From Eubacteriales bacterium (GTDB lineage: Bacteria > Bacillota > Clostridia > Lachnospirales > Lachnospiraceae), in NCBI GenBank assembly GCA_030524715.1, contig JAUNGB010000005.1, positions 34,159 to 98,158 on the forward strand: DNA of 64,000 nt. Direction: 5' to 3'. The position numbers and the translations under genes were made by a program. This document shows positions 1 through 64,000 of the stretch, in pieces (within the stretch, counting starts at the first letter, position 1; every line of letters begins with the position of its first letter). The notes under the pieces were generated by a model. It searched no databases. It saw only the letters and a program-made list of their open reading frames with translations, and was not told the DNA's origin.

Positions 1-2
1 AT

Positions 3-314
3 CAGTTTGTATCTGCGTTATCCGGCGGAAACAAGCAGAAGGTTGTTCTTGCACGCTGGGTTGGAAAGGATTCTGATCTGATCATTCTGGATTCTCCTAC
101 CCGTGGTATCGACGTTAAGGTTAAAGCTGATATCTATGCGATGATGAACAATATGAGAAAGAATGGAAAATCCATTATTATGATTTCGGAAGAGATTATG
201 GAGCTGCTTGGTATGGCAGACCGTATCCTGATCATGAAAGACGGTAAAATCAACGGTGAATTTCTTCGTTCAGAAGATCTGAAAGATACGGATCTCATCG
301 AGAAAATGATATAA
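3..314 (+). CDS. Sugar ABC transporter ATP-binding protein, C-terminal part
   Basis: This is the last 103 residues of an ATPase that energises import of a sugar such as ribose, galactose or xylose (RbsA/MglA/XylG type); the 5' part lies outside the window. The ABC signature appears as LSGGNKQKV near the left edge, followed by the Walker B strand LIILDSPTRGID, in which the usual catalytic Glu after Asp is replaced by Ser. That form is seen in the second ATPase half of the tandem RbsA-like proteins, so this is probably the C-terminal ABC domain. A permease starts 12 bases downstream, so the two form one operon. The exact sugar cannot be read from this fragment. Confidence 0.9.
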   Translation, partial: QFVSALSGGNKQKVVLARWVGKDSDLIILDSPTRGIDVKVKADIYAMMNNMRKNGKSIIMISEEIMELLGMADRILIMKDGKINGEFLRSEDLKDTDLIEKMI

Positions 315-326
315 GGGGGTAAAAAA

Positions 327-1292
327 ATGGATACAAACGTAAAAAAAGAATCGGTTGAGAAAGTACCATTTCTGGAGCGGCCCATTGTGCGTACCGTCCT
401 CCCTATTGCAGGCTTCGTTGTGATCTGTGTTCTGTTTGCAATCCTGACAAATGGCAGACTGTTTCAGCCTAAAAATATATCACTGCTTCTCAGCCAGTCC
501 TATATGCTGTTGATTTCTTCCATCGGCGTATTTATGGTAATGACCATGGGTGGCCTGGACTTTTCCCAGGGCTCCATGCTGGGCGTGGCGTCCATTGTGG
601 TATGCTATCTGTCACATTACAATATTGTCCTTGCTGTTATCGGGGGAGTTGTTACCGGCGGGCTCATCGGACTGATGAATGGATTCTTCAATGTAAAGAG
701 AAAGATTACCAGTTTCATTGTTACGATCTGCAGCATGTATCTGTTCCGCGGCGTATGCGCCTATGCTACAACGTCATCCCCGGTCTACGGCGCCAGTGAT
801 ATTTCAAAATATAATACTTTGCCGTTTATGCTTACGTTTACAATTATTATTTTCGTGGCTGCTTATATGGTATTTACGTTTACCGGCCTTGGCTCCAGGC
901 TGAAAGCCATTGGTGCGGGTGAGACTGCAGCAAGATTTGCAGGTATCCGCGTGGAGCGCACGAAGATGCTGGTGTATACGGCAGCAGGCTGTATTACCGG
1001 ACTTGCGGCATTTGTAAACTCTGTAAAGGTAGGTTCCGTTACCTCTACTGCCGGTAATCAGCTTGAGACTCAGATCATGATTGCTCTGGTTCTCGGCGGA
1101 ATGCCTGTTAACGGAGGGGCAAAGGTAAGATTTTATAATATTATACTGGGTGTTCTGACTTATAAGGTCTTATCAAGCGGACTTGTCATGCTGATGATCC
1201 CTACGCAGCTTCAGCAGTTGATCCTTGGCATCATCTTCCTGGCAGAAGTAGCTCTGTTCAGTGACAGAAAGACCGGTATGATCGTTAAATAA
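327..1292 (+). CDS. Sugar ABC transporter permease (RbsC/MglC-type)
   Basis: A 321-residue integral membrane protein forming the channel of the importer whose ATPase ends just upstream. It has about 8-10 hydrophobic segments and the family's cytoplasmic coupling loop around residues 196-208 (GAGETAARFAGIRV), which contacts the ATPase. Length and the conserved GGLDFSQGSMLGV region near residues 75-87 fit the BPD_transp_2 family (ribose, galactose, xylose, autoinducer-2 permeases). The ATG follows an AAGGGGGT ribosome site. It appears to be the last gene of its operon because a strong hairpin terminator follows. No binding protein is visible here, so it would lie upstream of the window or elsewhere. 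Confidence 0.93.
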   Translation: MDTNVKKESVEKVPFLERPIVRTVLPIAGFVVICVLFAILTNGRLFQPKNISLLLSQSYMLLISSIGVFMVMTMGGLDFSQGSMLGVASIVVCYLSHYNIVLAVIGGVVTGGLIGLMNGFFNVKRKITSFIVTICSMYLFRGVCAYATTSSPVYGASDISKYNTLPFMLTFTIIIFVAAYMVFTFTGLGSRLKAIGAGETAARFAGIRVERTKMLVYTAAGCITGLAAFVNSVKVGSVTSTAGNQLETQIMIALVLGGMPVNGGAKVRFYNIILGVLTYKVLSSGLVMLMIPTQLQQLILGIIFLAEVALFSDRKTGMIVK

Positions 1293-1359
1293 TTTTGAAA
1301 ACAGAATTTATAAGAATTTTTGAGTAAGCTGATTAAGCGAGTTTTTCATTGACCAAAAG

Positions 1360-1401
1360 AACCGTATAGGATACAATAGTTAGTATCTTATGCGGTTTTT
1401 T
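1360..1401 (+). terminator. Rho-independent terminator after sugar permease
   Basis: A 15-bp stem (AACCGTATAGGATAC with GTATCTTATGCGGTT, only G-U wobbles) closes an 8-nt loop and runs into a T tract. It sits about 70 bases after the permease stop and separates the importer operon from the next gene. Confidence 0.85.
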
Positions 1402-1540
1402 GCTTCTGCGGATTTGAGATGGAAGCTGAATGGGCATTTTTTTGCGTTGACGGAATATTTCAGGTGGAATATTTCAGGCTGCCGGGAGGTAACCTGGCAT
1501 GGCAGGAAAAGCAGCAGATCAGAATGGAGAGGAAGGTTGT

Positions 1541-1930
1541 ATGCTGTACAGTGATGAAAAAGATTATATCATGAGGATAATCAAGGAAGTGGCAAGAGTG
1601 CTGTTTTCTATGATGCTTGGGAAAAAATATGTTCAGGTTGAACTGCCGGAGGAAAATAAGTACCAGGTTTCCGGAAGAGGAATGGATGAGTATAAGGACA
1701 TGGTCGATCGGGGAGAGATCAATGAGGCGGAGAATTTTCTGCTGGAGGATCTTGATTACAGCAACAAGAATGAAGTTGCGGCAGCCATACGCTTTTATCA
1801 GTATATAAGCGAAAAGGGGGAAGAATTTTTGAAGATGCATGGCTACTCGGAGGAAGAGGCCCTTGAAGGCCTGAAGCTGTTGGCGGAAAAAGCCGGCTAT
1901 GAAGAAGTATTCGAACTGGTCAGCAGGTAA
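1541..1930 (+). CDS. Small uncharacterised protein, possibly DUF6483
   Basis: A 129-residue soluble, acidic, mostly helical protein. I chose the ATG at 1541 because a GGAGAGG ribosome site lies about 9 bases before it; an in-frame ATG at 1499 would add 14 residues without such a site. The N-terminal pattern DYIMRIIKEVARVLF, an amphipathic helix, resembles short Lachnospiraceae proteins grouped as DUF6483, but that is from memory and not firm. The C-terminal half (from about residue 60) looks like a tetratricopeptide-like helical hairpin. There is no signal peptide or membrane segment. It stands alone between the importer terminator and the helicase gene. Function unknown. Confidence 0.7.
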   Translation: MLYSDEKDYIMRIIKEVARVLFSMMLGKKYVQVELPEENKYQVSGRGMDEYKDMVDRGEINEAENFLLEDLDYSNKNEVAAAIRFYQYISEKGEEFLKMHGYSEEEALEGLKLLAEKAGYEEVFELVSR

Positions 1931-1995
1931 GGGTTAAGAATGTATGGGAGCCGGACGGCAGGTAAGGATTAAGAATGTATGGGAGCCGGACGGCA
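1926..1995 (+). repeat. Tandem 35-bp direct repeat over a stop codon
   Basis: Two adjacent 35-base copies (1926-1960 and 1961-1995) that differ at one base, beginning GGTAAGG and ending GCCGGACGGCA. The first copy contains the TAA stop of the upstream small gene. A degenerate partial third unit may follow to about 2030 (GGTATGAGAACTGGCATCCGG). Confidence 0.85.
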
Positions 1996-2100
1996 GATAA
2001 AAAGTAAGCAGGTATGAGAACTGGCATCCGGTAAGGAAGGGGTAAGATACCGGATGAATGTAAGAGGACAATATATGGAAGAGACACAGAGGAATGTACG

Positions 2101-5100
2101 ATGATTGAGTGGAAGCAGATGTTTGAGCAGGACACGTTGGACAGAGGAAGAGCTTCATATTTAAATAACCGGGTTGTGGATCTGGAGAAAATTAACGGCG
2201 GATACAAGGCTGCCGTACTGGGAAGGGAACGCTTTGAGGTATCCGTTAAAATTTCCGGCGGCAGCCTTGGACGGAGAAGCTGCAGTTGTCCGGCGGCGAA
2301 GGGCGGAAGAAATTGCGAGCATATGGCAGCGGTTCTGTACGCGATCGAAGCTAAGACAAGGGCAGAGGAAGAGCAGAAGACAGAGGAAATGTTCATGGAA
2401 CAATGGCGGCAGCTTGATGAGGAAGCCCGGTTGAGGGAAAAGCAGGAGGCTGAGGAAAAAAGACGCCAGAAAGCAAAGAGGGAAGCTGCCAGGAAGAAGC
2501 GCCAGGATAAGAAGACGGCGGAGGGAACCCGCCAGGAAGAAATGCAGGCTGCTCAGGCAGCAGAGAAAGCCCGCCGTCAGGAAAAAGCGAAGGCAGAGGA
2601 AGCCCGCCGTCAGGAAAAAGCAAGGGCAGAGGAAGCCCGCCGTCAGGAAGAAGTAAAGGCAAAGGAAGAGGCCCTCAGGCTGGAAAAGGAACGGGAGGAA
2701 AAGCGTCTTGCCCGTGAGAAACGAAAAGCTGAGAAGGCCCGCCGTGAAGCCGAACAGAAACAAAAAGCAGAAGAGGCCCGCCGTATAGAGAATGAGAAAC
2801 GTCTTGCGGAGGAAGCCCGCCGTGAAAAGATAAGACAGCAGAAGGCAGAAGAGGCGCAGCGTAAGGCTGAGAAAAAGAAAATGCAGCAGGAAGCGCAAAA
2901 GCTTGCGGAACAGAAACGCCTTGCCGAAGAAAAACGCCGCCGGAGGGAAGAAATGGAAAGACAAAAGGCCGAAGAGAAGCGCCGTCAGGAAGAAGCGATC
3001 GCAGCAGAAGAAAAATACCGTCAGGAAGAAGCGCAAAAGCGTCTGGAGGAACAAAAGCGTCTGGCTGACCAGGCGGCCCGTTTAGAACAGCAGAGGCGGA
3101 ATACAGAATACACCCTTCTTGGAAGCTCCTGGACGGAAGATTCTGATCCTTCCGCAGGCGAAGTGAATAACGAAAGCCTTAAAAAACTGGAAAATTACAG
3201 CTATTTTGACGGTACCAGGATCAAAAATTCAATGGAAATATCCGCATCCGTTTTTAAGAGCGGCGGAAAACTGCTGGGAGAGGGAAGCCTGAAGGTAGAG
3301 AGGATTTTCAGCGGTTTTGATCCTTATAACAGCGAGCCAAGGGGACAATTGGAAGCAACAGGAAAAAAAGGGGCGGACAGCTTTCCTGTAAGGATTATGT
3401 TTTCCCGTACAGAGGTTTTGAATCTGGATTGCGGATGTCCCACATGCCGGAGAAACTATTATGGATGGTATTCAAAAAACACAAAATGTGCCTATACGGC
3501 AGCCGCGTTAATAGTATTGGAGACGTATCTGAATACTACTAATCTGGGCGACGCCACGGATAAAAAGGGACAGAGGCTTATTAATTTTTATCAGGAAAAA
3601 CGGGCAAACCGCATGATGGCGGACGTTGCTTCCAAAAAAGAGAGCCTTCAGCTTGTTCCCCGCCTTATGAGAAAGGATGATAAGCTTTCCGTATCCTTTA
3701 AGATAGGCGAAAACAGGCTTTTTGTGGTCAAAAAGCTGGATGATTTCTGCAGATATGTCAAGGACTCTTCCACAGAACTCTATGGGACAAGTACAAAAAT
3801 CAATCACAGTCTCAGCAACTTTACCGAAAAAGGAAAGAACTGGATACGTTTTATCAATCGGATAGTACGGGAGGAAGAGGAATTTCTTCAGAGACTTCAG
3901 GAATCCCGCAATTATTATGGGTACCAAAAATCCAGTGTGGGAAGCAACCTGAACCTGTTTGGATGGCGTCTGGACGAATTTTATGAACAATTGGCAGAGG
4001 ATACTGTGGAATTTGAGGATAAGGACAGTGGTTTCAAAAAGAAGGGAACGGTATCCTGCGCGGAGCATAACCCCAAGGTTACTATGCGCATATCTGCCGA
4101 AAAATTAAAGGGAGATAAGGAGTTCCACGGAGTGAAGGTGGAAGGCGCCCTTCCGGCGCTGTATTTTGGGACGGATACGGCTTATTATATTGAGAATGAT
4201 CATCTGAACCGTGTAGACAGAGCCTTTCTGGACAGAATCGAACCTCTTGCCAACATGGCCAATGACAACGGCTTTTCTTTCCTTGTGGGAAGAAATCATA
4301 TGTCTGAATTTTATCACAGGATCCTGCCCCAGCTTCAGGATATCGTGGACGTAAAAGAAACAGAGCCGGAGAGATTTCGTTCCTATCTTCTTCCTGACGT
4401 ACGTTTTATTTTTTATCTTGATGCGGAGAAGGAAAATGCCTCCTGCAGAGTATATGCCAGATATGGAGAAAAAGAGGTTTCTGTGCTGGACGTCATTAAG
4501 AATCGTGAGACGGGCGGCATAGAGCCGTTCAGGGACAGGGCAAGAGAAGAAGAGATCATTTATCAGGTCCTGCAGTGGTTCCCGGAAATTGACTGGCAGA
4601 AAGATGAATTACATTGCGGGAAGGACGAATCCCTGATTTACCATGTCATGGAAGAGGGAACGGAAAAACTGATGGAAATGGGAGAAGTGAGGTGTACGAA
4701 GCAATTCCTTGGATACCGTACGGTCAACAGGGTAAAGGTTTCCGTAGGCGTTTCCGTGTCCTCAGGTCTTCTGGAACTTGATATTGCTTCGGAGGATATT
4801 CCACAGAAGGAATTACTGGATATTTTAAACAGCTACCGTACAAAGAAGAAATACTACCGGTTAAAGGACGGTTCCTTTGTAAATCTGGAGGATCCTTCCC
4901 TGGAAATGCTTTCTGAACTGATGTCTTCCATGCATATGAAGCCCAGGGAATTTGTAAAGGGCAAGATGCACCTTCCCATGTACCGGACTCTTTATCTGGA
5001 TAAAATGCTGGAGGAAAACGACAGCGTTTACAGCAGCCGCGACAGTCATTTCCGTGAGGTGGTAAAAGGCTTTAAGACCATTAAGGATGCTGATTTTGAA

Positions 5101-6513
5101 GAACCGGCAAGCCTTTCCAGAATTATGCGCAAGTACCAGAAAAACGGATATAAATGGCTGCGTACCCTGGAGGCATGGCAGTTTGGGGGAATCCTTGCGG
5201 ATGATATGGGACTTGGAAAGACTCTTCAGGTGATTGCCGTGCTGCTGGCGGCAAAAGAAGAGGGAAAGGCAGGGACTTCCCTGGTTGTGGCGCCCGCTTC
5301 TCTTGTTTTCAACTGGGGAGAGGAGTTTCAGAGGTTTGCCCCTGATCTGAAGATTTCTTTGATCACAGGAACACAGGAGGAAAGGCAGGGGAAGATCCAC
5401 GCCTGGCAGGAGTCTGACGTCCTGGTAACTTCCTACGACCTTCTGAAACGCGATATTGCATTTTATGAAGAAAAAGAATTTTTGTATGAGGTCATTGACG
5501 AGGCTCAGTATATTAAAAACCATACGACAGCGGCGGCAAAGGCGGTGAAGGTAATTAAAAGCCGAACCCGCTATGCGCTCACCGGAACGCCCATCGAGAA
5601 CCGCCTGAGCGAGCTGTGGAGTATTTTTGATTACCTGATGCCCGGCTTCCTGTACACCTATGAAGTATTTAAGCGTGAACTGGAAACCCCTATTGTAAAG
5701 AACAGCGATAAAGCGGCGGTGAAACGCCTGCAAAAAATGGTCAGCCCCTTTATTCTCCGGAGGTTAAAAGAGGACGTCTTAAAAGACCTGCCTGAAAAAC
5801 TGGAGGAATACAGGTATGTGCGTTTCGACAGTGTACAGCAGAAGCTTTATGACGGACAGGTAGTCCATATGAAAGAGAGCATTGCCCGCCAGAACGATGC
5901 GGAATTTAATAAAAATAAGATGCTGATTCTTGCAGAGCTGACCAGGCTGCGCCAGATCTGCTGCGATCCGTCCCTGTGTTTTGAAAATTATAAGGGTGAG
6001 GCCGCAAAACTGGAAGCCTGCCTTCAGTTGATCCAGAGCGCTATGGACGGCGGACACCGGATGCTGGTGTTTTCCCAGTTTACCTCCATGCTGGAAATCC
6101 TGCAGAACAGACTTGACGAGGCAGGAATTTCCTATTATACGATCACGGGAAGCACCTCCAAGGAAAAGCGCCTGCAGATGGTAAAAGAATTTAATGAGGG
6201 AGATACTCCCGTATTCCTGATCTCCCTGAAGGCGGGAGGCGTCGGCCTGAATCTTACCGGAGCGGATGTAGTCATTCACTATGACCCGTGGTGGAATCTT
6301 GCAGTGCAGAATCAGGCCACTGACCGTGCCCACCGTATCGGACAGACAAAGAAAGTAACCGTGTATAAGCTGATCGCCAAGAACACGATTGAAGAAAAAA
6401 TCCAGAAGCTTCAGGAAACCAAGAAAAACCTTGCGGAACAGGTCATCGGCGGCGAAGCGGGCCAGCTTGGCAGCCTGAGCAGGGAGGAGATCATGGAACT
6501 GCTGGAGGTATAG
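2101..6513 (+). CDS. SWIM zinc-finger / SNF2-family helicase with long charged helix
   Basis: A 1470-residue DNA-dependent ATPase. Residues about 61-74 carry a SWIM zinc finger (CSC...CEH), which binds nucleic acid or protein. Residues about 85-335 are an almost pure K/E/R/A/Q stretch predicted to form a long single helix or coiled coil, partly built of an 11-residue unit repeated three times at 2568-2660. A second Cys-rich patch near 444 (CGCPTC) resembles a degenerate SWIM. The SNF2 motor occupies about 1000-1470: Walker A DDMGLGKT at 1034-1041, DEAQ near 1133, TGTPIENR, and the C-lobe motifs SLKAGGVGLNLTGADVV and QATDRAHRIGQ. The AGAGGA site before ATG 2101 supports the start. SWIM/SNF2 proteins are common in Firmicutes; the long helix is the unusual part. 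The 3' end overlaps the convergent AraC gene by 23 bases. Confidence 0.93.
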   Translation: MIEWKQMFEQDTLDRGRASYLNNRVVDLEKINGGYKAAVLGRERFEVSVKISGGSLGRRSCSCPAAKGGRNCEHMAAVLYAIEAKTRAEEEQKTEEMFMEQWRQLDEEARLREKQEAEEKRRQKAKREAARKKRQDKKTAEGTRQEEMQAAQAAEKARRQEKAKAEEARRQEKARAEEARRQEEVKAKEEALRLEKEREEKRLAREKRKAEKARREAEQKQKAEEARRIENEKRLAEEARREKIRQQKAEEAQRKAEKKKMQQEAQKLAEQKRLAEEKRRRREEMERQKAEEKRRQEEAIAAEEKYRQEEAQKRLEEQKRLADQAARLEQQRRNTEYTLLGSSWTEDSDPSAGEVNNESLKKLENYSYFDGTRIKNSMEISASVFKSGGKLLGEGSLKVERIFSGFDPYNSEPRGQLEATGKKGADSFPVRIMFSRTEVLNLDCGCPTCRRNYYGWYSKNTKCAYTAAALIVLETYLNTTNLGDATDKKGQRLINFYQEKRANRMMADVASKKESLQLVPRLMRKDDKLSVSFKIGENRLFVVKKLDDFCRYVKDSSTELYGTSTKINHSLSNFTEKGKNWIRFINRIVREEEEFLQRLQESRNYYGYQKSSVGSNLNLFGWRLDEFYEQLAEDTVEFEDKDSGFKKKGTVSCAEHNPKVTMRISAEKLKGDKEFHGVKVEGALPALYFGTDTAYYIENDHLNRVDRAFLDRIEPLANMANDNGFSFLVGRNHMSEFYHRILPQLQDIVDVKETEPERFRSYLLPDVRFIFYLDAEKENASCRVYARYGEKEVSVLDVIKNRETGGIEPFRDRAREEEIIYQVLQWFPEIDWQKDELHCGKDESLIYHVMEEGTEKLMEMGEVRCTKQFLGYRTVNRVKVSVGVSVSSGLLELDIASEDIPQKELLDILNSYRTKKKYYRLKDGSFVNLEDPSLEMLSELMSSMHMKPREFVKGKMHLPMYRTLYLDKMLEENDSVYSSRDSHFREVVKGFKTIKDADFEEPASLSRIMRKYQKNGYKWLRTLEAWQFGGILADDMGLGKTLQVIAVLLAAKEEGKAGTSLVVAPASLVFNWGEEFQRFAPDLKISLITGTQEERQGKIHAWQESDVLVTSYDLLKRDIAFYEEKEFLYEVIDEAQYIKNHTTAAAKAVKVIKSRTRYALTGTPIENRLSELWSIFDYLMPGFLYTYEVFKRELETPIVKNSDKAAVKRLQKMVSPFILRRLKEDVLKDLPEKLEEYRYVRFDSVQQKLYDGQVVHMKESIARQNDAEFNKNKMLILAELTRLRQICCDPSLCFENYKGEAAKLEACLQLIQSAMDGGHRMLVFSQFTSMLEILQNRLDEAGISYYTITGSTSKEKRLQMVKEFNEGDTPVFLISLKAGGVGLNLTGADVVIHYDPWWNLAVQNQATDRAHRIGQTKKVTVYKLIAKNTIEEKIQKLQETKKNLAEQVIGGEAGQLGSLSREEIMELLEV

Positions 6514-7390
6514 CAAGCTTCTGGTATTCCCTTGGAGTATGTCCGGTACGTTCCCGGAAGGTTTTGGAAAAATAGGAGGGGGTGGAAAAACCGCACTGGA
6601 ATGCCGTTTCCGTGACCGTTTCCCCCCTTGCAAGGAGGGCAAGGCTCTGCTCAATACGATAGTTCAAAAGGTAATCGAAGAGAGACTCGTGCATGGTTCT
6701 TTTGAAAAAACGGCAGCATTCGCTGGGACAGATGTTTACCTCGGCCGCAATATCCGACAGCGCTATTTTTTCCGGGTAATGCTCATGGATATAGGTAAGA
6801 ATCTGTTTCAGCCGAACAAGGTTTTTGGATGCGATCTGATTTTCCAGGGTTTTAGAGGTATGGCAGCATACGAGCCTCCAGATCTCCATTAAAAGCAGAT
6901 AAATCTGAAAATCATAGTCCTCCACCTCCTTCTGGTTGTGGTAAAGCTCATTGATCTTTTTGAGCATAACAAGAATATCCGCCTGCCACTGGCTGGACGG
7001 GGACAGCACAAGACAGGGAAGCGACGGGTTTTCTACGATCCGGTTTACATATTTCTCTTTCAAAAAGCTGTCCTTATATCCCTCCAGAAGGCGCGGGTGG
7101 AAGGTGATGGATACATAGTGGCAGTCCTCTTCGCTTACCGGTCTTCCGGTATGGGGCATGTTGGAATTACAGAGGATTCCGTCGCCGGCTCTCAGGTGGT
7201 GCTCCTGGTCATGAACCTGATAGTGGATCTCCCCCTCCAGGATATATGTCCACTCAAGCTCCGGATGCCAGTGCCACATAAAGGTATGCCGCTCATAGTT
7301 GGACAGCCATTCATGGCTGACTCTTACAGGGAAAAGATAAGTTCCGTGCGCTTTGATCTCTTTTTGGTTTCGGTCGGTTTGAATCTGCAT
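6491..7390 (-). CDS. AraC-family regulator with N-terminal cupin
   Basis: A 299-residue transcription factor. The N-terminal half is a cupin-like sugar-sensing domain (HTFMWHWHPELEWTYILEGE, then a GDGILCNSNMPH turn). The C-terminal ~100 residues hold two helix-turn-helix motifs of the AraC/XylS type, ending TAFQCGFSTPSYFSKTFRERTGHTPREY. I start it at ATG 7388-7390 because GAGGTG lies 4-5 bases upstream; a longer TTG form would hide that site inside the gene. It is divergent from galK, so it probably controls galactose/galactoside genes and itself. Effector unknown. Confidence 0.92.
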   Translation of the reverse strand: MQIQTDRNQKEIKAHGTYLFPVRVSHEWLSNYERHTFMWHWHPELEWTYILEGEIHYQVHDQEHHLRAGDGILCNSNMPHTGRPVSEEDCHYVSITFHPRLLEGYKDSFLKEKYVNRIVENPSLPCLVLSPSSQWQADILVMLKKINELYHNQKEVEDYDFQIYLLLMEIWRLVCCHTSKTLENQIASKNLVRLKQILTYIHEHYPEKIALSDIAAEVNICPSECCRFFKRTMHESLFDYLLNYRIEQSLALLARGETVTETAFQCGFSTPSYFSKTFRERTGHTPREYQKLAIPPAVP

Positions 7391-7452
7391 AAAACACCTC
7401 AATATATTGATAAAACTGTCTAAAATATTCGTTGCAGCAACTCTTTCTTCTC

Positions 7453-7480
7453 ATTATAATCATATTATAAACCAAGTCAA
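7453..7480 (-). promoter_or_regulatory. Promoter of the AraC gene
   Basis: On the minus strand, TTGACT (7475-7480) and TATAAT (7453-7458) are separated by 16 bases, a near-consensus vegetative promoter about 60 bases upstream of the AraC start. Confidence 0.75.
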
Positions 7481-7542
7481 GCAGATGTTGCTGCTTGCAC
7501 CGCAGGTGTGAACGGTAACGCAGTAACAGTTACTTCACTCCC

Positions 7543-7563
7543 AGAGCAATTTTCAAACACGCT
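7543..7563 (-). repeat. Single-arm copy of dispersed palindromic repeat
   Basis: The sequence GCAATTTTCAAACACGCT matches the terminal arm of a palindromic repeat family found in fuller form at 15261, 41214, 61412 and 63472. Only one arm is present here, in the AraC-galK intergenic region. Confidence 0.6.
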
Positions 7564-7617
7564 CCAGGCCTTGCACTGGCTGCAGGGGCTATGGGTCAGT
7601 AACAAGCGGATTACAGA

Positions 7618-7631
7618 TGTAAACGATAACA
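7618..7631 (+). promoter_or_regulatory. cre-like / LacI-family operator before galK
   Basis: TGTAAACGATAACA fits every fixed position of the CcpA cre consensus TGWAANCGNTNWCA. It ends 25 bases before the galK ATG, a position suited to repression by glucose through CcpA or by a LacI/GalR-type protein. A weaker relative, TGTGAACGGTAACG, lies at 7507-7520. Confidence 0.6.
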
Positions 7632-7656
7632 AGTATGTAAAGGAGTACAGTCTGAC

Positions 7657-8940
7657 ATGAAAACGGAACAGGTTAAGGAATTATTAAGTCAGGATTCTGC
7701 CATTCAGCTTTTAGAACAGATGTATGGAAAGGGAAAGGCTGAGGAGAACGCCGCCCGCTATGAAATGGTGGCAAATGGATTCAGGAAGGAATTTGGCGAT
7801 AAAGAGTTTGAATTTTTTACTTCACCGGGAAGAACGGAAATCGGTGGAAATCATACGGATCATAACCGTGGGAAAATTTTGGCAGGCAGCATTCAGATGG
7901 ACTGTGTAGCGGCAGCGGCTGCCAACGGCACTGAGACCATCAGGATCATCAGTGAAACCTACAAGCAGGATTTGGTGATCGATCTTGCGGATCTGGCTCC
8001 TACAAACCAGACGACAGGAACGCTTCCTTTAACAAAGGGCGTTTTAACAGGCTTGAAAAACAGGGGCTTTGAGGTTCATGGTTTTGACGCTTATGTGACC
8101 AGCAGCGTTATCGGCGGTTCCGGCGTAAGCTCGTCCGCATCCTTTGAAATGCTGGTTTGTTCCATCGTAGACTATCTGTTTAACAAGAATACCGGAGATG
8201 TTGTTTCCTACGCAAAAGCAGGACAGTATGCAGAAAACAAATACTGGCTTAAGGGCTCCGGGCTCCTTGATCAGATGGCATGCGCAGTAGGCGGCATTAT
8301 CACGATTGATTTTGCAGATGAAGAAGAACCGAAAATGCGTAAGGTTGACTGTGATTTTGACGATCTGGATTTGGATCTTGTAATCGTAAACACCGGAAAA
8401 GGCCATGCGGATTTAAGCGCGGAGTACTCTGCGGTACCCAATGAAATGAAGAGTGTAGCTGCATATTTCGGCAAAGAGGTGCTGCAGGAGGTAGACGAGG
8501 AAGCAGTTATTGCAAATGTTAAAGATATCCGCAAAAAGTGCGGTGACCGTGCTCTTCTGCGGGCGCTCCATTTCTTTGAAGAAAACAAGCGCGTAGACCT
8601 TCAGGTAGCAGCATTGGAAAGGGGCGACAGAGAGGCATTTCTGAAAGAGATTACCAATTCCGGCAATTCTTCCTGGAAATGGCTGCAGAACTGCTATCTC
8701 AATGAAACGCCTAACGAACAGTCTATTACCAGCGCGCTTGCACTGACAGAACTGTTCCTTTCCAAGATCAACGACGGCGCGTGCCGTGTTCACGGCGGCG
8801 GCTTTGCCGGAGTTATTGCGGCGTTTATTCCGAAGAAGCATACGCAGGAATTCTGTACATATATTGACAATGCTCTTGGGGAAGGATCTGCATTTATCAT
8901 GCACATCCGTAAGCAGGGCGCGATCCATGTAGAGTTTTAA
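7657..8940 (+). CDS. galK: Galactokinase
   Basis: A 427-residue GHMP kinase that phosphorylates galactose to galactose-1-phosphate, the first step of the Leloir pathway, in the cytoplasm. The galactokinase signature is near residues 58-70 (GRTEIGGNHTDHN, the clostridial form of GRxNxIGEHTDY). The ATP-binding loop is GGSGVSSSAS at about 153-162 and the C-terminal GHMP motif GGGFAG at about 380-385. AAAGGAG lies about 12 bases before the ATG. galE follows 261 bases later on the same strand, with alpha-galactosidase nearby, so the block turns alpha-galactosides into UDP-sugars. No galT is visible in the window. The cre-like site just upstream suggests glucose repression. Confidence 0.96.
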   Translation: MKTEQVKELLSQDSAIQLLEQMYGKGKAEENAARYEMVANGFRKEFGDKEFEFFTSPGRTEIGGNHTDHNRGKILAGSIQMDCVAAAAANGTETIRIISETYKQDLVIDLADLAPTNQTTGTLPLTKGVLTGLKNRGFEVHGFDAYVTSSVIGGSGVSSSASFEMLVCSIVDYLFNKNTGDVVSYAKAGQYAENKYWLKGSGLLDQMACAVGGIITIDFADEEEPKMRKVDCDFDDLDLDLVIVNTGKGHADLSAEYSAVPNEMKSVAAYFGKEVLQEVDEEAVIANVKDIRKKCGDRALLRALHFFEENKRVDLQVAALERGDREAFLKEITNSGNSSWKWLQNCYLNETPNEQSITSALALTELFLSKINDGACRVHGGGFAGVIAAFIPKKHTQEFCTYIDNALGEGSAFIMHIRKQGAIHVEF

Positions 8941-8987
8941 AGAATAGTAGAAATCCGCGTAGCTTTAGACGCGCGGTTCACGAAACT

Positions 8988-9163
8988 TATATCAGATGTG
9001 GGATGACTCCCGCCTCTATAGGCGGTGAGTAACAAATTTGTATCAGTGGCGGGATTCAATCCCCCATCTGATATACGCTCCGCGAGGATGTGCAGGGATT
9101 CGGTTTGGAATTATGTCAGCGTAGCTGACCCGAATCCCGCACCAAGACTCGCGAGCGAGTCTT
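8988..9163 (+). other. Nested inverted repeats between galK and galE
   Basis: Three consecutive strong hairpins fill this spacer. First, 17-nt arms (TATATCAGATGTGGGAT at 8988-9004 and its near-complement at 9059-9075, 16 of 17 paired), enclosing an inner hairpin at 9006-9030 (CCGCC/GGCGG). Second, GGGATTCGG (9095-9103) with CCGAATCCC (9130-9138), enclosing GTCAGC/GCTGAC. Third, AAGACTCGCGAGCGAGTCTT at 9144-9163. There is no T tract, so these are not simple terminators. A structured RNA, processing site or palindromic repeat element is possible. Confidence 0.7.
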
Positions 9164-9201
9164 GAACAGATACAATTAGTATTTATAAGGAGGAAAACAT
9201 C

Positions 9202-10218
9202 ATGGCAATTTTAGTAACAGGCGGAGCAGGATACATTGGAAGCCATACAGTAGTGGAACTGCAGGCTGCAGGCTATGACGTGGTTGTTCTTGACAACTTA
9301 AGCAATTCCAGCGAGAAATCCCTGGAGCGTGTAGAGAAGATCACAGGAAAGCCGGTGAAATTTTATAAAGCGGACATTCTGGACAGAGATGCTTTAAATG
9401 AAATTTTTGACAAAGAGCAGATCGATTCCTGTATCCATTTTGCAGGCTTGAAGGCAGTAGGCGAATCTGTTGCAAAACCGTGGGAATATTATGAAAACAA
9501 TATTGCAGGTACTCTGACACTGGTGGATGTTATGAGAAAGCATAACGTGAAAAACATTATTTTCTCTTCCTCCGCAACTGTATACGGAGATCCGGCGATC
9601 ATCCCGATCACAGAGGAATGCCCGAAAGGACAGTGTACCAACCCATACGGCTGGACCAAATCCATGCTGGAGCAGATTTTATCTGATATCCAGAAGGCTG
9701 ACCCGCAGTGGAACGTAGTGCTTCTCCGTTACTTTAACCCAATCGGCGCTCATAAGAGCGGAACCATCGGAGAAAATCCAAACGGTATCCCCAACAACCT
9801 GATGCCGTATATTACGCAGGTTGCCGTAGGAAAGCTGAAAGAGCTGGGCGTATTCGGAAACGACTATGACACCCCGGACGGTACCGGCGTGAGAGACTAC
9901 ATCCATGTTGTAGACCTTGCCAAAGGCCATGTAAAGGCACTCAAGAAGATCGAAGACAACTCCGGACTGAGCATTTACAATCTTGGAACAGGAAAAGGCT
10001 ACAGTGTTCTTGATATTGTGAAAAACTTTGAAGCTGCAACAGGCGTGAAGATCCCGTACGTGATCAAACCGCGCCGTCCCGGCGATATCGCCACCTGCTA
10101 TTCCGATGCCACCAAGGCAGAAAAGGAACTTGGCTGGAAAGCAGAATACGATATTAAAGACATGTGCGCCGACTCCTGGAACTGGCAGTCCCACAATCCA
10201 AACGGCTATGAGGACTAA
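9202..10218 (+). CDS. galE: UDP-glucose 4-epimerase
   Basis: A 338-residue short-chain dehydrogenase-type enzyme that interconverts UDP-galactose and UDP-glucose with bound NAD. The Rossmann motif GGAGYIGSH is at residues 7-15 and the catalytic YxxxK is Y149-K153 (YGWTK), with the Ser/Thr site in SSSATVYG upstream. Also present are the family features RYFNPIGAH and [11 protein letters not shown] strong AAGGAGGAAAAC ribosome site precedes the ATG. It follows galK in the same direction but is separated by a heavily structured spacer, which could tune its expression relative to galK. Confidence 0.97.
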
Positions 10219-10230
10219 GTATATTAAAAA

Positions 10231-10971
10231 ATGAACGAAACAATTAAACAGCTTTTTGAGCGTAAATCCGTTCGCGTTTTTGAAGACAAAGAAATACCGG
10301 CCGGGGATAAAGAGACAATTCTGGAAGCGGCAATGATGGCGCCGTCGGCGGGCAACCAGCAATTATATACAATCCTTGATATCACGGATCAGGAGAAAAA
10401 GGACAGGCTTGCGCAAACCTGCGATCACCAGCCTTTCATTGCAAAAGCGAAGATGGTCCTGATCTTCTGCGCCGATTGCAGTAAATGGTATGAGGCATAT
10501 AAGGAAACCGGATGCCAGCCGCGCCGTCCGGGAGCGGGAGATCTGATGCTGGCGGTTTCCGATGCGGTAATAGCTGCCCAGAATGCGGTGGTTGCCGCAT
10601 GGAGCCTTGGAATCGGCTCCTGTTATATCGGAGATATTATGGAAAACTGCGAGATCCATCGGGAAATGTTGAATCTGCCGGCCTATGTTTTTCCGGCCGC
10701 AATGCTTGTATTTGGGTATCCTGCCAAACAGCAGATGGACAGACAGAAGCCCAGGCGGGCGCAGCTCTGCCATATCGTGCATGAAAACGGATACCGTTCT
10801 ATGCAGCCGGAGGAACATCAGAAGATGTTCCTCCGTGAGAAAACGAACAAATCCTATGAAGAATGGATGCAGGCATTCTGCAATCGGAAATATAATTCCG
10901 ATTTTTCAAAAGAAATGACACGTTCCGTGGAAGAATACCTGAAGGATTATTTTGACAGAATAAGACTTTAA
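10231..10971 (+). CDS. Nitroreductase-family flavoprotein
   Basis: A 246-residue FMN-dependent reductase fold. The N-terminal RKSVRVFEDKEIP (residues 11-23), the APSAGNQQ motif near residue 37 and the GIGSCYIGDI segment near residue 130 are typical of the nitroreductase superfamily and bind FMN and NAD(P)H. The C-terminal ~55 residues form a charged helical tail. It starts 12 bases after galE but has only a weak ribosome site, so it may be translated from the galE message. The substrate is not readable; such proteins reduce nitroaromatics, quinones or flavins. An inverted repeat covers its stop codon. Confidence 0.9.
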   Translation: MNETIKQLFERKSVRVFEDKEIPAGDKETILEAAMMAPSAGNQQLYTILDITDQEKKDRLAQTCDHQPFIAKAKMVLIFCADCSKWYEAYKETGCQPRRPGAGDLMLAVSDAVIAAQNAVVAAWSLGIGSCYIGDIMENCEIHREMLNLPAYVFPAAMLVFGYPAKQQMDRQKPRRAQLCHIVHENGYRSMQPEEHQKMFLREKTNKSYEEWMQAFCNRKYNSDFSKEMTRSVEEYLKDYFDRIRL

Positions 10972-10985
10972 AAGTCTTATTCTGT
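10955..10985 (+). terminator. Perfect 15-bp inverted repeat between convergent genes
   Basis: ACAGAATAAGACTTT and its exact complement are separated by one base and span the nitroreductase stop codon. It lies between convergent genes, as a bidirectional terminator would, but neither strand shows a T tract after it, so termination is only inferred. Confidence 0.45.
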
Positions 10986-11045
10986 ATCGTCACGCTCTAA
11001 TGTATCAGTGGAGGGAGAATCTCTGTTAAAAAAGTATGAACATTG

Positions 11046-13250
11046 TTAAGCCGGTTCAGCAGACATTTTTTTCTGCAAATGGAACTGGAAGGCGGTGTAT
11101 TCGGGTACTTCACGGTTGATGGGAAGTCCTGCGTTCATAAGCGCCGAACCGGAATAGACTTCTTCTCCGCCGTTGATGGTATACATGGCGCCTGGTTCCA
11201 GGCCCTTGGCGCGGATATATTCCTGGGGGCCGTTGCAGGTAAGGTTTGTAACGACCACACTTAAAAGAGACTCGCTCTTATCCTTGGTCACATGCTGCCA
11301 TGCTGTCATATTTCCCACTTCAAAGGGATTGGTCAGGCGGTAGTAATCGCCTGTAAAAATAATATGATAATATTTCCTGAACAGATCGCTTTGTTCCTTA
11401 CATAGCTTCTGTTCTTCTTCCGAAAGATGGGTTGCATCCAGCTCATAGCCGAAGGTTCCGCACATGGCCACCACTGCTTTTGTGCGGAGGGGGATAAACC
11501 TGCCGCTGTCGGAAATGTGCGCGCCCATAGTAGAAACCGGGTATACAAAGGAAGTTCCGTAATGCAGCTTCAGACGGTCGATGGGGTGGTTGTTGTCACT
11601 TACCCAGTATTGCGGATAGTAATGGAGCATAGCCGCGTCATAACGTCCGCCGCCTCCGCTGCAGCCTTCAAACAAGATATCCGGGTGCGTTTTGATGATA
11701 TTATCCATCACGCGGTAGAGGCCGAGAATATAGCGATGGTATACCTCGCCCTGTTTTTCTGCCGGAAGTTCATTGGACCAGATATCCGTGAGGGAACGGT
11801 TGATATCCCATTTTACGTAGAAAATATTGGCGTCATCCAGAATGCCGTTGACTTTTTCAATCAGGTAATCCTGTACGTCCCTGCGGCTCATATCAAGAGC
11901 CAGTTGGTTCCGGCTGCGCACTGCGTGGCGCCCCGGAATCTGCATAACCCATTCCGGGTGGGTCCGGTAAAGATCACTGTCCTCTGAAACCATTTCCGGT
12001 TCAAACCAGATGCCGAATTTCATCCCCAGATCGTTGATCTGTTCTACTAATTTATGCAGGCCGCATTTGATCTTATCCTCATTTACATACCAGTCTCCAA
12101 GACCGCTGTTGTCGTCATCACGCTTGCCGAACCAGCCGTCGTCCATGACTAGGAGGTCTACGCCCATTTTTTTGGCCGCTTTGGCGATCTCCACCAGCTT
12201 GACGTCATCAAAATCCATGAATGCAGCTTCCCAGCTATTGATCAGGACAGGACGCTCCACATCTTTGACAAATTTGCTCTTACAGAGATTGGAACGGTAG
12301 AAGTCATGATACAAATGAGAAAGTCCTGTAAAACCGTTCTCAGAAAAAGCCATAACAACCTCCGGCCCTTCAAAGACCTCCATAGGCTTGATCTCATAGA
12401 CAAACTGTTTGGGATTGATTCCCATTACCAGACGGAGCTGGTCATACTGGTCAAGCTCTGCTTCCGCAAGGAAATTACCGCTGTACATCAGGGAAAAGCC
12501 GTAGCATTTTCCATAATCCTCTGTGGCGTTCTTGTCACAAAGAATGACGAAAGGATTCTGCTGATGACTGGAAGAGCCGCGGACGCTTCCGATGGTGTGA
12601 ATATGGTGAGTCATATGCTGACGCTCTACCTGGCGCTCCTGGCCGTAGCGCCCCGGAAGGCTGACCAGATCAAAATCCCTGCCGTTAAGGAAATCAAGGC
12701 AGACAGACATGATCTTCCTCAGATGAACAGGAGCGCTTCCGCAATTGCTCACCTTTACGGCGCGGGTGATGATATCGGCTTCTTCAAACACGCTGTAAAG
12801 AAGCACGACCCGGACATTGCTTACCGCATCGGATAAAGTAACCTCCAGTGAATCCACGGTATCTCCCTCATTGGCAAAAACACAGGGAAGAGTATCCAAC
12901 TGGTATTTGCCTTTGGAGATTTTAAAATCAACGGCCTTGCCGTGGAAAGAATAGCTGCCGTCACTGTTTACGACCTCAATGCTTGTAGTACGGAAATCTC
13001 CCTGCTGCTGTGTGCTGAATTCCTGGGGCTGCGCGTCCAGGGAAAAGGTTCTGGCATTTCTGGATTCATAGGGATTTCCGGAAAATCCACGGTCGTACTG
13101 CATAATCTGATAACTCATGTCCCCATCACAGATGCCGGGTCCGTAATAAAGATGAAAAAGATAATCCAGATTTCCGATTTTCATCTGGTAGGACGTATTT
13201 CTGGTGTGTAACGTAATTGTTTTGCTTTTTTCGTTAAAAATGATTCCCAT
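11046..13250 (-). CDS. Alpha-galactosidase, glycoside hydrolase family 36
   Basis: A 734-residue cytoplasmic enzyme releasing galactose from melibiose, raffinose or stachyose. The catalytic barrel has the GH36 nucleophile in KWDINR (D482) and the probable acid/base in VSDNNHPIDR (D552), plus MDDGWFGKRDDDNSGLGDW and the CSGGGGRYD substrate loop. The N-terminal ~330 residues form the beta-supersandwich domain and the last ~90 the C-terminal beta domain. There is no signal peptide, so substrates must be imported first. AGAGGGA precedes the ATG. The gene converges on galK-galE and feeds them with galactose. GH36 has other specificities, but this motif set is the alpha-galactosidase one. Confidence 0.95.
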   Translation of the reverse strand: MGIIFNEKSKTITLHTRNTSYQMKIGNLDYLFHLYYGPGICDGDMSYQIMQYDRGFSGNPYESRNARTFSLDAQPQEFSTQQQGDFRTTSIEVVNSDGSYSFHGKAVDFKISKGKYQLDTLPCVFANEGDTVDSLEVTLSDAVSNVRVVLLYSVFEEADIITRAVKVSNCGSAPVHLRKIMSVCLDFLNGRDFDLVSLPGRYGQERQVERQHMTHHIHTIGSVRGSSSHQQNPFVILCDKNATEDYGKCYGFSLMYSGNFLAEAELDQYDQLRLVMGINPKQFVYEIKPMEVFEGPEVVMAFSENGFTGLSHLYHDFYRSNLCKSKFVKDVERPVLINSWEAAFMDFDDVKLVEIAKAAKKMGVDLLVMDDGWFGKRDDDNSGLGDWYVNEDKIKCGLHKLVEQINDLGMKFGIWFEPEMVSEDSDLYRTHPEWVMQIPGRHAVRSRNQLALDMSRRDVQDYLIEKVNGILDDANIFYVKWDINRSLTDIWSNELPAEKQGEVYHRYILGLYRVMDNIIKTHPDILFEGCSGGGGRYDAAMLHYYPQYWVSDNNHPIDRLKLHYGTSFVYPVSTMGAHISDSGRFIPLRTKAVVAMCGTFGYELDATHLSEEEQKLCKEQSDLFRKYYHIIFTGDYYRLTNPFEVGNMTAWQHVTKDKSESLLSVVVTNLTCNGPQEYIRAKGLEPGAMYTINGGEEVYSGSALMNAGLPINREVPEYTAFQFHLQKKMSAEPA

Positions 13251-13388
13251 AAGTGTCCCTCTGTCGTTTATTTTTTAGCAAATGCCTGTGGCAGCATTTG
13301 CTTTATTATAGCAAAAAACAAGAAAAATCTCATTTAGCATAATGCGGGAAAATAAGAAGATTATTTGTGAATTTCTACAAACGGATTT

Positions 13389-14708
13389 TTATTCTGAAAT
13401 CAACCAGTCAATCAGGTTAATTGATTTTATACCATCATAGGAAGAATCCATTCCTGTATTCAAGGAAAGAACTATCTTCTCATAGTTATCACTGATTTTC
13501 CGGAGTGGTGTTAATTCTCGTTTGCGAACATCTTCGCTTGTCATCGATTCTGTGACCTGAACATAAAGTTTGTCGTCTGCCTTTGTTGCGATAAAATCCA
13601 CTTCGGAATTATCAATCTTACCTATAGAGACATCATAGCCTCGACGAAGCAGTTCAAAGTAAACAACATTCTCTATTGCGTGACCGCTATCACGGTCTCT
13701 GAATCCAAGGAGATAGTTTCTAAGTCCGATATCGACAATGTAGTACTTCCCGAGGGTGCGTAAGAATTCCTTTCCTTTGATATCGAATCTTTTGATATCG
13801 TAGAAGAAATATGCCTCCAGCAGTGCGTTCACATAAGCCTGAACAGTGTGAGCGCTTGGGGTCCCTTTTCGCCTCCCGTCTTCGAGAAGTCCTTCATTTA
13901 CCAAGGTGTTGCCGATAGAAGAAACAGAAATGCTGCTTCCAATGTTATCAGCAAGGAACATGACGATTTTTTTCAAAAGAACAGGGTCAGTGATTCTTTT
14001 TTGACCTCTGCGGTTTTCACGTTCGAGAATGTCTCTTACGATAACGGTAGAGTAGATACCTTCAAGCAGCACCAGTGCTTTTTCCTGATCTAAGCCTACG
14101 TCAGCAATACCCGGCATTCCACCAAATCGCATATATGCATCGAAAACCTCATAGAGTTCATAATGTTCTCCCGCTTTATCAAAAGCTTGTTTGCGTGTAC
14201 CGCCCAAAGCACTTTTCGTTTCTCTTATTTCAAAATCGTGGAATGTTAAAAATTCAGAGAAAGACAAAGGCAGCATCTTTATTTCTACGCATCTTCCAGA
14301 TAAATAGGTGGCATATTCGGAGGAGAGCATATAGGCATTTGAACCCGTGACATAAATATCGCAATTGAAATCTACACGGAAAGAGTTAACAGCATCCTCC
14401 CAGTCAGGAACACGCTGAACCTCATCGAAGAAGAGGTACATTCTTTTATTTCGTACGATATGCTGCCTGACATATTCGTAGAAAGAGTCACTATTCATAT
14501 TCTTATAAGCGTATGATTCAAAATTCATTTCAAGAATCTGGTCGTCAGTAACCCCATTTTCCTTCAGGTGGAGGATCATTAGCTTCAACAGGCTGGATTT
14601 GCCGCATCTACGGATTCCGGTAACAACCTTCACCGGTTCGGTGTCCTGAAATGCTATAATCTTATTCAAGTATAAATCTCTTTTTTTAAGTTTATGAGTA
14701 TCAATCAT
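13389..14708 (-). CDS. AAA ATPase with DUF4143 domain
   Basis: A 439-residue protein of a large, poorly understood family. The AAA_14 N-terminal domain has Walker A GIRRCGKSS (residues 31-39), Walker B YLFFDEVQ (about 97-104) and sensor region VTGSNAYML. The C-terminal DUF4143 region (about 200-360) resembles a winged helix plus a nuclease-like fold, with the segment EVDFIATK near 375. I start at ATG 14708 because AAGGAGGT lies seven bases upstream; an earlier in-frame start would include that site. It is a single gene, often found in variable genome regions. Role unknown; roles in nucleic-acid handling or defence have been proposed for relatives. Confidence 0.88.
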   Translation of the reverse strand: MIDTHKLKKRDLYLNKIIAFQDTEPVKVVTGIRRCGKSSLLKLMILHLKENGVTDDQILEMNFESYAYKNMNSDSFYEYVRQHIVRNKRMYLFFDEVQRVPDWEDAVNSFRVDFNCDIYVTGSNAYMLSSEYATYLSGRCVEIKMLPLSFSEFLTFHDFEIRETKSALGGTRKQAFDKAGEHYELYEVFDAYMRFGGMPGIADVGLDQEKALVLLEGIYSTVIVRDILERENRRGQKRITDPVLLKKIVMFLADNIGSSISVSSIGNTLVNEGLLEDGRRKGTPSAHTVQAYVNALLEAYFFYDIKRFDIKGKEFLRTLGKYYIVDIGLRNYLLGFRDRDSGHAIENVVYFELLRRGYDVSIGKIDNSEVDFIATKADDKLYVQVTESMTSEDVRKRELTPLRKISDNYEKIVLSLNTGMDSSYDGIKSINLIDWLISE

Positions 14709-14971
14709 TTGACCTACCTCCTTGTGATAAGAGTTTAGCATAAACTTATGAAAAAATCAAGTTTGTGCACTGAAATGCAAAAACTATAAAATATCGACAA
14801 TTTCTGCACTCCAAAGGAAGAGGAATTCTCTGTCGCCTATTTTTGAGCAAAAAAGTAGGCAGATTTCTATAAACAGAAAGAAAGTGGGCGCGCGGAAAAT
14901 TCTGTACAAAGGAAATATTCAATGATACAATTTCATTATACAAAACGGTTTGAACAAGGGAGGAAGAGAAG

Positions 14972-15262
14972 ATGTACATGACAATTTCGGAGATGCTTGA
15001 CGAATTACAGGGTAAAGCCGTTCGGAATCCAGAAATCCGGGCAAGGCTTCTTGCGACCCGCACGGAACAGAACCCTGTTTCTGCGTTTTGCCGGGAGTGC
15101 AGGGCTTTGGGCTATGAAATTTATGATATGGATCTGATTAATGCCGGCGAGGAATTTTACGCCCAAATGAAGCGCAGTACAAACGGCGGAGGAGAAAATT
15201 CTCCCATGCTGGAGGGGCAGGATGATTTTTATGAAATGTTTTTTGCCGCGCTGGAAATCTAA
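14972..15262 (+). CDS. Small Nif11-like protein
   Basis: A 96-residue protein. Residues 1-65 follow the pattern of Nif11-type leader domains: NPEIRARLLATR, then a helix with FCRECRALGYEIYDMDLINAG resembling their conserved aromatic helix. A GGG at about residues 72-74 is followed by a short acidic tail ending FYEMFFAALEI. In Nif11 leader peptides such a Gly pair marks cleavage before a modified core, but the tail has no Cys and few Ser/Thr, and no modification enzyme is visible, so a natural-product role is doubtful. A GGGAGG site supports the ATG. An S66 peptidase follows, separated by a palindromic repeat that begins at the stop codon. Confidence 0.7.
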   Translation: MYMTISEMLDELQGKAVRNPEIRARLLATRTEQNPVSAFCRECRALGYEIYDMDLINAGEEFYAQMKRSTNGGGENSPMLEGQDDFYEMFFAALEI

Positions 15263-15347
15263 AGTGCGTCTGAAAATTGCTTTCTGAAAGATGTATTCCG
15301 CAAAGTGAGAGATGCAGATAGCGGGAATGAATTTTCAAACACACTTT
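15261..15347 (+). repeat. Dispersed palindromic repeat, full copy 1
   Basis: An 87-bp element with imperfect 17-nt terminal inverted repeats (AAAGTGCGTCTGAAAAT and ATTTTCAAACACACTTT) and an inner stem ATTCCGC/GCGGGAAT. It overlaps the preceding stop codon. The interior is clearly alike to the copy at 41214-41300. Confidence 0.8.
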
Positions 15348-15405
15348 AAAGCAATGAAAGACATATGCAGGACATTTTACGATAGAAAGAGATGGGGAAA
15401 ACAGA

Positions 15406-16290
15406 ATGGATTTGGGAACGATTACTTTGGATAAGGGAAACCGGGCGGCGATTGTGTGCTGCTCCAACGGCCAGCCGCAGGTACAGAAGGAAAGACTCCA
15501 CAGACTGAAAAATACGCTGCTTCATTTGGGGCTGATTCCGGTTTTCAGCGAGTACATCTATGAAAGAGATTCTGTTTTCAGTGGTACTGCAAAAGAGCGT
15601 GCGGAAAGTCTTATGAGCTTCTATCAGGATGTCGGGATCAAAGCGATCTTTGATATTTCCGGCGGAGATATCGCCAATGAAATATTGCCGTATCTGGACT
15701 ATGAACAGATTGGGAAAAGCGAAAAAATTTTCTGGGGCTACAGTGATCTTACGACAGTCATCAACGCGATCTATGCAAAAACAGGAAAAGCGTCCGTCCT
15801 GTACCAGATAAAAAATCTCACAGGAAAAGATGCCGGGATGCAGATTTCCAATTTTACCGGCTCCGTATTTGAAGGAAAAGAGGACTTATTTTCTTTCAAT
15901 TATGAATTTGTACAAAAATCACATATGCATGGAACTGTAGTCGGAGGAAATATAAGGTGTCTGCTTAAATTGGCAGGTACTCCGTTCTGGCCTGATATGA
16001 AAGGGAAGATTCTGCTGCTTGAAAGCCGCGGCGGAACTGTTGCGCAGATGGTAACTTATTTAAATCAGCTAAAGCAGATCGGAGTATTCGGGGAAATAAG
16101 AGGGATTCTTTTAGGCACATTTACCAGAATGGAAGAAGAGCATTGCTTCCCCGATATCGTAGAACTGGTAAAGAAATATGCGGGAGAACAGCTTCCCATT
16201 GCGAAAACAGAGGAAATCGGTCATGGAAGCAATTCAAAAGGAATCCTCATAGGGCAGGAGATCAGCATGAAAGTCAAATTTGGTTCATAA
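15406..16290 (+). CDS. S66-family peptidase (LD-carboxypeptidase / MccF-like)
   Basis: A 294-residue serine peptidase. The triad residues are visible: nucleophile Ser113 in GYSDLT, Glu206 in LLLESRGG and His273 in GHGSNSKG. S66 members either trim muropeptide tetrapeptides at the L-D bond (LdcA) or detoxify microcin C-type peptidyl nucleotides (MccF). The ISGGD segment and overall length (about 295-340 is usual) fit either. No signal peptide, so cytoplasmic. GATGGGG precedes the ATG. It closely follows the small Nif11-like gene. It is the last ordinary gene before the accessory island, whose first HTH gene starts 35 bases later. Confidence 0.9.
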   Translation: MDLGTITLDKGNRAAIVCCSNGQPQVQKERLHRLKNTLLHLGLIPVFSEYIYERDSVFSGTAKERAESLMSFYQDVGIKAIFDISGGDIANEILPYLDYEQIGKSEKIFWGYSDLTTVINAIYAKTGKASVLYQIKNLTGKDAGMQISNFTGSVFEGKEDLFSFNYEFVQKSHMHGTVVGGNIRCLLKLAGTPFWPDMKGKILLLESRGGTVAQMVTYLNQLKQIGVFGEIRGILLGTFTRMEEEHCFPDIVELVKKYAGEQLPIAKTEEIGHGSNSKGILIGQEISMKVKFGS

Positions 16291-16325
16291 TGGGAACAGG
16301 CAATATTAAGGCAGGTGCGAAGCAT

Positions 16326-16955
16326 ATGGCAAAAAAAGAATTGATCGAGGAAGTTGGAAGGTACATAGACAAATACTATGAGCCAGGAACGGATGATATT
16401 AAGATGGATAAGGAAATGAAGTCTATCTTTGATAAAATAACAAGCATCCGGAAAAAGAGAAAAGAACAGAAGATACAGGAAGCGCCTGCAGACTATGAGA
16501 CGGATATGTCTGTCCCTAAACAATTTGATGCGGGCAGCATGCAGAAAACGAAGATTACCAAAGAAATGTCGCAGACAATGGCGCCGAACCGGAGCATAGA
16601 TGATCTGATGAACCAGATGGAAGAGATATTTTCCCAACGTCTTCTTCGTATGATCGATGAGAGAGGATTGACAGATTCTGAGGTTTATACAAAAGCATAT
16701 GTTGACCGGAGACATTTTTCAAAGATCCGGAAAGATATTAACTATGCACCGAATAAGAAAACAGTGCTGGCTTTTACAATAGCATTGGAGTTATCCCTGG
16801 ATGAAGCAAAGGATTTGCTCCGCAGCGCCGGGTTTGCGCTATCCAGAAGCTCCAAAACAGATATTATAGTGGCGTATTTTCTGCAGAATAAAATTTACGA
16901 TATGTTTGAAATAAACGACGTGCTGTATGCCTATGGACAGCCGGTATTTGGTTAA
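16326..16955 (+). CDS. Helix-turn-helix protein, island border copy 1
   Basis: A 210-residue protein, probably a DNA-binding regulator. The N-terminal ~95 residues are charged and partly disordered. Residues about 105-185 form a helical DNA-binding-like domain (ERGLTDSEVYTKAYVDRRHFSKIRKD resembles a lambda-repressor HTH), followed by a conserved tail. The ATG at 16326 has AGGCAGGTG about 7 bases upstream. A second copy at 23690-24319 differs at only about four bases, but there the ATG reads ATA. The last codons of a third copy survive at 27361-27395. Each copy is followed by the same intergenic sequence, so the gene is part of a repeated border. Target and function unknown. Confidence 0.82.
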   Translation: MAKKELIEEVGRYIDKYYEPGTDDIKMDKEMKSIFDKITSIRKKRKEQKIQEAPADYETDMSVPKQFDAGSMQKTKITKEMSQTMAPNRSIDDLMNQMEEIFSQRLLRMIDERGLTDSEVYTKAYVDRRHFSKIRKDINYAPNKKTVLAFTIALELSLDEAKDLLRSAGFALSRSSKTDIIVAYFLQNKIYDMFEINDVLYAYGQPVFG

Positions 16956-16983
16956 GTAAAAAGGACAGGCGAAATAAAACGAT

Positions 16984-17046
16984 GGAAAATCACTCGAACA
17001 CCATTTTTTAATTACCCAAAGATACGATTCTATGCTACAATGATAT
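16984..17046 (+). promoter_or_regulatory. Repeated promoter, copy 1
   Basis: This ~63-bp block recurs at 24348-24409 and 28887-28948. Each ends TATGCTACAAT or TATGTTACAAT, an extended -10 element (TGN plus TACAAT, here 17036-17041), after a T-rich run and the conserved ACTCGAAC. No good -35 box is visible, in keeping with an extended -10 promoter or an activator site. Confidence 0.65.
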
Positions 17047-17093
17047 ACGAAATATGAGAAGATAAAAAGTACGTGAATAATGAGGTATCAGAT

Positions 17094-17160
17094 GTGGCAG
17101 TATCTTATAAAAAGCTTTTCAAAATGCTGATAGACAGGATATGAATTAAAAAATAGTCGT
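17094..17160 (+). pseudogene. 5' remnant of a small Xre-type regulator
   Basis: Reading from GTG 17094 gives VAVSYKKLFKMLIDRI and then a stop. This resembles the start of short Cro/Xre proteins (MAVSYxKLWKLLIDxxMxKxxL), broken by a frameshift. The equivalent place at 24452-24473 keeps only MAVSY before sequence diverges. It is a leftover of the gene once driven by the repeated promoter. Confidence 0.55.
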
Positions 17161-17226
17161 TAATGATTTTAATAGATAGTAAAAGATGGTTCCTAATGGT
17201 CTCAATGGTCCCAAAGATGGTCTCTA
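17161..17226 (+). other. Short repeated-word spacer
   Basis: No gene is seen. The stretch carries several related words (GATGGTTCCTAATGG, TCTCAATGG, GATGGTCTCTAATGG). It may be debris from a slipped duplication. Confidence 0.4.
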
Positions 17227-17490
17227 ATGGGCTCAACAGATGATCTCTGGAACCATTAATTCGGGAGGAAATATACATGAACAAGAATGCGATAAAGAAA
17301 TTTGCCATAGAAGCAAGAAACTGATTGATTCTGTTACTGACAAAGCTGGCATGCTTGGCATTATTGAAAAATCATGCAGTGAGCCAATTACAAAAGGTGC
17401 AGATTTTGAAGTTTATCAGACTGTGGCAGGAACAGAAGTGACTTTGAATAAAAGACAGCCAGTAATGATAAAGAATTTAAAAGAAAATTG
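17227..17490 (+). pseudogene. 5' stub of a PglX-like DNA methylase, copy 1
   Basis: ATG 17277 starts MNKNAIKKFAIEARN, then a stop; after a small frameshift the next frame continues KLIDSVTDKAGMLGI and ends by 17490. This is the conserved N-terminus of BREX PglX-type adenine methyltransferases, which are normally over 1000 residues, so only about 6% remains. The block 17227-17475 recurs at 28951-29199 with the same length and 13 differences in 249 bases, including the same frameshift, so it was duplicated after decay. Confidence 0.65.
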
Positions 17491-17544
17491 AAAGCACAAT
17501 TAGAGAGATATATGATAATTATTTTAAGTTAGGAGGCAGATGAT

Positions 17545-18816
17545 ATGATAAAATGTTTTACTTTTGAAAACTTCAAAAGTTTTGAAAAAGCGGAATTGGA
17601 TATAGAAGCCTTGACAACATTAATTGGAACAAATTCATCCGGTAAGAGTAATGCGATAGAGGGAATCGCCATACTTGCAAAAGCAGCAACGGGAATTGAG
17701 TTGAGTACGATCCTTGATGGAACAAAAAGTACAGGCGCTGTTGTACGTGGCGGAAGTCGAGGATGTGCAAGGTTTAAAACAAATGCATTTAAATTGGGAT
17801 GCTTAATTGATCTCGATGAGACAAATGATTTATTATACGAAATGAAAATTGGAGCAGGAGACCGCGTTGGAATTGAAGAAGAAGCTTTGTATCTTGTAAA
17901 ATGTGATACATTGGGACCTAAAAGTAATAAAGTATTTAAAACCCAAAAAGCAGAATCAGGTCGTGCTGAAATTAAAGTACAATATAAAAATGGAATCAGA
18001 GGGAATAATCCAGATACAATTTGTGTGCGTTCTTCTGCAATTTTACCACAAATGGTACTCAAGATGAGAAGGGATACGGAAGAAGAACGAATGATAGTTG
18101 CATGGATGGAACGAGTGGTAATCCATTTGAAAAATATTAGAATGTTAGATCCGGTACCATCAGCAATCCGCGATTATGTGAGAATGTCAGATATAGAGTT
18201 ACGACAAAACTGTGATAATCTTTCGGCAGTTCTGAATGAAATGTGTAAAGATGAGTCAAAAAAAGAGCAGTTGCTAAAGGTAGTAAAGGAATTGCCTGAA
18301 AATGATGTTGAAGATATTGAATTCGTTGAAACAAAGATTGGCGATGTGATTTTTGCATTGCGTGAAAGGAATCTTAATTCAACAGAACTGATTGATGCCC
18401 GCCAATTATCGGATGGTACGCTACGTTGTATCGCAGTATTAACTGCCGTATTAATCGGGGAACCTGGCAGTATGGTCATGATTGAAGAATTAGATAATGG
18501 TATTCATCCGGCAAGAGTATACAAGTTAGTCGAACAATTGATTACCATTGGTACAGAGAGAAAGATTGACATTATTATAACTACACATAATGCCACTTTA
18601 TTGAATGCATATAAGAAAAATGAATTAATTGGGGTTTCTGTGGTATATAGAGACAAAGAAAGAGGTACGAGTAAGATTCAATCTTTTATAGATATTGAAA
18701 ATTTTCCTGCAATGCTGGCAGCAGGTGGTTTAGGAGATGCAATGATTGATGAAAGCCTGCTATCAGCCTTAAAACAGTCTAAGTATACAAAAGATTATTC
18801 ATGGCTGGGGGTGTAA
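17545..18816 (+). CDS. AAA (OLD-like) ATPase paired with a PIN-type nuclease
   Basis: A 423-residue SMC/RecF-like ATPase. Walker A is GTNSSGKSN (residues 28-36), the signature region is LSDGTLRCIAV, and Walker B is MVMIEELDNGIHPAR with E314-E315, followed by the switch histidine in TTHNATLL. This is the AAA_21 layout typical of ATPases partnered with effector nucleases in defence pairs. AGGAGGCAGATGAT precedes the ATG. A PIN-like nuclease starts 4 bases after its stop, so both are co-translated. The gene is more A+T-rich than the flanking chromosome. It most likely senses infection and licenses the nuclease; that role is inferred from family and context. Confidence 0.88.
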   Translation: MIKCFTFENFKSFEKAELDIEALTTLIGTNSSGKSNAIEGIAILAKAATGIELSTILDGTKSTGAVVRGGSRGCARFKTNAFKLGCLIDLDETNDLLYEMKIGAGDRVGIEEEALYLVKCDTLGPKSNKVFKTQKAESGRAEIKVQYKNGIRGNNPDTICVRSSAILPQMVLKMRRDTEEERMIVAWMERVVIHLKNIRMLDPVPSAIRDYVRMSDIELRQNCDNLSAVLNEMCKDESKKEQLLKVVKELPENDVEDIEFVETKIGDVIFALRERNLNSTELIDARQLSDGTLRCIAVLTAVLIGEPGSMVMIEELDNGIHPARVYKLVEQLITIGTERKIDIIITTHNATLLNAYKKNELIGVSVVYRDKERGTSKIQSFIDIENFPAMLAAGGLGDAMIDESLLSALKQSKYTKDYSWLGV

Positions 18817-18819
18817 CGA

Positions 18820-19311
18820 ATGAATGTAAGATTTATAGATACCTCTGTTATGTTAAATTTATTGGAAGTCCCGGGGCGATGTGGTAATGCTGAGACTGTT
18901 AGGGAACAGTGGAAGGAAGTATTACAGTCAAAAGATGTATTGATTCTTCCGGTGGCTACGATTATAGAAACTGGCAATCATATTGCACATATATCGGATG
19001 GTAATGTTAGAAGAACGATTGCAGGAAAGTTTGGAGAGTATCTTCGAAAAACGGCGGAAGGAGAAGCACCGTGGCAATTATATGGCGTTGAACTGGATAA
19101 GGAAGGATTATTGTATCTTGCAGATCATATTGAAGAAAATGCCATACAGGAGATCGGAGTTGGAGATATGTCTATTGTTTATGCGTATGAACAATACAAA
19201 CAAAAGACACCGGCGATAGGGACGATTATGATATGGAGTACAGATACACATTTACAGGGATACAAGGAAGAAAATGTATTTATGTCAGCTAAAAGAAGAC
19301 AGAGAAAATAG
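18820..19311 (+). CDS. PIN-domain-like nuclease
   Basis: A 163-residue protein with the acidic pattern of PIN ribonucleases: D7 in RFIDTSVML, E50 in ATIIETGNH, D116 in GVGDMSIV and D142 in STDTHLQGY. These would bind two divalent metals and cleave RNA. Four bases separate it from the AAA gene upstream, suggesting a fixed complex or toxin-control unit. It ends in a basic tail (SAKRRQRK). The last 32 bases of its homology are repeated exactly at 29203-29234, attached to a pglX stub, showing that the AAA-PIN cassette once sat, or was copied, there too. Confidence 0.8.
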   Translation: MNVRFIDTSVMLNLLEVPGRCGNAETVREQWKEVLQSKDVLILPVATIIETGNHIAHISDGNVRRTIAGKFGEYLRKTAEGEAPWQLYGVELDKEGLLYLADHIEENAIQEIGVGDMSIVYAYEQYKQKTPAIGTIMIWSTDTHLQGYKEENVFMSAKRRQRK

Positions 19312-19380
19312 ATTACAATGAATCCGAGCGGTCTCGGAAATTCAATAGAAAACAGACAGAAAATGGGTATGGCTTTTAAA

Positions 19381-19541
19381 TATGACGAGCGAATGAGACT
19401 ACAAGAGATTCTGCGGCAAATCTTCGGTGAAACAGATTATGCCAGCAAAATGCCGAAAATTCAGAATATGATGGGAACAGCCAAGATCCCAAAGATCATT
19501 TACCTGAATTCTCTGCACCGCTTCAGGAAAAAACAGGGGCT
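19381..19541 (+). pseudogene. 3' fragment of the NYN-domain gene
   Basis: These 161 bases match 28648-28808, the C-terminal part of the NYN/PIN-like gene (YDERMRLQEILRQIFGETDY region), with only scattered changes. The rest of the gene is missing. The transposon begins shortly after the match ends. Confidence 0.85.
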
Positions 19542-19650
19542 AACTTTTCAAAATTCTTCATATAGAGTTTTAACCTTATTAAGCAAGAAGTCTCACACCT
19601 CTTAGGTGGGGGATGAATTGCGTCCCCGTGATGCTTGAAAAAATAAAAGT

Positions 19651-19818
19651 GCCAGCAGCAGACTTCTGAAAAAAGACTTTCCTCAAATACGTCAAAAACT
19701 TTGGAAAGAATATTTCTGGAGTCAGAGTTTTTGCCTGCTTACAACAGGCAGCGCACCAATTGAGGTTATAAAGCAATATATCGAGAGCCAGGATCAAAAA
19801 GATAGAAAAAGGAAGTGA
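19651..19818 (+). pseudogene. Decayed TnpA (Y1 transposase) C-terminal fragment
   Basis: The frame ending at TGA 19816-19818 reads IRQKLWKEYFWSQSFCLLTT and then PIEVIKQYIESQ, which matches the C-terminal end of IS200-type TnpA including the typical IExQ close. The catalytic HUH and Tyr region is gone, so the element cannot move by itself. Confidence 0.8.
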
Positions 19819-19822
19819 AGCA

Positions 19823-20920
19823 ATGGCGAATAAAGCTTATAAATTCAGAATATATCCAAATTCAGAGCAGCAGGTTTTGTTTGCCAGAACTTTTGGCTGT
19901 GTACGTTTTGTGTACAATCGTATGTTAGCTGATAAAATCAAATATTATAAGGAAACAGGAAAAAAACTGAATAATACACCGGCACAATATAAAAAAGAGT
20001 ATGAGTGGCTGAAGGAAGTAGACAGTCTTTCTTTAGCGAATGCTCAAATGAATTTGCAGAGAGCATATAACAACTTTTTTAGAAGGCCTGAAATGGGTTT
20101 TCCGAAATTCAAGTCTAAGAAATCGAATCGTAAAAGTTATACGACGAATTGCATAAACGGAAATATTTCGATTGAAAGCGGGTATATAAAACTCCCGAAG
20201 ATCGGATTTGTGAAATTGAAACAGCATAGACGGATCCCATCCGGTTATAAACTGAAATCAGTGACGGTAAGTCAAACTGCGGGCGGACAATATTATGCAA
20301 GCGTTCTTTTTGAGTACGAAAGCCAAATACGGAAAAAAGAATTGTGTAATTTCTTAGGCCTGGATTTTTCCATGCATGGGCTGTACAAGGACAGCAATGG
20401 AAACGAGTCGGCTTATCCCAGGTATTACAGACAGGCAGAGAAGCGATTGAAACGGGAACAACGCAGGCTCTCGCTCATGCAAAAGGGCTCTGAAAACAGA
20501 AACAGGCAAAGAATAAAAGTAGCGAAATTACACGGAAAAGTTGCTAACCAAAGGAAAGATTTTCTACATAAGGAATCAAGGCAGATAGCCAATGTCTATG
20601 ATTGTGTTTGTGTGGAGGATTTGGATATGAAAGCAATGTCACAGACATTAAACTTTGGAAAATCTGTATCTGATAATGGCTGGGGAATGTTTGTAACATT
20701 TTTGAAATACAAACTGGAAGAGCAGGGTAAAAGGCTTATAAAAGTAGATAAATTCTTTGCAAGCAGCCAGATCTGTTCCTGTTGTGGATACAAAAATTCT
20801 GAGACAAAAAATATGAGTATCAGAGCATGGGATTGTCCTGAATGTGGAGCGCATCACGATAGAGATGAAAACGCTGCGATAAATATCAGAAATGAAGGAA
20901 TGCGGATAGCATTTGCATAA
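19823..20920 (+). CDS. tnpB: TnpB RNA-guided endonuclease
   Basis: A 365-residue transposon nuclease, ancestor type of Cas12. RuvC residues are present: D181 in GLDFSMHGLY, E265 in CVEDLDMKAM and D348 in HHDRDENAAIN. A four-Cys zinc ribbon (CSCCGY and CPECG) lies between the last two. The N-terminal helical/WED region (KAYKFRIYPNSEQ) is intact and the length is normal for the family (about 360-400). AAGGAAGTGAAGC precedes the ATG. TnpB uses an RNA from the element's right end and cuts DNA beside a short target motif, helping keep the element in place. All catalytic residues look intact, so it may be active. Confidence 0.96.
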   Translation: MANKAYKFRIYPNSEQQVLFARTFGCVRFVYNRMLADKIKYYKETGKKLNNTPAQYKKEYEWLKEVDSLSLANAQMNLQRAYNNFFRRPEMGFPKFKSKKSNRKSYTTNCINGNISIESGYIKLPKIGFVKLKQHRRIPSGYKLKSVTVSQTAGGQYYASVLFEYESQIRKKELCNFLGLDFSMHGLYKDSNGNESAYPRYYRQAEKRLKREQRRLSLMQKGSENRNRQRIKVAKLHGKVANQRKDFLHKESRQIANVYDCVCVEDLDMKAMSQTLNFGKSVSDNGWGMFVTFLKYKLEEQGKRLIKVDKFFASSQICSCCGYKNSETKNMSIRAWDCPECGAHHDRDENAAINIRNEGMRIAFA

Positions 20921-21052
20921 TTATGAAACAAAACCGTGGGGCACACGGGGATAGCTCGCTTATGCTGTAGTCAGTGGACTACTCGAACGAGAACCGACTG
21001 CTTGCTTTTGCAAGAGGAAGTCCCTACTTCTTCAAGTAGGGGAGGATGTCAC
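20921..21052 (+). ncRNA. Probable TnpB guide RNA (omega RNA) scaffold
   Basis: The 132 bases after tnpB are non-coding and fold into hairpins ending at GAGGATGTCAC, the right end. In this family the RNA overlaps the tnpB 3' end and runs past the right end, so the guide would start at 21053 (TTAGAGTGCTGCAGG). The 5' start is not defined from sequence. Confidence 0.6.
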
Positions 21053-21105
21053 TTAGAGTGCTGCAGGAAATAATATAAACGTATAAATGACGATTGGAGA
21101 GCAAT

Positions 21106-22338
21106 ATGGGGAAAATCGAGGGAATCAAGATTCAAAATTATGGAGTCCTAAAAGATGTTGTATTAGGAAAAACGAGAACCAACCAATCAGCACGGGCCTT
21201 GAGTAATCTGGTTGCAATTATTGGTCCGAGTGGAAATGGAAAAAGTACGTTGGCAGATGCATTTGGCTTTATAGCAGATTGCCTTGAAATGGGAGTAGAG
21301 GCCGCTTGCGATGCAAATAATCGTGGAGGGTTTGAAAGGCTTATTTCGCAGGGGACGACTGAGCCTATTTTGTCTGAATTGTACTACAGGGAATCAAGCA
21401 ATACACGCCCCATTACGTATGAGCTGGAGATTGATTTAGACAGGATGGGACGTCCTTATGTAAAAAGAGAGAGACTTCGCCAGAGGGTAGAACGGCATGG
21501 ATGGCCAAGAAGTTTTATGTATCTGCAGGACGGAAAAGGGTATGCTTTTGAGGGAAATGATGACGGAGGTCAGGATGATGACGGAAACATTATTGGAAAA
21601 AAAGTGGATGTGCAGCTTTCCGATATTCGTCGTCTCGGAATCGTTACTTTGGGAGCAATGAAACAATATAACCGTATTGAAAAATTTCTTAACTTTTTAA
21701 GAAGCTGGTATTTGTGTTATTTTTCTCCGGATGCAGCAAGAAGAATCCAGGCAGCAGCCCCACAGGCATATCTTGATCGGATTGGCAGCAATATAAATAA
21801 TGTGGCGCAGTATATGTATCGGGAAAACAGAAAAGAATTTGAAAAAGTTTTGCAGGAAATCCAGTCAAAACTTCCCGGGATTGAAAAAATTGAACCTCAG
21901 AAATTTGAAAATGGGCAAATGATGCTGCGCTTTTATGAAAAAGGTTTCAAGAACCCATTTTATTCGCAGCGGATGTCAGATGGGACTTTAAAGCTTTTTG
22001 CCTATTATTTGCTGCTTCATGAAAAGAATCCGCGTCATCTGGTATTCATTGAAGAGCCCGAAAATGGATTATATCATCATTATTTAGGAGATCTTGCAGA
22101 AGAAATGAAAAAGGGAGCAGGAAATGGATTCTCCAAACAATTGTTCATTACAACTCACAGCCCGTTCTTTGTTAATGCATTGGGACCAGACGATGTATGG
22201 GTGTTGACAAAAGGTGAAGATGGTTATTCAAAAATCAAAAGAGCTTCCGAATTTGCTTTTGTAAAGGAACTGGCAGAGGAAGGCGTACCTGTGGGAGATA
22301 TGTGGTATAGCAGATATTTTGAAAGCACGGAGGAATAA
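21106..22338 (+). CDS. AAA (AAA_21-type) ATPase
   Basis: A 410-residue RecF/SMC-like ATPase. Walker A is GPSGNGKST (residues 40-48), the signature SQRMSDGTLKLFAYYLL, Walker B LVFIEEPENGLYHH (E316-E317) and the switch TTHSPFFVNAL. This architecture accompanies DUF4276- or TOPRIM-like effectors in abortive-infection pairs. GGAGA precedes ATG 21106. The next gene, starting at the base after the stop, looks like such a partner but is decayed, and a third gene downstream has a frameshift. So the ATPase is intact while its module is probably dead or depends on partners elsewhere. Confidence 0.88.
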   Translation: MGKIEGIKIQNYGVLKDVVLGKTRTNQSARALSNLVAIIGPSGNGKSTLADAFGFIADCLEMGVEAACDANNRGGFERLISQGTTEPILSELYYRESSNTRPITYELEIDLDRMGRPYVKRERLRQRVERHGWPRSFMYLQDGKGYAFEGNDDGGQDDDGNIIGKKVDVQLSDIRRLGIVTLGAMKQYNRIEKFLNFLRSWYLCYFSPDAARRIQAAAPQAYLDRIGSNINNVAQYMYRENRKEFEKVLQEIQSKLPGIEKIEPQKFENGQMMLRFYEKGFKNPFYSQRMSDGTLKLFAYYLLLHEKNPRHLVFIEEPENGLYHHYLGDLAEEMKKGAGNGFSKQLFITTHSPFFVNALGPDDVWVLTKGEDGYSKIKRASEFAFVKELAEEGVPVGDMWYSRYFESTEE

Positions 22339-22505
22339 ATGTATTTTCAATTTCTGATAGAAGATAAATCGACTGAAATATTGGTAAACCATGTTTTAAA
22401 CAAATTGAACTGGAAAAAACAGCATCAGATTTAAAGCATAATGCGATTATGCAGGAATTTGATGCAATGTATGATAGAGAACAGAGGATCATTTATGGAG
22501 ATTAG
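22339..22505 (+). pseudogene. Remnant of an ATPase-partner protein (DUF4276-like)
   Basis: ATG 22339 gives MYFQFLIEDKSTEILVNHVL and stops after about 31 residues. A different frame then reads HNAIMQEFDAMYDREQRIIY up to a stop at about 22505. The two pieces look like the first and last parts of one protein joined by an internal deletion. The start resembles DUF4276/TOPRIM-like partners of AAA ATPases, a weak family call. Confidence 0.55.
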
Positions 22506-23090
22506 AGAAGAAAGTGGATTAAAGTTCGGATTTCCGGATGATAACATTGCGATTAAGTTTGATGATACAAAATACTATCGTGATTTATTTAATGCACTTT
22601 CAGGATCGAAAGGCGTAGATTTTATTTCTGTGGGAAAAGATACGATATCCTTTATTGAAGTAAAAATTGTCTGGGAGATGAAGGCAATTGCCGTTGGAGA
22701 ATTTTTTCCAATAATCAAAAACGAAACACTACATCAACAACAGTCGATACGGAAGGCCGGGAGAGTCTTGGTATAGAAGTGTCTCAGAAGGTCGCGATGA
22801 CTTTGGCGGCATTGGCTGGTGCGAGGTCTTTTGGAGATAGAAAATCGTCATTGAATGATAGGAAAGAAATAATAACTACAGTACTTTCAGAAGATTTTGC
22901 GGATGATAAAAAGACAAAGTATGTAATTTTATTTTTAGAAGGAAACTTTGGCGGACATACACGAACAAAAAAGATGATTATGGAAGAACTGCAGAGAAGC
23001 ATGAATACAAAGATGAGATGGTTGAACTGCAGAGTGTCGGTTGCGGATTCTTCTACATATAATAAAAATATTTTTCAAATTGTATCATAA
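22495..23090 (+). pseudogene. Unknown third gene of the ATPase module, frameshifted
   Basis: ATG 22495 opens MEIREESGLKFGFPDDNIAI and continues in one frame to GKDTISFIEVK. The reading then shifts at an A5 run (22662-22666): inserting one A joins smoothly to LGDEGNCRWRIF and a frame running to the stop at 23090 (AGARSFGDRKSS, then VILFLEGNFGGHTRTKK). The joined protein would be about 198 residues. The Asp/Glu/Lys pattern FISVGKDTISFIEVKN recalls a PD-(D/E)XK-like core, which is speculative. It is either a true single-base deletion, a slippage site or a sequencing error. Confidence 0.7.
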
Positions 23091-23116
23091 AGAGATGGAT
23101 TACTTAGGAGAAAACG

Positions 23117-23263
23117 ATGAACAGGACAGCGATAAAAAATTTTGCAATATGGGGAAGAAATAAGCTCATTGCCGATATTACATATAAAGCAGGACTGATT
23201 GATGTGAATAAGATAAGAATATCCTCTAAAATGTCGCCTGGTATGCGACCAGGAAAGGACTGA
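23117..23263 (+). pseudogene. 5' stub of a PglX-like DNA methylase, copy 2
   Basis: A 48-codon reading frame starts MNRTAIKNFAIWGRNKLIAD and continues ITYKAGLI, the PglX N-terminus, then turns into unrelated sequence that includes the recurring GTCGC hairpin. Here the NKLI part is in frame, unlike the other two stubs. TAGGAG precedes the ATG, so the short peptide may still be translated. Confidence 0.65.
23232..23251 (+). repeat. Recurring GTCGC hairpin, copy 1
   Basis: TGTCGCCTGGTATGCGACCA, a 5-bp stem GTCGC/GCGAC with a 7-nt loop. Identical at 27401-27420 and with one change at 34004-34023. Confidence 0.75.
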
Positions 23264-23309
23264 TGACTGATAAACTGTAAATAAAGACAGGGTTTTGGGG
23301 GAGGTTAAT

Positions 23310-23624
23310 ATGAACAAAAAAGGATACAGCAAGCCGGGGTTATTTGGGACTGTAAATCATTTCGACGCAAAAGGTAAGAAAATAGGAGAAAGCCGTCCGG
23401 GATTATTTGGAGGGATGAATAATTATAACTGTAAGGGTGAAAAAATAGGACACAGTAATCCTGCGATATTTGGTGGAATGAATCACTATGATGATCATGG
23501 GAATAAAGTTGGAAGCAGCCGTCCGGGTCTATTTGGCAGTGTGAATCATTATGATAAAAAGGGCCATAAGAAAGGACATAGTAATCCGGGTATTTTCGGA
23601 GGGATGAATCATTATGACGAATAA
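23310..23624 (+). CDS. Short tandem-repeat protein (PGLFGxMNHYD repeats)
   Basis: A 104-residue protein made almost wholly of five ~21-residue repeats with the core SxPGLFGGMNHYD followed by a basic turn KGKKIGH. GGGGGAGG lies about 6 bases before ATG 23310. No signal peptide or membrane segment. Similar Gly/Tyr/His-rich repeats occur in small Firmicutes proteins of unknown role. It lies between a pglX stub and the second HTH copy, so it is a single-gene cassette or part of the border. Repeats of this size could form a small beta-rich binding surface. Function unknown. Confidence 0.75.
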   Translation: MNKKGYSKPGLFGTVNHFDAKGKKIGESRPGLFGGMNNYNCKGEKIGHSNPAIFGGMNHYDDHGNKVGSSRPGLFGSVNHYDKKGHKKGHSNPGIFGGMNHYDE

Positions 23625-23680
23625 AGTAGCTGTGAAAAATTCAAACTGGATTTAGAATAGGAACATGCTCTAAGGCAGGT

Positions 23681-24319
23681 GTGAAGCATATAGCAAAAAA
23701 AGAATTGATTGAGGAAGTTGGAAGGTACATAGACAAATACTATGAGCCAGGAACGGATGATATTAAGATGGATAAGGAAATGAAGTCTATCTTTGATAAA
23801 ATAACAAGCATCCGGAAAAAGAGAAAAGAACAGAAGATACAGGAAGCGCCTGCAGACTATGAGACGGATATGTCTGTCCCTAAACAATTTGATGCGGGCA
23901 GCATGCAGAAAACGAAGATTACCAAAGAAATGTCGCAGACAATGGCGCCGAACCGGAGCATAGATGATCTGATGAACCAGATGGAAGAGATATTTTCCCA
24001 ACGTCTTCTTCGTATGATCGATGAGAGAGGATTGACAGATTCTGAGGTTTATACAAAAGCATATGTTGACCGGAGACATTTTTCAAAGATCCGGAAAGAT
24101 ATTAACTATGCACCGAATAAGAAAACAGTGCTGGCTTTTACAATAGCATTGGAGTTATCCCTGGATGAAGCAAAGGATTTGCTCCGCAGCGCCGGGTTTG
24201 CGCTATCCAGAAGCTCCAAAACAGACATTATAGTGGCGTATTTTCTGCAGAATAAAATTTACGATATGTTTGAAATAAATGACGTGCTGTATGCCTATGG
24301 ACAGCCGGTATTTGGTTAA
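23681..24319 (+). CDS. Helix-turn-helix protein, island border copy 2 (start altered)
   Basis: From 23690 on this is almost base-for-base the gene at 16326-16955 (about four differences in 630), and the encoded protein is the same. The ATG of copy 1 is ATA here, so translation would need GTG 23681, whose AAGG is only 4-6 bases away. The copy may therefore be silent or weakly expressed. Its 3' flank carries the second copy of the repeated promoter. The near identity implies recent duplication or gene conversion. It precedes the DUF262-AAA-HNH cassette. Confidence 0.7.
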   Translation: MKHIAKKELIEEVGRYIDKYYEPGTDDIKMDKEMKSIFDKITSIRKKRKEQKIQEAPADYETDMSVPKQFDAGSMQKTKITKEMSQTMAPNRSIDDLMNQMEEIFSQRLLRMIDERGLTDSEVYTKAYVDRRHFSKIRKDINYAPNKKTVLAFTIALELSLDEAKDLLRSAGFALSRSSKTDIIVAYFLQNKIYDMFEINDVLYAYGQPVFG

Positions 24320-24347
24320 GCAAAAAGGAAAGGCGAAATAAAACGCT

Positions 24348-24409
24348 GGAAAATCACTCGAACACCATTTTTTGATACTCAAAGATACGATTCTATGTTA
24401 CAATGATAT
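24348..24409 (+). promoter_or_regulatory. Repeated promoter, copy 2
   Basis: Same block as at 16984-17046, with the extended -10 TATGTTACAAT at 24394-24404. It would drive the DUF262-AAA-HNH genes starting 85 bases downstream. Confidence 0.65.
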
Positions 24410-24493
24410 AGACAACATGAAGAAGATAAAAAGTACGTGAATAATGAGGTATCAGGTATGGCGGTATCTTATGGAGACGGGGAGGAGTTATTT

Positions 24494-25627
24494 ATGGAAA
24501 GTGGAATTTTTAAGAAAGCAATGATTCAGCAGTATAAATCGGATATTGGATTTCGCACATTGGTTGAAAGCGTTGACGATAATATGTATGTAATTCCAAA
24601 ATATCAGAGAAAATATAGATGGGATAAAAAGCGTTTGGTTGCGTTAGTAGAATCCTTGTTAAATGGACTCCCAATACCACCAATTTATACATGTCGTAAC
24701 AAAGAAAATCAGCTAGAGATTTTAGATGGACAGCAGAGAGTGATGAGTTTATTTTTTTATTATATAGGATATTTCTTGAATGTTAAGAAAAATTCAGCGG
24801 TTGATTTTTCAGAATTGGAAGTAAATGATAATTCCTTTTCAAAGGTGCTGCATGAAAAGCTATCTATGGAAGAACTTCATATTAATATGATAGACGCACA
24901 GGAGCAGAAGATAAATGTGGATTATAGAAATTTACCGATTGAAGTGAAACGTAAAGTGGATTACACGACAATAACGGTAATAGAAATAAAGATTGATCCA
25001 GAGGAAAACAGAGAAGCTGTTCTTAGAAAGATATTTTCGAATTTGAATAAAGGTGGAAAAACTTTATCTGATCAGGAGCAGCGGAATGGGATTTATAACT
25101 GTGCGTTTTATGACATGCTTCAGGAGTTCAATTCTAAAAATAGTGAATGGAGAAATATATGGGGAAGAGAACATCCGGAAGGGAAAGATATGGAAATTCT
25201 CCTGCGTTTTTGTGCTCTTGAGAAGTATGCAAAATATAATTCTGGTAAGAATGAGTTCTCAATAGAAAACTATCATAGCTCTTATGGAGATTTATTAGAT
25301 CATTTTTCCGAAGAGGCTATGCAATTTTCTAAAACGGAGATATTAGAATATAAGAATAATTTAGATGAATTTGTAAAATTATTTGCACTCCATCGTAAAA
25401 TGTCATCGAGTGTTACATTGTTGGAAAGTTTTTATGCAGTATTTACCGTTCTCGGGATAAAATTACCGATTACACAAGACGTATGTGATAAGATTTTAGA
25501 CAATAATGAATATAAAGAGAATAGCAGACAGGGAACTACAAAAATGAAAAAAATAAACGGAAGGTGGAAAGCAGTTTATGGCATTTGGTGCGGAAATGAT
25601 ATCTCAAATTGTAACAGAAATTTGTAG
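24494..25627 (+). CDS. DUF262 (GmrSD-N / ParB-like) protein
   Basis: A 377-residue protein. The DUF262 motifs are plain: IPKYQRKYRW at residues 34-43, LLNGLPIPPI at 55-64 and ILDGQQR at 76-82. This ParB/Srx-like fold in GmrS and relatives binds and hydrolyses nucleotides and is common in anti-phage genes. The FSNLNKGGKTLSDQEQRNG segment further on is also typical. No HNH (GmrD-type) domain is fused; a separate HNH gene lies two genes downstream. GGGGAGGAG precedes ATG 24494. Its last 50 bases overlap the next gene, so translation is coupled. It is the first gene of a three-gene cassette behind the repeated promoter. Confidence 0.88.
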   Translation: MESGIFKKAMIQQYKSDIGFRTLVESVDDNMYVIPKYQRKYRWDKKRLVALVESLLNGLPIPPIYTCRNKENQLEILDGQQRVMSLFFYYIGYFLNVKKNSAVDFSELEVNDNSFSKVLHEKLSMEELHINMIDAQEQKINVDYRNLPIEVKRKVDYTTITVIEIKIDPEENREAVLRKIFSNLNKGGKTLSDQEQRNGIYNCAFYDMLQEFNSKNSEWRNIWGREHPEGKDMEILLRFCALEKYAKYNSGKNEFSIENYHSSYGDLLDHFSEEAMQFSKTEILEYKNNLDEFVKLFALHRKMSSSVTLLESFYAVFTVLGIKLPITQDVCDKILDNNEYKENSRQGTTKMKKINGRWKAVYGIWCGNDISNCNRNL

Positions 25628-26516
25628 TAAGGAATTAAGATACGAGGATAGCATTCTGATTGGAGATAATTCCACTGGGAAATCAGAGTTATTGCGTAGA
25701 TTGATTTTGGAATTGAATGAAACAGAAGAGGTGTATTTTGTAGATGCAGTAAATCGAAATTTTTGTGTGAAAGATATTTCCAGAACAGAAAAAATTCCAC
25801 CATATAAAGAATCAATATTAAAAACCAGATTAGATATAGAGCATTTTAATTTAAAAGATTCTTTTAATTGTTACGGTACAAATACGGAAAGAATCGAGAT
25901 TATTTATACTCTTTTCGAAAAAGAGCTACAAGAGCTGTTTTATGAATTGACTGGACTAAAGTTTGAGAGAATTCCAGAAAATGATATGGGAGAAGTACGA
26001 TTTCCAGAAGGAGAAGGAGTTTTGTCGAGCGGATATCAGGCAATTGTACGAATTATACTGGAATTATTATATTTTGAAAAGGCTGGAAGGAAATCATCAA
26101 AGGCATGGATTGTTATTGATGAGTTAGATGAGTTTTTGTCCCCTAGATATGCAGGGAAAATATGGGGATTTTTAAAAGAGAAGTTTCCGCATTACTATTT
26201 TGTGGTGACAACGCATTCTTCGGATTTATTGGTCGGAGCAGACAATGCGAATTTAATTGCATTGCTAGGAGATAACTTTGAAGTCCGCGATATCGGTGAT
26301 TACGATAGTAATTCTTCCGTCCAAATGATTTTTGAGCATGTTTTTGGCTTTAAACAGGAAAGCAAGGATGATAATTTTTCAAAATTACAAAATCTGTTAG
26401 GTAAAAAAATTAATGGTGTGTGGACAGAGATGGATGAGAAGCAATTAGAGCAAATTAATCAGGAATGTTTGACGGCGTCGCAGGCACTGATTTATAAGCA
26501 GATTGTGGAGTGGTAA
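25578..26516 (+). CDS. AAA ATPase of the DUF262-AAA-HNH cassette
   Basis: A 312-residue ATPase, short for its class. Walker A is GDNSTGKSE (residues 29-37), Walker B WIVIDELDEFLSPR (D181-E182) and the switch TTHSSDLL. The region between them is small, so the long coiled-coil or inserted domains of OLD or RecF proteins are missing. It overlaps the end of DUF262 by 50 bases in another frame and is followed 3 bases later by the HNH gene, the tightest possible organisation. GGAAGGTGG lies before the ATG. Septu (PtuA/PtuB) also pairs an ATPase with HNH, but it has no DUF262 partner and PtuA is usually longer. Confidence 0.86.
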   Translation: MAFGAEMISQIVTEICSKELRYEDSILIGDNSTGKSELLRRLILELNETEEVYFVDAVNRNFCVKDISRTEKIPPYKESILKTRLDIEHFNLKDSFNCYGTNTERIEIIYTLFEKELQELFYELTGLKFERIPENDMGEVRFPEGEGVLSSGYQAIVRIILELLYFEKAGRKSSKAWIVIDELDEFLSPRYAGKIWGFLKEKFPHYYFVVTTHSSDLLVGADNANLIALLGDNFEVRDIGDYDSNSSVQMIFEHVFGFKQESKDDNFSKLQNLLGKKINGVWTEMDEKQLEQINQECLTASQALIYKQIVEW

Positions 26517-26519
26517 AAT

Positions 26520-27311
26520 ATGCAGAGTTTATTATGTTTAGATATTCCAGTATTTAAACCAAAGTATAAAAAGTGGCGACGATATGGATATACTGATGAA
26601 AAGGAAAAAGAGAATTTAAAAGAAGTTTTAATCGATACAACCGGCGGCTACTGTATGTATTGCTATTCCAGAATACGACCGGATGGAAAATATGTTGGAC
26701 ACCTGGAACATGCCATTGAGAAGAAAAATTCAGACAGGTTATTGGAATGTATTCCCAATATCGGTTTGGCATGTCCTACTTGTAATCTTTCTTTTAAAAG
26801 AAAAGGAGAAAAAAGTAGAAAAATAAGTACACAAGCAGTTTGCGAATTTGAGAAAAAATGTAATTGTGAAAAAAATCAGAGAAAACAATGTACGGTAGCA
26901 TGTAAGGCATTAAGGCAATTACAGAAAAGTTATAGTGAAATGGCAGATGCAGATATTCTGTTACAGCCTATGAATATAAAGGCTAAGAACGGTGCTTTTT
27001 TGCGGTTGCGGTACGATGTGCTGAAAATGGAATTTGAACCACTGGAAGATAATACACATAAGATAACGGATGAAGAACGGAGATTTGTTGGTGCGCACAT
27101 TAATCGTTTCCATTTAAATGATCCAAAGTATAGAACAACGCAGTTGAGAGATTTTGTTGGTTTGGTTATAGATACGAATGGAAAAATCCCCGTCTATGAA
27201 TATAACAATCTTGTTGTTCAATTATTTTCAAAGCAATTAGAAGAAAAAGGAAAAGAAGAAAGAGTGAAGATTTGTAGTACGATTTATCCTATACTAGTTA
27301 TGGTGGGATAA
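26520..27311 (+). CDS. HNH endonuclease of the DUF262-AAA-HNH cassette
   Basis: A 263-residue nuclease. The zinc-stabilised HNH core has C45-C48 (CMYCYSR), the catalytic-type HLEH at 61-64, Asn in CIPNIGLACP, and C85-C88 (CPTCN), matching the His-Asn-His layout of defence HNH proteins such as PtuB and retron effectors. A further Cys cluster (CNCEK, CTVAC near 118-130) may bind another zinc. It begins three bases after the AAA stop and is the last gene of the cassette. It is the likely effector that cuts DNA or tRNA; the target cannot be read. Confidence 0.85.
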   Translation: MQSLLCLDIPVFKPKYKKWRRYGYTDEKEKENLKEVLIDTTGGYCMYCYSRIRPDGKYVGHLEHAIEKKNSDRLLECIPNIGLACPTCNLSFKRKGEKSRKISTQAVCEFEKKCNCEKNQRKQCTVACKALRQLQKSYSEMADADILLQPMNIKAKNGAFLRLRYDVLKMEFEPLEDNTHKITDEERRFVGAHINRFHLNDPKYRTTQLRDFVGLVIDTNGKIPVYEYNNLVVQLFSKQLEEKGKEERVKICSTIYPILVMVG

Positions 27312-27360
27312 GAGAACTATACATATAAACAGCAAATAAAAGGGTAAAACAAATGAAAAG

Positions 27361-27395
27361 CCGGAGTTTGGTTAAGCAAAAAGGAAAGGCGAAAT
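27361..27395 (+). pseudogene. Last codons of a third HTH border copy
   Basis: CCGGAGTTTGGTTAAGCAAA and the following 15 bases match the 3' end and downstream flank of the HTH gene copy at 23681-24319 (24305 onward) almost exactly. Everything before is gone. It shows that a third border stood here. Confidence 0.75.
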
Positions 27396-27400
27396 GTCAA

Positions 27401-27525
27401 TGTCGCCTGGTATGCGACCAACTCAGTTGGTTCTGTATATAAAATGTGATTATAAACGATCGAAAGGTAAGCCCGTAAGGGGATACCACTATGATCTGAA
27501 AAGCGATCAGGAAAGGAGTAATCAC
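27401..27525 (+). ncRNA. Structured leader before the VWA gene
   Basis: Four hairpins follow each other: GTCGC/GCGAC (27402-27418), ACCAAC/GTTGGT (27418-27432), a two-part stem GGTA..CCC/GGG..TACC (27466-27487) and GATC/GATC (27494-27508). A ribosome site and ATG 27526 follow directly. The first hairpin recurs twice elsewhere. It may be a cis-regulatory leader or small RNA; no known riboswitch was recognised. Confidence 0.45.
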
Positions 27526-28194
27526 ATGAATACAGGATTAACGGAGTTGGTTTTTATTTTGGACAGAAGCGGTTCTATGGGAGGACTGGAGAGAGATACG
27601 ATCGGCGGATTTAATGGAATGCTTGCGAGACAGAAGTCAGAGGGAAAGCAGGTGAATGTGACGACAGTGCTGTTTGATGATCAGGTGGAGATTATCCATG
27701 ATCGGTTCCCCATTGAGATTATCGAGCCTTTGACAGAAAAAGAATATTATGTCCGGGGCTGTACGGCGCTGCTGGATGCGGTGGGGGCAGCGATAGAAAA
27801 GATCGACAATGTCCAGAAACATCTTCCGGAAGCCCATAAAGCTGAAAAAGTTATTTTTGTCATTACAACAGACGGATTGGAAAATTCCAGTGAGAGCTTT
27901 ACCTATGAACAGATCAGGAAAAAAATTAGTGCAAAAAAAGAATGCGGATGGGAATTTTTGTTTCTTGGCGCTAATATCGATGCCGGGAAAGAGGCGGAAA
28001 AGATCGGGATTGCCCGTAACCGTTCTGTAACCTATGAAAATGACCCGGAAGGCGTTGCCATCAATTTTAGAGCCGTAGGCAGGGCAGTGTCAAAGGCAGT
28101 ACAGGCAGACAGTATGGAAGAAGTATTTGACGGCAACTGGTCAGAGGAAATCGCAGAGCATAAGAAAAACAGCCGTGGCAGGAAGAGAGGATAA
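27526..28194 (+). CDS. VWA-domain protein
   Basis: A 222-residue von Willebrand factor A protein. The metal-binding MIDAS is complete: DRSGSM near residue 13, Thr in GCTALLDAV, and Asp in TTDGLENSS. Such proteins bind partners through a metal ion. AGGAAAGGAG precedes ATG 27526; the basic C-terminus (KKNSRGRKRG) may contact nucleic acid. It ends three bases before the NYN gene, so the pair is co-expressed. It differs from the TerY-type VWA at 35941. Cytoplasmic, no signal peptide. Role inferred as sensor or scaffold for the nuclease-like partner. Confidence 0.88.
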   Translation: MNTGLTELVFILDRSGSMGGLERDTIGGFNGMLARQKSEGKQVNVTTVLFDDQVEIIHDRFPIEIIEPLTEKEYYVRGCTALLDAVGAAIEKIDNVQKHLPEAHKAEKVIFVITTDGLENSSESFTYEQIRKKISAKKECGWEFLFLGANIDAGKEAEKIGIARNRSVTYENDPEGVAINFRAVGRAVSKAVQADSMEEVFDGNWSEEIAEHKKNSRGRKRG

Positions 28195-28197
28195 GGT

Positions 28198-28863
28198 ATG
28201 TATTTTCTGGTGGATTTTGAAAATGTAAGAAGCGGCGGACTCCGTGGTGTAGACTATCTGGAAGTGAGCGATTATCTCACCATATTCTTCAGTAACGCCG
28301 CCCATAGCTGCGAAAGCAGATATTTGGAGGATATTGAGAGATCGGGCTGTCATTTTGATACATGCAAGCTGAAAAAGACAGGAAAGAATGGTCTGGATTT
28401 CTATATTGCCTCAAGAGTGGGAGAATTTTATGGCGCCGGTCATAAAGACCAGGTGGCGATTATCAGTAAAGATCAGGGATACAAGGCAGTGCGTGATTAT
28501 TGGGATGTGAGGTTGCCATCCAACAACAAAATTATCATATCCCCATCCGTCGAGAGAGGTCTGATAGCCAGTAATGATAACAGTGACAGGGTAAAACGCC
28601 TGAAGGAAAAACTGGCGGGAGTGGACATTGATGTGTTTCAGGCAAGATATGACGAGCGAATGAGACTACAGGAGATTCTGAGACAAATCTTCGGTGAAAC
28701 AGATTATGCCAGCAAAATGCCGGAAATCCAGAATATGATGGAAACAGCTAAGACACCGAAGATTATTTACCTGAATTCTCTGCACCGCTTCGGGAAAAAA
28801 CAGGGGCTTGAAATATACAGACAGATAAGATCTGTGATACATCAAAATGCCGCACAGGCATGA
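28198..28863 (+). CDS. NYN/PIN-like nuclease
   Basis: A 221-residue protein with the NYN (PIN-like) acidic pattern: MYFLVDFENV at the N-terminus (D6), NGLDFYIASRVG in the middle (D near 66) and IISKDQGYKAV (D near 92). These proteins are metal-dependent ribonucleases. The C-terminal ~75 residues are a separate charged helical region (DERMRLQEILRQIF) whose DNA is copied at 19381-19541. It starts three bases after the VWA stop. The VWA+NYN pair resembles a small defence or RNA-processing module; I know no named system with exactly this composition. Confidence 0.82.
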   Translation: MYFLVDFENVRSGGLRGVDYLEVSDYLTIFFSNAAHSCESRYLEDIERSGCHFDTCKLKKTGKNGLDFYIASRVGEFYGAGHKDQVAIISKDQGYKAVRDYWDVRLPSNNKIIISPSVERGLIASNDNSDRVKRLKEKLAGVDIDVFQARYDERMRLQEILRQIFGETDYASKMPEIQNMMETAKTPKIIYLNSLHRFGKKQGLEIYRQIRSVIHQNAAQA

Positions 28864-28886
28864 GCACAAAAATAAATTACCATGGA

Positions 28887-28948
28887 GGAAAATTACTCGA
28901 ACCTCATTTTTTAATACCAAAAGATACAATTCTATGCTACAATGATAT
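28887..28948 (+). promoter_or_regulatory. Repeated promoter, copy 3
   Basis: Same block as 16984 and 24348, with TATGCTACAAT ending at 28943. Here it runs straight into a pglX stub, without the Xre remnant found after copy 1. Confidence 0.65.
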
Positions 28949-28950
28949 TA

Positions 28951-29257
28951 ATGAGCTTAATAGATGATCTCTGGAACCATTAATTCGGGAAGAAATATAC
29001 ATGAACAAGAATGCGATAAAGAAATCTGCTATAGAAGCAAGAAACTGATTGATTCTGTTACTGACAAAACTGGCATGCTTGGCATTACTGAAAAATCATG
29101 CAGTGAGCCAATTACCAAAGGTGCAGATTTTGAAGTTTATCAGGCTGTGGCAGGAATAGAAGTGATTTTGAATAAAAGACGGCCAGTAATGATAAAGAAC
29201 TATGTATTTATGTCAGCTAAAAGAAGACAGAGAAGTGCTGCTGTGAGTATTTTATAA
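28951..29257 (+). pseudogene. PglX-like stub copy 3 joined to the PIN-gene 3' end
   Basis: Bases 28951-29199 duplicate the stub at 17227-17475 with the same frameshift. At 29203-29234 comes an exact 32-base copy of the PIN gene's 3' end (VFMSAKRRQR). In the first copy these two pieces are separated by the whole AAA-PIN cassette. So this is a deletion scar, or the state before that cassette came in. Confidence 0.75.
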
Positions 29258-29286
29258 CAATAATATGCTTTACGGGAGGTGCCAAA

Positions 29287-30537
29287 ATGGATTTGAATGC
29301 TTTACAATCCATCCTTACTATCGGAGAAAACGTTGCAGTTGAATTCAAACGTTGCGGCAATGAAATTGAATCAGATACCTATGAAACAGTATGTTCTTTC
29401 TTAAATCGTTTTGGTGGCGATCTTTTCATGGGAGTACTTGATGACGGAACTGTTGTAGGGGTACCAGAAAAGGCAGCACCTGATATGGTGAATAATTTTA
29501 TAAAAGTGATAAGTAATCCGACACTGTTGACACCTACGGTATATCTAATCCCCGAGATTATCAAATATGATGAAAAGCGAATCATTATTCATGTTCATAT
29601 TCCGCCAAGTGCAGAGGTTCACAGCTACAAGAAAGTTATATATGATCGGGTAGATGATGCGGATGTGAAGGTGACTGCTACTGGTGCGATTGCTCAGATG
29701 TATATTCGCAAACAGAACATCTTCACAGAAAAGAAAATATTTCCATATGCGAAAATGGAAGATTTACGGTTGGATTTACTACCTAAAATTCGGATAATGG
29801 CACAGAATCATGCAGGCGGACAGCATCCATGGACAGCTATGGATGATCAGGAATTACTGAAAAGTGCAGGATTATATGGGCGTGATATAGCAACCGGAGA
29901 AGAGGGCTATAATCTTGCTGCAATTATGTTACTGGGTAAAGACGATGTGATTCTGAATGTGGCACCAGCCTATGTGACGGATGCACTTGTTCGGAAGGTG
30001 AATGTGGATCGGTATGATGACCGTGAGATTATTAAAACAAATTTGATTGAAAGTTACGACAGGCTGCTTGAATTCGGAAGAAAGCATTTGCCGGACAAGT
30101 TCTTTTTGGAAGATACGGTAAACAAGAGTCTGAGAAACACGATTGTGAGAGAAATGGTTAGCAATACTTTGATGCATCGGGAATTTTCCAGTAGTTATAC
30201 GGCAAAGTTTGTCGTTGAAAAAGATAAGATGTATGTGGAAAATGCAAACCGCGCATTGAAGGAAGGGTATATTACGGTGGATAATCTGGAGCCAAATCCG
30301 AAGAATCCGATCATAGCTTCATTTTTTCGAAATATAGGATATGCGGATCAACTTGGTTCTGGTGTCCGCAATTTGTTCAAGTACAGTAAGTACTATTCCG
30401 GACAGGAACCGCAGTTTATAGAAGGCGATGTGTTCCGAATTATTGTGCCTCTGGATGATGAATACTCCTTTGACTTTGGTTTGGTGAAGTCAGAGAGTGG
30501 TATCAGTGATACCAACAGTTTGCTAAATGAGACTTAA
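29287..30537 (+). CDS. AlbA_2 (Schlafen-like) / HATPase_c_4 protein, C-terminally cut
   Basis: A 416-residue protein. Residues about 10-130 are an AlbA_2 (Schlafen-type) domain (ENVAVEFKRC, FLNRFGGDLFMGVLDDGTVVGV), residues about 260-370 a GHKL-like ATPase region with REMVSNTLMHRE (the N-box) and GSGVRNLF. Relatives carry a C-terminal winged helix; here TAA 30535-30537 stops the frame, and the winged helix continues in the same frame in the next entry. So the gene is a nonsense mutant, a split gene, or read through. GGGAGGTG precedes the ATG. The family is linked to regulation and anti-phage islands; biochemical role not established. Confidence 0.85.
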   Translation: MDLNALQSILTIGENVAVEFKRCGNEIESDTYETVCSFLNRFGGDLFMGVLDDGTVVGVPEKAAPDMVNNFIKVISNPTLLTPTVYLIPEIIKYDEKRIIIHVHIPPSAEVHSYKKVIYDRVDDADVKVTATGAIAQMYIRKQNIFTEKKIFPYAKMEDLRLDLLPKIRIMAQNHAGGQHPWTAMDDQELLKSAGLYGRDIATGEEGYNLAAIMLLGKDDVILNVAPAYVTDALVRKVNVDRYDDREIIKTNLIESYDRLLEFGRKHLPDKFFLEDTVNKSLRNTIVREMVSNTLMHREFSSSYTAKFVVEKDKMYVENANRALKEGYITVDNLEPNPKNPIIASFFRNIGYADQLGSGVRNLFKYSKYYSGQEPQFIEGDVFRIIVPLDDEYSFDFGLVKSESGISDTNSLLNET

Positions 30538-30549
30538 AATGCCGATAAA

Positions 30550-30798
30550 ATGCCGATAGATGAGACTAAAAGTGCGACTAATGCGACCAAAAGTGCGACT
30601 GAACTTGAATTAACTGAATATGAAAAAAAGATTTTATCTGTGCTAAAGAAGAACCCTCGAATCACACAAAAGAAACTCCACGAAGCGACAGGGATTTCAT
30701 TAGGAACAATTAAGAGAATACTTCCAAGGTTACAGGAAAAAGGTGTGCTTATAAGAAATGGCAGCAGGCGTTCTGGTCAGTGGGAGATACAGAAATGA
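30550..30798 (+). CDS. Winged-helix piece, in frame with the upstream AlbA_2 gene
   Basis: An 82-residue piece with a clear winged HTH (NPRITQKKLHEATGISLGTI, then RILPRLQEKGVLIR). Preceding it are KSATxATKSAT repeats that look like the linker of the AlbA_2 protein. It is in the same frame, 12 bases after that gene's TAA. No good ribosome site is seen, so it would be made by re-initiation or readthrough, or not at all. Confidence 0.6.
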   Translation: MPIDETKSATNATKSATELELTEYEKKILSVLKKNPRITQKKLHEATGISLGTIKRILPRLQEKGVLIRNGSRRSGQWEIQK

Positions 30799-30822
30799 AC
30801 GATATACCAGAGAGGAGAGACT

Positions 30823-32886
30823 ATGGACGAATTTATGGAAATGGATGATACCAGATTAATAATAAAGAACAAATTACGTCAGTACTTTGATGGAAAGATT
30901 GTTCGCAAGGATCTAACAAAGCATATTAAAGAAGGAGCCAATGTACCTGTTTATGTGTTGGAGTTTCTTCTTGGTCAGTATTGCAGCTCGGATGATGAAG
31001 AGATCATCGAAGAGGGTGTGAATAATGTAAAACGTATTCTGGCGGATAATTTTGTACGTCCGGATGAAGCGCAGAAGGTGCTTTCTATTCTTCGGGAACG
31101 TGGCAGTTATACAGTTATTGATAAGATTACGGTTCATCTGAATATTAAAGAGGATCGATATGAGGCGGAGTTTTCTAATTTGGGTATCAAGAATATTCCA
31201 ATTCATCCAGATTATCCGTCAAAATATGACCGCCTCCTTTGTGGCGGTATTTGGTGTATCTTGCAGTTGGATTATGAATTTATCGAGGAAGATAAGAAGA
31301 ATACAACACCGATCCGTATTCGTAAATTGACGCCGATTCAGATGCCGCATATTGATATGGATGAAATAAAGAGCGGGCGTAAAGCATTTACGAAAGAGGA
31401 ATGGATGGATGTTTTGCTGCGTTCTATTGGTATGGAACCGGATTTTTTAAATGAAAGAGAAAAGTGGATTTTATTTCTTCGCATGGTTCCGTTGGTTGAA
31501 AATAATTACAATTATTGTGAATTAGGTCCGAGAAGTACTGGTAAATCTCACATCTATAAAGAGATTTCGCCAAATAGTATTTTGGTTTCCGGTGGACAGA
31601 CTACGGTCGCAAATTTGTTTTATAATATGGCTTCAAAGCAGATTGGACTGGTAGGCTTATGGGATTGCGTAGCATTTGATGAGGTTGCCGGTATCACATT
31701 TAAAGATAAAGATGGTATTCAGATAATGAAGGACTATATGAACTCAGGTTCATTTAATCGCGGGCGTGAGGAAAAAGCAGCATCTGCATCTATGGTTTTT
31801 GTGGGAAATATTAATCAAAGTGTGGATGTTTTATTGAAGACATCGCATCTCTTTGAACCTTTTCCAGAGATGATGGCTTATGATACGGCATTTCTTGATA
31901 GAATACATTGTTATGCTCCGGGGTGGGAAATGAATCCATACCGTCCTAATAAATTTACAAATGATTATGGATTTATTACAGATTATTTTTCTGAATTTGC
32001 AAGACAAATGAGAAAAGAACAGTTTGGAGATGTAATAGAAAAATATTTCAGATTGGGGTCAAATTTAAATCAAAGGGATACTGTTGCAGTAAAGAAAACA
32101 GTTGGCGGGTTGGTTAAATTGATCTATCCAGACGGAGAGGTTACAAAGGATGAAGTAGAAGAATTATTGAAAATTGCGTTGGAAATGCGCCGCAGAGTAA
32201 AAGAACAGTTGAAAAAAATCGGCGGCATGGAATTTTATGATGTAAATTTCTCTTATATAGACAATGAGACTTTTGAAGAGCGCTATGTTTCCGTACCAGA
32301 ATCCGGTGGCGGGAAACTGATACCGGAAGGAATGAGCAATCCGGGCAATATTTATACGGTATCCAGAGGAAAATCCGGTATGATTGGTGTTTATCGTTTG
32401 GAGACACAGGTGCTTCCGGGAAATGGGAAATTTGAACGGACAGGTATCGGCACAGACCGTGATGCAAAGGAAGCAACAAATACAGCCTTCAATTATCTGA
32501 AAGCCAATGGTAATTCGATCTCAGGAGCAATCAGTACCACAACAAAAGACTATATTATCAATTATCAGGACTTGAATGGATTGGGAATTACCAGTAAACT
32601 GGCGCTTCCAACTTTGATTGCTATATGTTCGGCGGCATTAGGAAAGCCTACGCTTAGCAGTCTGGCAATACTTGGTGAGATCAGTATCAGTGGAACATTG
32701 ATTAAAGTAGAAGAACTGGCAAATGTGTTTCAGGTGTGCCTGGATAGTGGTGCGAAAAAAGTATTGCTTCCGATTACTTCCGCAGGAGATATCGGAACCG
32801 TACCATCTGATCTGGTAGGTGCATTTAGCTTGATTTTTTACTCTACTCCGCAGGAGGCAGTATTTAAAGCGCTTGGTGTGGAATAA
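30823..32886 (+). CDS. brxL: BREX Lon-like protein BrxL
   Basis: A 687-residue AAA+ protein matching BrxL in length and layout. An N-terminal ~220-residue region is followed by the ATPase: Walker A GPRSTGKS at 235-242, Walker B-like FDEVAGI and a DRIHCYAPGWE segment. The last ~170 residues have a Lon-protease fold (LGEISISG, GAKKVLLPITSAGD). I see no clear Ser-Lys dyad at the usual Lon positions, so proteolysis is doubtful. BrxL is known as a DNA-binding ring ATPase of BREX phage defence. GAGAGGAGAG precedes the ATG. No brxA, brxB, brxC or pglZ is present, and pglX survives only as stubs. It heads a run of seven tightly spaced genes. Confidence 0.9.
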   Translation: MDEFMEMDDTRLIIKNKLRQYFDGKIVRKDLTKHIKEGANVPVYVLEFLLGQYCSSDDEEIIEEGVNNVKRILADNFVRPDEAQKVLSILRERGSYTVIDKITVHLNIKEDRYEAEFSNLGIKNIPIHPDYPSKYDRLLCGGIWCILQLDYEFIEEDKKNTTPIRIRKLTPIQMPHIDMDEIKSGRKAFTKEEWMDVLLRSIGMEPDFLNEREKWILFLRMVPLVENNYNYCELGPRSTGKSHIYKEISPNSILVSGGQTTVANLFYNMASKQIGLVGLWDCVAFDEVAGITFKDKDGIQIMKDYMNSGSFNRGREEKAASASMVFVGNINQSVDVLLKTSHLFEPFPEMMAYDTAFLDRIHCYAPGWEMNPYRPNKFTNDYGFITDYFSEFARQMRKEQFGDVIEKYFRLGSNLNQRDTVAVKKTVGGLVKLIYPDGEVTKDEVEELLKIALEMRRRVKEQLKKIGGMEFYDVNFSYIDNETFEERYVSVPESGGGKLIPEGMSNPGNIYTVSRGKSGMIGVYRLETQVLPGNGKFERTGIGTDRDAKEATNTAFNYLKANGNSISGAISTTTKDYIINYQDLNGLGITSKLALPTLIAICSAALGKPTLSSLAILGEISISGTLIKVEELANVFQVCLDSGAKKVLLPITSAGDIGTVPSDLVGAFSLIFYSTPQEAVFKALGVE

Positions 32887-32908
32887 AAGTTGAGAGGTGG
32901 TGAGCCTG

Positions 32909-34000
32909 TTGTTTGAACAGGATTTTGAAGAGATGCTTCGGAAACATCAGGCATCTCTGGATGATAGAAAGAAATTTACAGCGCTGGTGAAGGATTTATT
33001 CCCGGATCAGGCGAAGAATGTGAACTTGCTTTTGATGGCTTATAACATGGGAATCGCACAGGATATTGAGATGGCGTCCCATATCAACAATACTTTTGCT
33101 TTCCGATATGTAAAGCAGCTGATGGATGATTTTGGAATGAGTCGTGTCAATGCAGACTGGATTGTTTCGGTATGGTGTTCCTGCTATGGAGCGAATGTGC
33201 TGGGAAAAGCCTGTGATATTTCCGTACAGAAGCAGGGAAGCGGACCGGCGATTCAGGGAGAACAGCCATCTTCTGGAAAGGCATATGGGGATCTTTTTAC
33301 TTATGAAAAAAGTCGCAGGGGAAAAGGTCTTGCAGTTACAGGCTTTCGGGGGAAAAAGAATCAGACGATTATTTTTCAGAACAGATCCGGGAATACACCG
33401 GTGATTGAGATCGCAGATAACAGTTTCAGCAATTCGCCCATCGAGGAAGCCATTTTGACCGAGGGAATAGCGTGTATTGGAAGGAATTCTTTTTCAGGCT
33501 GTGATAAACTGCATCAGGTGGTTTTGCCTGTGAGTATAGAAGAGATAGAAGATGGTGCTTTTGAGAACTGTGGCAGCTTGAAATCTATTTCTCTTCCTAT
33601 GGCATTAAAGACGATAGGTGATGGAGCGTTGAAAGGAACGGGACTTCGGACAGTTGAGATTCCCAAAAGCGTGTTCTGGCTGGGAGATGGTCTGATGGCA
33701 GAATGTAAGTCATTGGATCATGTGGCGATACCTGAGAATATTGGCAGAATACCAGATCGTATGTTTGAAGGCTGTACAAGTTTAAAAAAAGTAGAATTGC
33801 ATGAGAATCTGGGAGCGATTGGAGATGGTGCATTTTTCGGCTGCAGCTCATTGGATTTTCTGATTATTCCGGATAGTGTGAAGCTGATTGGGCAGGACGC
33901 ATTTACCGGTACGGATAAGCAATTTATTATCCAATGTTCCTTTGGTTCTTATGCAGAGGAATATGCCAGAAAGAATAGGATCAAGTATCAGCTTGTGTAA
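32909..34000 (+). CDS. BspA-type leucine-rich-repeat protein
   Basis: A 363-residue protein. The N-terminal ~95 residues are helical and unrecognised (FEQDFEEMLRKHQ). After a linker, residues about 150-350 form six LRR_5 repeats (IEDGAFENCGSLKSISLP, IGDGAFFGCSSLDFLIIP), a binding scaffold often used for partner recognition. I place the start at TTG 32909, 8 bases after GAGAGGTGG; GTG 32897 is the longer option. It starts about 20 bases after brxL. No signal peptide, unlike many BspA surface proteins, so it acts inside the cell, plausibly as a target-recognition subunit in this operon (inference). Confidence 0.85.
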   Translation: MFEQDFEEMLRKHQASLDDRKKFTALVKDLFPDQAKNVNLLLMAYNMGIAQDIEMASHINNTFAFRYVKQLMDDFGMSRVNADWIVSVWCSCYGANVLGKACDISVQKQGSGPAIQGEQPSSGKAYGDLFTYEKSRRGKGLAVTGFRGKKNQTIIFQNRSGNTPVIEIADNSFSNSPIEEAILTEGIACIGRNSFSGCDKLHQVVLPVSIEEIEDGAFENCGSLKSISLPMALKTIGDGALKGTGLRTVEIPKSVFWLGDGLMAECKSLDHVAIPENIGRIPDRMFEGCTSLKKVELHENLGAIGDGAFFGCSSLDFLIIPDSVKLIGQDAFTGTDKQFIIQCSFGSYAEEYARKNRIKYQLV

Positions 34001-34003
34001 GAT

Positions 34004-34023
34004 TGTCGCCTGATATGCGACCA
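34004..34023 (+). repeat. Recurring GTCGC hairpin, copy 3
   Basis: TGTCGCCTGATATGCGACCA, one base different (A for G) from the copies at 23232 and 27401. It begins 3 bases after the leucine-rich-repeat gene and before the PH-like gene. Confidence 0.75.
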
Positions 34024-34069
34024 TACCAGACAAAACAGGCGGTAGGATAAAAGGAAAGAGGTGATGTAC

Positions 34070-34579
34070 ATGGGATTTTTCGACGCCCTGTTTGGAAATA
34101 AAAATCAGATTCCGACAGTTACATCTATCTTTCCAGCAGCGGCAAGGAACGAGATCATGTCCGGAAGACTTCCGATCCTGAATACAGATCAGTTGTTCCT
34201 GAAGCGTGGCGAAAAGATTCATTTTATTGATAAAGCAGTCAATCTGGAAGAAAAGACGGTGAAGCAGTACCGTCATTATGGGCACAGCATGCCTGGATTG
34301 TTTAAAGGAACAAGGTGGAACTCCGGTTATGGAAAAACGATCGAACATACAGAACTGGTGCAGCACCGGGGAATCCTGTACGTCACAAACCAGAGGGTCG
34401 TATTTCAGGCAAAGGAATGGGGATTTGATAAGACGTATGGTTATCTTACAGCAATTACGCCATACAGTAACGCCTGTGAGATGCAGTTTGGAAATAAAAG
34501 CTATTGTCTGGTAGTTGCAGACGGAAATGTATTGTATCAGGCATTACAGTTGATAAAGCAGAGGAGGCAGATACCGTAA
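34070..34579 (+). CDS. PH-like domain protein of the kinase operon
   Basis: A 169-residue protein. Its second half has the beta-strand pattern GILYVTNQRVVFQAKEWGF, typical of bacterial PH-like domains, which bind lipids or peptides. The start at ATG 34070 follows AAAGAGGTGATGTAC; ATG 34064 and GTG 34061 are alternatives. Its TAA overlaps the ATG of the kinase gene (TAATG), indicating translational coupling and probably a partner role with the kinase. No catalytic motif or membrane segment seen. Confidence 0.75.
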   Translation: MGFFDALFGNKNQIPTVTSIFPAAARNEIMSGRLPILNTDQLFLKRGEKIHFIDKAVNLEEKTVKQYRHYGHSMPGLFKGTRWNSGYGKTIEHTELVQHRGILYVTNQRVVFQAKEWGFDKTYGYLTAITPYSNACEMQFGNKSYCLVVADGNVLYQALQLIKQRRQIP

Positions 34580-35877
34580 TGGAAGGACAGTTAAAAAATG
34601 GAACCATTCTTACATCGGAATGTGGGAATAAATATGAGATCGCAAGCCTTCTGGGGGCTGGCGGCCAGGGAGAAGTGTATGATGTGAAATGTAATGGCGT
34701 CCATTACGCACTGAAATGGTATTTCAAAGGAAGCGCCACAGCCAGGCAGAAGAAGATTTTGGAAACTATCGTTGCCAAGGGTTCTCCGGAGCCGTGTTTT
34801 TTGTGGCCAATGGAAATGATTGTCCCGGCACAGGGAGAACTGTTTGGTTATATTATGCCTCTTAGACCAAAGAATTATAAGAGCATCGTGGATCTGATGA
34901 AGAAGAGGGTCAATCCATCCTTTTATACACTGTGCAGGACGGCGTTTAATCTGACCAGAGGATACCAGAAATTACACGCTATGGGGGCAAAATATCAGGA
35001 TATTTCCTTTGGAAATCTGTTTTTCAATCCGGACAACGGTGATGTGCTGATCTGTGATAATGACAATGTTTCTTTTGATAACAGCAAGCCGGGCGGGGTA
35101 CTTGGCACACCTGGCTTTATGGCTCCGGAAATTGTCCGGGGCGAGAAAAGACCGTCGAAGGATACGGACCGCTATTCCTTGTCTGTTCTGCTGTTTTATC
35201 TTTTTATGGTCAATCATCCGCTGGAAGGGAAGATGGAAGCAAGTATCAAATGTATGGATATGGCTGCCAGAGTGAAACTGTACGGAACAGATCCGGTATT
35301 TATTTTTGATCCGGATAATAAGTCCAACAGACCGGTGAAGGGTATTCATGATAATGCCAATATCTATTGGCCGTTGTATCCGGAAAAACTCCGTCAGATG
35401 TTTACAAAAGCCTTTACTGTTGGATTAAATGAGCCGAGTAAGCGTATCACGGAGCCGGAATGGATGACGCTGTTTGCAAATATGATGAGCGGAATGCTGC
35501 GCTGCTCCTGCGGGGCACAGCTCTTTTATGATGAGGATTTGGAAGCTAAAGGTGCCGCCCATATTTGCTGGAATTGTCAGAACGTGGTTCCGGTACCGAA
35601 GAAGCTGATCATTGGAAAGAACCGTATATTGCTGTATCAGGATACAAAATTGGCGCACCATCATGTGTACGAGGATTTTGATATGGATACGGTAGTGGGC
35701 AGTGTGGTACAGAATCCGAAGAATCCTGCCATTTGGGGTATCAGGAACGAAGACAAAATGAACTGGACCTATCAGAAAGCGGATGGAACGCAGATTCCGG
35801 TGGAACCCGGACGGACGGCCGGCATTGCAAAAGGTGTAAAAATTATTTTCCCCCAGACGATGGGTGAATTCAAATAA
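34579..35877 (+). CDS. Ser/Thr protein kinase of a TerY-P type triad
   Basis: A 432-residue kinase. The glycine loop GAGGQG is at 26-31, the ATP-binding Lys is K46 (YALKW), the catalytic loop is YQDISFGN (D141, with Tyr replacing His of HRD) and the metal-binding DFG equivalent is D160 in CDNDN. GTPGFMAPEI is the activation-segment end. C-terminal to the kinase (about 305-335) is a zinc ribbon (CSCG...CWNC), then a beta-rich domain. This form is known from TerY-P triads, where kinase, TerY-like VWA and PP2C phosphatase act together, and here the next two genes are exactly those. It starts within the upstream stop codon. Confidence 0.92.
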   Translation: MEGQLKNGTILTSECGNKYEIASLLGAGGQGEVYDVKCNGVHYALKWYFKGSATARQKKILETIVAKGSPEPCFLWPMEMIVPAQGELFGYIMPLRPKNYKSIVDLMKKRVNPSFYTLCRTAFNLTRGYQKLHAMGAKYQDISFGNLFFNPDNGDVLICDNDNVSFDNSKPGGVLGTPGFMAPEIVRGEKRPSKDTDRYSLSVLLFYLFMVNHPLEGKMEASIKCMDMAARVKLYGTDPVFIFDPDNKSNRPVKGIHDNANIYWPLYPEKLRQMFTKAFTVGLNEPSKRITEPEWMTLFANMMSGMLRCSCGAQLFYDEDLEAKGAAHICWNCQNVVPVPKKLIIGKNRILLYQDTKLAHHHVYEDFDMDTVVGSVVQNPKNPAIWGIRNEDKMNWTYQKADGTQIPVEPGRTAGIAKGVKIIFPQTMGEFK

Positions 35878-35940
35878 TGCCCCAAAAAGTCACTTGGGGA
35901 TTTAGAAAAAATGTAAGTAAACTGAAGGAGGATCAGGTTA

Positions 35941-36713
35941 TGCAGGAATTACAGAGACCAGGCGGAGAACTGGCGACAAGACCGATACATTTCTTTTGGG
36001 TGGTGGACTGTTCGGGCTCCATGTATGGAGAAAAAATAGGGATTGTGAATAATACAATCCAGGAATGCATCCCGGAAATGAGAAATTCAGCAGATAATAA
36101 TCCGAACGCACAGTTGTTGATCCGGGCGCTTCAGTTTTCATCCGGTGCAAGCTGGATTACCTCTAATCCGGTGCCGGTAGAAAATTATAGTTGGGAGGAC
36201 ATGGAAGCAAAGGGACTGACAGAGCTTGGTAAGGCATTTGACCTGCTTGCTGCACAGCTTTCAATTCCGCCAATGCCGGCAAGGGCATTGCCGCCGGTGA
36301 TCGTGCTTTTGTCCGATGGTCAGCCAACGGATGATTATAAGAAAAGTCTGGATAAATTAAAAGCTATGCCCTGGTTTCGGAAAGCGGTGAAGATTGCTAT
36401 TTCCATCGGACAGGATGCGGACGATGAAGTCCTGATCGAATTTACCGGAAATAAAGAACTGGTTCTGCAGGCAAATAATGCGACTGCACTTGCAAAAATG
36501 ATCAAATGGGCATCTACCACTGCATCCATGGTGTCTGCTCCTTCCAGTAAACCGATGAATTCCGTTCCGGCATCTGCGCCAAACGCATCCACACCGTCTG
36601 CTTCTGTACCTGCCGATGATCCGTTTGTACCGGCAAATAATGGGGCGCCGTTGGTACTTGATATGAGTAATATTCCGAATCCTGATGATTTTGATGAGGG
36701 AGCTGTTTGGTAA
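35941..36713 (+). CDS. TerY-type VWA protein
   Basis: A 257-residue VWA protein, second member of the triad. MIDAS motif DCSGSM is at 23-28, with Thr in GLTELGKAF and Asp in LLSDGQPTD. The last ~60 residues are Ser/Ala/Pro-rich and disordered. I prefer ATG 35941 because AAGGAGGATCAGG lies before it; ATG 35877, overlapping the kinase stop (TAATG), would add 21 residues. TerY-like proteins are thought to be phosphorylated by the kinase and dephosphorylated by the PP2C partner, acting as a switchable scaffold. That assignment comes from known triads and gene order. Confidence 0.9.
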
Positions 36714-36726
36714 GGGAGGGAATTGG

Positions 36727-37563
36727 ATGAAACGCTATTTATGTGACGGTATTGTTAAAGGCGCCGCCCACCAGAGAAACGGATTGCCATGCCAGGACAG
36801 CAAAAAGATTGTCGAGATATCCGAAGATATTGTGATTATCGCAGTTGCGGACGGACACGGAAGTGAAAAATGTCCCAGAAGCGACAGAGGGGCTACTATT
36901 GCCGTAAATACCTTCTGTGAAGTGATGAAAAATTACCTGCAAAGCTACGATACTGATGAAGCCGGTCTGCCGAACCTGATTACTTTCCTGAATCGGGAAG
37001 GGGACATGCGTTTTGCACAGGATATCTGTGAGGAATGGCAGGCAAGAGTAAAGCAATCTTATTATAAAAACAAAGAAGAGGGAATGCTGGATGACGCCGG
37101 GAACATCAAATGGCCGGCAGTCTATACTCTTTATGGCACGACCTTGCTGGGAATGTTGATTACAAATACCTTTGTTTTTTCTTTCCAGATTGGAGATGGC
37201 GACATCAGTCTGGTTACGGAAGACGGCGTGTTTGCACTGGTGGAGCCGGAAAAGTTTCTGGGGACGGAGACACATTCTCTGTCCAAACCGGATGCATGGC
37301 GAAAAGCGGCGGCTTCTATCCGGCGAAGAGATGGAGAAGATAAAAAATCCTGTATGTATATGTTATCTACAGATGGGTTTGCAAATAGTTATACGTCAGA
37401 TGAAGAATTTCAGAAAACGTGCAGTGATTATTATGGTATGATACAGGAGCATGGAGCAGAGACGGTTCAGGCAAATTTAAAGAAATGGTTGACAGAAACC
37501 AGTGAATTGGGCTGTGGGGATGACATTACGGTGGTAATGGCATATTTTGAGGGCGAACAGTAA
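36727..37563 (+). CDS. PP2C-family protein phosphatase
   Basis: A 278-residue metal-dependent phosphatase, third member of the triad. Metal-binding Asp residues lie in ADGHGSEK (D42), IGDGDISLV (about D157), STDGFANS (about D216) and GCGDDITVV near the end. It opposes the kinase two genes upstream. GGGAGGG precedes ATG 36727, 13 bases after the VWA stop. No signal or membrane segment. The N-terminal GAAHQRNGLPCQDS is typical of PP2C proteins in phosphorylation-defence operons. Confidence 0.92.
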   Translation: MKRYLCDGIVKGAAHQRNGLPCQDSKKIVEISEDIVIIAVADGHGSEKCPRSDRGATIAVNTFCEVMKNYLQSYDTDEAGLPNLITFLNREGDMRFAQDICEEWQARVKQSYYKNKEEGMLDDAGNIKWPAVYTLYGTTLLGMLITNTFVFSFQIGDGDISLVTEDGVFALVEPEKFLGTETHSLSKPDAWRKAAASIRRRDGEDKKSCMYMLSTDGFANSYTSDEEFQKTCSDYYGMIQEHGAETVQANLKKWLTETSELGCGDDITVVMAYFEGEQ

Positions 37564-37577
37564 AGCTGTTTGCCTTT

Positions 37578-38663
37578 ATGAGAAAGTATAGAAGTGGATT
37601 GCGAATAAAAGCTAATGCAAAGGAAAAGGGAGAAGGTGCTCTGGTGATCGTGGACCGCTATTATTACCATCAACTGAATAAGCAGGATCAGGCGGTTTAT
37701 CGTGCGTTTTATGATGGGGTAATGGCTCATCAGGACATTATTCCTATTCCTGTCAGGGGTGTTTTTCCAAAAGAAGCATTTGAACGGATTTTTGCCGCAA
37801 TGACAAAAGATAATCCTCTGATTTATTATCTGAACCAGTCTGCCTGCAGCTATGCCAGCGATATGTTTAGACACTTTGCTATTTGTCCGCAATATTTTTT
37901 CTCAAAAGAAAAGGTAAAAGAGTATAACCGGAAAATAGAAAAAGAAGTGAACTCTCTTGCAGGTAAGTTAAATCTGACTTCAGGTACAGACTATGAAAAA
38001 GAAATAAAAATTCATGACTGGTTCTGCCGGAATATTTCATATGATGAGGAAGGGATTGACAGAAGTAAACCGATGCGGATGATTGCTTCCCATAATATTT
38101 TTGGAGTATTTGCACATCACCGGGCACAATGTGAAGGAATTGCAAAAGCGGTGAAAGTATTACTAAACGCAGTTGATGTAAGGTGTATTGTGGTGACCGG
38201 CCAATCAATGAAAAACGGGAAAACGGTTCCTCATGCCTGGAACCTGGTTAATATAGACGGACAGCCCTATCATCTTGATGTTACATGGGATATAGGCGCT
38301 ATCGGATCATCTTTCAAAAGGATTCCGTATGATTATTTTAATTTGTCTGATCAATTGATAATCAAAGAACATAATGCAGATACACAGCTTCCCTCGTGTT
38401 CCTCAATGCAGTATAATTACTTTAAAGTGAATAAAAAAGCGTTTTGGATGAAAAGTCAAGCGCTTGCATATGTAGAGAAGGCCCTTCAAAAGGGAGATAC
38501 AGAATTTTATTTCCGGATGGAAGGGAAAAATGCTGCTTCCGACATGGCAGAAAAGATTTATGATCGGATATGCGCCTTCTTTTTAGAAAAGGGGATTACG
38601 GATAAAAGGGTAAAACGAATTGCAAATGATAAGATAGGTACCTGTTGGATAAAAATTTATTGA
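37578..38663 (+). CDS. Transglutaminase-like (cysteine protease fold) protein
   Basis: A 361-residue protein. The transglutaminase-core triad is visible: C185 in QCEGIAKAV, H219 in VPHAWNLV and D234 in HLDVTWD. In bacteria this fold usually makes cysteine peptidases. No signal peptide, so it is cytoplasmic, unlike many members. It follows PP2C by 14 bases and closes the seven-gene run. ATG 37578 has a poor ribosome site; GTG 37644 after GGGAGAAGGTG is a possible shorter start. In context it may be the effector protease switched by the kinase-phosphatase pair (inference). Confidence 0.82.
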   Translation: MRKYRSGLRIKANAKEKGEGALVIVDRYYYHQLNKQDQAVYRAFYDGVMAHQDIIPIPVRGVFPKEAFERIFAAMTKDNPLIYYLNQSACSYASDMFRHFAICPQYFFSKEKVKEYNRKIEKEVNSLAGKLNLTSGTDYEKEIKIHDWFCRNISYDEEGIDRSKPMRMIASHNIFGVFAHHRAQCEGIAKAVKVLLNAVDVRCIVVTGQSMKNGKTVPHAWNLVNIDGQPYHLDVTWDIGAIGSSFKRIPYDYFNLSDQLIIKEHNADTQLPSCSSMQYNYFKVNKKAFWMKSQALAYVEKALQKGDTEFYFRMEGKNAASDMAEKIYDRICAFFLEKGITDKRVKRIANDKIGTCWIKIY

Positions 38664-38677
38664 GGGATACGTATGAT

Positions 38678-38707
38678 TTACTGGCAAAAATAAAGTGATG
38701 TTATAAT
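38678..38707 (+). promoter_or_regulatory. Promoter before the lone AAA ATPase
   Basis: TATAAT at 38702-38707 is preceded after 18 bases by TTACTG, a weak -35. It lies 24 bases before the ATPase start, giving that gene its own promoter. Confidence 0.55.
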
Positions 38708-38731
38708 TTCAGTGGAATGCAGGAGGGCGAT

Positions 38732-39826
38732 ATGCAGCTAGAATATATTGAACTGGAAAACTTTAAAGCGATTGAAAGAGCACGGATTGAATTTAATGGA
38801 AAGAGCTCGGTTATCTTTGGAATCAATGGTACTGGAAAGTCTACAATTCTTCGGTCAATTAATTTGTTGTATGCAAACATTATCAATCAGATTGTGAATA
38901 GAAAAGAATTACGACAAAATTATACAATACAATTAGAAGATATACAAAATGGAAAAAAAGAAACAAAAATAGAAGCATTAATAGACCTTGAAGGGGAAAA
39001 GATACCATATTACCGAAGGATGGTTCGTAATACAGGGAAAAAATGTCATGATAAGGATTCCCTCAAGAAGATTGCTGATATTTTTCATGAAAAATATATT
39101 ACGGACAAAATGCAAAAAGACATTCCTGTTTTTGTTAATTATGGAACTAATAGGCTTGTGTTGGACATTCCTTTGCAGATGCGTACGCATCATACGTTTG
39201 ATATTTATTCTGCTTTTGAAAAGGCGATTGAAAATAAAATTGATTTTCGGACATTTTTTGAATGGTATCGTAATCAGGAAGATTACGAAAACGAACAAAA
39301 AATTGAAACTGGAGATTTAAGTTATCAGGATCGTTCCTTGAATGCGGTAAGAACTGCAGTTTTATCTATGTTGGATGAGTGTTCTAATTTAAGAATAGCC
39401 CGTAAGCCGCGTTTAGAGATGAAAATTGATAAGGGGAATATCAGATTAAATGTTTCTCAGATGTCTGACGGAGAAAAATGTACATTGGCTTTATTGGGGG
39501 ATTTGGCAAGGCGACTGACCTTAGCAAACCCCAATAAAGAAAATCCGTTATTAGGGGAAGGAATTGTTTTGATTGATGAAATAGAACTCCATATGCATCC
39601 ATCATGGCAGAGAAAAGTTTTAAGTACTTTAAAAACTACTTTTCCTAATATACAGTTTATTGTGACAACGCATTCACCGATTATTTTAAGTGAGGCAAAT
39701 GAAGATTATAATTTATTCCTTATGAATAATGAGGATAACAGTATTAAAGTAACTCCTAAAGGGCAAATGAATGGATATGACGCAAATACAGTTTTAGAGC
39801 AGTTTACTGGCTGTATTATAATGTGA
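38732..39826 (+). CDS. AAA (AAA_21/RecF-like) ATPase, single
   Basis: A 364-residue ATPase. Walker A GINGTGKST (30-38), signature QMSDGEKCTLALL, Walker B IVLIDEIELHMHP (D282-E283) and switch TTHSPIIL. It resembles PtuA-like or retron-associated ATPases, but no HNH or other effector follows; the next gene is an antiporter on the ordinary chromosome side. GGAGGGCGAT precedes ATG 38732. It is clearly A+T-rich. It may work alone, with one of the orphan effectors in the island, or be what is left of a pair. It marks the right end of the island. Confidence 0.86.
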   Translation: MQLEYIELENFKAIERARIEFNGKSSVIFGINGTGKSTILRSINLLYANIINQIVNRKELRQNYTIQLEDIQNGKKETKIEALIDLEGEKIPYYRRMVRNTGKKCHDKDSLKKIADIFHEKYITDKMQKDIPVFVNYGTNRLVLDIPLQMRTHHTFDIYSAFEKAIENKIDFRTFFEWYRNQEDYENEQKIETGDLSYQDRSLNAVRTAVLSMLDECSNLRIARKPRLEMKIDKGNIRLNVSQMSDGEKCTLALLGDLARRLTLANPNKENPLLGEGIVLIDEIELHMHPSWQRKVLSTLKTTFPNIQFIVTTHSPIILSEANEDYNLFLMNNEDNSIKVTPKGQMNGYDANTVLEQFTGCIIM

Positions 39827-39886
39827 TTAAATGGTATTGGAATACACTATAGTTAAGTATATTTTACTATGAGAGGATATCGTAAA

Positions 39887-41215
39887 ATGAAAAAGAACAA
39901 TCCAAAAGCTTTGCTGCCGATTGGCGTATTTCTGGTCTTGTATCTGGGACTGGGAATTTTATTTGAGTATGTAATGAAGATCCCAATGGGATTTTATAAC
40001 GTTCCGATCGTGACGGCATTTCTGGCTGCCATTTTGGTGGCGTGTCTCCAGAACAGGGAATTAAAATTTGATGATAAACTGGAGGTAATGGCGCAGGGGC
40101 TGGCAGATAAGAATATTATCACCATGATCCTGATCTTCCTCACAGCCGGGACGTTTGTCGGGGTTGTCGGGAGAAGCAGCGCGGAAAGCGTGGCATATTT
40201 CATGCTTTCTTTGATTCCGGCGAGGTTTGCGGTTGCCGTATTGTTTGTGGTGGCCTGTTTCGTGTCCACTGCAATGGGAACTTCGGTAGGAACCATTACT
40301 CTTATCACGCCGATCGCAGTCGCCGTGTCCTCTGCATCCGGTTTTGATCTGGCTCTTTGTGTCGGCTCTGTTATGGGCGGAGCCATGTTTGGAGATAATC
40401 TGTCGTTTATTTCCGATACAACGATCGCGGCATGTAACGGGCAGGGCTGTGCCATGAAGGATAAGTTCCGCGAAAATTTTGGAATCGCACTTCCGGCTGC
40501 GCTGGTGACTCTGGTATTGATTCTGGCAATGTCGCTTCGTACAGATCTGAGCGGCACAGTATCCCAGGATTATAATCTGATCCAGATCATCCCTTATATT
40601 CTGGTTCTGATCGGGGGAATCATTGGAATCAATGTGTTTGTGGTTCTTTTGCTTGGAATCGTGTCCGGGGCAGTGATCATGCTGGCAACAGGGCAGATCG
40701 CTCCTGTAGATCTGATCGGCAGTATGGGTTCCGGCGCTGCAGGGATGTTCGAGACAAGCATGGTTGCGATACTGGTTTCTGTAATGTGCGCCCTGATCAG
40801 GGAATACGGCGGATTTGACGCATTGCTTTCTGCGATCCGCAAGGTGTTTAAGGGCAAAAAAGGCGGGCAGCTTGGCATGGGACTTCTGGTAGGTATCATG
40901 GATATTGCTACAGCGAACAATACAGTGGCTATTGTCATGGCAAATCCCATTGCCGCTGAGATGGCGGAAGAGTATGAGATTACCCCAAAGAAAGCAGCTT
41001 CTATTCTGGATACCTTTTCCTGTGTGTTCCAGGGGGTGATCCCTTACGGAGCGCAGATGCTGGTGGCGCTGTCTGCGGCCAATGAACTGGGATATGAACT
41101 GTCGGCGTTTGATGTGATTCCAAATCTGTTTTATCCGGGGCTGCTTCTGGTCAGTTCCCTGATCTTCATCTTTGTATTACCGGAGAAAAGACAGAAGAGT
41201 ACAAAGCAGCGTTAA
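39887..41215 (+). CDS. NhaC-family Na+/H+ antiporter
   Basis: A 442-residue membrane protein with about 11-12 hydrophobic segments. The conserved GGAMFGDNLSFISDTTIAA motif and DIATANNTVAIVMANPIA segment near 330 identify the NhaC antiporter group, which exchanges Na+ (or organic anions, in relatives such as malate-lactate antiporters) against protons. GAGAGGATATCG precedes ATG 39887; an in-frame ATG at 39869 would include that site. Single gene. A palindromic repeat begins at its stop codon. G+C content returns to that of the ordinary chromosome here. Confidence 0.92.
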   Translation: MKKNNPKALLPIGVFLVLYLGLGILFEYVMKIPMGFYNVPIVTAFLAAILVACLQNRELKFDDKLEVMAQGLADKNIITMILIFLTAGTFVGVVGRSSAESVAYFMLSLIPARFAVAVLFVVACFVSTAMGTSVGTITLITPIAVAVSSASGFDLALCVGSVMGGAMFGDNLSFISDTTIAACNGQGCAMKDKFRENFGIALPAALVTLVLILAMSLRTDLSGTVSQDYNLIQIIPYILVLIGGIIGINVFVVLLLGIVSGAVIMLATGQIAPVDLIGSMGSGAAGMFETSMVAILVSVMCALIREYGGFDALLSAIRKVFKGKKGGQLGMGLLVGIMDIATANNTVAIVMANPIAAEMAEEYEITPKKAASILDTFSCVFQGVIPYGAQMLVALSAANELGYELSAFDVIPNLFYPGLLLVSSLIFIFVLPEKRQKSTKQR

Positions 41216-41300
41216 AGAGTGTTTGAAAATTGCTTTCTGCGAGATGTATTCCGCAAAGTGGGGAGTACAGATTGCGGGAATGAATTTATAAACACATTCT
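41214..41300 (+). repeat. Dispersed palindromic repeat, full copy 2
   Basis: An 87-bp copy with arms AAGAGTGTTTGAAAAT and ATTTATAAACACATTCT. The inner part TTGCTTTCTG, GATGTATTCCGCAAAGTG and GCGGGAATGAATTT is closely shared with 15261-15347. It overlaps the antiporter stop codon. Confidence 0.8.
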
Positions 41301-41341
41301 AATACAGAAAGATTTCTGAGTGGAATTCTAAGGAGATGTTT

Positions 41342-41902
41342 ATGGAAGAGTACAGCTACGCTTTAACACAGGTCGGCGCGATTTGGGGAATCGGAGTCGG
41401 AGTCTGCCAGGGAGAAAAAATTACGGACATTTGTTCTGTGAATGAAAGTAATCCCCTGTACTGTTCGCGCGAATTACGGGAATTATTGATAAAGCGTGCT
41501 GTAAGTCAGGAGAATGCCGTAATATATCAGGATGCGCATGAAGTTTGCTTCGGATGCGTTAAAAAAGAAAACAGGTACGTGATGTTGGGGCCTATGGCGT
41601 TAAAACGGCTGAACCGCATTGAACTGCATCGTTTCAGCAGGCAATATGAGATAGATCAGAAACAGGAAAAGAGTATACATAAATTTACAGCCGCACAGAT
41701 CGTGTCGATGGTTGGCCTTGTAAATAATATAGTGACCGGAAGAGAGACTGCAGGAGAGGAGTTAATGCGGAGCAACCACATTAATTACAAGAGCCGGCAG
41801 GAGATGGAACGGGCGCAGATACAATTCGCTCTCAAAGAAGAAGAGGCTGAGCTGTATCATCATACTTATATGTCTAAAATCCCAAAGTTTAGTACAATCT
41901 AA
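41342..41902 (+). CDS. Truncated AraC-type regulator, sensor part only
   Basis: A 186-residue protein resembling the N-terminal sensing region of Lachnospiraceae AraC-type regulators (NPLYCSRELRELL, VMLGPMAL, then the helical LKEEEAELYHHTYM just before where the HTH domain would begin). No HTH follows: the sequence ends KIPKFSTI. So it is probably a 3'-truncated regulator. AAGGAG lies 6 bases before ATG 41342. It could still fold and act as a dominant partner, but more likely it is a remnant marking a rearrangement. The family call is from memory of relatives. Confidence 0.6.
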   Translation: MEEYSYALTQVGAIWGIGVGVCQGEKITDICSVNESNPLYCSRELRELLIKRAVSQENAVIYQDAHEVCFGCVKKENRYVMLGPMALKRLNRIELHRFSRQYEIDQKQEKSIHKFTAAQIVSMVGLVNNIVTGRETAGEELMRSNHINYKSRQEMERAQIQFALKEEEAELYHHTYMSKIPKFSTI

Positions 41903-42089
41903 TCCATTATAAATATTTCGGAAAGTACGGAAAAAGCCTTATTTATGGGCTATATCGTACTTTTCACTTTTCTTTTCATGGTTCTCAAAGACCCTGTTCT
42001 TATGAAAATTTCCAGACTTTATTTGTATGAATAACTATATACGAAAAAATGAACACCCTTGTCAAAAGAAGATAGACCGCGAGAAAGAA
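41903..42089 (+). other. Intergenic region without a recognised gene
   Basis: A+T-rich, with no reading frame that looks real on either strand. Together with the hairpins that follow it forms a 334-base gap between the truncated regulator and a minus-strand gene. Confidence 0.5.
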
Positions 42090-42150
42090 CCGCTAAAAAG
42101 TATACTTTGTGTATTTTCTGTATAGAGAATAATCTGATACTTTTTAGCGG
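42090..42150 (+). terminator. Perfect 14-bp inverted repeat
   Basis: CCGCTAAAAAGTAT (42090-42103) and its exact complement at 42137-42150, followed by ATATTTTT. It could terminate the plus-strand gene upstream; the long 33-base loop makes this less certain. Confidence 0.5.
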
Positions 42151-42202
42151 ATATTTTTAGTGGATTGAAACATATCTTTATTTTATATCTGAGTATAGAA
42201 AT

Positions 42203-42220
42203 GCCCCGCCGAAGCGGGGC
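42203..42220 (-). terminator. GC-rich hairpin after the minus-strand gene
   Basis: GCCCCGC CGAA GCGGGGC, a 7-bp all-GC stem with a tetraloop, 17 bases past the stop of the gene ending at 42237 (minus strand). The T-rich tail after it is weak. Confidence 0.7.
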
Positions 42221-42236
42221 CGGAGAGTAAATTGTT

Positions 42237-43004
42237 TTATGCTGCTTTGAAGCCCTGTGCTGCAAGTGCTTCCACCAATGCCTTGTTCTCCTTTCCGGTA
42301 AGGGTTCCGTATCTGCTTACGGTGTAATTCCCGATTGTGTAAGCATATGTCGGAGCTTTCAGATATGTGGATTTTTCGCCGATAAATTCGCTGATTGCTG
42401 CTACAAGTTCCTTTCTGCGCGGCCCGGTTACATTATAGAATATTTCCATAGTGCCGGATTCCTGGTTCTGTTCATTGTTGCTTTCGTTGGTATCTTCGCT
42501 GGCTGCCGCATTTTCTGCTGATGCTTCCTCAATGGGCGATTCCTGAACCGCTGTTTCTTCGGTAGTGTTTGCAGGTGCTTCTTCCGGTTTGAAAAAAGCT
42601 GCCGGTTCGATGATTACTGCAGGAAGCTCTCTGGCAGGTGCTCTTTCGATTACTGCTGAGGAGGATTCTTCGGTGGTTTCGCTGGTCTCTGATGCGCCGG
42701 TGGTTTCGGTTGCCGTATCCAACTCCGGCGCGGTCTGTGTTTTTGCCCTCATGGCGTTTTTTTCCGCGCGTGTCATTTTCGCTCTTGCTGCCGGGAATAC
42801 CTCTGGTAATACGCCGTCTGCATACTGGATTTCAAAAGTGATTTTGCCGTCTGCAGGTACATTGAAATGGAAGTCAACCATTTCCAGTTCTTTGATAGCG
42901 TCCGGTAATTCAATATTCTTGTACCGTTTTACTTCCTTTTCTCCTACCATGAGGCATACCGGAACCGCGTCTCTTAATTTTGCTGTGATTTTTCCTGTCT
43001 TCAT
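42237..43004 (-). CDS. Uncharacterised protein of mobile-element type
   Basis: A 255-residue protein in three parts: an N-terminal ~85 residues with strands (KITAKLRDAVPVCLMVGEKE), a middle of about 100 residues that is Glu/Thr/Ala/Ser-rich and disordered, and a compact C-terminal ~70 residues (MEIFYNVTGPRRKELVAAIS; GNYTVSRYGTLTGKEN). The last part alone resembles small proteins seen in clostridial phages and conjugative elements. AAAGGTGG precedes the ATG. Its upstream region is shared with the next minus-strand gene, so both are probably co-regulated. Not recognised beyond this. Confidence 0.7.
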   Translation of the reverse strand: MKTGKITAKLRDAVPVCLMVGEKEVKRYKNIELPDAIKELEMVDFHFNVPADGKITFEIQYADGVLPEVFPAARAKMTRAEKNAMRAKTQTAPELDTATETTGASETSETTEESSSAVIERAPARELPAVIIEPAAFFKPEEAPANTTEETAVQESPIEEASAENAAASEDTNESNNEQNQESGTMEIFYNVTGPRRKELVAAISEFIGEKSTYLKAPTYAYTIGNYTVSRYGTLTGKENKALVEALAAQGFKAA

Positions 43005-43058
43005 AGATATTATCCACCTTTCATTTTTTGATGTTTTGTACTGGCTGCTTGCCTTGTG

Positions 43059-43105
43059 AGTGACAGCTTACGCATTTTTGGTGTGAAAGCAAGCCTTTTT
43101 TTGAA
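43059..43105 (-). repeat. Shared upstream sequence, copy 1
   Basis: The plus-strand words GTGACAGCTTACGCATTTTTG and GTGTGAAAGCAAGCC are matched at 43834-43880 (GTGACACAGCTTACATATTTT; GTGTGAAAGTAAGTC). Both lie upstream of minus-strand genes, as a promoter or operator would. Confidence 0.6.
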
Positions 43106-43187
43106 GAAATTTCTCTTTTTTTCACCGGTACAAAAGCAACCAAAAGGGCCAGCCGTGGTGGTTCGGCTGGCCGGTGGTATCGGTATT

Positions 43188-43799
43188 TTATGCCCGCTCG
43201 AAAGGTTCGCCGCAATCTCCGCAGATTACATTGACCTCGCGCGTTGCCCGGATAATGGTGCCGCAGCAGGGGCAGACATATTTAATACTGCGGTTAATAG
43301 ATTTCTTGCTGCCGCCCTTGGAGCCTCCCTCTACTGGCAGACGGCTGGCATTGATCCCGGCCTCGCCCAAGGTTTCCTTGATCCAAGCCTCCGCTTCCGG
43401 GGCCAGTGTTGTAACCGTCCAGCCGTACTTGGTGTGCTTTTCAATGTGCAGGCCGTGAGCCTCGGCGGTGGCCTTGAATTTTATGTTGTGGTAATAGCCG
43501 TTGTTGCTTACGTCCTGTATCTCATGTTCCAGATTGTAGAGGTGGGACATTTCATGTAAGAGCGTGGAGGCCAGTTCAAAGATAGGCCGGTCAAGGTACT
43601 CGGCGCAGAGGTTGATTTCCCGGTACTTCTCGTCGTCTGCGTTCCAGATTTCTTGAATACTGCACCAACCGTATGCGCCGCGCCCTCCGTCCGGGGATAC
43701 GGTGATGGCCGGGCGGGTTAATTCGTTACTATAAAAATGCTTATTAAACAGGTCGAACATTTCCTCGGTTTTCTTTACGATTTCAGATATTTGTAGCAT
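43188..43799 (-). CDS. SprT-like zinc metalloprotein
   Basis: A 203-residue protein. Zinc-binding HEMSH (H82, E83, H86) sits in the SprT/Spartan-like fold, which in eukaryotes cuts DNA-protein crosslinks; bacterial SprT-like proteins are mostly uncharacterised and frequent on conjugative elements. A C-terminal zinc ribbon (CPCC...CGDCG, about 172-197) follows a Ser/Gly/Lys linker. I start at ATG 43799 because AAGGAGG lies 8 bases upstream. It shares its upstream sequence with the gene at 42237-43004, suggesting joint origin. Confidence 0.85.
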   Translation of the reverse strand: MLQISEIVKKTEEMFDLFNKHFYSNELTRPAITVSPDGGRGAYGWCSIQEIWNADDEKYREINLCAEYLDRPIFELASTLLHEMSHLYNLEHEIQDVSNNGYYHNIKFKATAEAHGLHIEKHTKYGWTVTTLAPEAEAWIKETLGEAGINASRLPVEGGSKGGSKKSINRSIKYVCPCCGTIIRATREVNVICGDCGEPFERA

Positions 43800-43833
43800 A
43801 GCTGCGTCCTCCTTAAAATTATCTTTTAATTCT

Positions 43834-43880
43834 GTGTGACACAGCTTACATATTTTTTGTGTGAAAGTAAGTCTTATTTT
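43834..43880 (-). repeat. Shared upstream sequence, copy 2
   Basis: Partner of the block at 43059-43105; it precedes the SprT-like gene on the minus strand. The copies differ at several bases but keep the same word order and spacing. Confidence 0.6.
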
Positions 43881-44038
43881 GAGAAGTTTCCTTTGTTTTG
43901 TTGCCAAGAAATCAACAAGAATTGTCCGAAAAAATAAGATATGCCTTTCGAGCATTATAAAGAATAAAAAACGGGTATTTGCTATACTGCCCTTTATACC
44001 TTATACTGAAAGTACATAAAATGGGAGAAGGAAATGGT

Positions 44039-44575
44039 ATGAAAATCGTAATGTTAGAAGGAAGCCCCAATAGAAACGGCTCATCTAATTTACTGGCTGC
44101 GGAGTTTATTCGCGGAGCAAAGGAGGCAGGGCATTTGGTTCAGATTGTCGCTGCAGCACATGCAGAAATTCATCCCTGTACTGGCTGTGTCTATTGTGGG
44201 TATGAAGGCCCCTGTGTGCAGAAAGATGATATGAATCGCATTCGGGAAATGATTTTGGATGCGGATATGCTGGTCTTTGTTACGCCCCTTTATTACTATG
44301 GTATGTCTGCTCAACTAAAAACGCTGATTGACCGTTTTTGTGCATTCAATAGCAGTATCCAGAGAAAGAGGATGAAATCTGCGCTACTGGCTGTTGCGTG
44401 GAATGATGATAATTGGACATTTGAGGCATTGGAAGTTCATTATAAAACGCTTGTCCGATATTTGAACTTGATGGATATGGGCATGGTGCTTGGCGCAGGA
44501 TGTGGAACGCCCGAGATGACCCGGCGATCCAAATTCCCCAAGCTGGCTTATGAATTAGGGAAAAGGCTGTCCTAA
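44039..44575 (+). CDS. NADPH-dependent FMN reductase-like flavoprotein
   Basis: A 178-residue flavodoxin-fold reductase. The phosphate-binding loop for FMN is EGSPNRNGSSN (7-17), followed by a ferredoxin-like CTGCVYCGYEGPC patch (47-59) and the flavin-contact TPLYYYGMSAQLK. Such iron-sulfur-flavin-type or NAD(P)H:quinone reductases carry electrons to quinones or nitro compounds. GGGAGAAGG precedes ATG 44039. It stands before a LysR regulator and a redox gene cluster and may belong to the same response. Confidence 0.88.
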   Translation: MKIVMLEGSPNRNGSSNLLAAEFIRGAKEAGHLVQIVAAAHAEIHPCTGCVYCGYEGPCVQKDDMNRIREMILDADMLVFVTPLYYYGMSAQLKTLIDRFCAFNSSIQRKRMKSALLAVAWNDDNWTFEALEVHYKTLVRYLNLMDMGMVLGAGCGTPEMTRRSKFPKLAYELGKRLS

Positions 44576-44691
44576 GGCGAATTGCGGTCATATATGTGAA
44601 TTGGGGATGTTGAAGGCGTTGGTTTTCGGCATCCCCTTTTTCTGTTCATCGCCGAGATATTTATAAAACGTATTTCTAGACTTAAACCATG

Positions 44692-44719
44692 TTGCAAAAG
44701 CAAGGAAAACTGCTACAAT
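44692..44719 (+). promoter_or_regulatory. Promoter of the LysR gene
   Basis: TTGCAA (44692-44697) and TACAAT (44714-44719) separated by 16 bases, about 34 bases before the LysR start. Confidence 0.65.
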
Positions 44720-44753
44720 AAGAGCAAATATGCAGATAAGCGAGGTGCAAAAC

Positions 44754-45638
44754 ATGGAACTGAGAGTCCTCAACTATTTTTTAATGGTTGCCAGAGAAGA
44801 AAATATCACAAAAGCCGCACAGCTTTTGCACGTTACTCAGCCCACACTTTCCAGACAGCTTATGCAGTTGGAGGAAGAATTGGGTGTACAGCTATTTCAC
44901 CGTGGTAAGCATAATATTATCTTGACGGAGGATGGGCTATTGCTTCGACGGCGTGCGCAGGAACTTGTCACATTGTCCGAAAAGACAAAACAGGAACTCC
45001 AACATAAAGAGGAAATCATCTCTGGAGAAATCGCCATTGGCTGTGGAGAGGCCAGAAGCATGTCAATCCTGTCAGGAGGTATGAATGCTTTCCGGGCCAG
45101 TTATCCGATGGTTCAATTCAGTATCTACAGTGCCACAGCCGATGAAATTAAGGAGCGTATTGAAAAGGGGCTTTTGGACATGGGGCTTTTGACGGAGCCT
45201 GTGGATATATCGAAATATGAGTTTATCCGTATGCCAATAAAGGATCGTTGGGGCATATTGGTACGAAGTGATTCTCTATTGGCTGAGCGAAATGCAGTTA
45301 CGCCAGATGATTTAAGGGAGTTTCCCCTTATCATAGCACACCGGGAATTGGTAAAAAACGAATTGGCGAGTTGGTTTGGAAGTATCTTTGAACAGTTAGA
45401 GATAGCTGCAACGTATAACCTCATTGTAAATGCAGCCAATATGGTGGAAAAAAGAATGGGGGTTGCGTTATGCTTTGACCTTAGTGTTTCCTTTGAGAAT
45501 CTTTGCTTTGTGCCGCTTGTACCGCGTATTGAAACCGGTACGGTATTGGTTTGGAAAAAGAATCAAACACTTACGGCAGCAAATACAAAATTCACACAGC
45601 ACATGAAAGAATACATTTTAGGCATTTCTCACGATTGA
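44754..45638 (+). CDS. LysR-family regulator
   Basis: A 294-residue transcription factor. The N-terminal HTH is typical (NITKAAQLLHVTQPTLSRQL at about 17-36, then LEEELGVQLFHR), and the C-terminal effector domain begins near residue 90 (GEIAIGCGEARSM). GCGAGGTG lies 6 bases before ATG 44754. It is upstream of the aldo/keto reductase-flavodoxin cluster, in the same direction, which it probably controls together with the following MerR protein. Effector unknown. Confidence 0.93.
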   Translation: MELRVLNYFLMVAREENITKAAQLLHVTQPTLSRQLMQLEEELGVQLFHRGKHNIILTEDGLLLRRRAQELVTLSEKTKQELQHKEEIISGEIAIGCGEARSMSILSGGMNAFRASYPMVQFSIYSATADEIKERIEKGLLDMGLLTEPVDISKYEFIRMPIKDRWGILVRSDSLLAERNAVTPDDLREFPLIIAHRELVKNELASWFGSIFEQLEIAATYNLIVNAANMVEKRMGVALCFDLSVSFENLCFVPLVPRIETGTVLVWKKNQTLTAANTKFTQHMKEYILGISHD

Positions 45639-45674
45639 ATATAGGCATTAGACATTTTAATGGGCTGTCAGTAT

Positions 45675-45710
45675 AATATAGGTGTCCGGTAGGGGCACCT
45701 ATATTTTTTT
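45675..45710 (+). terminator. Rho-independent terminator after LysR
   Basis: AATATAGGTG (45675-45684) pairs with CACCTATATT (45696-45705) and runs into seven T residues. It separates LysR from the MerR operon. Confidence 0.85.
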
Positions 45711-45727
45711 AACGAAGGTGAGGGAAT

Positions 45728-46108
45728 ATGACGAAGCAGGAAGCAAGTAGGCTCTATAATATTCCAATTAAAATTTTGGAGGAATATGAAAAATGGGGGC
45801 TTTGCCATGAGGTAAAGAAGGTAATGGGATCATGGCAATATGACGACAGTGATTTGGAGCGTCTCAGTATGATTATGACGCTACATGATCTTGGATTTTC
45901 CAACAGCGAAGTTGAGACATATATGCGGCTTCTTTTGGATGGCGATCATACGGAAGTACAGCGACTTCAGATGCTGAACCAAAGACGTGCATGTGCATTG
46001 GATGAAATTCATTTTAGGGAAGCACAGCTTGTAAGGCTGGATTATCTGCGGCACAGCATCAATGCCTCGAAAAACGGTAAGAAAACAAAGGAGGGGTTCC
46101 ATGAATGA
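45728..46108 (+). CDS. MerR-like regulator
   Basis: A 126-residue protein. Residues about 3-70 form a MerR-type winged HTH (ASRLYNIPIKILEEYEKWGL, then YDDSDLERLSMIMTLHDLGF), and the rest is the dimerisation helix. There is no cysteine-rich metal site at the C-terminus, so it does not look like a metal sensor. GAAGGTGAGGG precedes the ATG. Its end overlaps the start of the aldo/keto reductase by 8 bases, so it is the first gene of that operon and probably regulates it. Confidence 0.85.
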   Translation: MTKQEASRLYNIPIKILEEYEKWGLCHEVKKVMGSWQYDDSDLERLSMIMTLHDLGFSNSEVETYMRLLLDGDHTEVQRLQMLNQRRACALDEIHFREAQLVRLDYLRHSINASKNGKKTKEGFHE

Positions 46109-46952
46109 AATTGAATTGAATAACGGAATCCGGATGCCATTGCTCGGCTTTGGCGTATTCCAGATTACCGATCAGCAGATTTGTAAAGAAAGCGTAAAAA
46201 TCGCGTTGAAAACAGGCTATCGGATGATTGACACTGCAGCCTGCTATGGGAATGAAGCAGCAGTGGGAGAAGCAATCCGGGAAAGCGGCATTGGCAGAGA
46301 GGAAATTTTCCTCGTTTCCAAGGTCTGGATTCAGGATGCCGGATATGAGAAAACCATGGCATCTTTTGAAAAAACCCTTGCTAATCTTGGGACGGAGTAT
46401 CTGGATTTATATCTTATTCATATGCCCTACGGGGACTATCACGGAAGCTGGCGGGCCATGGAGGAACTCTTAAAGGCAGGCAGAGTAAAAGCTATCGGCG
46501 TCTGCAACTTTCTTCCAGACAGACTGCTGGATTTGATTCTCAGCCATGAAGTCACACCGGCTGTCAATCAGATTGAACTGCATCCCTTCTGTCAGCAAAA
46601 GGAGCTTCGGCACTTAATGGCGCAGTATCAGATACAGCCGATGGCATGGGCTCCTTTTGCAGAAGGGCAAAACGGGATTTTTCAGAACCCGGAATTAACG
46701 GCCATCGGACAGAAGTATGGCAAGGTTCCCGCACAGGTGCTTCTCCGCTGGCTGCGGCAGAGTAAGATTGTTGCGATTCCGAAATCTGTTCATGAGGAAC
46801 GCATCCGCCAGAATTATGATGTGGACGATTTCATTTTGACGGAGGAGGACATGAGCATAATCGTGGGTATGGATACGGGCAAAAGCCTTATTCTGGATGT
46901 GCCAAGTCTGAACGAAGTACGCCGCCTGCATGGGATTCGTTTTGAGCAGTAA
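46101..46952 (+). CDS. Aldo/keto reductase
   Basis: A 283-residue NADPH-dependent TIM-barrel enzyme that reduces aldehydes or ketones. Catalytic tetrad residues are recognisable: Asp in MIDTAACYGNE (D and Y), Lys in FLVSKVW, and His in YLIHMPYG. The cofactor motif IPKSVHEERI is near the C-terminus. GGAGGGG lies before ATG 46101, which overlaps the merR stop. Gene order with flavin reductase and flavodoxin suggests an oxidative or electrophile stress operon. Confidence 0.93.
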   Translation: MNEIELNNGIRMPLLGFGVFQITDQQICKESVKIALKTGYRMIDTAACYGNEAAVGEAIRESGIGREEIFLVSKVWIQDAGYEKTMASFEKTLANLGTEYLDLYLIHMPYGDYHGSWRAMEELLKAGRVKAIGVCNFLPDRLLDLILSHEVTPAVNQIELHPFCQQKELRHLMAQYQIQPMAWAPFAEGQNGIFQNPELTAIGQKYGKVPAQVLLRWLRQSKIVAIPKSVHEERIRQNYDVDDFILTEEDMSIIVGMDTGKSLILDVPSLNEVRRLHGIRFEQ

Positions 46953-46975
46953 TGTTGGAAAGGAGATTTTTAGAT

Positions 46976-47527
46976 ATGAAGAAACATATTGGTTCTAAAC
47001 TGGCATTGTATCCAACACCGTTGGTGGTAGTTGGCGCAATGGTAAATGGAAAGCCCAACTGGACGCTGGTTGGACATCTGGGCATCATCGGCCATGACCG
47101 GGTAATGGTCAGCATGAGCGATACCCATTATTCCAATCAGGGCATCCGAGATACGAAAGCGCTGTCTATCAACATTGTGGATGAGGCTATGCTGCAAAAA
47201 GCCGATTATACAGGCTGTGTCAGCGGTACGAAGGAGGATAAGTCGGAACTATTTGCTTATCATATCGCAGACGATGGTGCGCCGATGATCGACGCATCCC
47301 CTGTTTCCATGGCGTGTATCGTGGAAGATGTATATAAAACGGAAGGTTTTGAGAGCTTTATCTGCAAAATCGCCGCAACCTATGCAGATGAGTCTGTATT
47401 GGATAGCAGCGGCAGACTGGACTATAACATCCTCAAACCGGTGCTGTTTGAGATGCCTACTTATCAGTATCTGAAAACAGGCGAGGTTTTGGGAAAGTGC
47501 ATGAGCATGGGAAAGGAGGAAAATTGA
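46976..47527 (+). CDS. Flavin reductase-like (FMN-binding split barrel) protein
   Basis: A 183-residue protein of the flavin reductase/FMN-binding group: KLALYPTPLVVVGAMVNGKP at the N-terminus, then GHDRVMVSMSDTHYSNQGI and KALSINIVDE. It binds FMN and may pass electrons from NAD(P)H. AAAGGAGATTTTTAGAT precedes ATG 46976, 23 bases after the aldo/keto reductase. The flavodoxin gene starts one base after its stop, suggesting transfer between them. Confidence 0.87.
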   Translation: MKKHIGSKLALYPTPLVVVGAMVNGKPNWTLVGHLGIIGHDRVMVSMSDTHYSNQGIRDTKALSINIVDEAMLQKADYTGCVSGTKEDKSELFAYHIADDGAPMIDASPVSMACIVEDVYKTEGFESFICKIAATYADESVLDSSGRLDYNILKPVLFEMPTYQYLKTGEVLGKCMSMGKEEN

Positions 47528-47528
47528 A

Positions 47529-47999
47529 ATGAGCAAGAAACTGGTTGCCTATTTTTCTGCAAGCGGTACAACGAAAAAGGCCGCGGAACATTTAGCAAAG
47601 GCAGTGGGTGCTGATCTGTTTGAGATCAAACCTGTTGTCCCTTACAGCAGTGTTGACCTGAACTGGATGGACAAAAAGAGCCGCAGCAGTGTGGAGATGA
47701 ATGATTCTGCATCCCGTCCGGAGATCGTAGAGCGGCTTCCGAATATGAGCGATTATGAAACGGTATATATCGGTTTTCCCATTTGGTGGTATGTAGCGCC
47801 GCGCATCATCAGTACCTTTGTGGAAAGCTACGATTTTACTGGAAAGACGATGGCGCCGTTTGCCACCTCTGGCGGCAGCGGCATGGGAAAAACGGTTGGC
47901 GAACTGAAAAAGCTCTGTCCGGGTGCAGACTGGAAGACCGGAAAAATGGTGAACAGCGCGTCTGAAAGAGAACTTGCGGACTGGGCAAATAAATTTTAA
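47529..47999 (+). CDS. Flavodoxin (Flavodoxin_4)
   Basis: A 156-residue cytoplasmic FMN electron carrier. The FMN phosphate loop is FSASGTTKKAAE (9-20), the flavin-stacking region IGFPIWWYVAPRII (about 80-93) and the third loop ATSGGSGMG. It is the soluble counterpart of the lipoprotein flavodoxin at 50943, which shares the same sequence pattern (RSSVEMNDSASRP and RSTIEMNDPSSRP). GGAGGAAAATTGAA before the ATG. Confidence 0.93.
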   Translation: MSKKLVAYFSASGTTKKAAEHLAKAVGADLFEIKPVVPYSSVDLNWMDKKSRSSVEMNDSASRPEIVERLPNMSDYETVYIGFPIWWYVAPRIISTFVESYDFTGKTMAPFATSGGSGMGKTVGELKKLCPGADWKTGKMVNSASERELADWANKF

Positions 48000-48013
48000 T
48001 GGAGGGAACGATT

Positions 48014-48697
48014 ATGAAATTAAGAAAAACGGATCCGGAATTTGCGGAGCTTTTTCAACACTTCGCTTTTGATGAGGTAGTAAATGAAGAAAACCAGCAA
48101 CTTGACGCACCTACGCGCTATCTGGCGATCCTTTCTGCGCTAATGGGATGCGGTGGGCTGGACGCCTATCGGGAGATGCTGCCCACCGCATTGGAAAATG
48201 GCATGACGCCGGTCATGGTAAAGGAAATGGTCTATCAGGCGGCGGATTATCTGGGCTACGGAAGAATGCTTTCCTTCTTGAATGTAACCAACGAGGTCTT
48301 TGCTGATAGAAATATTTCCCTGCCCTTACCCGGTCAGGCTACCACAACCATGGATGACCGGCTGGAAAAAGGTGCAGAAGCGCAGGCCGAGATCTTTGGA
48401 GAGCAGATGAAAGAGGCATGGAAGAATGGGCATATCAATCGCTGGCTGGCAGCGAACTGCTTTGGAGACTTTTATACCCGTACCGGTTTGGATCTGAAAC
48501 AGCGTGAGATGATTACATTTTGCTTTTTGATGGCGCAGGGCGGCTGTGAACCGCAGCTCATCGCTCACGCAAAAGGAAACATGAATCTGGGAAACGATAA
48601 AGAGTTTCTTATCCGTGTGGTATCGCAATGTTTGCCGTACATTGGCTATCCGCGCAGTTTAAATGCCATAAACGGTATTCAGAAGGCAGCAGAATGA
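48014..48697 (+). CDS. Carboxymuconolactone decarboxylase-family protein
   Basis: A 227-residue all-helical protein with two CMD repeats (about 38-100 and 145-215; TRYLAILSALMGCGGLDAYR and REMITFCFLMAQGGCEPQL). Members are decarboxylases or AhpD-like peroxidases; the classical CxxC of AhpD is not present, so peroxidase activity is unsupported. GGAGGGAACGATT precedes ATG 48014. It lies in the redox operon between flavodoxin and the second aldo/keto reductase. Confidence 0.87.
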   Translation: MKLRKTDPEFAELFQHFAFDEVVNEENQQLDAPTRYLAILSALMGCGGLDAYREMLPTALENGMTPVMVKEMVYQAADYLGYGRMLSFLNVTNEVFADRNISLPLPGQATTTMDDRLEKGAEAQAEIFGEQMKEAWKNGHINRWLAANCFGDFYTRTGLDLKQREMITFCFLMAQGGCEPQLIAHAKGNMNLGNDKEFLIRVVSQCLPYIGYPRSLNAINGIQKAAE

Positions 48698-48712
48698 TTG
48701 GAGGATATGATT

Positions 48713-49717
48713 ATGGAATATACAAAGTTAGGAAATACAGATATTGAAATTTCCAAATTGTGCGTGGGCTGTATGAGTTTTGGTAAAGCCGGAACCCTGC
48801 ACGACTGGACTCTGGATGAAGCGGCGACCGGAGAAGTTGTAAAACACGCACTTTCTCTGGGTATCAATTTCTTTGATACGGCCAACGGCTACTCTGCTGG
48901 AACCAGCGAGGAATATCTGGGCCGGGCGCTGAAAAAGAACATTGTCCGTGATAAGGTGGTCATTGCCTCGAAGGTCTATTTTAACCCCGGTAGGCTGTCT
49001 GCTCCGGCTATCCGCCGGGAGATTGACGGAACGCTGAAACGACTGGGTACGGATTACTTGGATCTGTACATCATCCACCGCTTTGACTATGAAACTCCTA
49101 TTGAGGAAACCATGGAGGCATTGAACGAGCTGGTAAAAGCCGGAAAGGTGCGGGCGCTGGGCGCCTCTGCTATGTATGGGTATCAGTTTTATAATATGCA
49201 GCTTACGGCCCGTGACCACGGTTGGGCGCAGTTTGAGGCCATGGAAAATCATTATAATCTCCTCTACCGGGAGGACGAACGGGAACTGATTCCCATTTGC
49301 AGGCAGATGGGCGTGTCCCTGATGCCTTACAGTCCCTTAGCGGCAGGACACCTGACCCGGCCTGAGTGGAAGGCGGATACCCTGCGAAGCCGTACCGACC
49401 GGGTGGCCATGGGGAAATATGACCGTACCGAAGAACAGGATATGCAGATTGTGAGCCGGGTTCACGAACTGGCGGAGCGGTACGGTGTCAAGATGTCACA
49501 AATTGCTATTGCGTGGCACTGGGCAAAAGGCGTTGCATCCCCCATCATCGGGGCAACAAAGGCTGCCTACTTTGACGACGCGGTGGGTGCGCTGACCGTC
49601 AAGCTGACGGCAGAGGACATTGCATGGCTGGAAGAACCCTATCTTCCCCACCGGATTGTAGGTGCGATTGACCACAATCCTGCGGACGGCGTGATGCTGC
49701 TGGATGAAAAGAAATAG
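48713..49717 (+). CDS. Aldo/keto reductase, second
   Basis: A 334-residue NADPH-dependent reductase of the Tas/YhdN type, longer than the first one. Motifs: NFFDTANGYSAGTSEEYLG (Asp/Tyr), VIASKVYF (Lys), YIIHRFDYETP (His) and the C-terminal SPIIGATKAAYFDDAV cofactor loop. GGAGG lies 8 bases before ATG 48713. It is followed about 14 bases later by the first exported flavodoxin gene. Confidence 0.93.
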   Translation: MEYTKLGNTDIEISKLCVGCMSFGKAGTLHDWTLDEAATGEVVKHALSLGINFFDTANGYSAGTSEEYLGRALKKNIVRDKVVIASKVYFNPGRLSAPAIRREIDGTLKRLGTDYLDLYIIHRFDYETPIEETMEALNELVKAGKVRALGASAMYGYQFYNMQLTARDHGWAQFEAMENHYNLLYREDERELIPICRQMGVSLMPYSPLAAGHLTRPEWKADTLRSRTDRVAMGKYDRTEEQDMQIVSRVHELAERYGVKMSQIAIAWHWAKGVASPIIGATKAAYFDDAVGALTVKLTAEDIAWLEEPYLPHRIVGAIDHNPADGVMLLDEKK

Positions 49718-49731
49718 AAGGGGTGGATGAA

Positions 49732-50916
49732 TTGAAAAAATTCACTGCATGGGTGCTTTCCTTTTGCATTTTATTTGGCTTGACTGCCTGCGGCGGGCAG
49801 ACAGAAGAACTCGCAGCGGAATCCGATACCTCCCAATCCGGCGTTTCGCAGCCGGCTGAGGAGGAAAGTCAGTCCTCTGCTGCCGAAGAAGAAAATACGC
49901 AGACGGCTCAGGAGACAGGGCAGGAGAATATTCTGATTGCCTATTTCTCCTGGGCGGATAACACAATCGTGGAGGATGAGGAAGCCGCTGTTCAATCTGC
50001 GCTTTCCCATTATGAATCCATTGGTGACAGAGAAAATTATAGCGATGTAGATGCAGTCGCTTCGGCCAGCGTAGTGGCTCCGGGAAATACTACGCAGATG
50101 GCGCAGTGGATTCAGGAGTATGTGGGAGGGGAACGGTTTCCCATCGTTGTGACGGAAACATATCCCGACAACTATGATGAGTGTATGGAGCGGGCGGCGG
50201 ATGAGAAGGCGGAAAACGCCCGTCCGGAATTGGCAAACCATCTGGATAACATAGACGATTACGATATAGTCTTTTTGGGTTTTCCCAACTGGTGGTCCAG
50301 CGCGCCTATGGCGATCTTCTCCTTTATCGAAGAATATGATCTCTCCGGGAAAACCATTGTTCCTTTCTGTGCCCATGGAACCGGAGGAATCGCGGCGGGC
50401 GTAAGGGATATTACTGCGGCCCTGCCTGATTCCGTAACGGTTTTGGATGCTCTTGGCGTTTACCGGGCAGACATTGGAAATGCCGAATCCGCAGTGCAGG
50501 AGTGGCTGGCGGAACTTGGATTTGAAAAAAAGGAGGAAGAATCCAAAATGGAAAATGAGGGAAGAAAGCTGAAAATGGCAGTCGATGGACAGGAGATCAG
50601 CATCACGCTTTATGATACCCCGGCAGCAAACGCATTGTACGAAATGCTGCCTCTGGAACTGACCTTTGAGGATTTTAACGGGGTGGAGAAGATCAGCTAT
50701 CTTCCACAGGAACTGCCCACAGAGGGAGAACCTGATGGCTGCGATCCAGATGTGGGGGATTTCTGCCTGTATGCGCCATGGGGAAATCTGTCGGTATTCT
50801 ATCAGGATTTCCGGTATTCGGACAGCTTAATCCTGTTGGGGCATATTGATTCCGGGATGGAGCTGCTTTCCGGTCAGAGCGGAGATTTTTCGGCCACACT
50901 GGAAGCGGTGGAATGA
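49732..50916 (+). CDS. Lipoprotein with flavodoxin and cyclophilin-like domains
   Basis: A 394-residue exported protein. The N-terminal signal (KKFTAWVLSFCILFG) ends in the lipobox LTAC, so the mature protein would be anchored outside the membrane. After a Ser/Glu linker comes a flavodoxin domain (about 65-265; IAYFSWADNT and FLGFPNWWSSAPMA), then a cyclophilin-like domain (about 275-394; MAVDGQEISITLYDTPAANA). The fusion of an exported flavodoxin with such a domain is unusual. TTG 49732 after AAGGGGTGG is the likely start; GTG 49723 is the alternative. It may receive electrons from a membrane donor such as the DUF4405 protein downstream (inference). Confidence 0.88.
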   Translation: MKKFTAWVLSFCILFGLTACGGQTEELAAESDTSQSGVSQPAEEESQSSAAEEENTQTAQETGQENILIAYFSWADNTIVEDEEAAVQSALSHYESIGDRENYSDVDAVASASVVAPGNTTQMAQWIQEYVGGERFPIVVTETYPDNYDECMERAADEKAENARPELANHLDNIDDYDIVFLGFPNWWSSAPMAIFSFIEEYDLSGKTIVPFCAHGTGGIAAGVRDITAALPDSVTVLDALGVYRADIGNAESAVQEWLAELGFEKKEEESKMENEGRKLKMAVDGQEISITLYDTPAANALYEMLPLELTFEDFNGVEKISYLPQELPTEGEPDGCDPDVGDFCLYAPWGNLSVFYQDFRYSDSLILLGHIDSGMELLSGQSGDFSATLEAVE

Positions 50917-50942
50917 GAAAAATTATACGAGGAGGTAAGACC

Positions 50943-51668
50943 ATGAAAAAATTTGCAACACTTTTACTTACTTTTGTGATGGCTGTTTCCCTTGCAGCAT
51001 GTGCCGGGAATGAAACACTGGCTGAAACAAGCACTCTGGATACGGAGGGCAGCATTTCTGCGGAATCAACTGTGCTGGAAAGCAGTGAAACCGCATCGGA
51101 ACCGGAAAGCGAAACCGCATCGGATAGCCAGATGGAAGAAACGGAATCCCCGGCTGATACAGATACCGAGTCAACAGGAACGAATGTACTGGTAGCCTAT
51201 TTTTCCGCCACTGGAACCACAGAGGGCGTTGCGGAGAAGATTGCCAGCGGTCTGGATGCCGACCTTTACGAGATTGTTCCGGAGGAGCCTTATACAGACA
51301 CTGACTTGGATTATCATGACGATAACAGCCGCAGCACTATTGAAATGAATGATCCTTCCTCCCGTCCGGCGATTTCCGGTTCCGTGGAGAACATGGAACA
51401 GTATTCTACCGTATTCATCGGTTATCCCATCTGGTGGGGAGAAGCCCCGAGAATCGTCAGTACCTTTATGGAAAGCTATGATTTTTCCGGCAAGACGATT
51501 GTACCTTTCTGTACCTCCGGCGGCAGCGGCATCGGCTCCAGCGCTTCCAATCTGGAGAAATTGACAATCGGCGCTACATGGCTTGACGGTCAGAGGTTAA
51601 GCGGCAGCGATTCTCAGGGCGCCGTAATGGAATGGGTAAACAGTCTTGGAATGGATTTCGGTGCGTAA
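50943..51668 (+). CDS. Lipoprotein flavodoxin
   Basis: A 241-residue exported flavodoxin. Signal peptide KKFATLLLTFVMAVS and lipobox LAAC at about residues 17-20, then a Ser/Glu/Thr-rich spacer to about 80, then Flavodoxin_4 (VAYFSATGTTEGVAEKIASG; FIGYPIWWGEAPRIV). It has the same domain as the cytoplasmic flavodoxin at 47529, here on the outer face. GAGGAGGTAAGACC precedes ATG 50943, 26 bases after the previous lipoprotein. Two extracytoplasmic flavodoxins in one operon point to an electron path across or outside the membrane. Confidence 0.92.
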   Translation: MKKFATLLLTFVMAVSLAACAGNETLAETSTLDTEGSISAESTVLESSETASEPESETASDSQMEETESPADTDTESTGTNVLVAYFSATGTTEGVAEKIASGLDADLYEIVPEEPYTDTDLDYHDDNSRSTIEMNDPSSRPAISGSVENMEQYSTVFIGYPIWWGEAPRIVSTFMESYDFSGKTIVPFCTSGGSGIGSSASNLEKLTIGATWLDGQRLSGSDSQGAVMEWVNSLGMDFGA

Positions 51669-51705
51669 TTATTTTTGCAATGGCAAAGGAAAGGGGCAAC
51701 TGCAT

Positions 51706-52404
51706 ATGAGATTCAAAACAAAATTAAAAATGGGAATAGACTTTTTGATGACGGCGCTGTTGCTTCTGCTGATGGCCTATCAAGTAACGGGCGAATCGTT
51801 TCATGAATACATAGGAGCAGGAATGCTGATCCTGTTCCTGATCCACAACTTTTTGAATATCCGCTGGTATGGCAGTTTGGTAAAGGGAAAATACCCTGTC
51901 CTGCGTATTCTGCGCACGGTAGTCAATTTTTTCTGTCTTGCTGCAATGCTGATTCAGGCATATAGCGGAATCATCCTGTCACGCTATGTATTTGCTACAC
52001 TTCCCATAAACGGCGGTATGGCAACAGCCAGAGTGATGCACCTTGCAGGCTCCTATTGGGGGTTTGCACTCATGAGTATCCACTTGGGTCTGCATTGGGG
52101 AATGATTATAGGAATGTTCCGTAAGTTATCCAGAGGGAATATACCTACACCGCTTGTATGGGTTCTTCGGCTACTGGCAGCGGGAATCGCCATATATGGC
52201 GCGGTTTGTTTTTATCAGGCAGATATTGTCTCCTATATGTTTTTTAAGGTTGAATTTGCTTTTCTGGACTATGAAAAGAGCGGGATTTTAATTCTTGCAG
52301 AGTATCTGGCCATGATGGGTATGTGGGTATTTCTTTCCTACTATATATCTAAGACACTAGGGAAGGCATCCAAGCCAAAGCAAAGGGAGAAAAATGAATT
52401 GTAG
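51706..52404 (+). CDS. DUF4405 membrane protein (cytochrome b-like)
   Basis: A 232-residue integral membrane protein with about six hydrophobic segments. Histidines in or near them (FHEYIGAGM, FLIHNFLN, VMHLAGSYWG, SIHLGLHWG) are placed as haem-ligand pairs in cytochrome b561-like and DUF4405 proteins. AAAGGGGCAACTGCAT precedes ATG 51706. As the last intact gene of the redox operon it could pass electrons to the two exported flavodoxins. Haem binding is inferred, not shown. Confidence 0.82.
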   Translation: MRFKTKLKMGIDFLMTALLLLLMAYQVTGESFHEYIGAGMLILFLIHNFLNIRWYGSLVKGKYPVLRILRTVVNFFCLAAMLIQAYSGIILSRYVFATLPINGGMATARVMHLAGSYWGFALMSIHLGLHWGMIIGMFRKLSRGNIPTPLVWVLRLLAAGIAIYGAVCFYQADIVSYMFFKVEFAFLDYEKSGILILAEYLAMMGMWVFLSYYISKTLGKASKPKQREKNEL

Positions 52405-52446
52405 AATGAACAATTAAAAGTCATAATTTTTCTCAAACTACGGAAT

Positions 52447-52743
52447 ATGTTGAAATGCAAAATGACAAGGCAAGCATATCTTGCCGTTCCGCTTCTGCAA
52501 CAGACCGTTAAGGTTCCGGTCATTCTCACCGGAGGCCATCGTGAATTTGAGCAGACGAACCTGCTCTTGAACGAGTATGGTGTGGATTACTTCGGAATGT
52601 CCCGCCCATTGATCCGGGAAGAAAATCTACCGAACCGCTGGAAAAATGGCAATACAAGACCTGCGGAATGTGCATGAGTACCTATGGGTATCGCTGTGCC
52701 CTTACCCCGCAGAAATATGGGAAACCGCCGAAGAAAAACCGCT
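52447..52743 (+). pseudogene. C-terminal fragment of an old-yellow-enzyme-type oxidoreductase
   Basis: One frame reads VKVPVILTGGHREFEQTNLL, then DYFGMSRPLIREENLPNRWK, the FMN-phosphate and C-terminal region of NADH:flavin oxidoreductases. Another frame then gives KTCGMCMSTYGYRC and ends at TGA about 52743, the Cys-rich tail. The N-terminal barrel is missing and a frameshift is present. It marks the debris zone at the end of the redox region. Confidence 0.7.
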
Positions 52744-52758
52744 GACCATCTTAAATTG

Positions 52759-53184
52759 TCAATGCTTTTCCGGCCTTGTATCTTCAGTCCAATGCTCCGG
52801 GTTGCTGTCATCAGGAATCAGGCCGGACAAAATTTGCTCATAGTGCTGCACTTTTTCGTCCATATAGGCCGCAGTTGCTTTTGCTTCTTCTATGCGCCGA
52901 TACGCCTGCTCCCGCTGCCGGAGAATGATTTGATACCTTGCGTAAAGTGTTTCTCTGGACTCCGGCAGGCGGCACAAATCGCAGTATTCTTTAATATCCT
53001 CAATAGATGCACCACAGCCTTTCAAACAGGCAATCCCCTGCATCCAGTTGACGGATTCCTCGTTAAAAATGCGGCGGTTGCCCTTATCCCGCTGGCAGGG
53101 TAAAAGATTGATGTCAGTGTAATAGCGGATTGTATGTTCTGTCGTATGGAACATCTCGGCAAACTGTTTCAATGTATAAATCAT
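52759..53184 (-). CDS. MerR-family regulator
   Basis: A 141-residue transcription factor on the minus strand. The HTH is classical (YTLKQFAEMFHTTEHTIRYY at 3-22, DINLLPCQRDKGNRRIF), followed by the long dimerisation helix (EQAYRRIEEAKATAAYMDEKVQHYEQIL). TAGGAGAAACC lies before ATG 53184. Such short MerR proteins commonly control adjacent oxidoreductase genes, and the OYE fragment beside it fits that. Its upstream region is cut short by the ROK fragment starting 25 bases away, so its normal promoter may be altered. Confidence 0.9.
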   Translation of the reverse strand: MIYTLKQFAEMFHTTEHTIRYYTDINLLPCQRDKGNRRIFNEESVNWMQGIACLKGCGASIEDIKEYCDLCRLPESRETLYARYQIILRQREQAYRRIEEAKATAAYMDEKVQHYEQILSGLIPDDSNPEHWTEDTRPEKH

Positions 53185-53208
53185 GGTTTCTCCTAAAATT
53201 TTATCAAT

Positions 53209-54066
53209 ATGCTGGTTCAGATCTATGAAGAGCATGGAGACGGAACGAATGGAATCGCCATCAGCGCGCCGGGGGTTATCGACAGTGAAACCGGATTTAT
53301 GTATAATGCGGGAACCATTTTCTGCGTTTCAAACATCAATATCGTAGAAATTCTGGAAAATCGCTGCCATGTTCCGGTTACAGTGGAAAACGACGCAAAA
53401 AGCGCGGCGTTGGCGGAAGTGTGGAGAGGCGCGCTGTCAGACTGTAAAAACGCTATCGCGGTAATCTGCGGAACCGCAGTGGGCGGAGCTGTCATCTGCG
53501 ACCGTAAGGTACTCCGGGGAAAGAATTTCATGGCGGGGGAGTTCAGTTATATATTGACAGAGACAAACGACTGTATGAATCCCCAGAAGGTTCTGGCAGA
53601 AAGAAACGGAGTGCCGGGGCTGATCCGTCTGGTGGCAGAAAGAAAAAAGCTTCCGGCAGAAGAATTGGATGGGGAAAAAATATTTTCCATGGCGAACTGC
53701 GGAGATGAAGAAGCCTTAGAGTGTCTGAGGATCTTTTGCAATCATCTTGCAGTGCAGATTACAAACTACCAGTTTATTTTTGATCCGGAGCGCTTTGCAA
53801 TTGGCGGCGGAATCAGCGTGCAGCCGTTATTTCTCCAGATGATCAAAGAAGAATTAAAAAAGATCAACAGGGTATATCCGCACAATGTACCGATTCCGGA
53901 AGTGACCACATGTAAGTACTTTAATGATTCGAATTTAATCGGCGCATTATATGTTCATCTTCAGGAAAAAGAAGAGAAATATAGTATGGAAAAAGTGAAA
54001 GCTTTCATGGAATTGGTAAACGGACGCAGGGAAGCACAATATCTTCGGGAAATGTTCTGCAGATAA
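53209..54066 (+). pseudogene. ROK-family sugar kinase/regulator lacking its 5' end
   Basis: About 285 residues of a ROK protein: GIAISAPGVIDSETGFMYNAG, VENDAKSAALAE (catalytic Asp region), GTAVGGAVI, and the C-terminal FAIGGGISVQP. The N-terminal first lobe with the ATP-binding DIGGT motif is missing, along with about 30-60 residues, and the CHxxC-type zinc site is not seen in the usual place. The truncation falls exactly next to the MerR gene, so the redox region was joined here by insertion or deletion. Probably not a working kinase. Confidence 0.75.
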
Positions 54067-54098
54067 AAGGGGCTTTCCGCAAGAAAAGCCCCTTTTCC
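54065..54098 (+). terminator. Rho-independent terminator after ROK
   Basis: AAAAGGGGCTTT pairs with AAAGCCCCTTTT around CCGCAAGA, with the T-rich end as the tail. It begins on the ROK stop codon; the palindrome also could serve the opposite strand. Confidence 0.8.
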
Positions 54099-54157
54099 GG
54101 TTTATGAGTATGCAGCAAAGCGGAATGTAAATGTCCGCTTAACTGCTGCAGCCGGGA

Positions 54158-54754
54158 TTACTGCCGGGATAATAAACGGATCAGTTCTTCTTTTGTGTAT
54201 TCCTGAAGATTTGTTTTTTCTCCGTCAATGTAGAGAGTGGGCACACAGGTGATTTTCAGAGTATCACGAGAATAAGCGACCGCTTCCTTTTCTGCGGCAG
54301 AATAGGTTCCCAGGTTAAGGGCTTCCTTAAATTCATCTTTATCAAGTCCGATACTTTCCGCAAGTTCAGTGAGCACATCCGGATTTCCGATATCTTTTTC
54401 CTCAATAAAATAGGCGCGGTAAATAAGGTCACTGTAGCGATTACCACATCCCCTGTCCGCTGCAAAGAACCATCCTTCAAATGCAAGCCGTGTGTAAGGG
54501 CGTGGAGAGACAGCAGGGGGAAATTTCATATCAAGTCCCAATTGACGGGCCGGCTCTGCCAGAATCTGGTAACGGCTTTTTCTTTCTTCATCGTGATAAG
54601 TATCCACACGCTCTTTTGGTTCTTCTGTCAGCTCAAAAGGTTGAACAGTCACCCTGGCCGGAATGCCGGTTTCCTTTAATGCTTCTTCTAGTGCCGCTTT
54701 AGCAACAAAGCAGTATGGACAGACAAAATCCGTAACAAACAAAATTTCTTTCAT
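54158..54754 (-). CDS. DsbA-family (FrnE-like) thioredoxin-fold protein
   Basis: A 198-residue protein. CPYC at residues 12-15 is the redox or glutathione-type active site, and the cis-Pro loop TCVPTLYIDG lies near 168. The alpha-helical insert (YSDLIYRAYFIEEKDIGNPD) fits the FrnE/2-hydroxychromene-2-carboxylate isomerase group. No signal peptide, so cytoplasmic. AAGAAGGAGGCGCACC precedes the ATG. A single gene, transcribed toward the ROK terminator. Substrate unknown. Confidence 0.92.
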   Translation of the reverse strand: MKEILFVTDFVCPYCFVAKAALEEALKETGIPARVTVQPFELTEEPKERVDTYHDEERKSRYQILAEPARQLGLDMKFPPAVSPRPYTRLAFEGWFFAADRGCGNRYSDLIYRAYFIEEKDIGNPDVLTELAESIGLDKDEFKEALNLGTYSAAEKEAVAYSRDTLKITCVPTLYIDGEKTNLQEYTKEELIRLLSRQ

Positions 54755-54936
54755 TGGTGCGCCTCCTTCTTCTTTATATTTCTATTCAAGACCCGCCTGC
54801 GAGTCTTAAGCGCTTTACTTTATGATACTGATTAGCCGGGAAAGTGTCAATACAATAAATAGTATTTGGTTGGTATTGGGATAATGAGATTGAGCATAGG
54901 TACTGTACTGAGATTTATGGAACAAAAAACTGTTAC

Positions 54937-55006
54937 GAGATTTTTTCTCGCAGATATTGAATATATTATTTATTTATGATATAAAATAATTATGAGAAAA
55001 AATCTC
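54937..55006 (+). promoter_or_regulatory. Promoter framed by 13-bp inverted repeats, before the RloA-like gene
   Basis: TTGAAT (54957-54962), 17 bases, then TATAAA (54980-54985) form a good promoter. It is flanked by GAGATTTTTTCTC (54937-54949) and its exact complement GAGAAAAAATCTC (54994-55006). The right arm ends next to the GGGAGGTG ribosome site, so it could be an operator or an RNA hairpin that limits translation. Confidence 0.75.
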
Positions 55007-55020
55007 AGGGAGGTGTTGGG

Positions 55021-56274
55021 ATGATTTATGAATTTACTTTTTCTAATTTCAGATCGTATAAAAATGAAGCTACTATTGACTTTTCAGCGAAGCCCATAAC
55101 GGAATTTGAAAATTCATTGATTAATGTAGAAGGGGAACCATCAATTCTTCCTGTATGTGCGATTTATGGACCGAATGGCGGCGGAAAAAGCAGTGCTTTA
55201 ATGGCTCTTAAAACCTTGAAGGAAATTGTGATTAATCCATTAGTTCAGATGGTGTTTATGAAAAATAAAAATGAAAAATTAGCTTCGGCAACTATTGAAG
55301 AATTGCAGGCAGGAATAAAAAATGATGAACAGGATATTGCATATTATAAGTGGGATAAGGAATGTGAGAATAAACCAACGGTGTTTAGTATTTTGTTTCT
55401 TATAAAAGGAAAAAAATATCGTTATGAATTAACCATAAAGAATAAGAATATCTGTGAAGAAAATTTATACTTGAAAGAGATTAAAGACGGAGATTTAAGA
55501 GCTGTTTTTGAAAGAGACGAAGATGGGATTTATCTTTGTGAAGAATTAGCAAATATGGATATAAATAATTTAAATGGAAATCTTCCGCTCATATCTTATA
55601 TATCTATGTTTAAAGATCTGGATATTGTTGATGATGCAATTCAGTTTTTTATGAATATGCAGACTGTAAATTTTGATATTCCTAAACAGGACAGAAGGGT
55701 TTTGATAAAAGTTATTGAAAGACATAAGAATAGATTTATAAATGTAGTTCAGAGTATGGGAATCGATATTGATGATATCCGGGTGGAGTATGATAATAAT
55801 GGGAAGGTTTCTGAGGTATACGTAAAGCATAGTGATGTAGATGGGGAACTTGAATTTACAGAGGAATCCAGTGGTACAAGAAAGATTTTCAGCATTTTGC
55901 CGGTTATTTTGAATGGTATTGATAGAGGAACTTTGTTTGTGATTGATGAATTAGACGCAAAGCTGCATCCGGCATTGCTGCAGTCTATTATTGAGTTGTT
56001 TACAGATCATACGATAAATAGAGCAGGAGCACAGCTTCTTTTTACGTCACATGATCTTACAACAATGAGTAATGAGGTATTCCGACGTGATGAAATATGG
56101 TTTTCAGCAATCAATGGATATAATGAATCTGTATTATATTCACTGGTTGATTTCAAGAAAGAAAACGGAGAAAAGCCGAGGAAAGATGAAGCTTATAATA
56201 AACAATATCTGGAAGGAAGATATGGCGCGGATCCGTATATGAAGCAGTTAAAAAACTGGGAGGTGGTTTCTTGA
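55021..56274 (+). CDS. RloA-like AAA (AAA_15) ATPase
   Basis: A 417-residue ATPase. Walker A GPNGGGKSS (50-58), signature ESSGTRKIFSIL, Walker B LFVIDELDAKLHP (D309-E310) and the switch TSHDLTTM. The N-terminal FTFSNFRSYKNEATIDFS is the usual strand pattern. It overlaps the next gene by 4 bases, and that gene encodes a RloB-like protein; RloA/RloB pairs are known from restriction-linked loci and as abortive-infection modules. GGGAGGTG precedes the ATG, behind a promoter framed by inverted repeats. A+T-rich like the main island, though set apart from it. Confidence 0.9.
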   Translation: MIYEFTFSNFRSYKNEATIDFSAKPITEFENSLINVEGEPSILPVCAIYGPNGGGKSSALMALKTLKEIVINPLVQMVFMKNKNEKLASATIEELQAGIKNDEQDIAYYKWDKECENKPTVFSILFLIKGKKYRYELTIKNKNICEENLYLKEIKDGDLRAVFERDEDGIYLCEELANMDINNLNGNLPLISYISMFKDLDIVDDAIQFFMNMQTVNFDIPKQDRRVLIKVIERHKNRFINVVQSMGIDIDDIRVEYDNNGKVSEVYVKHSDVDGELEFTEESSGTRKIFSILPVILNGIDRGTLFVIDELDAKLHPALLQSIIELFTDHTINRAGAQLLFTSHDLTTMSNEVFRRDEIWFSAINGYNESVLYSLVDFKKENGEKPRKDEAYNKQYLEGRYGADPYMKQLKNWEVVS

Positions 56275-56960
56275 CGTTAAAACCAAAAAAGCGCAGTGAC
56301 CTGAAAAAAATTCAGAATAAGATGAAACTGAAAGAAAGTAAAATGGGTACGCGGTATAAATTACCGCCGTATACGATGATTATTTGTGAAGGAGTGAAAA
56401 CGGAACCATTATATTTGAGCGGTTTTGCACGAAAAATAAATGAGCAATATAAGGAAATCAGTAAAAAAGAACATATTGTTGTTTTTGGAACAGGAAGAAA
56501 TACAAAAGGATTACTAAATTTTGTAGATCGGATGGTTGCTGAGGGAAAATGGAAAGGATATGAAAGATTTTGGCTGGTTTATGATAAAGACGATTTCCCC
56601 TATGATAATTTTGATAATACTCAATTTAGCGTTGAAGGAAGAGAGAAAAGTAAAATAAAAGTAGCTTGGTCAAATGAAAGTATTGAGTTATGGTTTCTGC
56701 TGCATTTTCAGGACTATAGATCTGATAATGGGAGGGCTCAATATATTGAAAAGTTAAAAGAGTACTTTGATTATTCTAAAACCAGAGAAGATTTATATGA
56801 TGTTATTATGCGAAAAGGATCATTAGAGGATGCAAAACGAAGGGCTAAAAAATTATTCGGGGAATTTCAGGAAAACGGTATAACCAGTCCGTCCGCTATG
56901 GTACCTGCTACAAGGATGTATGAATTAGTGGAGGAATTAGAGAGTTATATCAGGTTATAA
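56271..56960 (+). CDS. RloB-like protein (TOPRIM-type nuclease partner)
   Basis: A 229-residue protein. MIICEGVKTEPLYL near residues 36-49 (Glu40) and FWLVYDKDDFPYDNF near 105-117 form the acidic TOPRIM-like pattern of RloB. IKVAWSNESIELWFLLHFQD is the other conserved block. It would be the effector cleaving nucleic acid (tRNA has been suggested for related systems) under control of the ATPase. It starts 4 bases before the stop of its partner, so the two are translationally coupled. Confidence 0.9.
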   Translation: MTLKPKKRSDLKKIQNKMKLKESKMGTRYKLPPYTMIICEGVKTEPLYLSGFARKINEQYKEISKKEHIVVFGTGRNTKGLLNFVDRMVAEGKWKGYERFWLVYDKDDFPYDNFDNTQFSVEGREKSKIKVAWSNESIELWFLLHFQDYRSDNGRAQYIEKLKEYFDYSKTREDLYDVIMRKGSLEDAKRRAKKLFGEFQENGITSPSAMVPATRMYELVEELESYIRL

Positions 56961-56969
56961 TGAAAAAAT

Positions 56970-56995
56970 GAAACGTAGTTGAGTACCGTTTTTTT
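56970..56995 (+). terminator. Probable terminator after the RloB-like gene
   Basis: AAACGTA / TACCGTTT with one bulge and a 6-base loop, then a run of T. A short stem, but with a good T tract. Confidence 0.55.
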
Positions 56996-57037
56996 AAGGA
57001 TAGAAGATGATAAACAAAGGAAGGAGGCGATTCATCG

Positions 57038-59230
57038 ATGGTCCGTATCCGCTGTGTTGTGGAGCGTATTACTTATCAGAATCCGGATAATGGCTATTCC
57101 GTTTTAAAAGTGCATATAAAAGGCTACAATGAACTGGTTCCATTGGTGGGAAACCTTCTGGATGTGAATGTAGGATCCGTACTTCTGGCAGAGGGAAACT
57201 GGAAAGTGGACGCGAAATACGGCCGGCAATTCCTTGCGGAAAAATGGGAAGAAACCATGCCAGCCACTATTTACGGTATCGAGAAATACCTTGGCAGCGG
57301 CCTTATTAAAGGCGTGGGCCCAAAGTTTGCCAGGAGGATCGTCCAAACCTTTGGCACAGATACGCTGGATGTGATCGAGACAGATGTGAACCGCTTGTCT
57401 GAGGTACCCGGCATCGGAAATAAACGTATCCGTATGATCAGGGAGAGCTGGGAGCGGCAGAAGGAAGTTAAGAATATCATGCTGTTTCTTCAGGATCATG
57501 GGGTGAGCACATCCTTTGCAGCTAAGATCTATAAACAGTATGGAAATGAAAGCATTGCCAAAATGAAAGAAAATCCCTTCCAGCTGGCAGATGATATCTG
57601 GGGCATTGGGTTTAAGACCGCAGACGGGATCGCGGAAAAACTGGGCTTTGCAAAGGAGTCCTTTGTACGTCTGCGCAGCGGTATCATGTACACATTAAGC
57701 GAACTGGCCAATGAGGGGCATGTGTATGCATCCAGAGAGCAACTGGTGTCAAAGGCGTCATCCCTGTTGGAAGCAGAAGAAGCCTATATTGTTATGACAA
57801 TGGATCAGATGGTCACTGATAAAGAACTGATCTGCCAGAGCATTCAGGACGGCGTTCTGACAGAGGTTCCTGCGGCGCAGGCGGAAGCCGTTTATTTACC
57901 GCCCTTTTATTATGCGGAAACCGGCGTGGCAAATAAATTGAGGAAGCTGGCAAAAGAACCGCCCGGGAAAAGGCTTCCGGAAACGATAGATATGACAGGG
58001 CTTGAAAAATCCGTAAATATGACCTATGATACAGTACAGAAGGAAGCAATTTTACAGGCAGCCAAAGCCAAGGTCATGATTCTGACGGGAGGTCCCGGAA
58101 CCGGCAAAACAACCACTACTCAGGGAATCATTTCCGCGTATCGCGCCTATGGCCTGAAAGTGCTTCTGGCAGCCCCCACGGGAAGAGCAGCAAAACGTAT
58201 GAACGAGGCTACAGGGCTTGAGGCCAAAACTATTCACCGGCTGCTGGAATTTAAACCGCCGGAGGGTTATCAGAGGAATGAAGAGCATCCGCTGGAGGGA
58301 GACGTATTGATTGTGGACGAGTGCTCCATGATAGACATTATACTGATGAATTCTCTCCTGAAGTCAATTCCTTCAGGGATGCGGCTGATCCTGGTGGGAG
58401 ATATCAATCAGCTTCCCTCTGTGGGAGCTGGAAATGTCCTGCGAGATATGATCGATTCCGGCGTTTTTCCTGTGATCCGTCTGACGCGGATTTTCCGGCA
58501 GGCTCAGAGCAGCAGGATCGTAATGAACGCGCACCGGATCAATGAAGGACAGTTTCCGGATATCTCCAACGGAAAATATGCGGATTTTTTCTTTATCGAG
58601 AAAGAGGAACCCGAGGATATTCTTAGGGAGATTGTAAGGCTGGTCAAATATAATCTGGCGCGCTATTACAAGACGCCCTCATTCTCCATACAGGTGCTGA
58701 CGCCTATGCAGAGAGGCGTAATCGGGGCGGCAAATCTGAATATTGCGCTGCAGGAAGCTTTAAATCCCGAAGAAATGGGCCTGAGAAGAAGCGGCTATTG
58801 CTTCAGACTGCATGATAAGGTCATGCAGATAAAAAATAACTATGACAAAGAGGTTTTTAACGGGGACATAGGACTTATCACTGCATTGGATATGGAAAAC
58901 CGTTCTCTTACAGTAACCTTTGATGACCGGAGTATTGAATATGATGTAACAGAGTTGGACGAGCTTGTTCATGCTTATGCAACCACCATTCATAAAGCAC
59001 AGGGTTCGGAGTATCCCATTGTGGTGATGCCGGTATCGATGACTCATTATATGATGCTTCAGAGAAATTTGATTTATACGGGCATTACACGTGCAAAGAA
59101 AATTCTTGTGATCGTCGGGACAAAGAAGGCGCTTGCCTATGCAGTCAGAAATGTGACAGTCACCAGGCGGAACACCATGCTTCGGGAACGCCTGTCAGGG
59201 CTGGAGGAAAATAACATTTTTCTCCGGTAA
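57038..59230 (+). CDS. recD2: RecD2-type DNA helicase
   Basis: A 730-residue 5'-3' helicase of superfamily 1B. The N-terminal ~310 residues contain an OB-like part and HhH-type repeats (GVGPKFARRIV, VPGIGNKRIRMI) typical of RecD2. Walker A GGPGTGKTTT is at about 351-360, DEE-type motif VDECSMID at about 427, GDINQLPSVGAGNVLRDM, and the UvrD-like C-terminal motif YATTIHKAQGSEYPIVVMPV. The Lys-Thr of motif I is intact. AAGGAGGCG before the ATG. It helps repair and replication-fork processing. Followed by a strong terminator. Confidence 0.96.
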   Translation: MVRIRCVVERITYQNPDNGYSVLKVHIKGYNELVPLVGNLLDVNVGSVLLAEGNWKVDAKYGRQFLAEKWEETMPATIYGIEKYLGSGLIKGVGPKFARRIVQTFGTDTLDVIETDVNRLSEVPGIGNKRIRMIRESWERQKEVKNIMLFLQDHGVSTSFAAKIYKQYGNESIAKMKENPFQLADDIWGIGFKTADGIAEKLGFAKESFVRLRSGIMYTLSELANEGHVYASREQLVSKASSLLEAEEAYIVMTMDQMVTDKELICQSIQDGVLTEVPAAQAEAVYLPPFYYAETGVANKLRKLAKEPPGKRLPETIDMTGLEKSVNMTYDTVQKEAILQAAKAKVMILTGGPGTGKTTTTQGIISAYRAYGLKVLLAAPTGRAAKRMNEATGLEAKTIHRLLEFKPPEGYQRNEEHPLEGDVLIVDECSMIDIILMNSLLKSIPSGMRLILVGDINQLPSVGAGNVLRDMIDSGVFPVIRLTRIFRQAQSSRIVMNAHRINEGQFPDISNGKYADFFFIEKEEPEDILREIVRLVKYNLARYYKTPSFSIQVLTPMQRGVIGAANLNIALQEALNPEEMGLRRSGYCFRLHDKVMQIKNNYDKEVFNGDIGLITALDMENRSLTVTFDDRSIEYDVTELDELVHAYATTIHKAQGSEYPIVVMPVSMTHYMMLQRNLIYTGITRAKKILVIVGTKKALAYAVRNVTVTRRNTMLRERLSGLEENNIFLR

Positions 59231-59306
59231 ACAGCTTTCATGAGCATGCAGCAAAGCGGAATGCGAATGAGCTCTTTACAAATAAGATAAAAATAATGCA
59301 GGAAAA

Positions 59307-59345
59307 GCAGCCGAAGAAGATAAGAATCTTCCGGCTGCATTTTTT
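59307..59345 (+). terminator. Rho-independent terminator after recD2
   Basis: GCAGCCGAAGAAGAT and AATCTTCCGGCTGC form a stem with one bulge, followed by ATTTTTT. Confidence 0.85.
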
Positions 59346-59467
59346 GCAGGACACAGAATCTTAACAAAAAAAGTATTGATTTTAGTTTGCTATCTGTTAT
59401 ACTGTATGGTGCACAAAGAAGAGTGCATAAGTATGAATTGAGTTACTTTGCCAATCAGGAGGAACAC

Positions 59468-60349
59468 ATGATACGTCATGCGCAGATTTCAGATATTCCC
59501 GGATTAAAGAAAATCTGGAAGAAGGTTTTTGGAGATAAGGATGTATATATAGATGAGTTTTTCGCATATGCGTTTTCACCGGAGAATGTACTCTGCTATC
59601 AGGAAGGCAATGAAGCGGCAGCGGTGCTCTATAAGCTTCCATGCCTGATCCGGGGTATGGACGGGCAGGCAGAAAAGGCATATTATTTTTATGCTTTGGC
59701 AACTTTAAAGGAATATCGCGGGCAGGGGATCATGAGCCGGCTGATCATGCGGGCAAAGGAAGAAATCCGCAGGGAAGGATGCCGGACGATTTTTCTGATT
59801 CCGGCTACGGACAGCCTTCTGGCATACTATGAGCCCTTTGGATTCCGCAGGGTAATCCGTCCGCAGGTATTTTCCCTGAAAGGGGAGAGTTTTGAAAGGA
59901 AAGCTCTTGCAGCTCAGGAAATCCGGCTGGAAGAAGCATGGCCGGAGGAAGGCCTGGAGCTTGCTTCAAGGACACTGTGGCGCTATACCAACAAAAATGT
60001 GTTCTTTGAGGAAAAAACAGAAGCTCTTTATTGTCAGTGGAGCTTTCGGGCAGAGGACAGCTTTTTGTATAAAATAATAAAGAATGATAAAATTATCGGT
60101 TATCTGGAAGGAAAAACCAGGGGCGGGGAAGTATGGATCCAGAATTATGGAATCCATACGCCCCATCTGGAAGCTGCCGCAGGAAAGCTGCTTGCCCTGA
60201 CAGGAGAAGAAAGGCTGAAGATCCTGGCTGGTGACAGGCTTCCCGGAGCACGGGACGGTTTTGGGGTCGATATGCAGGCGCAGACAAGACCGATCGCTGT
60301 CTGCAGCAGTACAGAATGGAAACAGCTTCAGGGATTTATTCTGGAGTAA
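59468..60349 (+). CDS. GNAT-family acetyltransferase
   Basis: A 293-residue protein. The N-terminal GNAT domain (about 1-150) shows the acetyl-CoA loop LATLKEYRGQGIMSRLIMRA, in which RGQGI is the pyrophosphate-binding motif. The C-terminal half (LYCQWSFRAEDSFLYKIIK...) has a sterol-carrier-like or second GNAT fold similar to Eis-type proteins. AGGAGGAACAC precedes ATG 59468. It lies upstream of the DUF2156 protein, with which it may form an operon (100-base gap). Acceptor substrate unknown. Confidence 0.88.
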   Translation: MIRHAQISDIPGLKKIWKKVFGDKDVYIDEFFAYAFSPENVLCYQEGNEAAAVLYKLPCLIRGMDGQAEKAYYFYALATLKEYRGQGIMSRLIMRAKEEIRREGCRTIFLIPATDSLLAYYEPFGFRRVIRPQVFSLKGESFERKALAAQEIRLEEAWPEEGLELASRTLWRYTNKNVFFEEKTEALYCQWSFRAEDSFLYKIIKNDKIIGYLEGKTRGGEVWIQNYGIHTPHLEAAAGKLLALTGEERLKILAGDRLPGARDGFGVDMQAQTRPIAVCSSTEWKQLQGFILE

Positions 60350-60449
60350 CTGCAGAAAAATAAGGCTTTTGAGTCAGCAGGCAGAAGCCTTCTGGCAACA
60401 GAAGCGTTTAATAAATATGGAAAGTATAGTACAGAGAATGGAGATTAAG

Positions 60450-61382
60450 ATGCAGTTTCAAAAAATAACAATGGATCACTATGATGAAATAAAGAACTAT
60501 TTATGGAAATCGAAAAACAGAGGATGCAATTTCAGCGCCGGAAACATTATCATTTGGGGATCAGATCTGGATATCTCTTATGGAATTGTGGATAACGTCA
60601 TTGTTTTCCGGACACTTATGGGGACAGAGGCGGTCTACCACATTGCAGAATATACGGAGGATTTTCCGCAGATCATCCAGAAGCTTTCCGAGGATGCAAG
60701 AGGTCTGGGCGTGAAGATGCAGCTTGCGGATTTAAATAAAGAGATGGCAGAGGCTCTTGAGGAATATTATCCGTCTCTGTTCCAGGCGGAGTATGACCGC
60801 GACGGCAGTGATTATGTATACGAGGTGCAGGCATTGGCAGAGCTTCGCGGCAAGAAATACCAGAAAAAGAAAAATCACGTAAACCGTTTTAAAAGAAACT
60901 ATGAATTTACCTACGAGACACTTAACAGGGAAAATATTCCGGAGTGCATAGAGATGGCGGAAAAGTGGAGAGAAGGCAGGGAGATGAATTCTTCTCTGGA
61001 AGCGGAGAAAAAAGCTCTGGAAAATGCTTTCCGTTATTATGAGCCTCTTGGCTTTCAGGGCGGCCTGCTTCGGGTAAACGGAGAGGTGATGGCGTTTACT
61101 CTGGGCGAGGCGGTGACGGAAGATACCTTTGTCACACATTTTGAGAAAGCGCTGGATTCTATTCCGGAGCTGTATGCGATGATAAATCAGCAGTTTGCCA
61201 TGAACCAACTTCGGGGTTTCCGGTATGTAAACAGGGAAGAGGATCTGGGCGTGGAAGGGCTGCGTAAGGCAAAGACCTCCTATCATCCTGTGTTTATGGT
61301 GGAAGAGTATCGCGCAAGCCTGAAAGAATGCTGCAGCAGCCTGTGTCTCTGGTACAGGAAAAAGCTTGGAAGAACGGCATAA
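60450..61382 (+). CDS. DUF2156 protein (MprF C-terminal-like)
   Basis: A 310-residue soluble protein matching the phosphatidylglycerol lysyltransferase C-terminal fold (double GNAT-like): RGKKYQKKKNHVNRFKRNYEF and YEPLGFQGGLLRVNGEVMAFT, followed by HFEKALDSIPELYAMINQ. Without a membrane flippase part it is unlikely to be a full MprF; such single-domain members are uncharacterised. I start at ATG 60450 with GGAG 8 bases upstream; a much longer in-frame form would overlap the GNAT gene by 119 bases and has no ribosome site. Confidence 0.88.
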   Translation: MQFQKITMDHYDEIKNYLWKSKNRGCNFSAGNIIIWGSDLDISYGIVDNVIVFRTLMGTEAVYHIAEYTEDFPQIIQKLSEDARGLGVKMQLADLNKEMAEALEEYYPSLFQAEYDRDGSDYVYEVQALAELRGKKYQKKKNHVNRFKRNYEFTYETLNRENIPECIEMAEKWREGREMNSSLEAEKKALENAFRYYEPLGFQGGLLRVNGEVMAFTLGEAVTEDTFVTHFEKALDSIPELYAMINQQFAMNQLRGFRYVNREEDLGVEGLRKAKTSYHPVFMVEEYRASLKECCSSLCLWYRKKLGRTA

Positions 61383-61411
61383 GTATCGAAAATATAATGT
61401 GGAACAGATTT

Positions 61412-61474
61412 AGAGCGTGTTTGAAAATTGCTGGAATGATTTTCAAACACGCTTTAGATTTTCAAACACGCTTT
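61412..61474 (+). repeat. Dispersed palindromic repeat, short form with duplicated arm
   Basis: Arm AGAGCGTGTTTGAAAAT (61412-61428) is followed after 10 bases by ATTTTCAAACACGCTTT (61439-61455) and again at 61458-61474. So one left arm and two right arms, without the long interior. Confidence 0.8.
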
Positions 61475-61604
61475 AGATTTCCTTTGACAAATGAGCTTTT
61501 AGTGATTACAATAGCAGGTGTATCGAGAAGAAAAGAAGAACCCAAAAGAAGAGTCCAAAAGATAAAGACAAAAGAGAAGAGATAAAAAGAGGAGAAAAGT
61601 AACC

Positions 61605-62666
61605 ATGAGAACATGGGAGGAAAACATCCGGAAGGTGGTACCCTATACCCCGGGAGAGCAGCCAAACCAGCCGGATATGATCAAGCTTAATACAAACGAA
61701 AATCCTTACCCTCCGGCGCCGGGCGTGGAACGCGCTCTGAAGGAGATGTCTGCGGATACCCTGCGGCTCTATCCGGATCCTACGGCAGGGATCCTGGTGG
61801 AGGCAATTGCCGAGGCTTATCACGTGGAGAAAGATCAGGTATTTGTCGGCGTCGGTTCAGACGACGTACTTGCCATGTGTTTTCTGACTTTCTTTAACGG
61901 AAAGAAACCCATTCTGTTTCCGGACATTACTTATTCTTTTTATGACGTATGGGCGGAGCTTTTCCGTATCCCCTATGAAAGACCGGCTCTGGATGAGAAC
62001 TTCCGGATCCGCAAGGAAGATTATTTCCGGGAAAACGGCGGCGTGGTCTTTCCTAATCCCAATGCGCCCACGGGAGTGGAGATGCCCCTGGAAGACATTG
62101 AAGAAATTCTGAACCATAATCAGGATGCCATTGTCATTGTGGATGAGGCATATGTGGATTTCGGCGTACAGTCGGCTTTGCCGCTGATCGATAAATACGA
62201 TAACCTTCTGGTAGTCCAGACCTTTTCAAAATCCCGTTCCCTTGCGGGAATGCGGATCGGTTATGTATTTGGAAATCCCGTCCTGATAAAGTATCTGAAC
62301 GACGTAAAGTATTCTTTTAATTCCTATACCATGAATACGGCCGCCATTGCCGCCGGTGTGGCAGCAGTGCGCGACAAGGAATATTTTGAGAAAACCTGCA
62401 GTAAGATTATAGAGACAAGAGAATGGACAAAAGCAGAATTAAAAAAGCTTGGTTTTTCTTTTGGGGATTCCAAATCAAATTTTATTTTTGCTGCCCATGA
62501 AACCTGTCCGGCAGAGGAACTGTTCCGGGCGCTTCGGGAACAGCATATTTATGTGCGTTATTTTCCCAAGGGAAGAACGCACAATCATCTGAGGATCACC
62601 ATCGGAACCCGGGAAGAAATGGAGAAATTCCTGTCCTTCCTGAAAGAATATTTAAAAAATCGCTGA
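61605..62666 (+). CDS. hisC: Histidinol-phosphate aminotransferase
   Basis: A 353-residue PLP enzyme of histidine biosynthesis that converts imidazole-acetol phosphate and glutamate to histidinol phosphate. KLNTNENPYPPAPGV near the N-terminus, VGSDDVLAMCF, PNAPTG, the PLP Lys209 in FSKSRSLAGMRIGY, and the phosphate-binding RFxxx end (LRITIGTREEM) are all seen. Length is normal (about 350-360). GAGGAGAAAAGTAACC before the ATG. No other his genes are in the window, so this is a stand-alone copy; some HisC-like enzymes also act on aromatic amino acids. Confidence 0.94.
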   Translation: MRTWEENIRKVVPYTPGEQPNQPDMIKLNTNENPYPPAPGVERALKEMSADTLRLYPDPTAGILVEAIAEAYHVEKDQVFVGVGSDDVLAMCFLTFFNGKKPILFPDITYSFYDVWAELFRIPYERPALDENFRIRKEDYFRENGGVVFPNPNAPTGVEMPLEDIEEILNHNQDAIVIVDEAYVDFGVQSALPLIDKYDNLLVVQTFSKSRSLAGMRIGYVFGNPVLIKYLNDVKYSFNSYTMNTAAIAAGVAAVRDKEYFEKTCSKIIETREWTKAELKKLGFSFGDSKSNFIFAAHETCPAEELFRALREQHIYVRYFPKGRTHNHLRITIGTREEMEKFLSFLKEYLKNR

Positions 62667-62728
62667 GTATTCGGGCGGAAAGTCTAACGGCAGAAGCTCA
62701 ATACCGGCATACATGATCAGGAGGTAAT

Positions 62729-63229
62729 ATGGAGTCACTGGTACAGTGGTTTACAACAAATTTGTCACCGTTTATATCTGCGGAAGCCGTTGTGTTTATT
62801 ATTTCCATGATTCCGATTCTGGAATTAAGAGGAGGGCTTTTAGCCGCTTCTCTGCTGAAAATTGCACCAAACGTTTCCATTCCGCTGTGTATTGTGGGAA
62901 ATATTATTCCCATACCTTTCATTTTACTGTTTATCCGCCAGATCTTTAAGCTGATGAAAAAAACAAAGATTTTCCGCGGCCTTATTGAAAGGCTGGAAAA
63001 CAGGGCAATGGGAAAAAGTGATAAGATCAAACGCTATGAATTTTGGGGCCTTTTGTGCTTTGTGGGCATTCCGCTGCCGGGAACGGGAGCGTGGACAGGG
63101 GCTCTGATCGCATCCCTTCTGGATATTGATATCAGAAAATCTTCTCTGGCAATTCTTTGCGGAATTTTAATGGCGTCTGTTATTATGTATGTATTTTCTT
63201 ATCTTTTGGTAGGAAATGTAGTAAGCTGA
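62729..63229 (+). CDS. COG2426 small multidrug-export-type membrane protein
   Basis: A 166-residue membrane protein with about four hydrophobic segments. The conserved ISMIPILELRGGLLAA near residues 25-40 and FVGIPLPGTGAWTGALIASL near 110-130 are the family marks. The family is called small multidrug export protein in databases, but the role is little tested. AGGAGGTAATATG precedes the start. It lies between hisC and rho. Function uncertain. Confidence 0.9.
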   Translation: MESLVQWFTTNLSPFISAEAVVFIISMIPILELRGGLLAASLLKIAPNVSIPLCIVGNIIPIPFILLFIRQIFKLMKKTKIFRGLIERLENRAMGKSDKIKRYEFWGLLCFVGIPLPGTGAWTGALIASLLDIDIRKSSLAILCGILMASVIMYVFSYLLVGNVVS

Positions 63230-63295
63230 TAATGATCGTTACCGTTTGCGGCGCAGGTGTGAATAATGACGAATAATCGTGCGGTTTTACACCCC

Positions 63296-63340
63296 GGATC
63301 AGACACGGTATAGTAAAAATTACCAGATGTCTGATCCTTT
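63296..63340 (+). terminator. Perfect 10-bp inverted repeat after the COG2426 gene
   Basis: GGATCAGACA (63296-63305) pairs with TGTCTGATCC (63328-63337) around 22 bases and is followed by TTT. Probable terminator. The rest of 63230-63603 holds a degenerate palindromic repeat and no gene I can see. Confidence 0.6.
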
Positions 63341-63471
63341 GCGTTGGGAAAAATCAAATGCTGTCATGATTTTAAGAAAGAACAAGAGAAATACTTCTTG
63401 AAATCTGAGGACAAAGGTGTAATAATAAATATAGTTATAACAAATGCAGCTATAACAAATACTATTCAGTT

Positions 63472-63520
63472 ATTGAAAATTGCTTTCCGGCGGGAGTAAA
63501 ATCTAAAACACACTCTAAAG
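63472..63520 (+). repeat. Dispersed palindromic repeat, degenerate copy
   Basis: TTGAAAATTGCTTTC then, after a short interior, AATCTAAAACACACTCTAAAG. Matches the two ends of the family at 15261 and 41214, with most of the middle missing. Confidence 0.65.
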
Positions 63521-63603
63521 GTTCTGATGTTCCTGCCGTTTCCGACAGAGTATCCCGTAGATAACAAATTTATATTGAGACATAGAAGACAGAGGTATAT
63601 TAT

Positions 63604-64000
63604 ATGAGAGAAAAGTATGAATCACTGTCTCTGGTAACGCTGAAGGAGTTAGCAAAAGCCAGAGGCTTAAGAGGGATTTCAACACTAAGAAAACCAGAAT
63701 TAATTGAGCGTATGCTCCAGGAAGATGAAAAAACAGCAAAAGCCGAAAATACAAATGATGCGGACAAAACTGTAAAAGATGCGGCTGCTTCAGGCGCGCA
63801 GAATGGTTATAAGGAAAATGCTGTAAGGGAAGAGCCCCCAAGAAGAACAAGAGAAGAACAGCATGTACCGGAAGGCCGCAGCTATAATAATAACGAAAGC
63901 CGAAATTATAATAACAGCGAAAACCGCAGCTACAATAACGGCGATAACCGGAATAATAACGAAAACCGGAGTTATAACAACGAAGGCCGACATTATAACA
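63604..64000 (+). CDS. rho: Transcription termination factor Rho, N-terminal part
   Basis: The first 132 residues of Rho; the gene runs past the window edge. Residues 1-45 form the Rho_N helix-extended-loop-helix (SLVTLKELAKARGLRGISTL, then RKPELIERML). After a charged linker comes an Asn-rich repeat (SYNNNESRNYNNSENR and similar, from about residue 98). Such Arg/Asn-rich insertions are typical of clostridial and other Gram-positive Rho proteins and can affect RNA binding or condensation. AGAGGTATATT lies before ATG 63604. The hexamer ATPase part is not in view. Confidence 0.85.
   Translation, partial: MREKYESLSLVTLKELAKARGLRGISTLRKPELIERMLQEDEKTAKAENTNDADKTVKDAAASGAQNGYKENAVREEPPRRTREEQHVPEGRSYNNNESRNYNNSENRSYNNGDNRNNNENRSYNNEGRHYN

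What the first reader, a model, noticed from the sequence alone, without database searches (positions are those of the whole stretch)
30823..38663. Seven-gene operon joining BrxL to a kinase-VWA-PP2C triad, a leucine-rich-repeat protein and a transglutaminase-like protein
Seven genes run on one strand with gaps from overlap to about 70 bases: brxL, LRR, PH-like, Ser/Thr kinase, TerY-type VWA, PP2C, transglutaminase-like. BrxL is the ring ATPase of BREX, but no other intact BREX gene is present, so it seems recruited into a phosphorylation switch with a possible cysteine protease effector. TerY-P triads are known; I know no described system that pairs them with BrxL, an LRR recognition-like protein and a transglutaminase fold. 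The idea that LRR or BrxL senses, the kinase/phosphatase switches the VWA, and the protease executes is inference.
Basis: partly seen in the sequence, partly recalled or inferred. Interest (0 to 1): 0.87.

Follow-up and report, generated by a model that had tools for sequence, protein, structure and literature searches.

The report
BREX tail with a TerY-P switch
A bacterium has lost the central genes of a BREX antiviral system but keeps its brxL gene together with a six-gene kinase/phosphatase cassette that, in relatives, sits behind BREX genes.

Summary
The seven genes are real, intact and tightly packed at 30823-38663, and their linkage is conserved. It is not a BrxL-only system. In 8 of 80 BrxL relatives the cassette (LRR adaptor, PH-like protein, zinc-ribbon kinase, TerY-type VWA, PP2C, transglutaminase-like TGL; L010 lacks PH-like, L006 lacks TGL) follows brxL. 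Seven of the 8 carry pglZ upstream; the eighth contig stops 39 nt before brxL. One relative (L113/L010) has all of BrxA, BrxB, BrxC, PglX, PglZ, BrxL plus cassette. The cassette is thus a 3' accessory module of one clade of type 1 BREX. The window is the exception: pglX scraps, a BREX-associated ATPase, a split Schlafen-HTH gene, brxL and the cassette remain. Close cassettes without a neighbouring brxL exist (L098, L109, and L097 as far as its short contig shows). My literature searches found no description of it, but TerY-P and BREX are both reported around CoCoNuT systems. Most likely it is a phosphorylation-gated companion defence with TGL as probable effector; that mechanism is inferred. 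Novelty: new variant of a known kind.

The parts
30823..32886 (+). brxL (687 aa), type 1 BREX DNA-binding AAA+ ring protein with Lon-like C-terminus; Walker A kept
   Evidence: solved homologue 8emc, E=3.8e-271; Walker A
32897..34000 (+). LRR protein: N-terminal adaptor domain (about 115 aa) plus BspA-type LRR_5; no hydrophobic N-terminus
   Evidence: adaptor profile; hydropathy
34070..34579 (+). PH-like small protein (ORF 34061-34579), no family or convincing PDB hit; missing in L010
34579..35877 (+). Ser/Thr kinase with C-terminal zinc-ribbon cysteines (TerY-P type)
   Evidence: kinase-ZnR definition from PMC11090510
35940..36713 (+). TerY-type VWA protein (ORF from 35877), MIDAS-type DxSxS residues and conserved C-terminal tail
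36727..37563 (+). PP2C phosphatase (ORF from 36685)
37644..38663 (+). Transglutaminase-like thiol enzyme (ORF from 37578), no hydrophobic N-terminus, Cys-His-Asp kept
   Evidence: PDB 9crn E=9.7e-26
29287..30798 (+). Schlafen/AlbA-HTH gene, one 502-aa ORF in L010, split here by an in-frame stop (29287-30537 and 30550-30798)
28949..29199 (+). pglX 5' scrap with upstream flank (r3), frameshifted
22992..23236 (+). pglX 5' scrap (r2), L010 type, about 40 codons from 23117, with upstream flank
17225..17475 (+). pglX 5' scrap with upstream flank (r1), 94.8% identical to r3
21094..22338 (+). Intact HEC-01A-type ATPase; 84% identical copy lies between brxC and pglX in L113
22401..22498 (+). Tail scrap of a second BREX-embedded ATPase (HEC-02A type in L113)

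Best explanation
The unit is the surviving 3' end of a type 1 BREX island: brxL plus a TerY-P accessory cassette that one clade of BREX systems, in Lachnospiraceae and related Clostridia, carries behind brxL. The kinase (with zinc ribbon) and PP2C set the phosphorylation state of the VWA protein and/or the LRR adaptor; the LRR and PH-like proteins give recognition or docking; the transglutaminase-like thiol enzyme is the probable effector (protease or protein cross-linker). Beside a complete BREX it would be a companion or backup layer; in the window it persists without the core. Shown here: anatomy, conserved linkage, loss of the core, cassettes without a neighbouring brxL, conserved catalytic residues. 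Inferred: that it defends against phage, direction of signalling, the effector role. Of these, history and identity about 0.85, phospho-switch function about 0.6, TGL as effector about 0.4.
For: Cassette directly 3' of brxL in 8 of 80 BrxL loci, pglZ upstream in 7 of the 8 and 39 nt of contig in the 8th (in L006 only an 83-aa pglZ piece at the contig edge). L113/L010 holds BrxA, BrxB, BrxC, PglX and PglZ by PADLOC. All 9 carriers incl. the window lie in one 13-row BrxL clade (support 96 in the quick 81-row tree; 87/90 in the careful 17-row tree); L073 and L080 of that clade keep pglZ and only LRR fragments of the cassette. Same arrangement in genus relatives L107 (pglZ upstream) and L108 (contig ends in brxL). 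The window keeps pieces of the L113/L010 BREX island in order, with the core missing. Own genome: no PF08665 PglZ, PglX only as scraps. Low dN/dS where dS could be computed, 0.026-0.099 for window pairs, though dS is near saturation. TGL in 9 of 10 readable brxL-linked loci and 0 of 7 loci without brxL nearby.
Against: No functional data. The TGL link is one clade, not independent events, and L006 lacks it; L010 lacks the PH-like gene. BrxL of the window breaks 5 of 257 positions otherwise invariant, the most of 81 rows (next 4, median 0), and 6 of 16 relative-rate comparisons call it faster at the 5% level, which hints at relaxed constraint. The BrxC search of the own genome had no positive control, and PF08665 also missed the type 4 PglZ of the same genome. 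No structure prediction could be run.
Confidence: 0.6

Rival explanations
1. One reading: BrxL has become the sensor or scaffold of an autonomous BrxL-TerY-P-LRR-TGL defence system that needs no BREX core.
For: All seven ORFs are intact, although one pglX copy died before a duplication whose copies now differ at 13 of 251 sites; with half of that difference per lineage, neutral ORFs would gain about 8.7 stops, and 0 of 400 runs had none. BrxL and cassette trees are compatible (AU p 0.19).
Against: Among the brxL-cassette loci with a readable upstream side the window alone lacks pglZ (8 others have it). The order of the rearrangements is not settled, so the neutral clock may not apply to brxL. 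BrxL shows signs of mild relaxation. Close cassettes lie without a neighbouring brxL in L098, L109 and, with 680 nt of upstream contig, L097.
Confidence: 0.15
2. The cassette only regulates BREX, e.g. by phosphorylating BrxL, PglZ or BrxB; in the window it is an orphan on its way to decay.
For: Position at the end of BREX operons in one clade; type 2 BREX has a kinase protein, PglW (PMC12839542, passages). Slightly relaxed BrxL.
Against: Copies without a neighbouring brxL in L098, L109, L097; cassette genes of the window are intact and not consistently faster than relatives.
Confidence: 0.2
3. Mere defence-island neighbourhood: independent modules next to each other, no shared function.
For: The island holds many unrelated modules; G+C of LRR to TGL is 0.439 against 0.390 for brxL.
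Against: Same place and order behind brxL in 10 further loci (8; L107, L108), apart from single missing or added genes; one-clade inheritance.
Confidence: 0.15

Closest known systems
TerY-P triads (TerY-like VWA, PP2C, kinase-zinc ribbon), as described in PMC11090510 and found anti-phage in PMC10889362 (passages of both)
   Same: All three genes, kinase with C-terminal zinc-ribbon cysteines; L008 also carries a TerY_C protein by Pfam, with similar ORFs in L005, L007, L098 and a shorter one in L006
   Different: Sits behind brxL of type 1 BREX, with an LRR adaptor, a PH-like protein and a transglutaminase-like protein
Type 1 BREX with auxiliary effectors (PMC12839542; abstract, section 19, part 1 of section 35, passages)
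   Same: brxL in a BREX island; Schlafen-HTH, OLD-type ATPase, PIN and HNH companions are in that catalogue
   Different: Its main text has 0 mentions of TerY, PP2C, LRR or transglutaminase, and vWA only in MoxR context; in the window the core is lost
vWA-MoxR systems with peptidase effectors and GAP1-N2 systems with kinase-ZnR, PP2C and vWA (PMC7159879, passages)
   Same: vWA logic, kinase-ZnR/PP2C/vWA trio, rare transglutaminase-like thiol peptidase effectors
   Different: Pfam showed no MoxR or GAP1-N2 protein among the window proteins scanned; BrxL is the only AAA+ protein in the unit

Membership tests
TerY-P triad | Ser/Thr kinase fused to C-terminal zinc ribbon | tested here: met
   Pkinase E=6.9e-15; cysteines conserved in the C-terminal alignment
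TerY-P triad | TerY-like VWA gene and PP2C gene adjacent to the kinase | tested here: met
TerY-P triad | Match to PADLOC models for the VWA and PP2C members | tested here: inconclusive
   0 PADLOC families for VWA and PP2C; kinase hits PD-T4-6, mad6 and one kinase model, C3a189. Whether the library holds TerY-P models was not checked
TerY-P triad | Anti-phage activity | not testable with these tools
   needs plating
Type 1 BREX system | BrxL with Lon-like C-terminus | tested here: met
Type 1 BREX system | BrxA, BrxB, BrxC, PglX and PglZ present at the locus | tested here: not met
   tblastn of the L112/L113 islands against the window gave only scraps of pglX and no BrxA, BrxB, BrxC or PglZ; no BrxC or PF08665 match in the genome
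Type 1 BREX accessory module | Recurrent position within or next to BREX core genes | tested here: met
   8 of 80 BrxL loci, 7 with pglZ upstream; L107; complete island L113/L010
Transglutaminase-like thiol enzymes | Cys-His-Asp triad | tested here: met
   C185, H219, D234 invariant in 7 of 7; also L107, L108; Transglut_core above cut-off
PH-domain proteins | PH fold | tested here: inconclusive
   No Pfam match and no convincing PDB match; structure server busy

The most novel reading that the evidence does not exclude
A BrxL-gated thiol-enzyme defence: after loss of the BREX core, the DNA-binding BrxL ring, a TerY-P phospho-switch, an LRR adaptor and a transglutaminase-like enzyme form a working system on their own, kept by selection. 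It would be a route by which BREX islands give rise to new defence systems.
Probability: 0.15. Interest if true: 0.75.

Novelty: new variant of a known kind. Interest (0 to 1): 0.5.

Why it matters
It adds a phosphorylation-signalling cassette with a candidate thiol-enzyme effector to the companions of type 1 BREX; the effectors listed in the 2026 catalogue are nucleases. The window and its relatives form a natural experiment: BREX with cassette, BREX with a decayed cassette, cassette without brxL, and brxL plus cassette without core. They let one ask directly which part each module needs.

Tried and rejected
I first read 22401-22498 as the tail of BrxC (note); the fuller locus L113 shows it is the tail of another BREX-embedded ATPase, corrected. 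I suspected that brxL and the cassette have different histories, because window BrxL is nearest L003 and the window cassette nearest L076/L078; the AU test does not reject the matching clade (p 0.19), so I dropped it. Distant PH-like hits in L099, L100 and L101 have no kinase, VWA or PP2C match in the stretches fetched. Two viral-contig scans (kinase, TGL) gave no relatives. TGL matched 10 phage records; I looked at the best only (54%, MT835478.1), which lies among genes that look chromosomal to me; the other nine are under 33% identity and were not examined. Plasmid hits to the kinase: 5 records, all under 60% identity. The paper I recall as the main source on TerY-P (Anantharaman 2012) is not held, so a BREX link described there cannot be excluded.
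Full report
OBSERVATION. The seven ORFs are present, intact and on one strand at 30823-38663. Pfam, NCBIfam and PADLOC identify brxL, an LRR_5 protein, a protein kinase, a VWA protein, a PP2C and a Transglut_core protein; the 172-aa small gene has no family hit, so 'PH-like' is only a resemblance. Starts conserved in relatives give gaps of 10, 69, -1, 62, 13 and 80 nt.

CONSERVED LINKAGE, BUT WITH BREX. A scan of the public genome collection with BrxL gave 457 relatives, of which the best 80 were kept. In 8 of these 80 the cassette follows brxL directly: L003 (contig ends after PP2C), L005, L006 (no TGL), L007, L008, L010 (no PH-like), L076, L078. pglZ lies upstream in 75 of 80; the other five contigs end 39 to 973 nt before brxL. 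Of the 8 cassette loci, 7 have pglZ upstream; for L006 this is only an 83-aa piece at the contig edge, and L005 has 39 nt upstream. A PglZ search of whole genomes found it in 11 of 13 tried, not in those of L005 and L006. The island of L010 was extended upstream (L113); by PADLOC it has BrxA, BrxB, BrxC, PglX and PglZ, so complete type 1 BREX plus cassette exists. In the window's own genus 6 of 64 genomes, own included, have the kinase C-terminus at E<=1e-15. L076 is titled Blautia massiliensis, which suggests the genus of the window.

ONE CLADE. On a quick tree of 81 BrxL proteins all 9 carriers, window included, fall in one 13-row clade (support 96; 5 changes needed against 8.6 in shuffles); the careful 17-row tree gives that clade 87/90. 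The four other rows are L004, L009, L073 and L080. L073 and L080 keep pglZ and LRR fragments, i.e. decayed cassettes; L004 and L009 have other genes behind brxL. Trees of brxL and of four joined cassette proteins are compatible (AU p 0.19). Gain once and loss several times is the simplest reading.

MODULES WITHOUT BRXL NEARBY. The LRR-PH-kinase-VWA-PP2C order occurs without brxL in L097 (4.9 kb contig, 680 nt upstream of the LRR gene, ends in PP2C), kinase-LRR-VWA-PP2C in L098 (62, 29, 66 and 52% identity to the window), and adaptor-kinase-VWA-PP2C in L109. More distant TerY-P loci are L102, L103, L105, L106 and L110. The N-terminal domain of the LRR protein is found next to the triad with different C-terminal parts: LRR_5 (L098, L103), Sel1 (L102), FGE-sulfatase (L105), and others in L106; in L007 it is also fused to a protein encoded just upstream of brxL. 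This points to a shared adaptor that plugs changing recognition parts into the switch. The TGL profile matches 9 of 10 brxL-linked loci with a readable 3' side (not L006; L003 unreadable and left out) and 0 of 7 loci without brxL (L097 left out, truncated); Fisher p 0.0004, or 0.0009 without L103, whose contig ends after its PH-like gene. The loci are related, so these are not true probabilities. A TerY_C protein (Pfam, L008) lies between PP2C and TGL; similar ORFs are in L005 and L007, a shorter one in L006, and one after PP2C in L098; the profile found none in the window.

THE WINDOW LOST ITS BREX CORE. Compared with the complete island L113/L010 (HTH, BrxA, BrxB, BrxC, ATPase and partner, second ATPase, PglX, ATPase, small gene, PglZ, Schlafen-HTH, brxL, cassette), the window keeps in order an HTH scrap (17064-17138), an intact ATPase (21094-22338, 84% over 410 aa), scraps of its partner and of the second ATPase, a pglX 5' scrap (22992-23236), the Schlafen-HTH gene, brxL and the cassette. 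One piece is out of order: stretches at 27399-28056 match DNA that lies before BREX in L113. Two more pglX 5' scraps (17225-17475 and 28949-29199) are of the L111 type; they are 94.8% identical and share the same short frameshifting deletion, so that pglX copy was dead before it was duplicated. The genome shows no PF08665 PglZ, PglX only as scraps and no type 1 BrxC (no positive control), but it has a separate type 4 BREX on contig C64.

IS IT STILL UNDER SELECTION? Pairwise dN/dS of window genes, where dS could be computed (1.2 to 2.6, near saturation), is 0.026-0.099; for PP2C and TGL it could not be computed, and TGL has the highest dN (0.33-0.53). If the 13 of 251 differences between the duplicated pglX scraps arose in place, half of them per lineage, the seven ORFs would have collected about 8.7 stops by chance, and 0 of 400 neutral runs had none; at about a fifth of that rate 20% had none. 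The order of events is not settled and the dead pglX is of another BREX type than the L010-like pieces beside brxL, so this is suggestive only. Against it, window BrxL changes 5 of 257 positions invariant in the other 80, the most of any row, and 6 of 16 relative-rate comparisons call it faster. Cassette proteins show no consistent speed-up.

MECHANISM. BrxL is an ATP-dependent DNA-binding AAA+ protein whose ATPase site is needed for BREX restriction in the Acinetobacter system (PMC10164562, abstract in listing and passages). TerY-P triads are proposed phosphorylation switches associated with restriction systems (PMC11090510, passages) and protect against phage in Pseudomonas (PMC10889362, passages). 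Transglutaminase-like thiol peptidases occur rarely as effectors in vWA systems (PMC7159879, passages). From these the most likely reading is a companion defence module, phosphorylation-gated, with LRR/PH recognition and the TGL as effector, carried by BREX islands. The phospho-switch is a family inference; the effector role is inference from domain type and fast change.

NOVELTY. The 2026 BREX catalogue (PMC12839542; abstract, section 19, part 1 of section 35, passages; supplements not read) lists Schlafen-HTH, OLD ATPases, PIN and HNH companions but has 0 mentions of TerY, PP2C, LRR or transglutaminase in its main text. CoCoNuT systems often include TerY-P, and BREX is reported in the same superoperons, so TerY-P near BREX is not wholly new. 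Searches listed no paper that describes this cassette by title or abstract start; six papers were opened (PMC11090510, PMC12458937, PMC10889362, PMC12839542, PMC7159879, PMC10164562), none read whole. One term of one search was badly formed. Only open-licence papers were searched, and the 2012 TerY paper is not held.

CHANGES AFTER CHECKING. One search confirmed the BREX gene names that were first given by position; one search confirmed the triad Asp in L107, which a too strict pattern had missed.

Noticed in passing
17225-17475, 22992-23236, 28949-29199: Three pglX 5' scraps in one island, from two BREX types; two are near copies sharing a frameshift.
   Followed up: partly
16271-17108 and 23637-24472: 840-bp duplicated block, 96% identical, holding a gene whose homologue lies upstream of BREX in L112.
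   Followed up: partly
29287-30798: Schlafen/AlbA-HTH gene split by an in-frame stop; single ORF in L010.
   Followed up: yes
17545-18816: ATPase matching PADLOC PDC-M07A (429 bits); a TnpB-like gene lies at 19823-20920.
   Followed up: no
24437-27311: GmrSD_N protein, AAA ATPase and a 263-aa Cys-rich gene inserted where the BREX core should be; L111 has a GmrSD_N gene followed by an ATPase-like gene after pglX.
   Followed up: partly
27394-28863: Second VWA gene (below Pfam's cut-off) and a PIN7 gene; a 77% homologue of the VWA gene lies upstream of BREX in L112.
   Followed up: partly
38717-39826: PtuA-like ATPase (408 bits) directly after the TGL; the next gene is a Na+/H+ antiporter, so no PtuB follows it directly.
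   Followed up: no
L104 (own contig C64) 7161-17520: Type 4 BREX by best PADLOC hits: BrxP, BrxC, PglZ, short BrxL.
   Followed up: partly
L105 6000-7253: TIR-zinc ribbon-Sel1 gene near a TerY-P triad and an FGE-type adaptor protein.
   Followed up: no
L007 8759-9931: Protein upstream of brxL whose C-terminus is the same adaptor domain as in the LRR protein, beside a 2145-aa DUF4011 protein with AAA and REase_MTES_1575 domains.
   Followed up: partly
L114 (MT835478.1): Record labelled phage that ends in a PP2C-TGL pair among genes that look chromosomal to me.
   Followed up: partly
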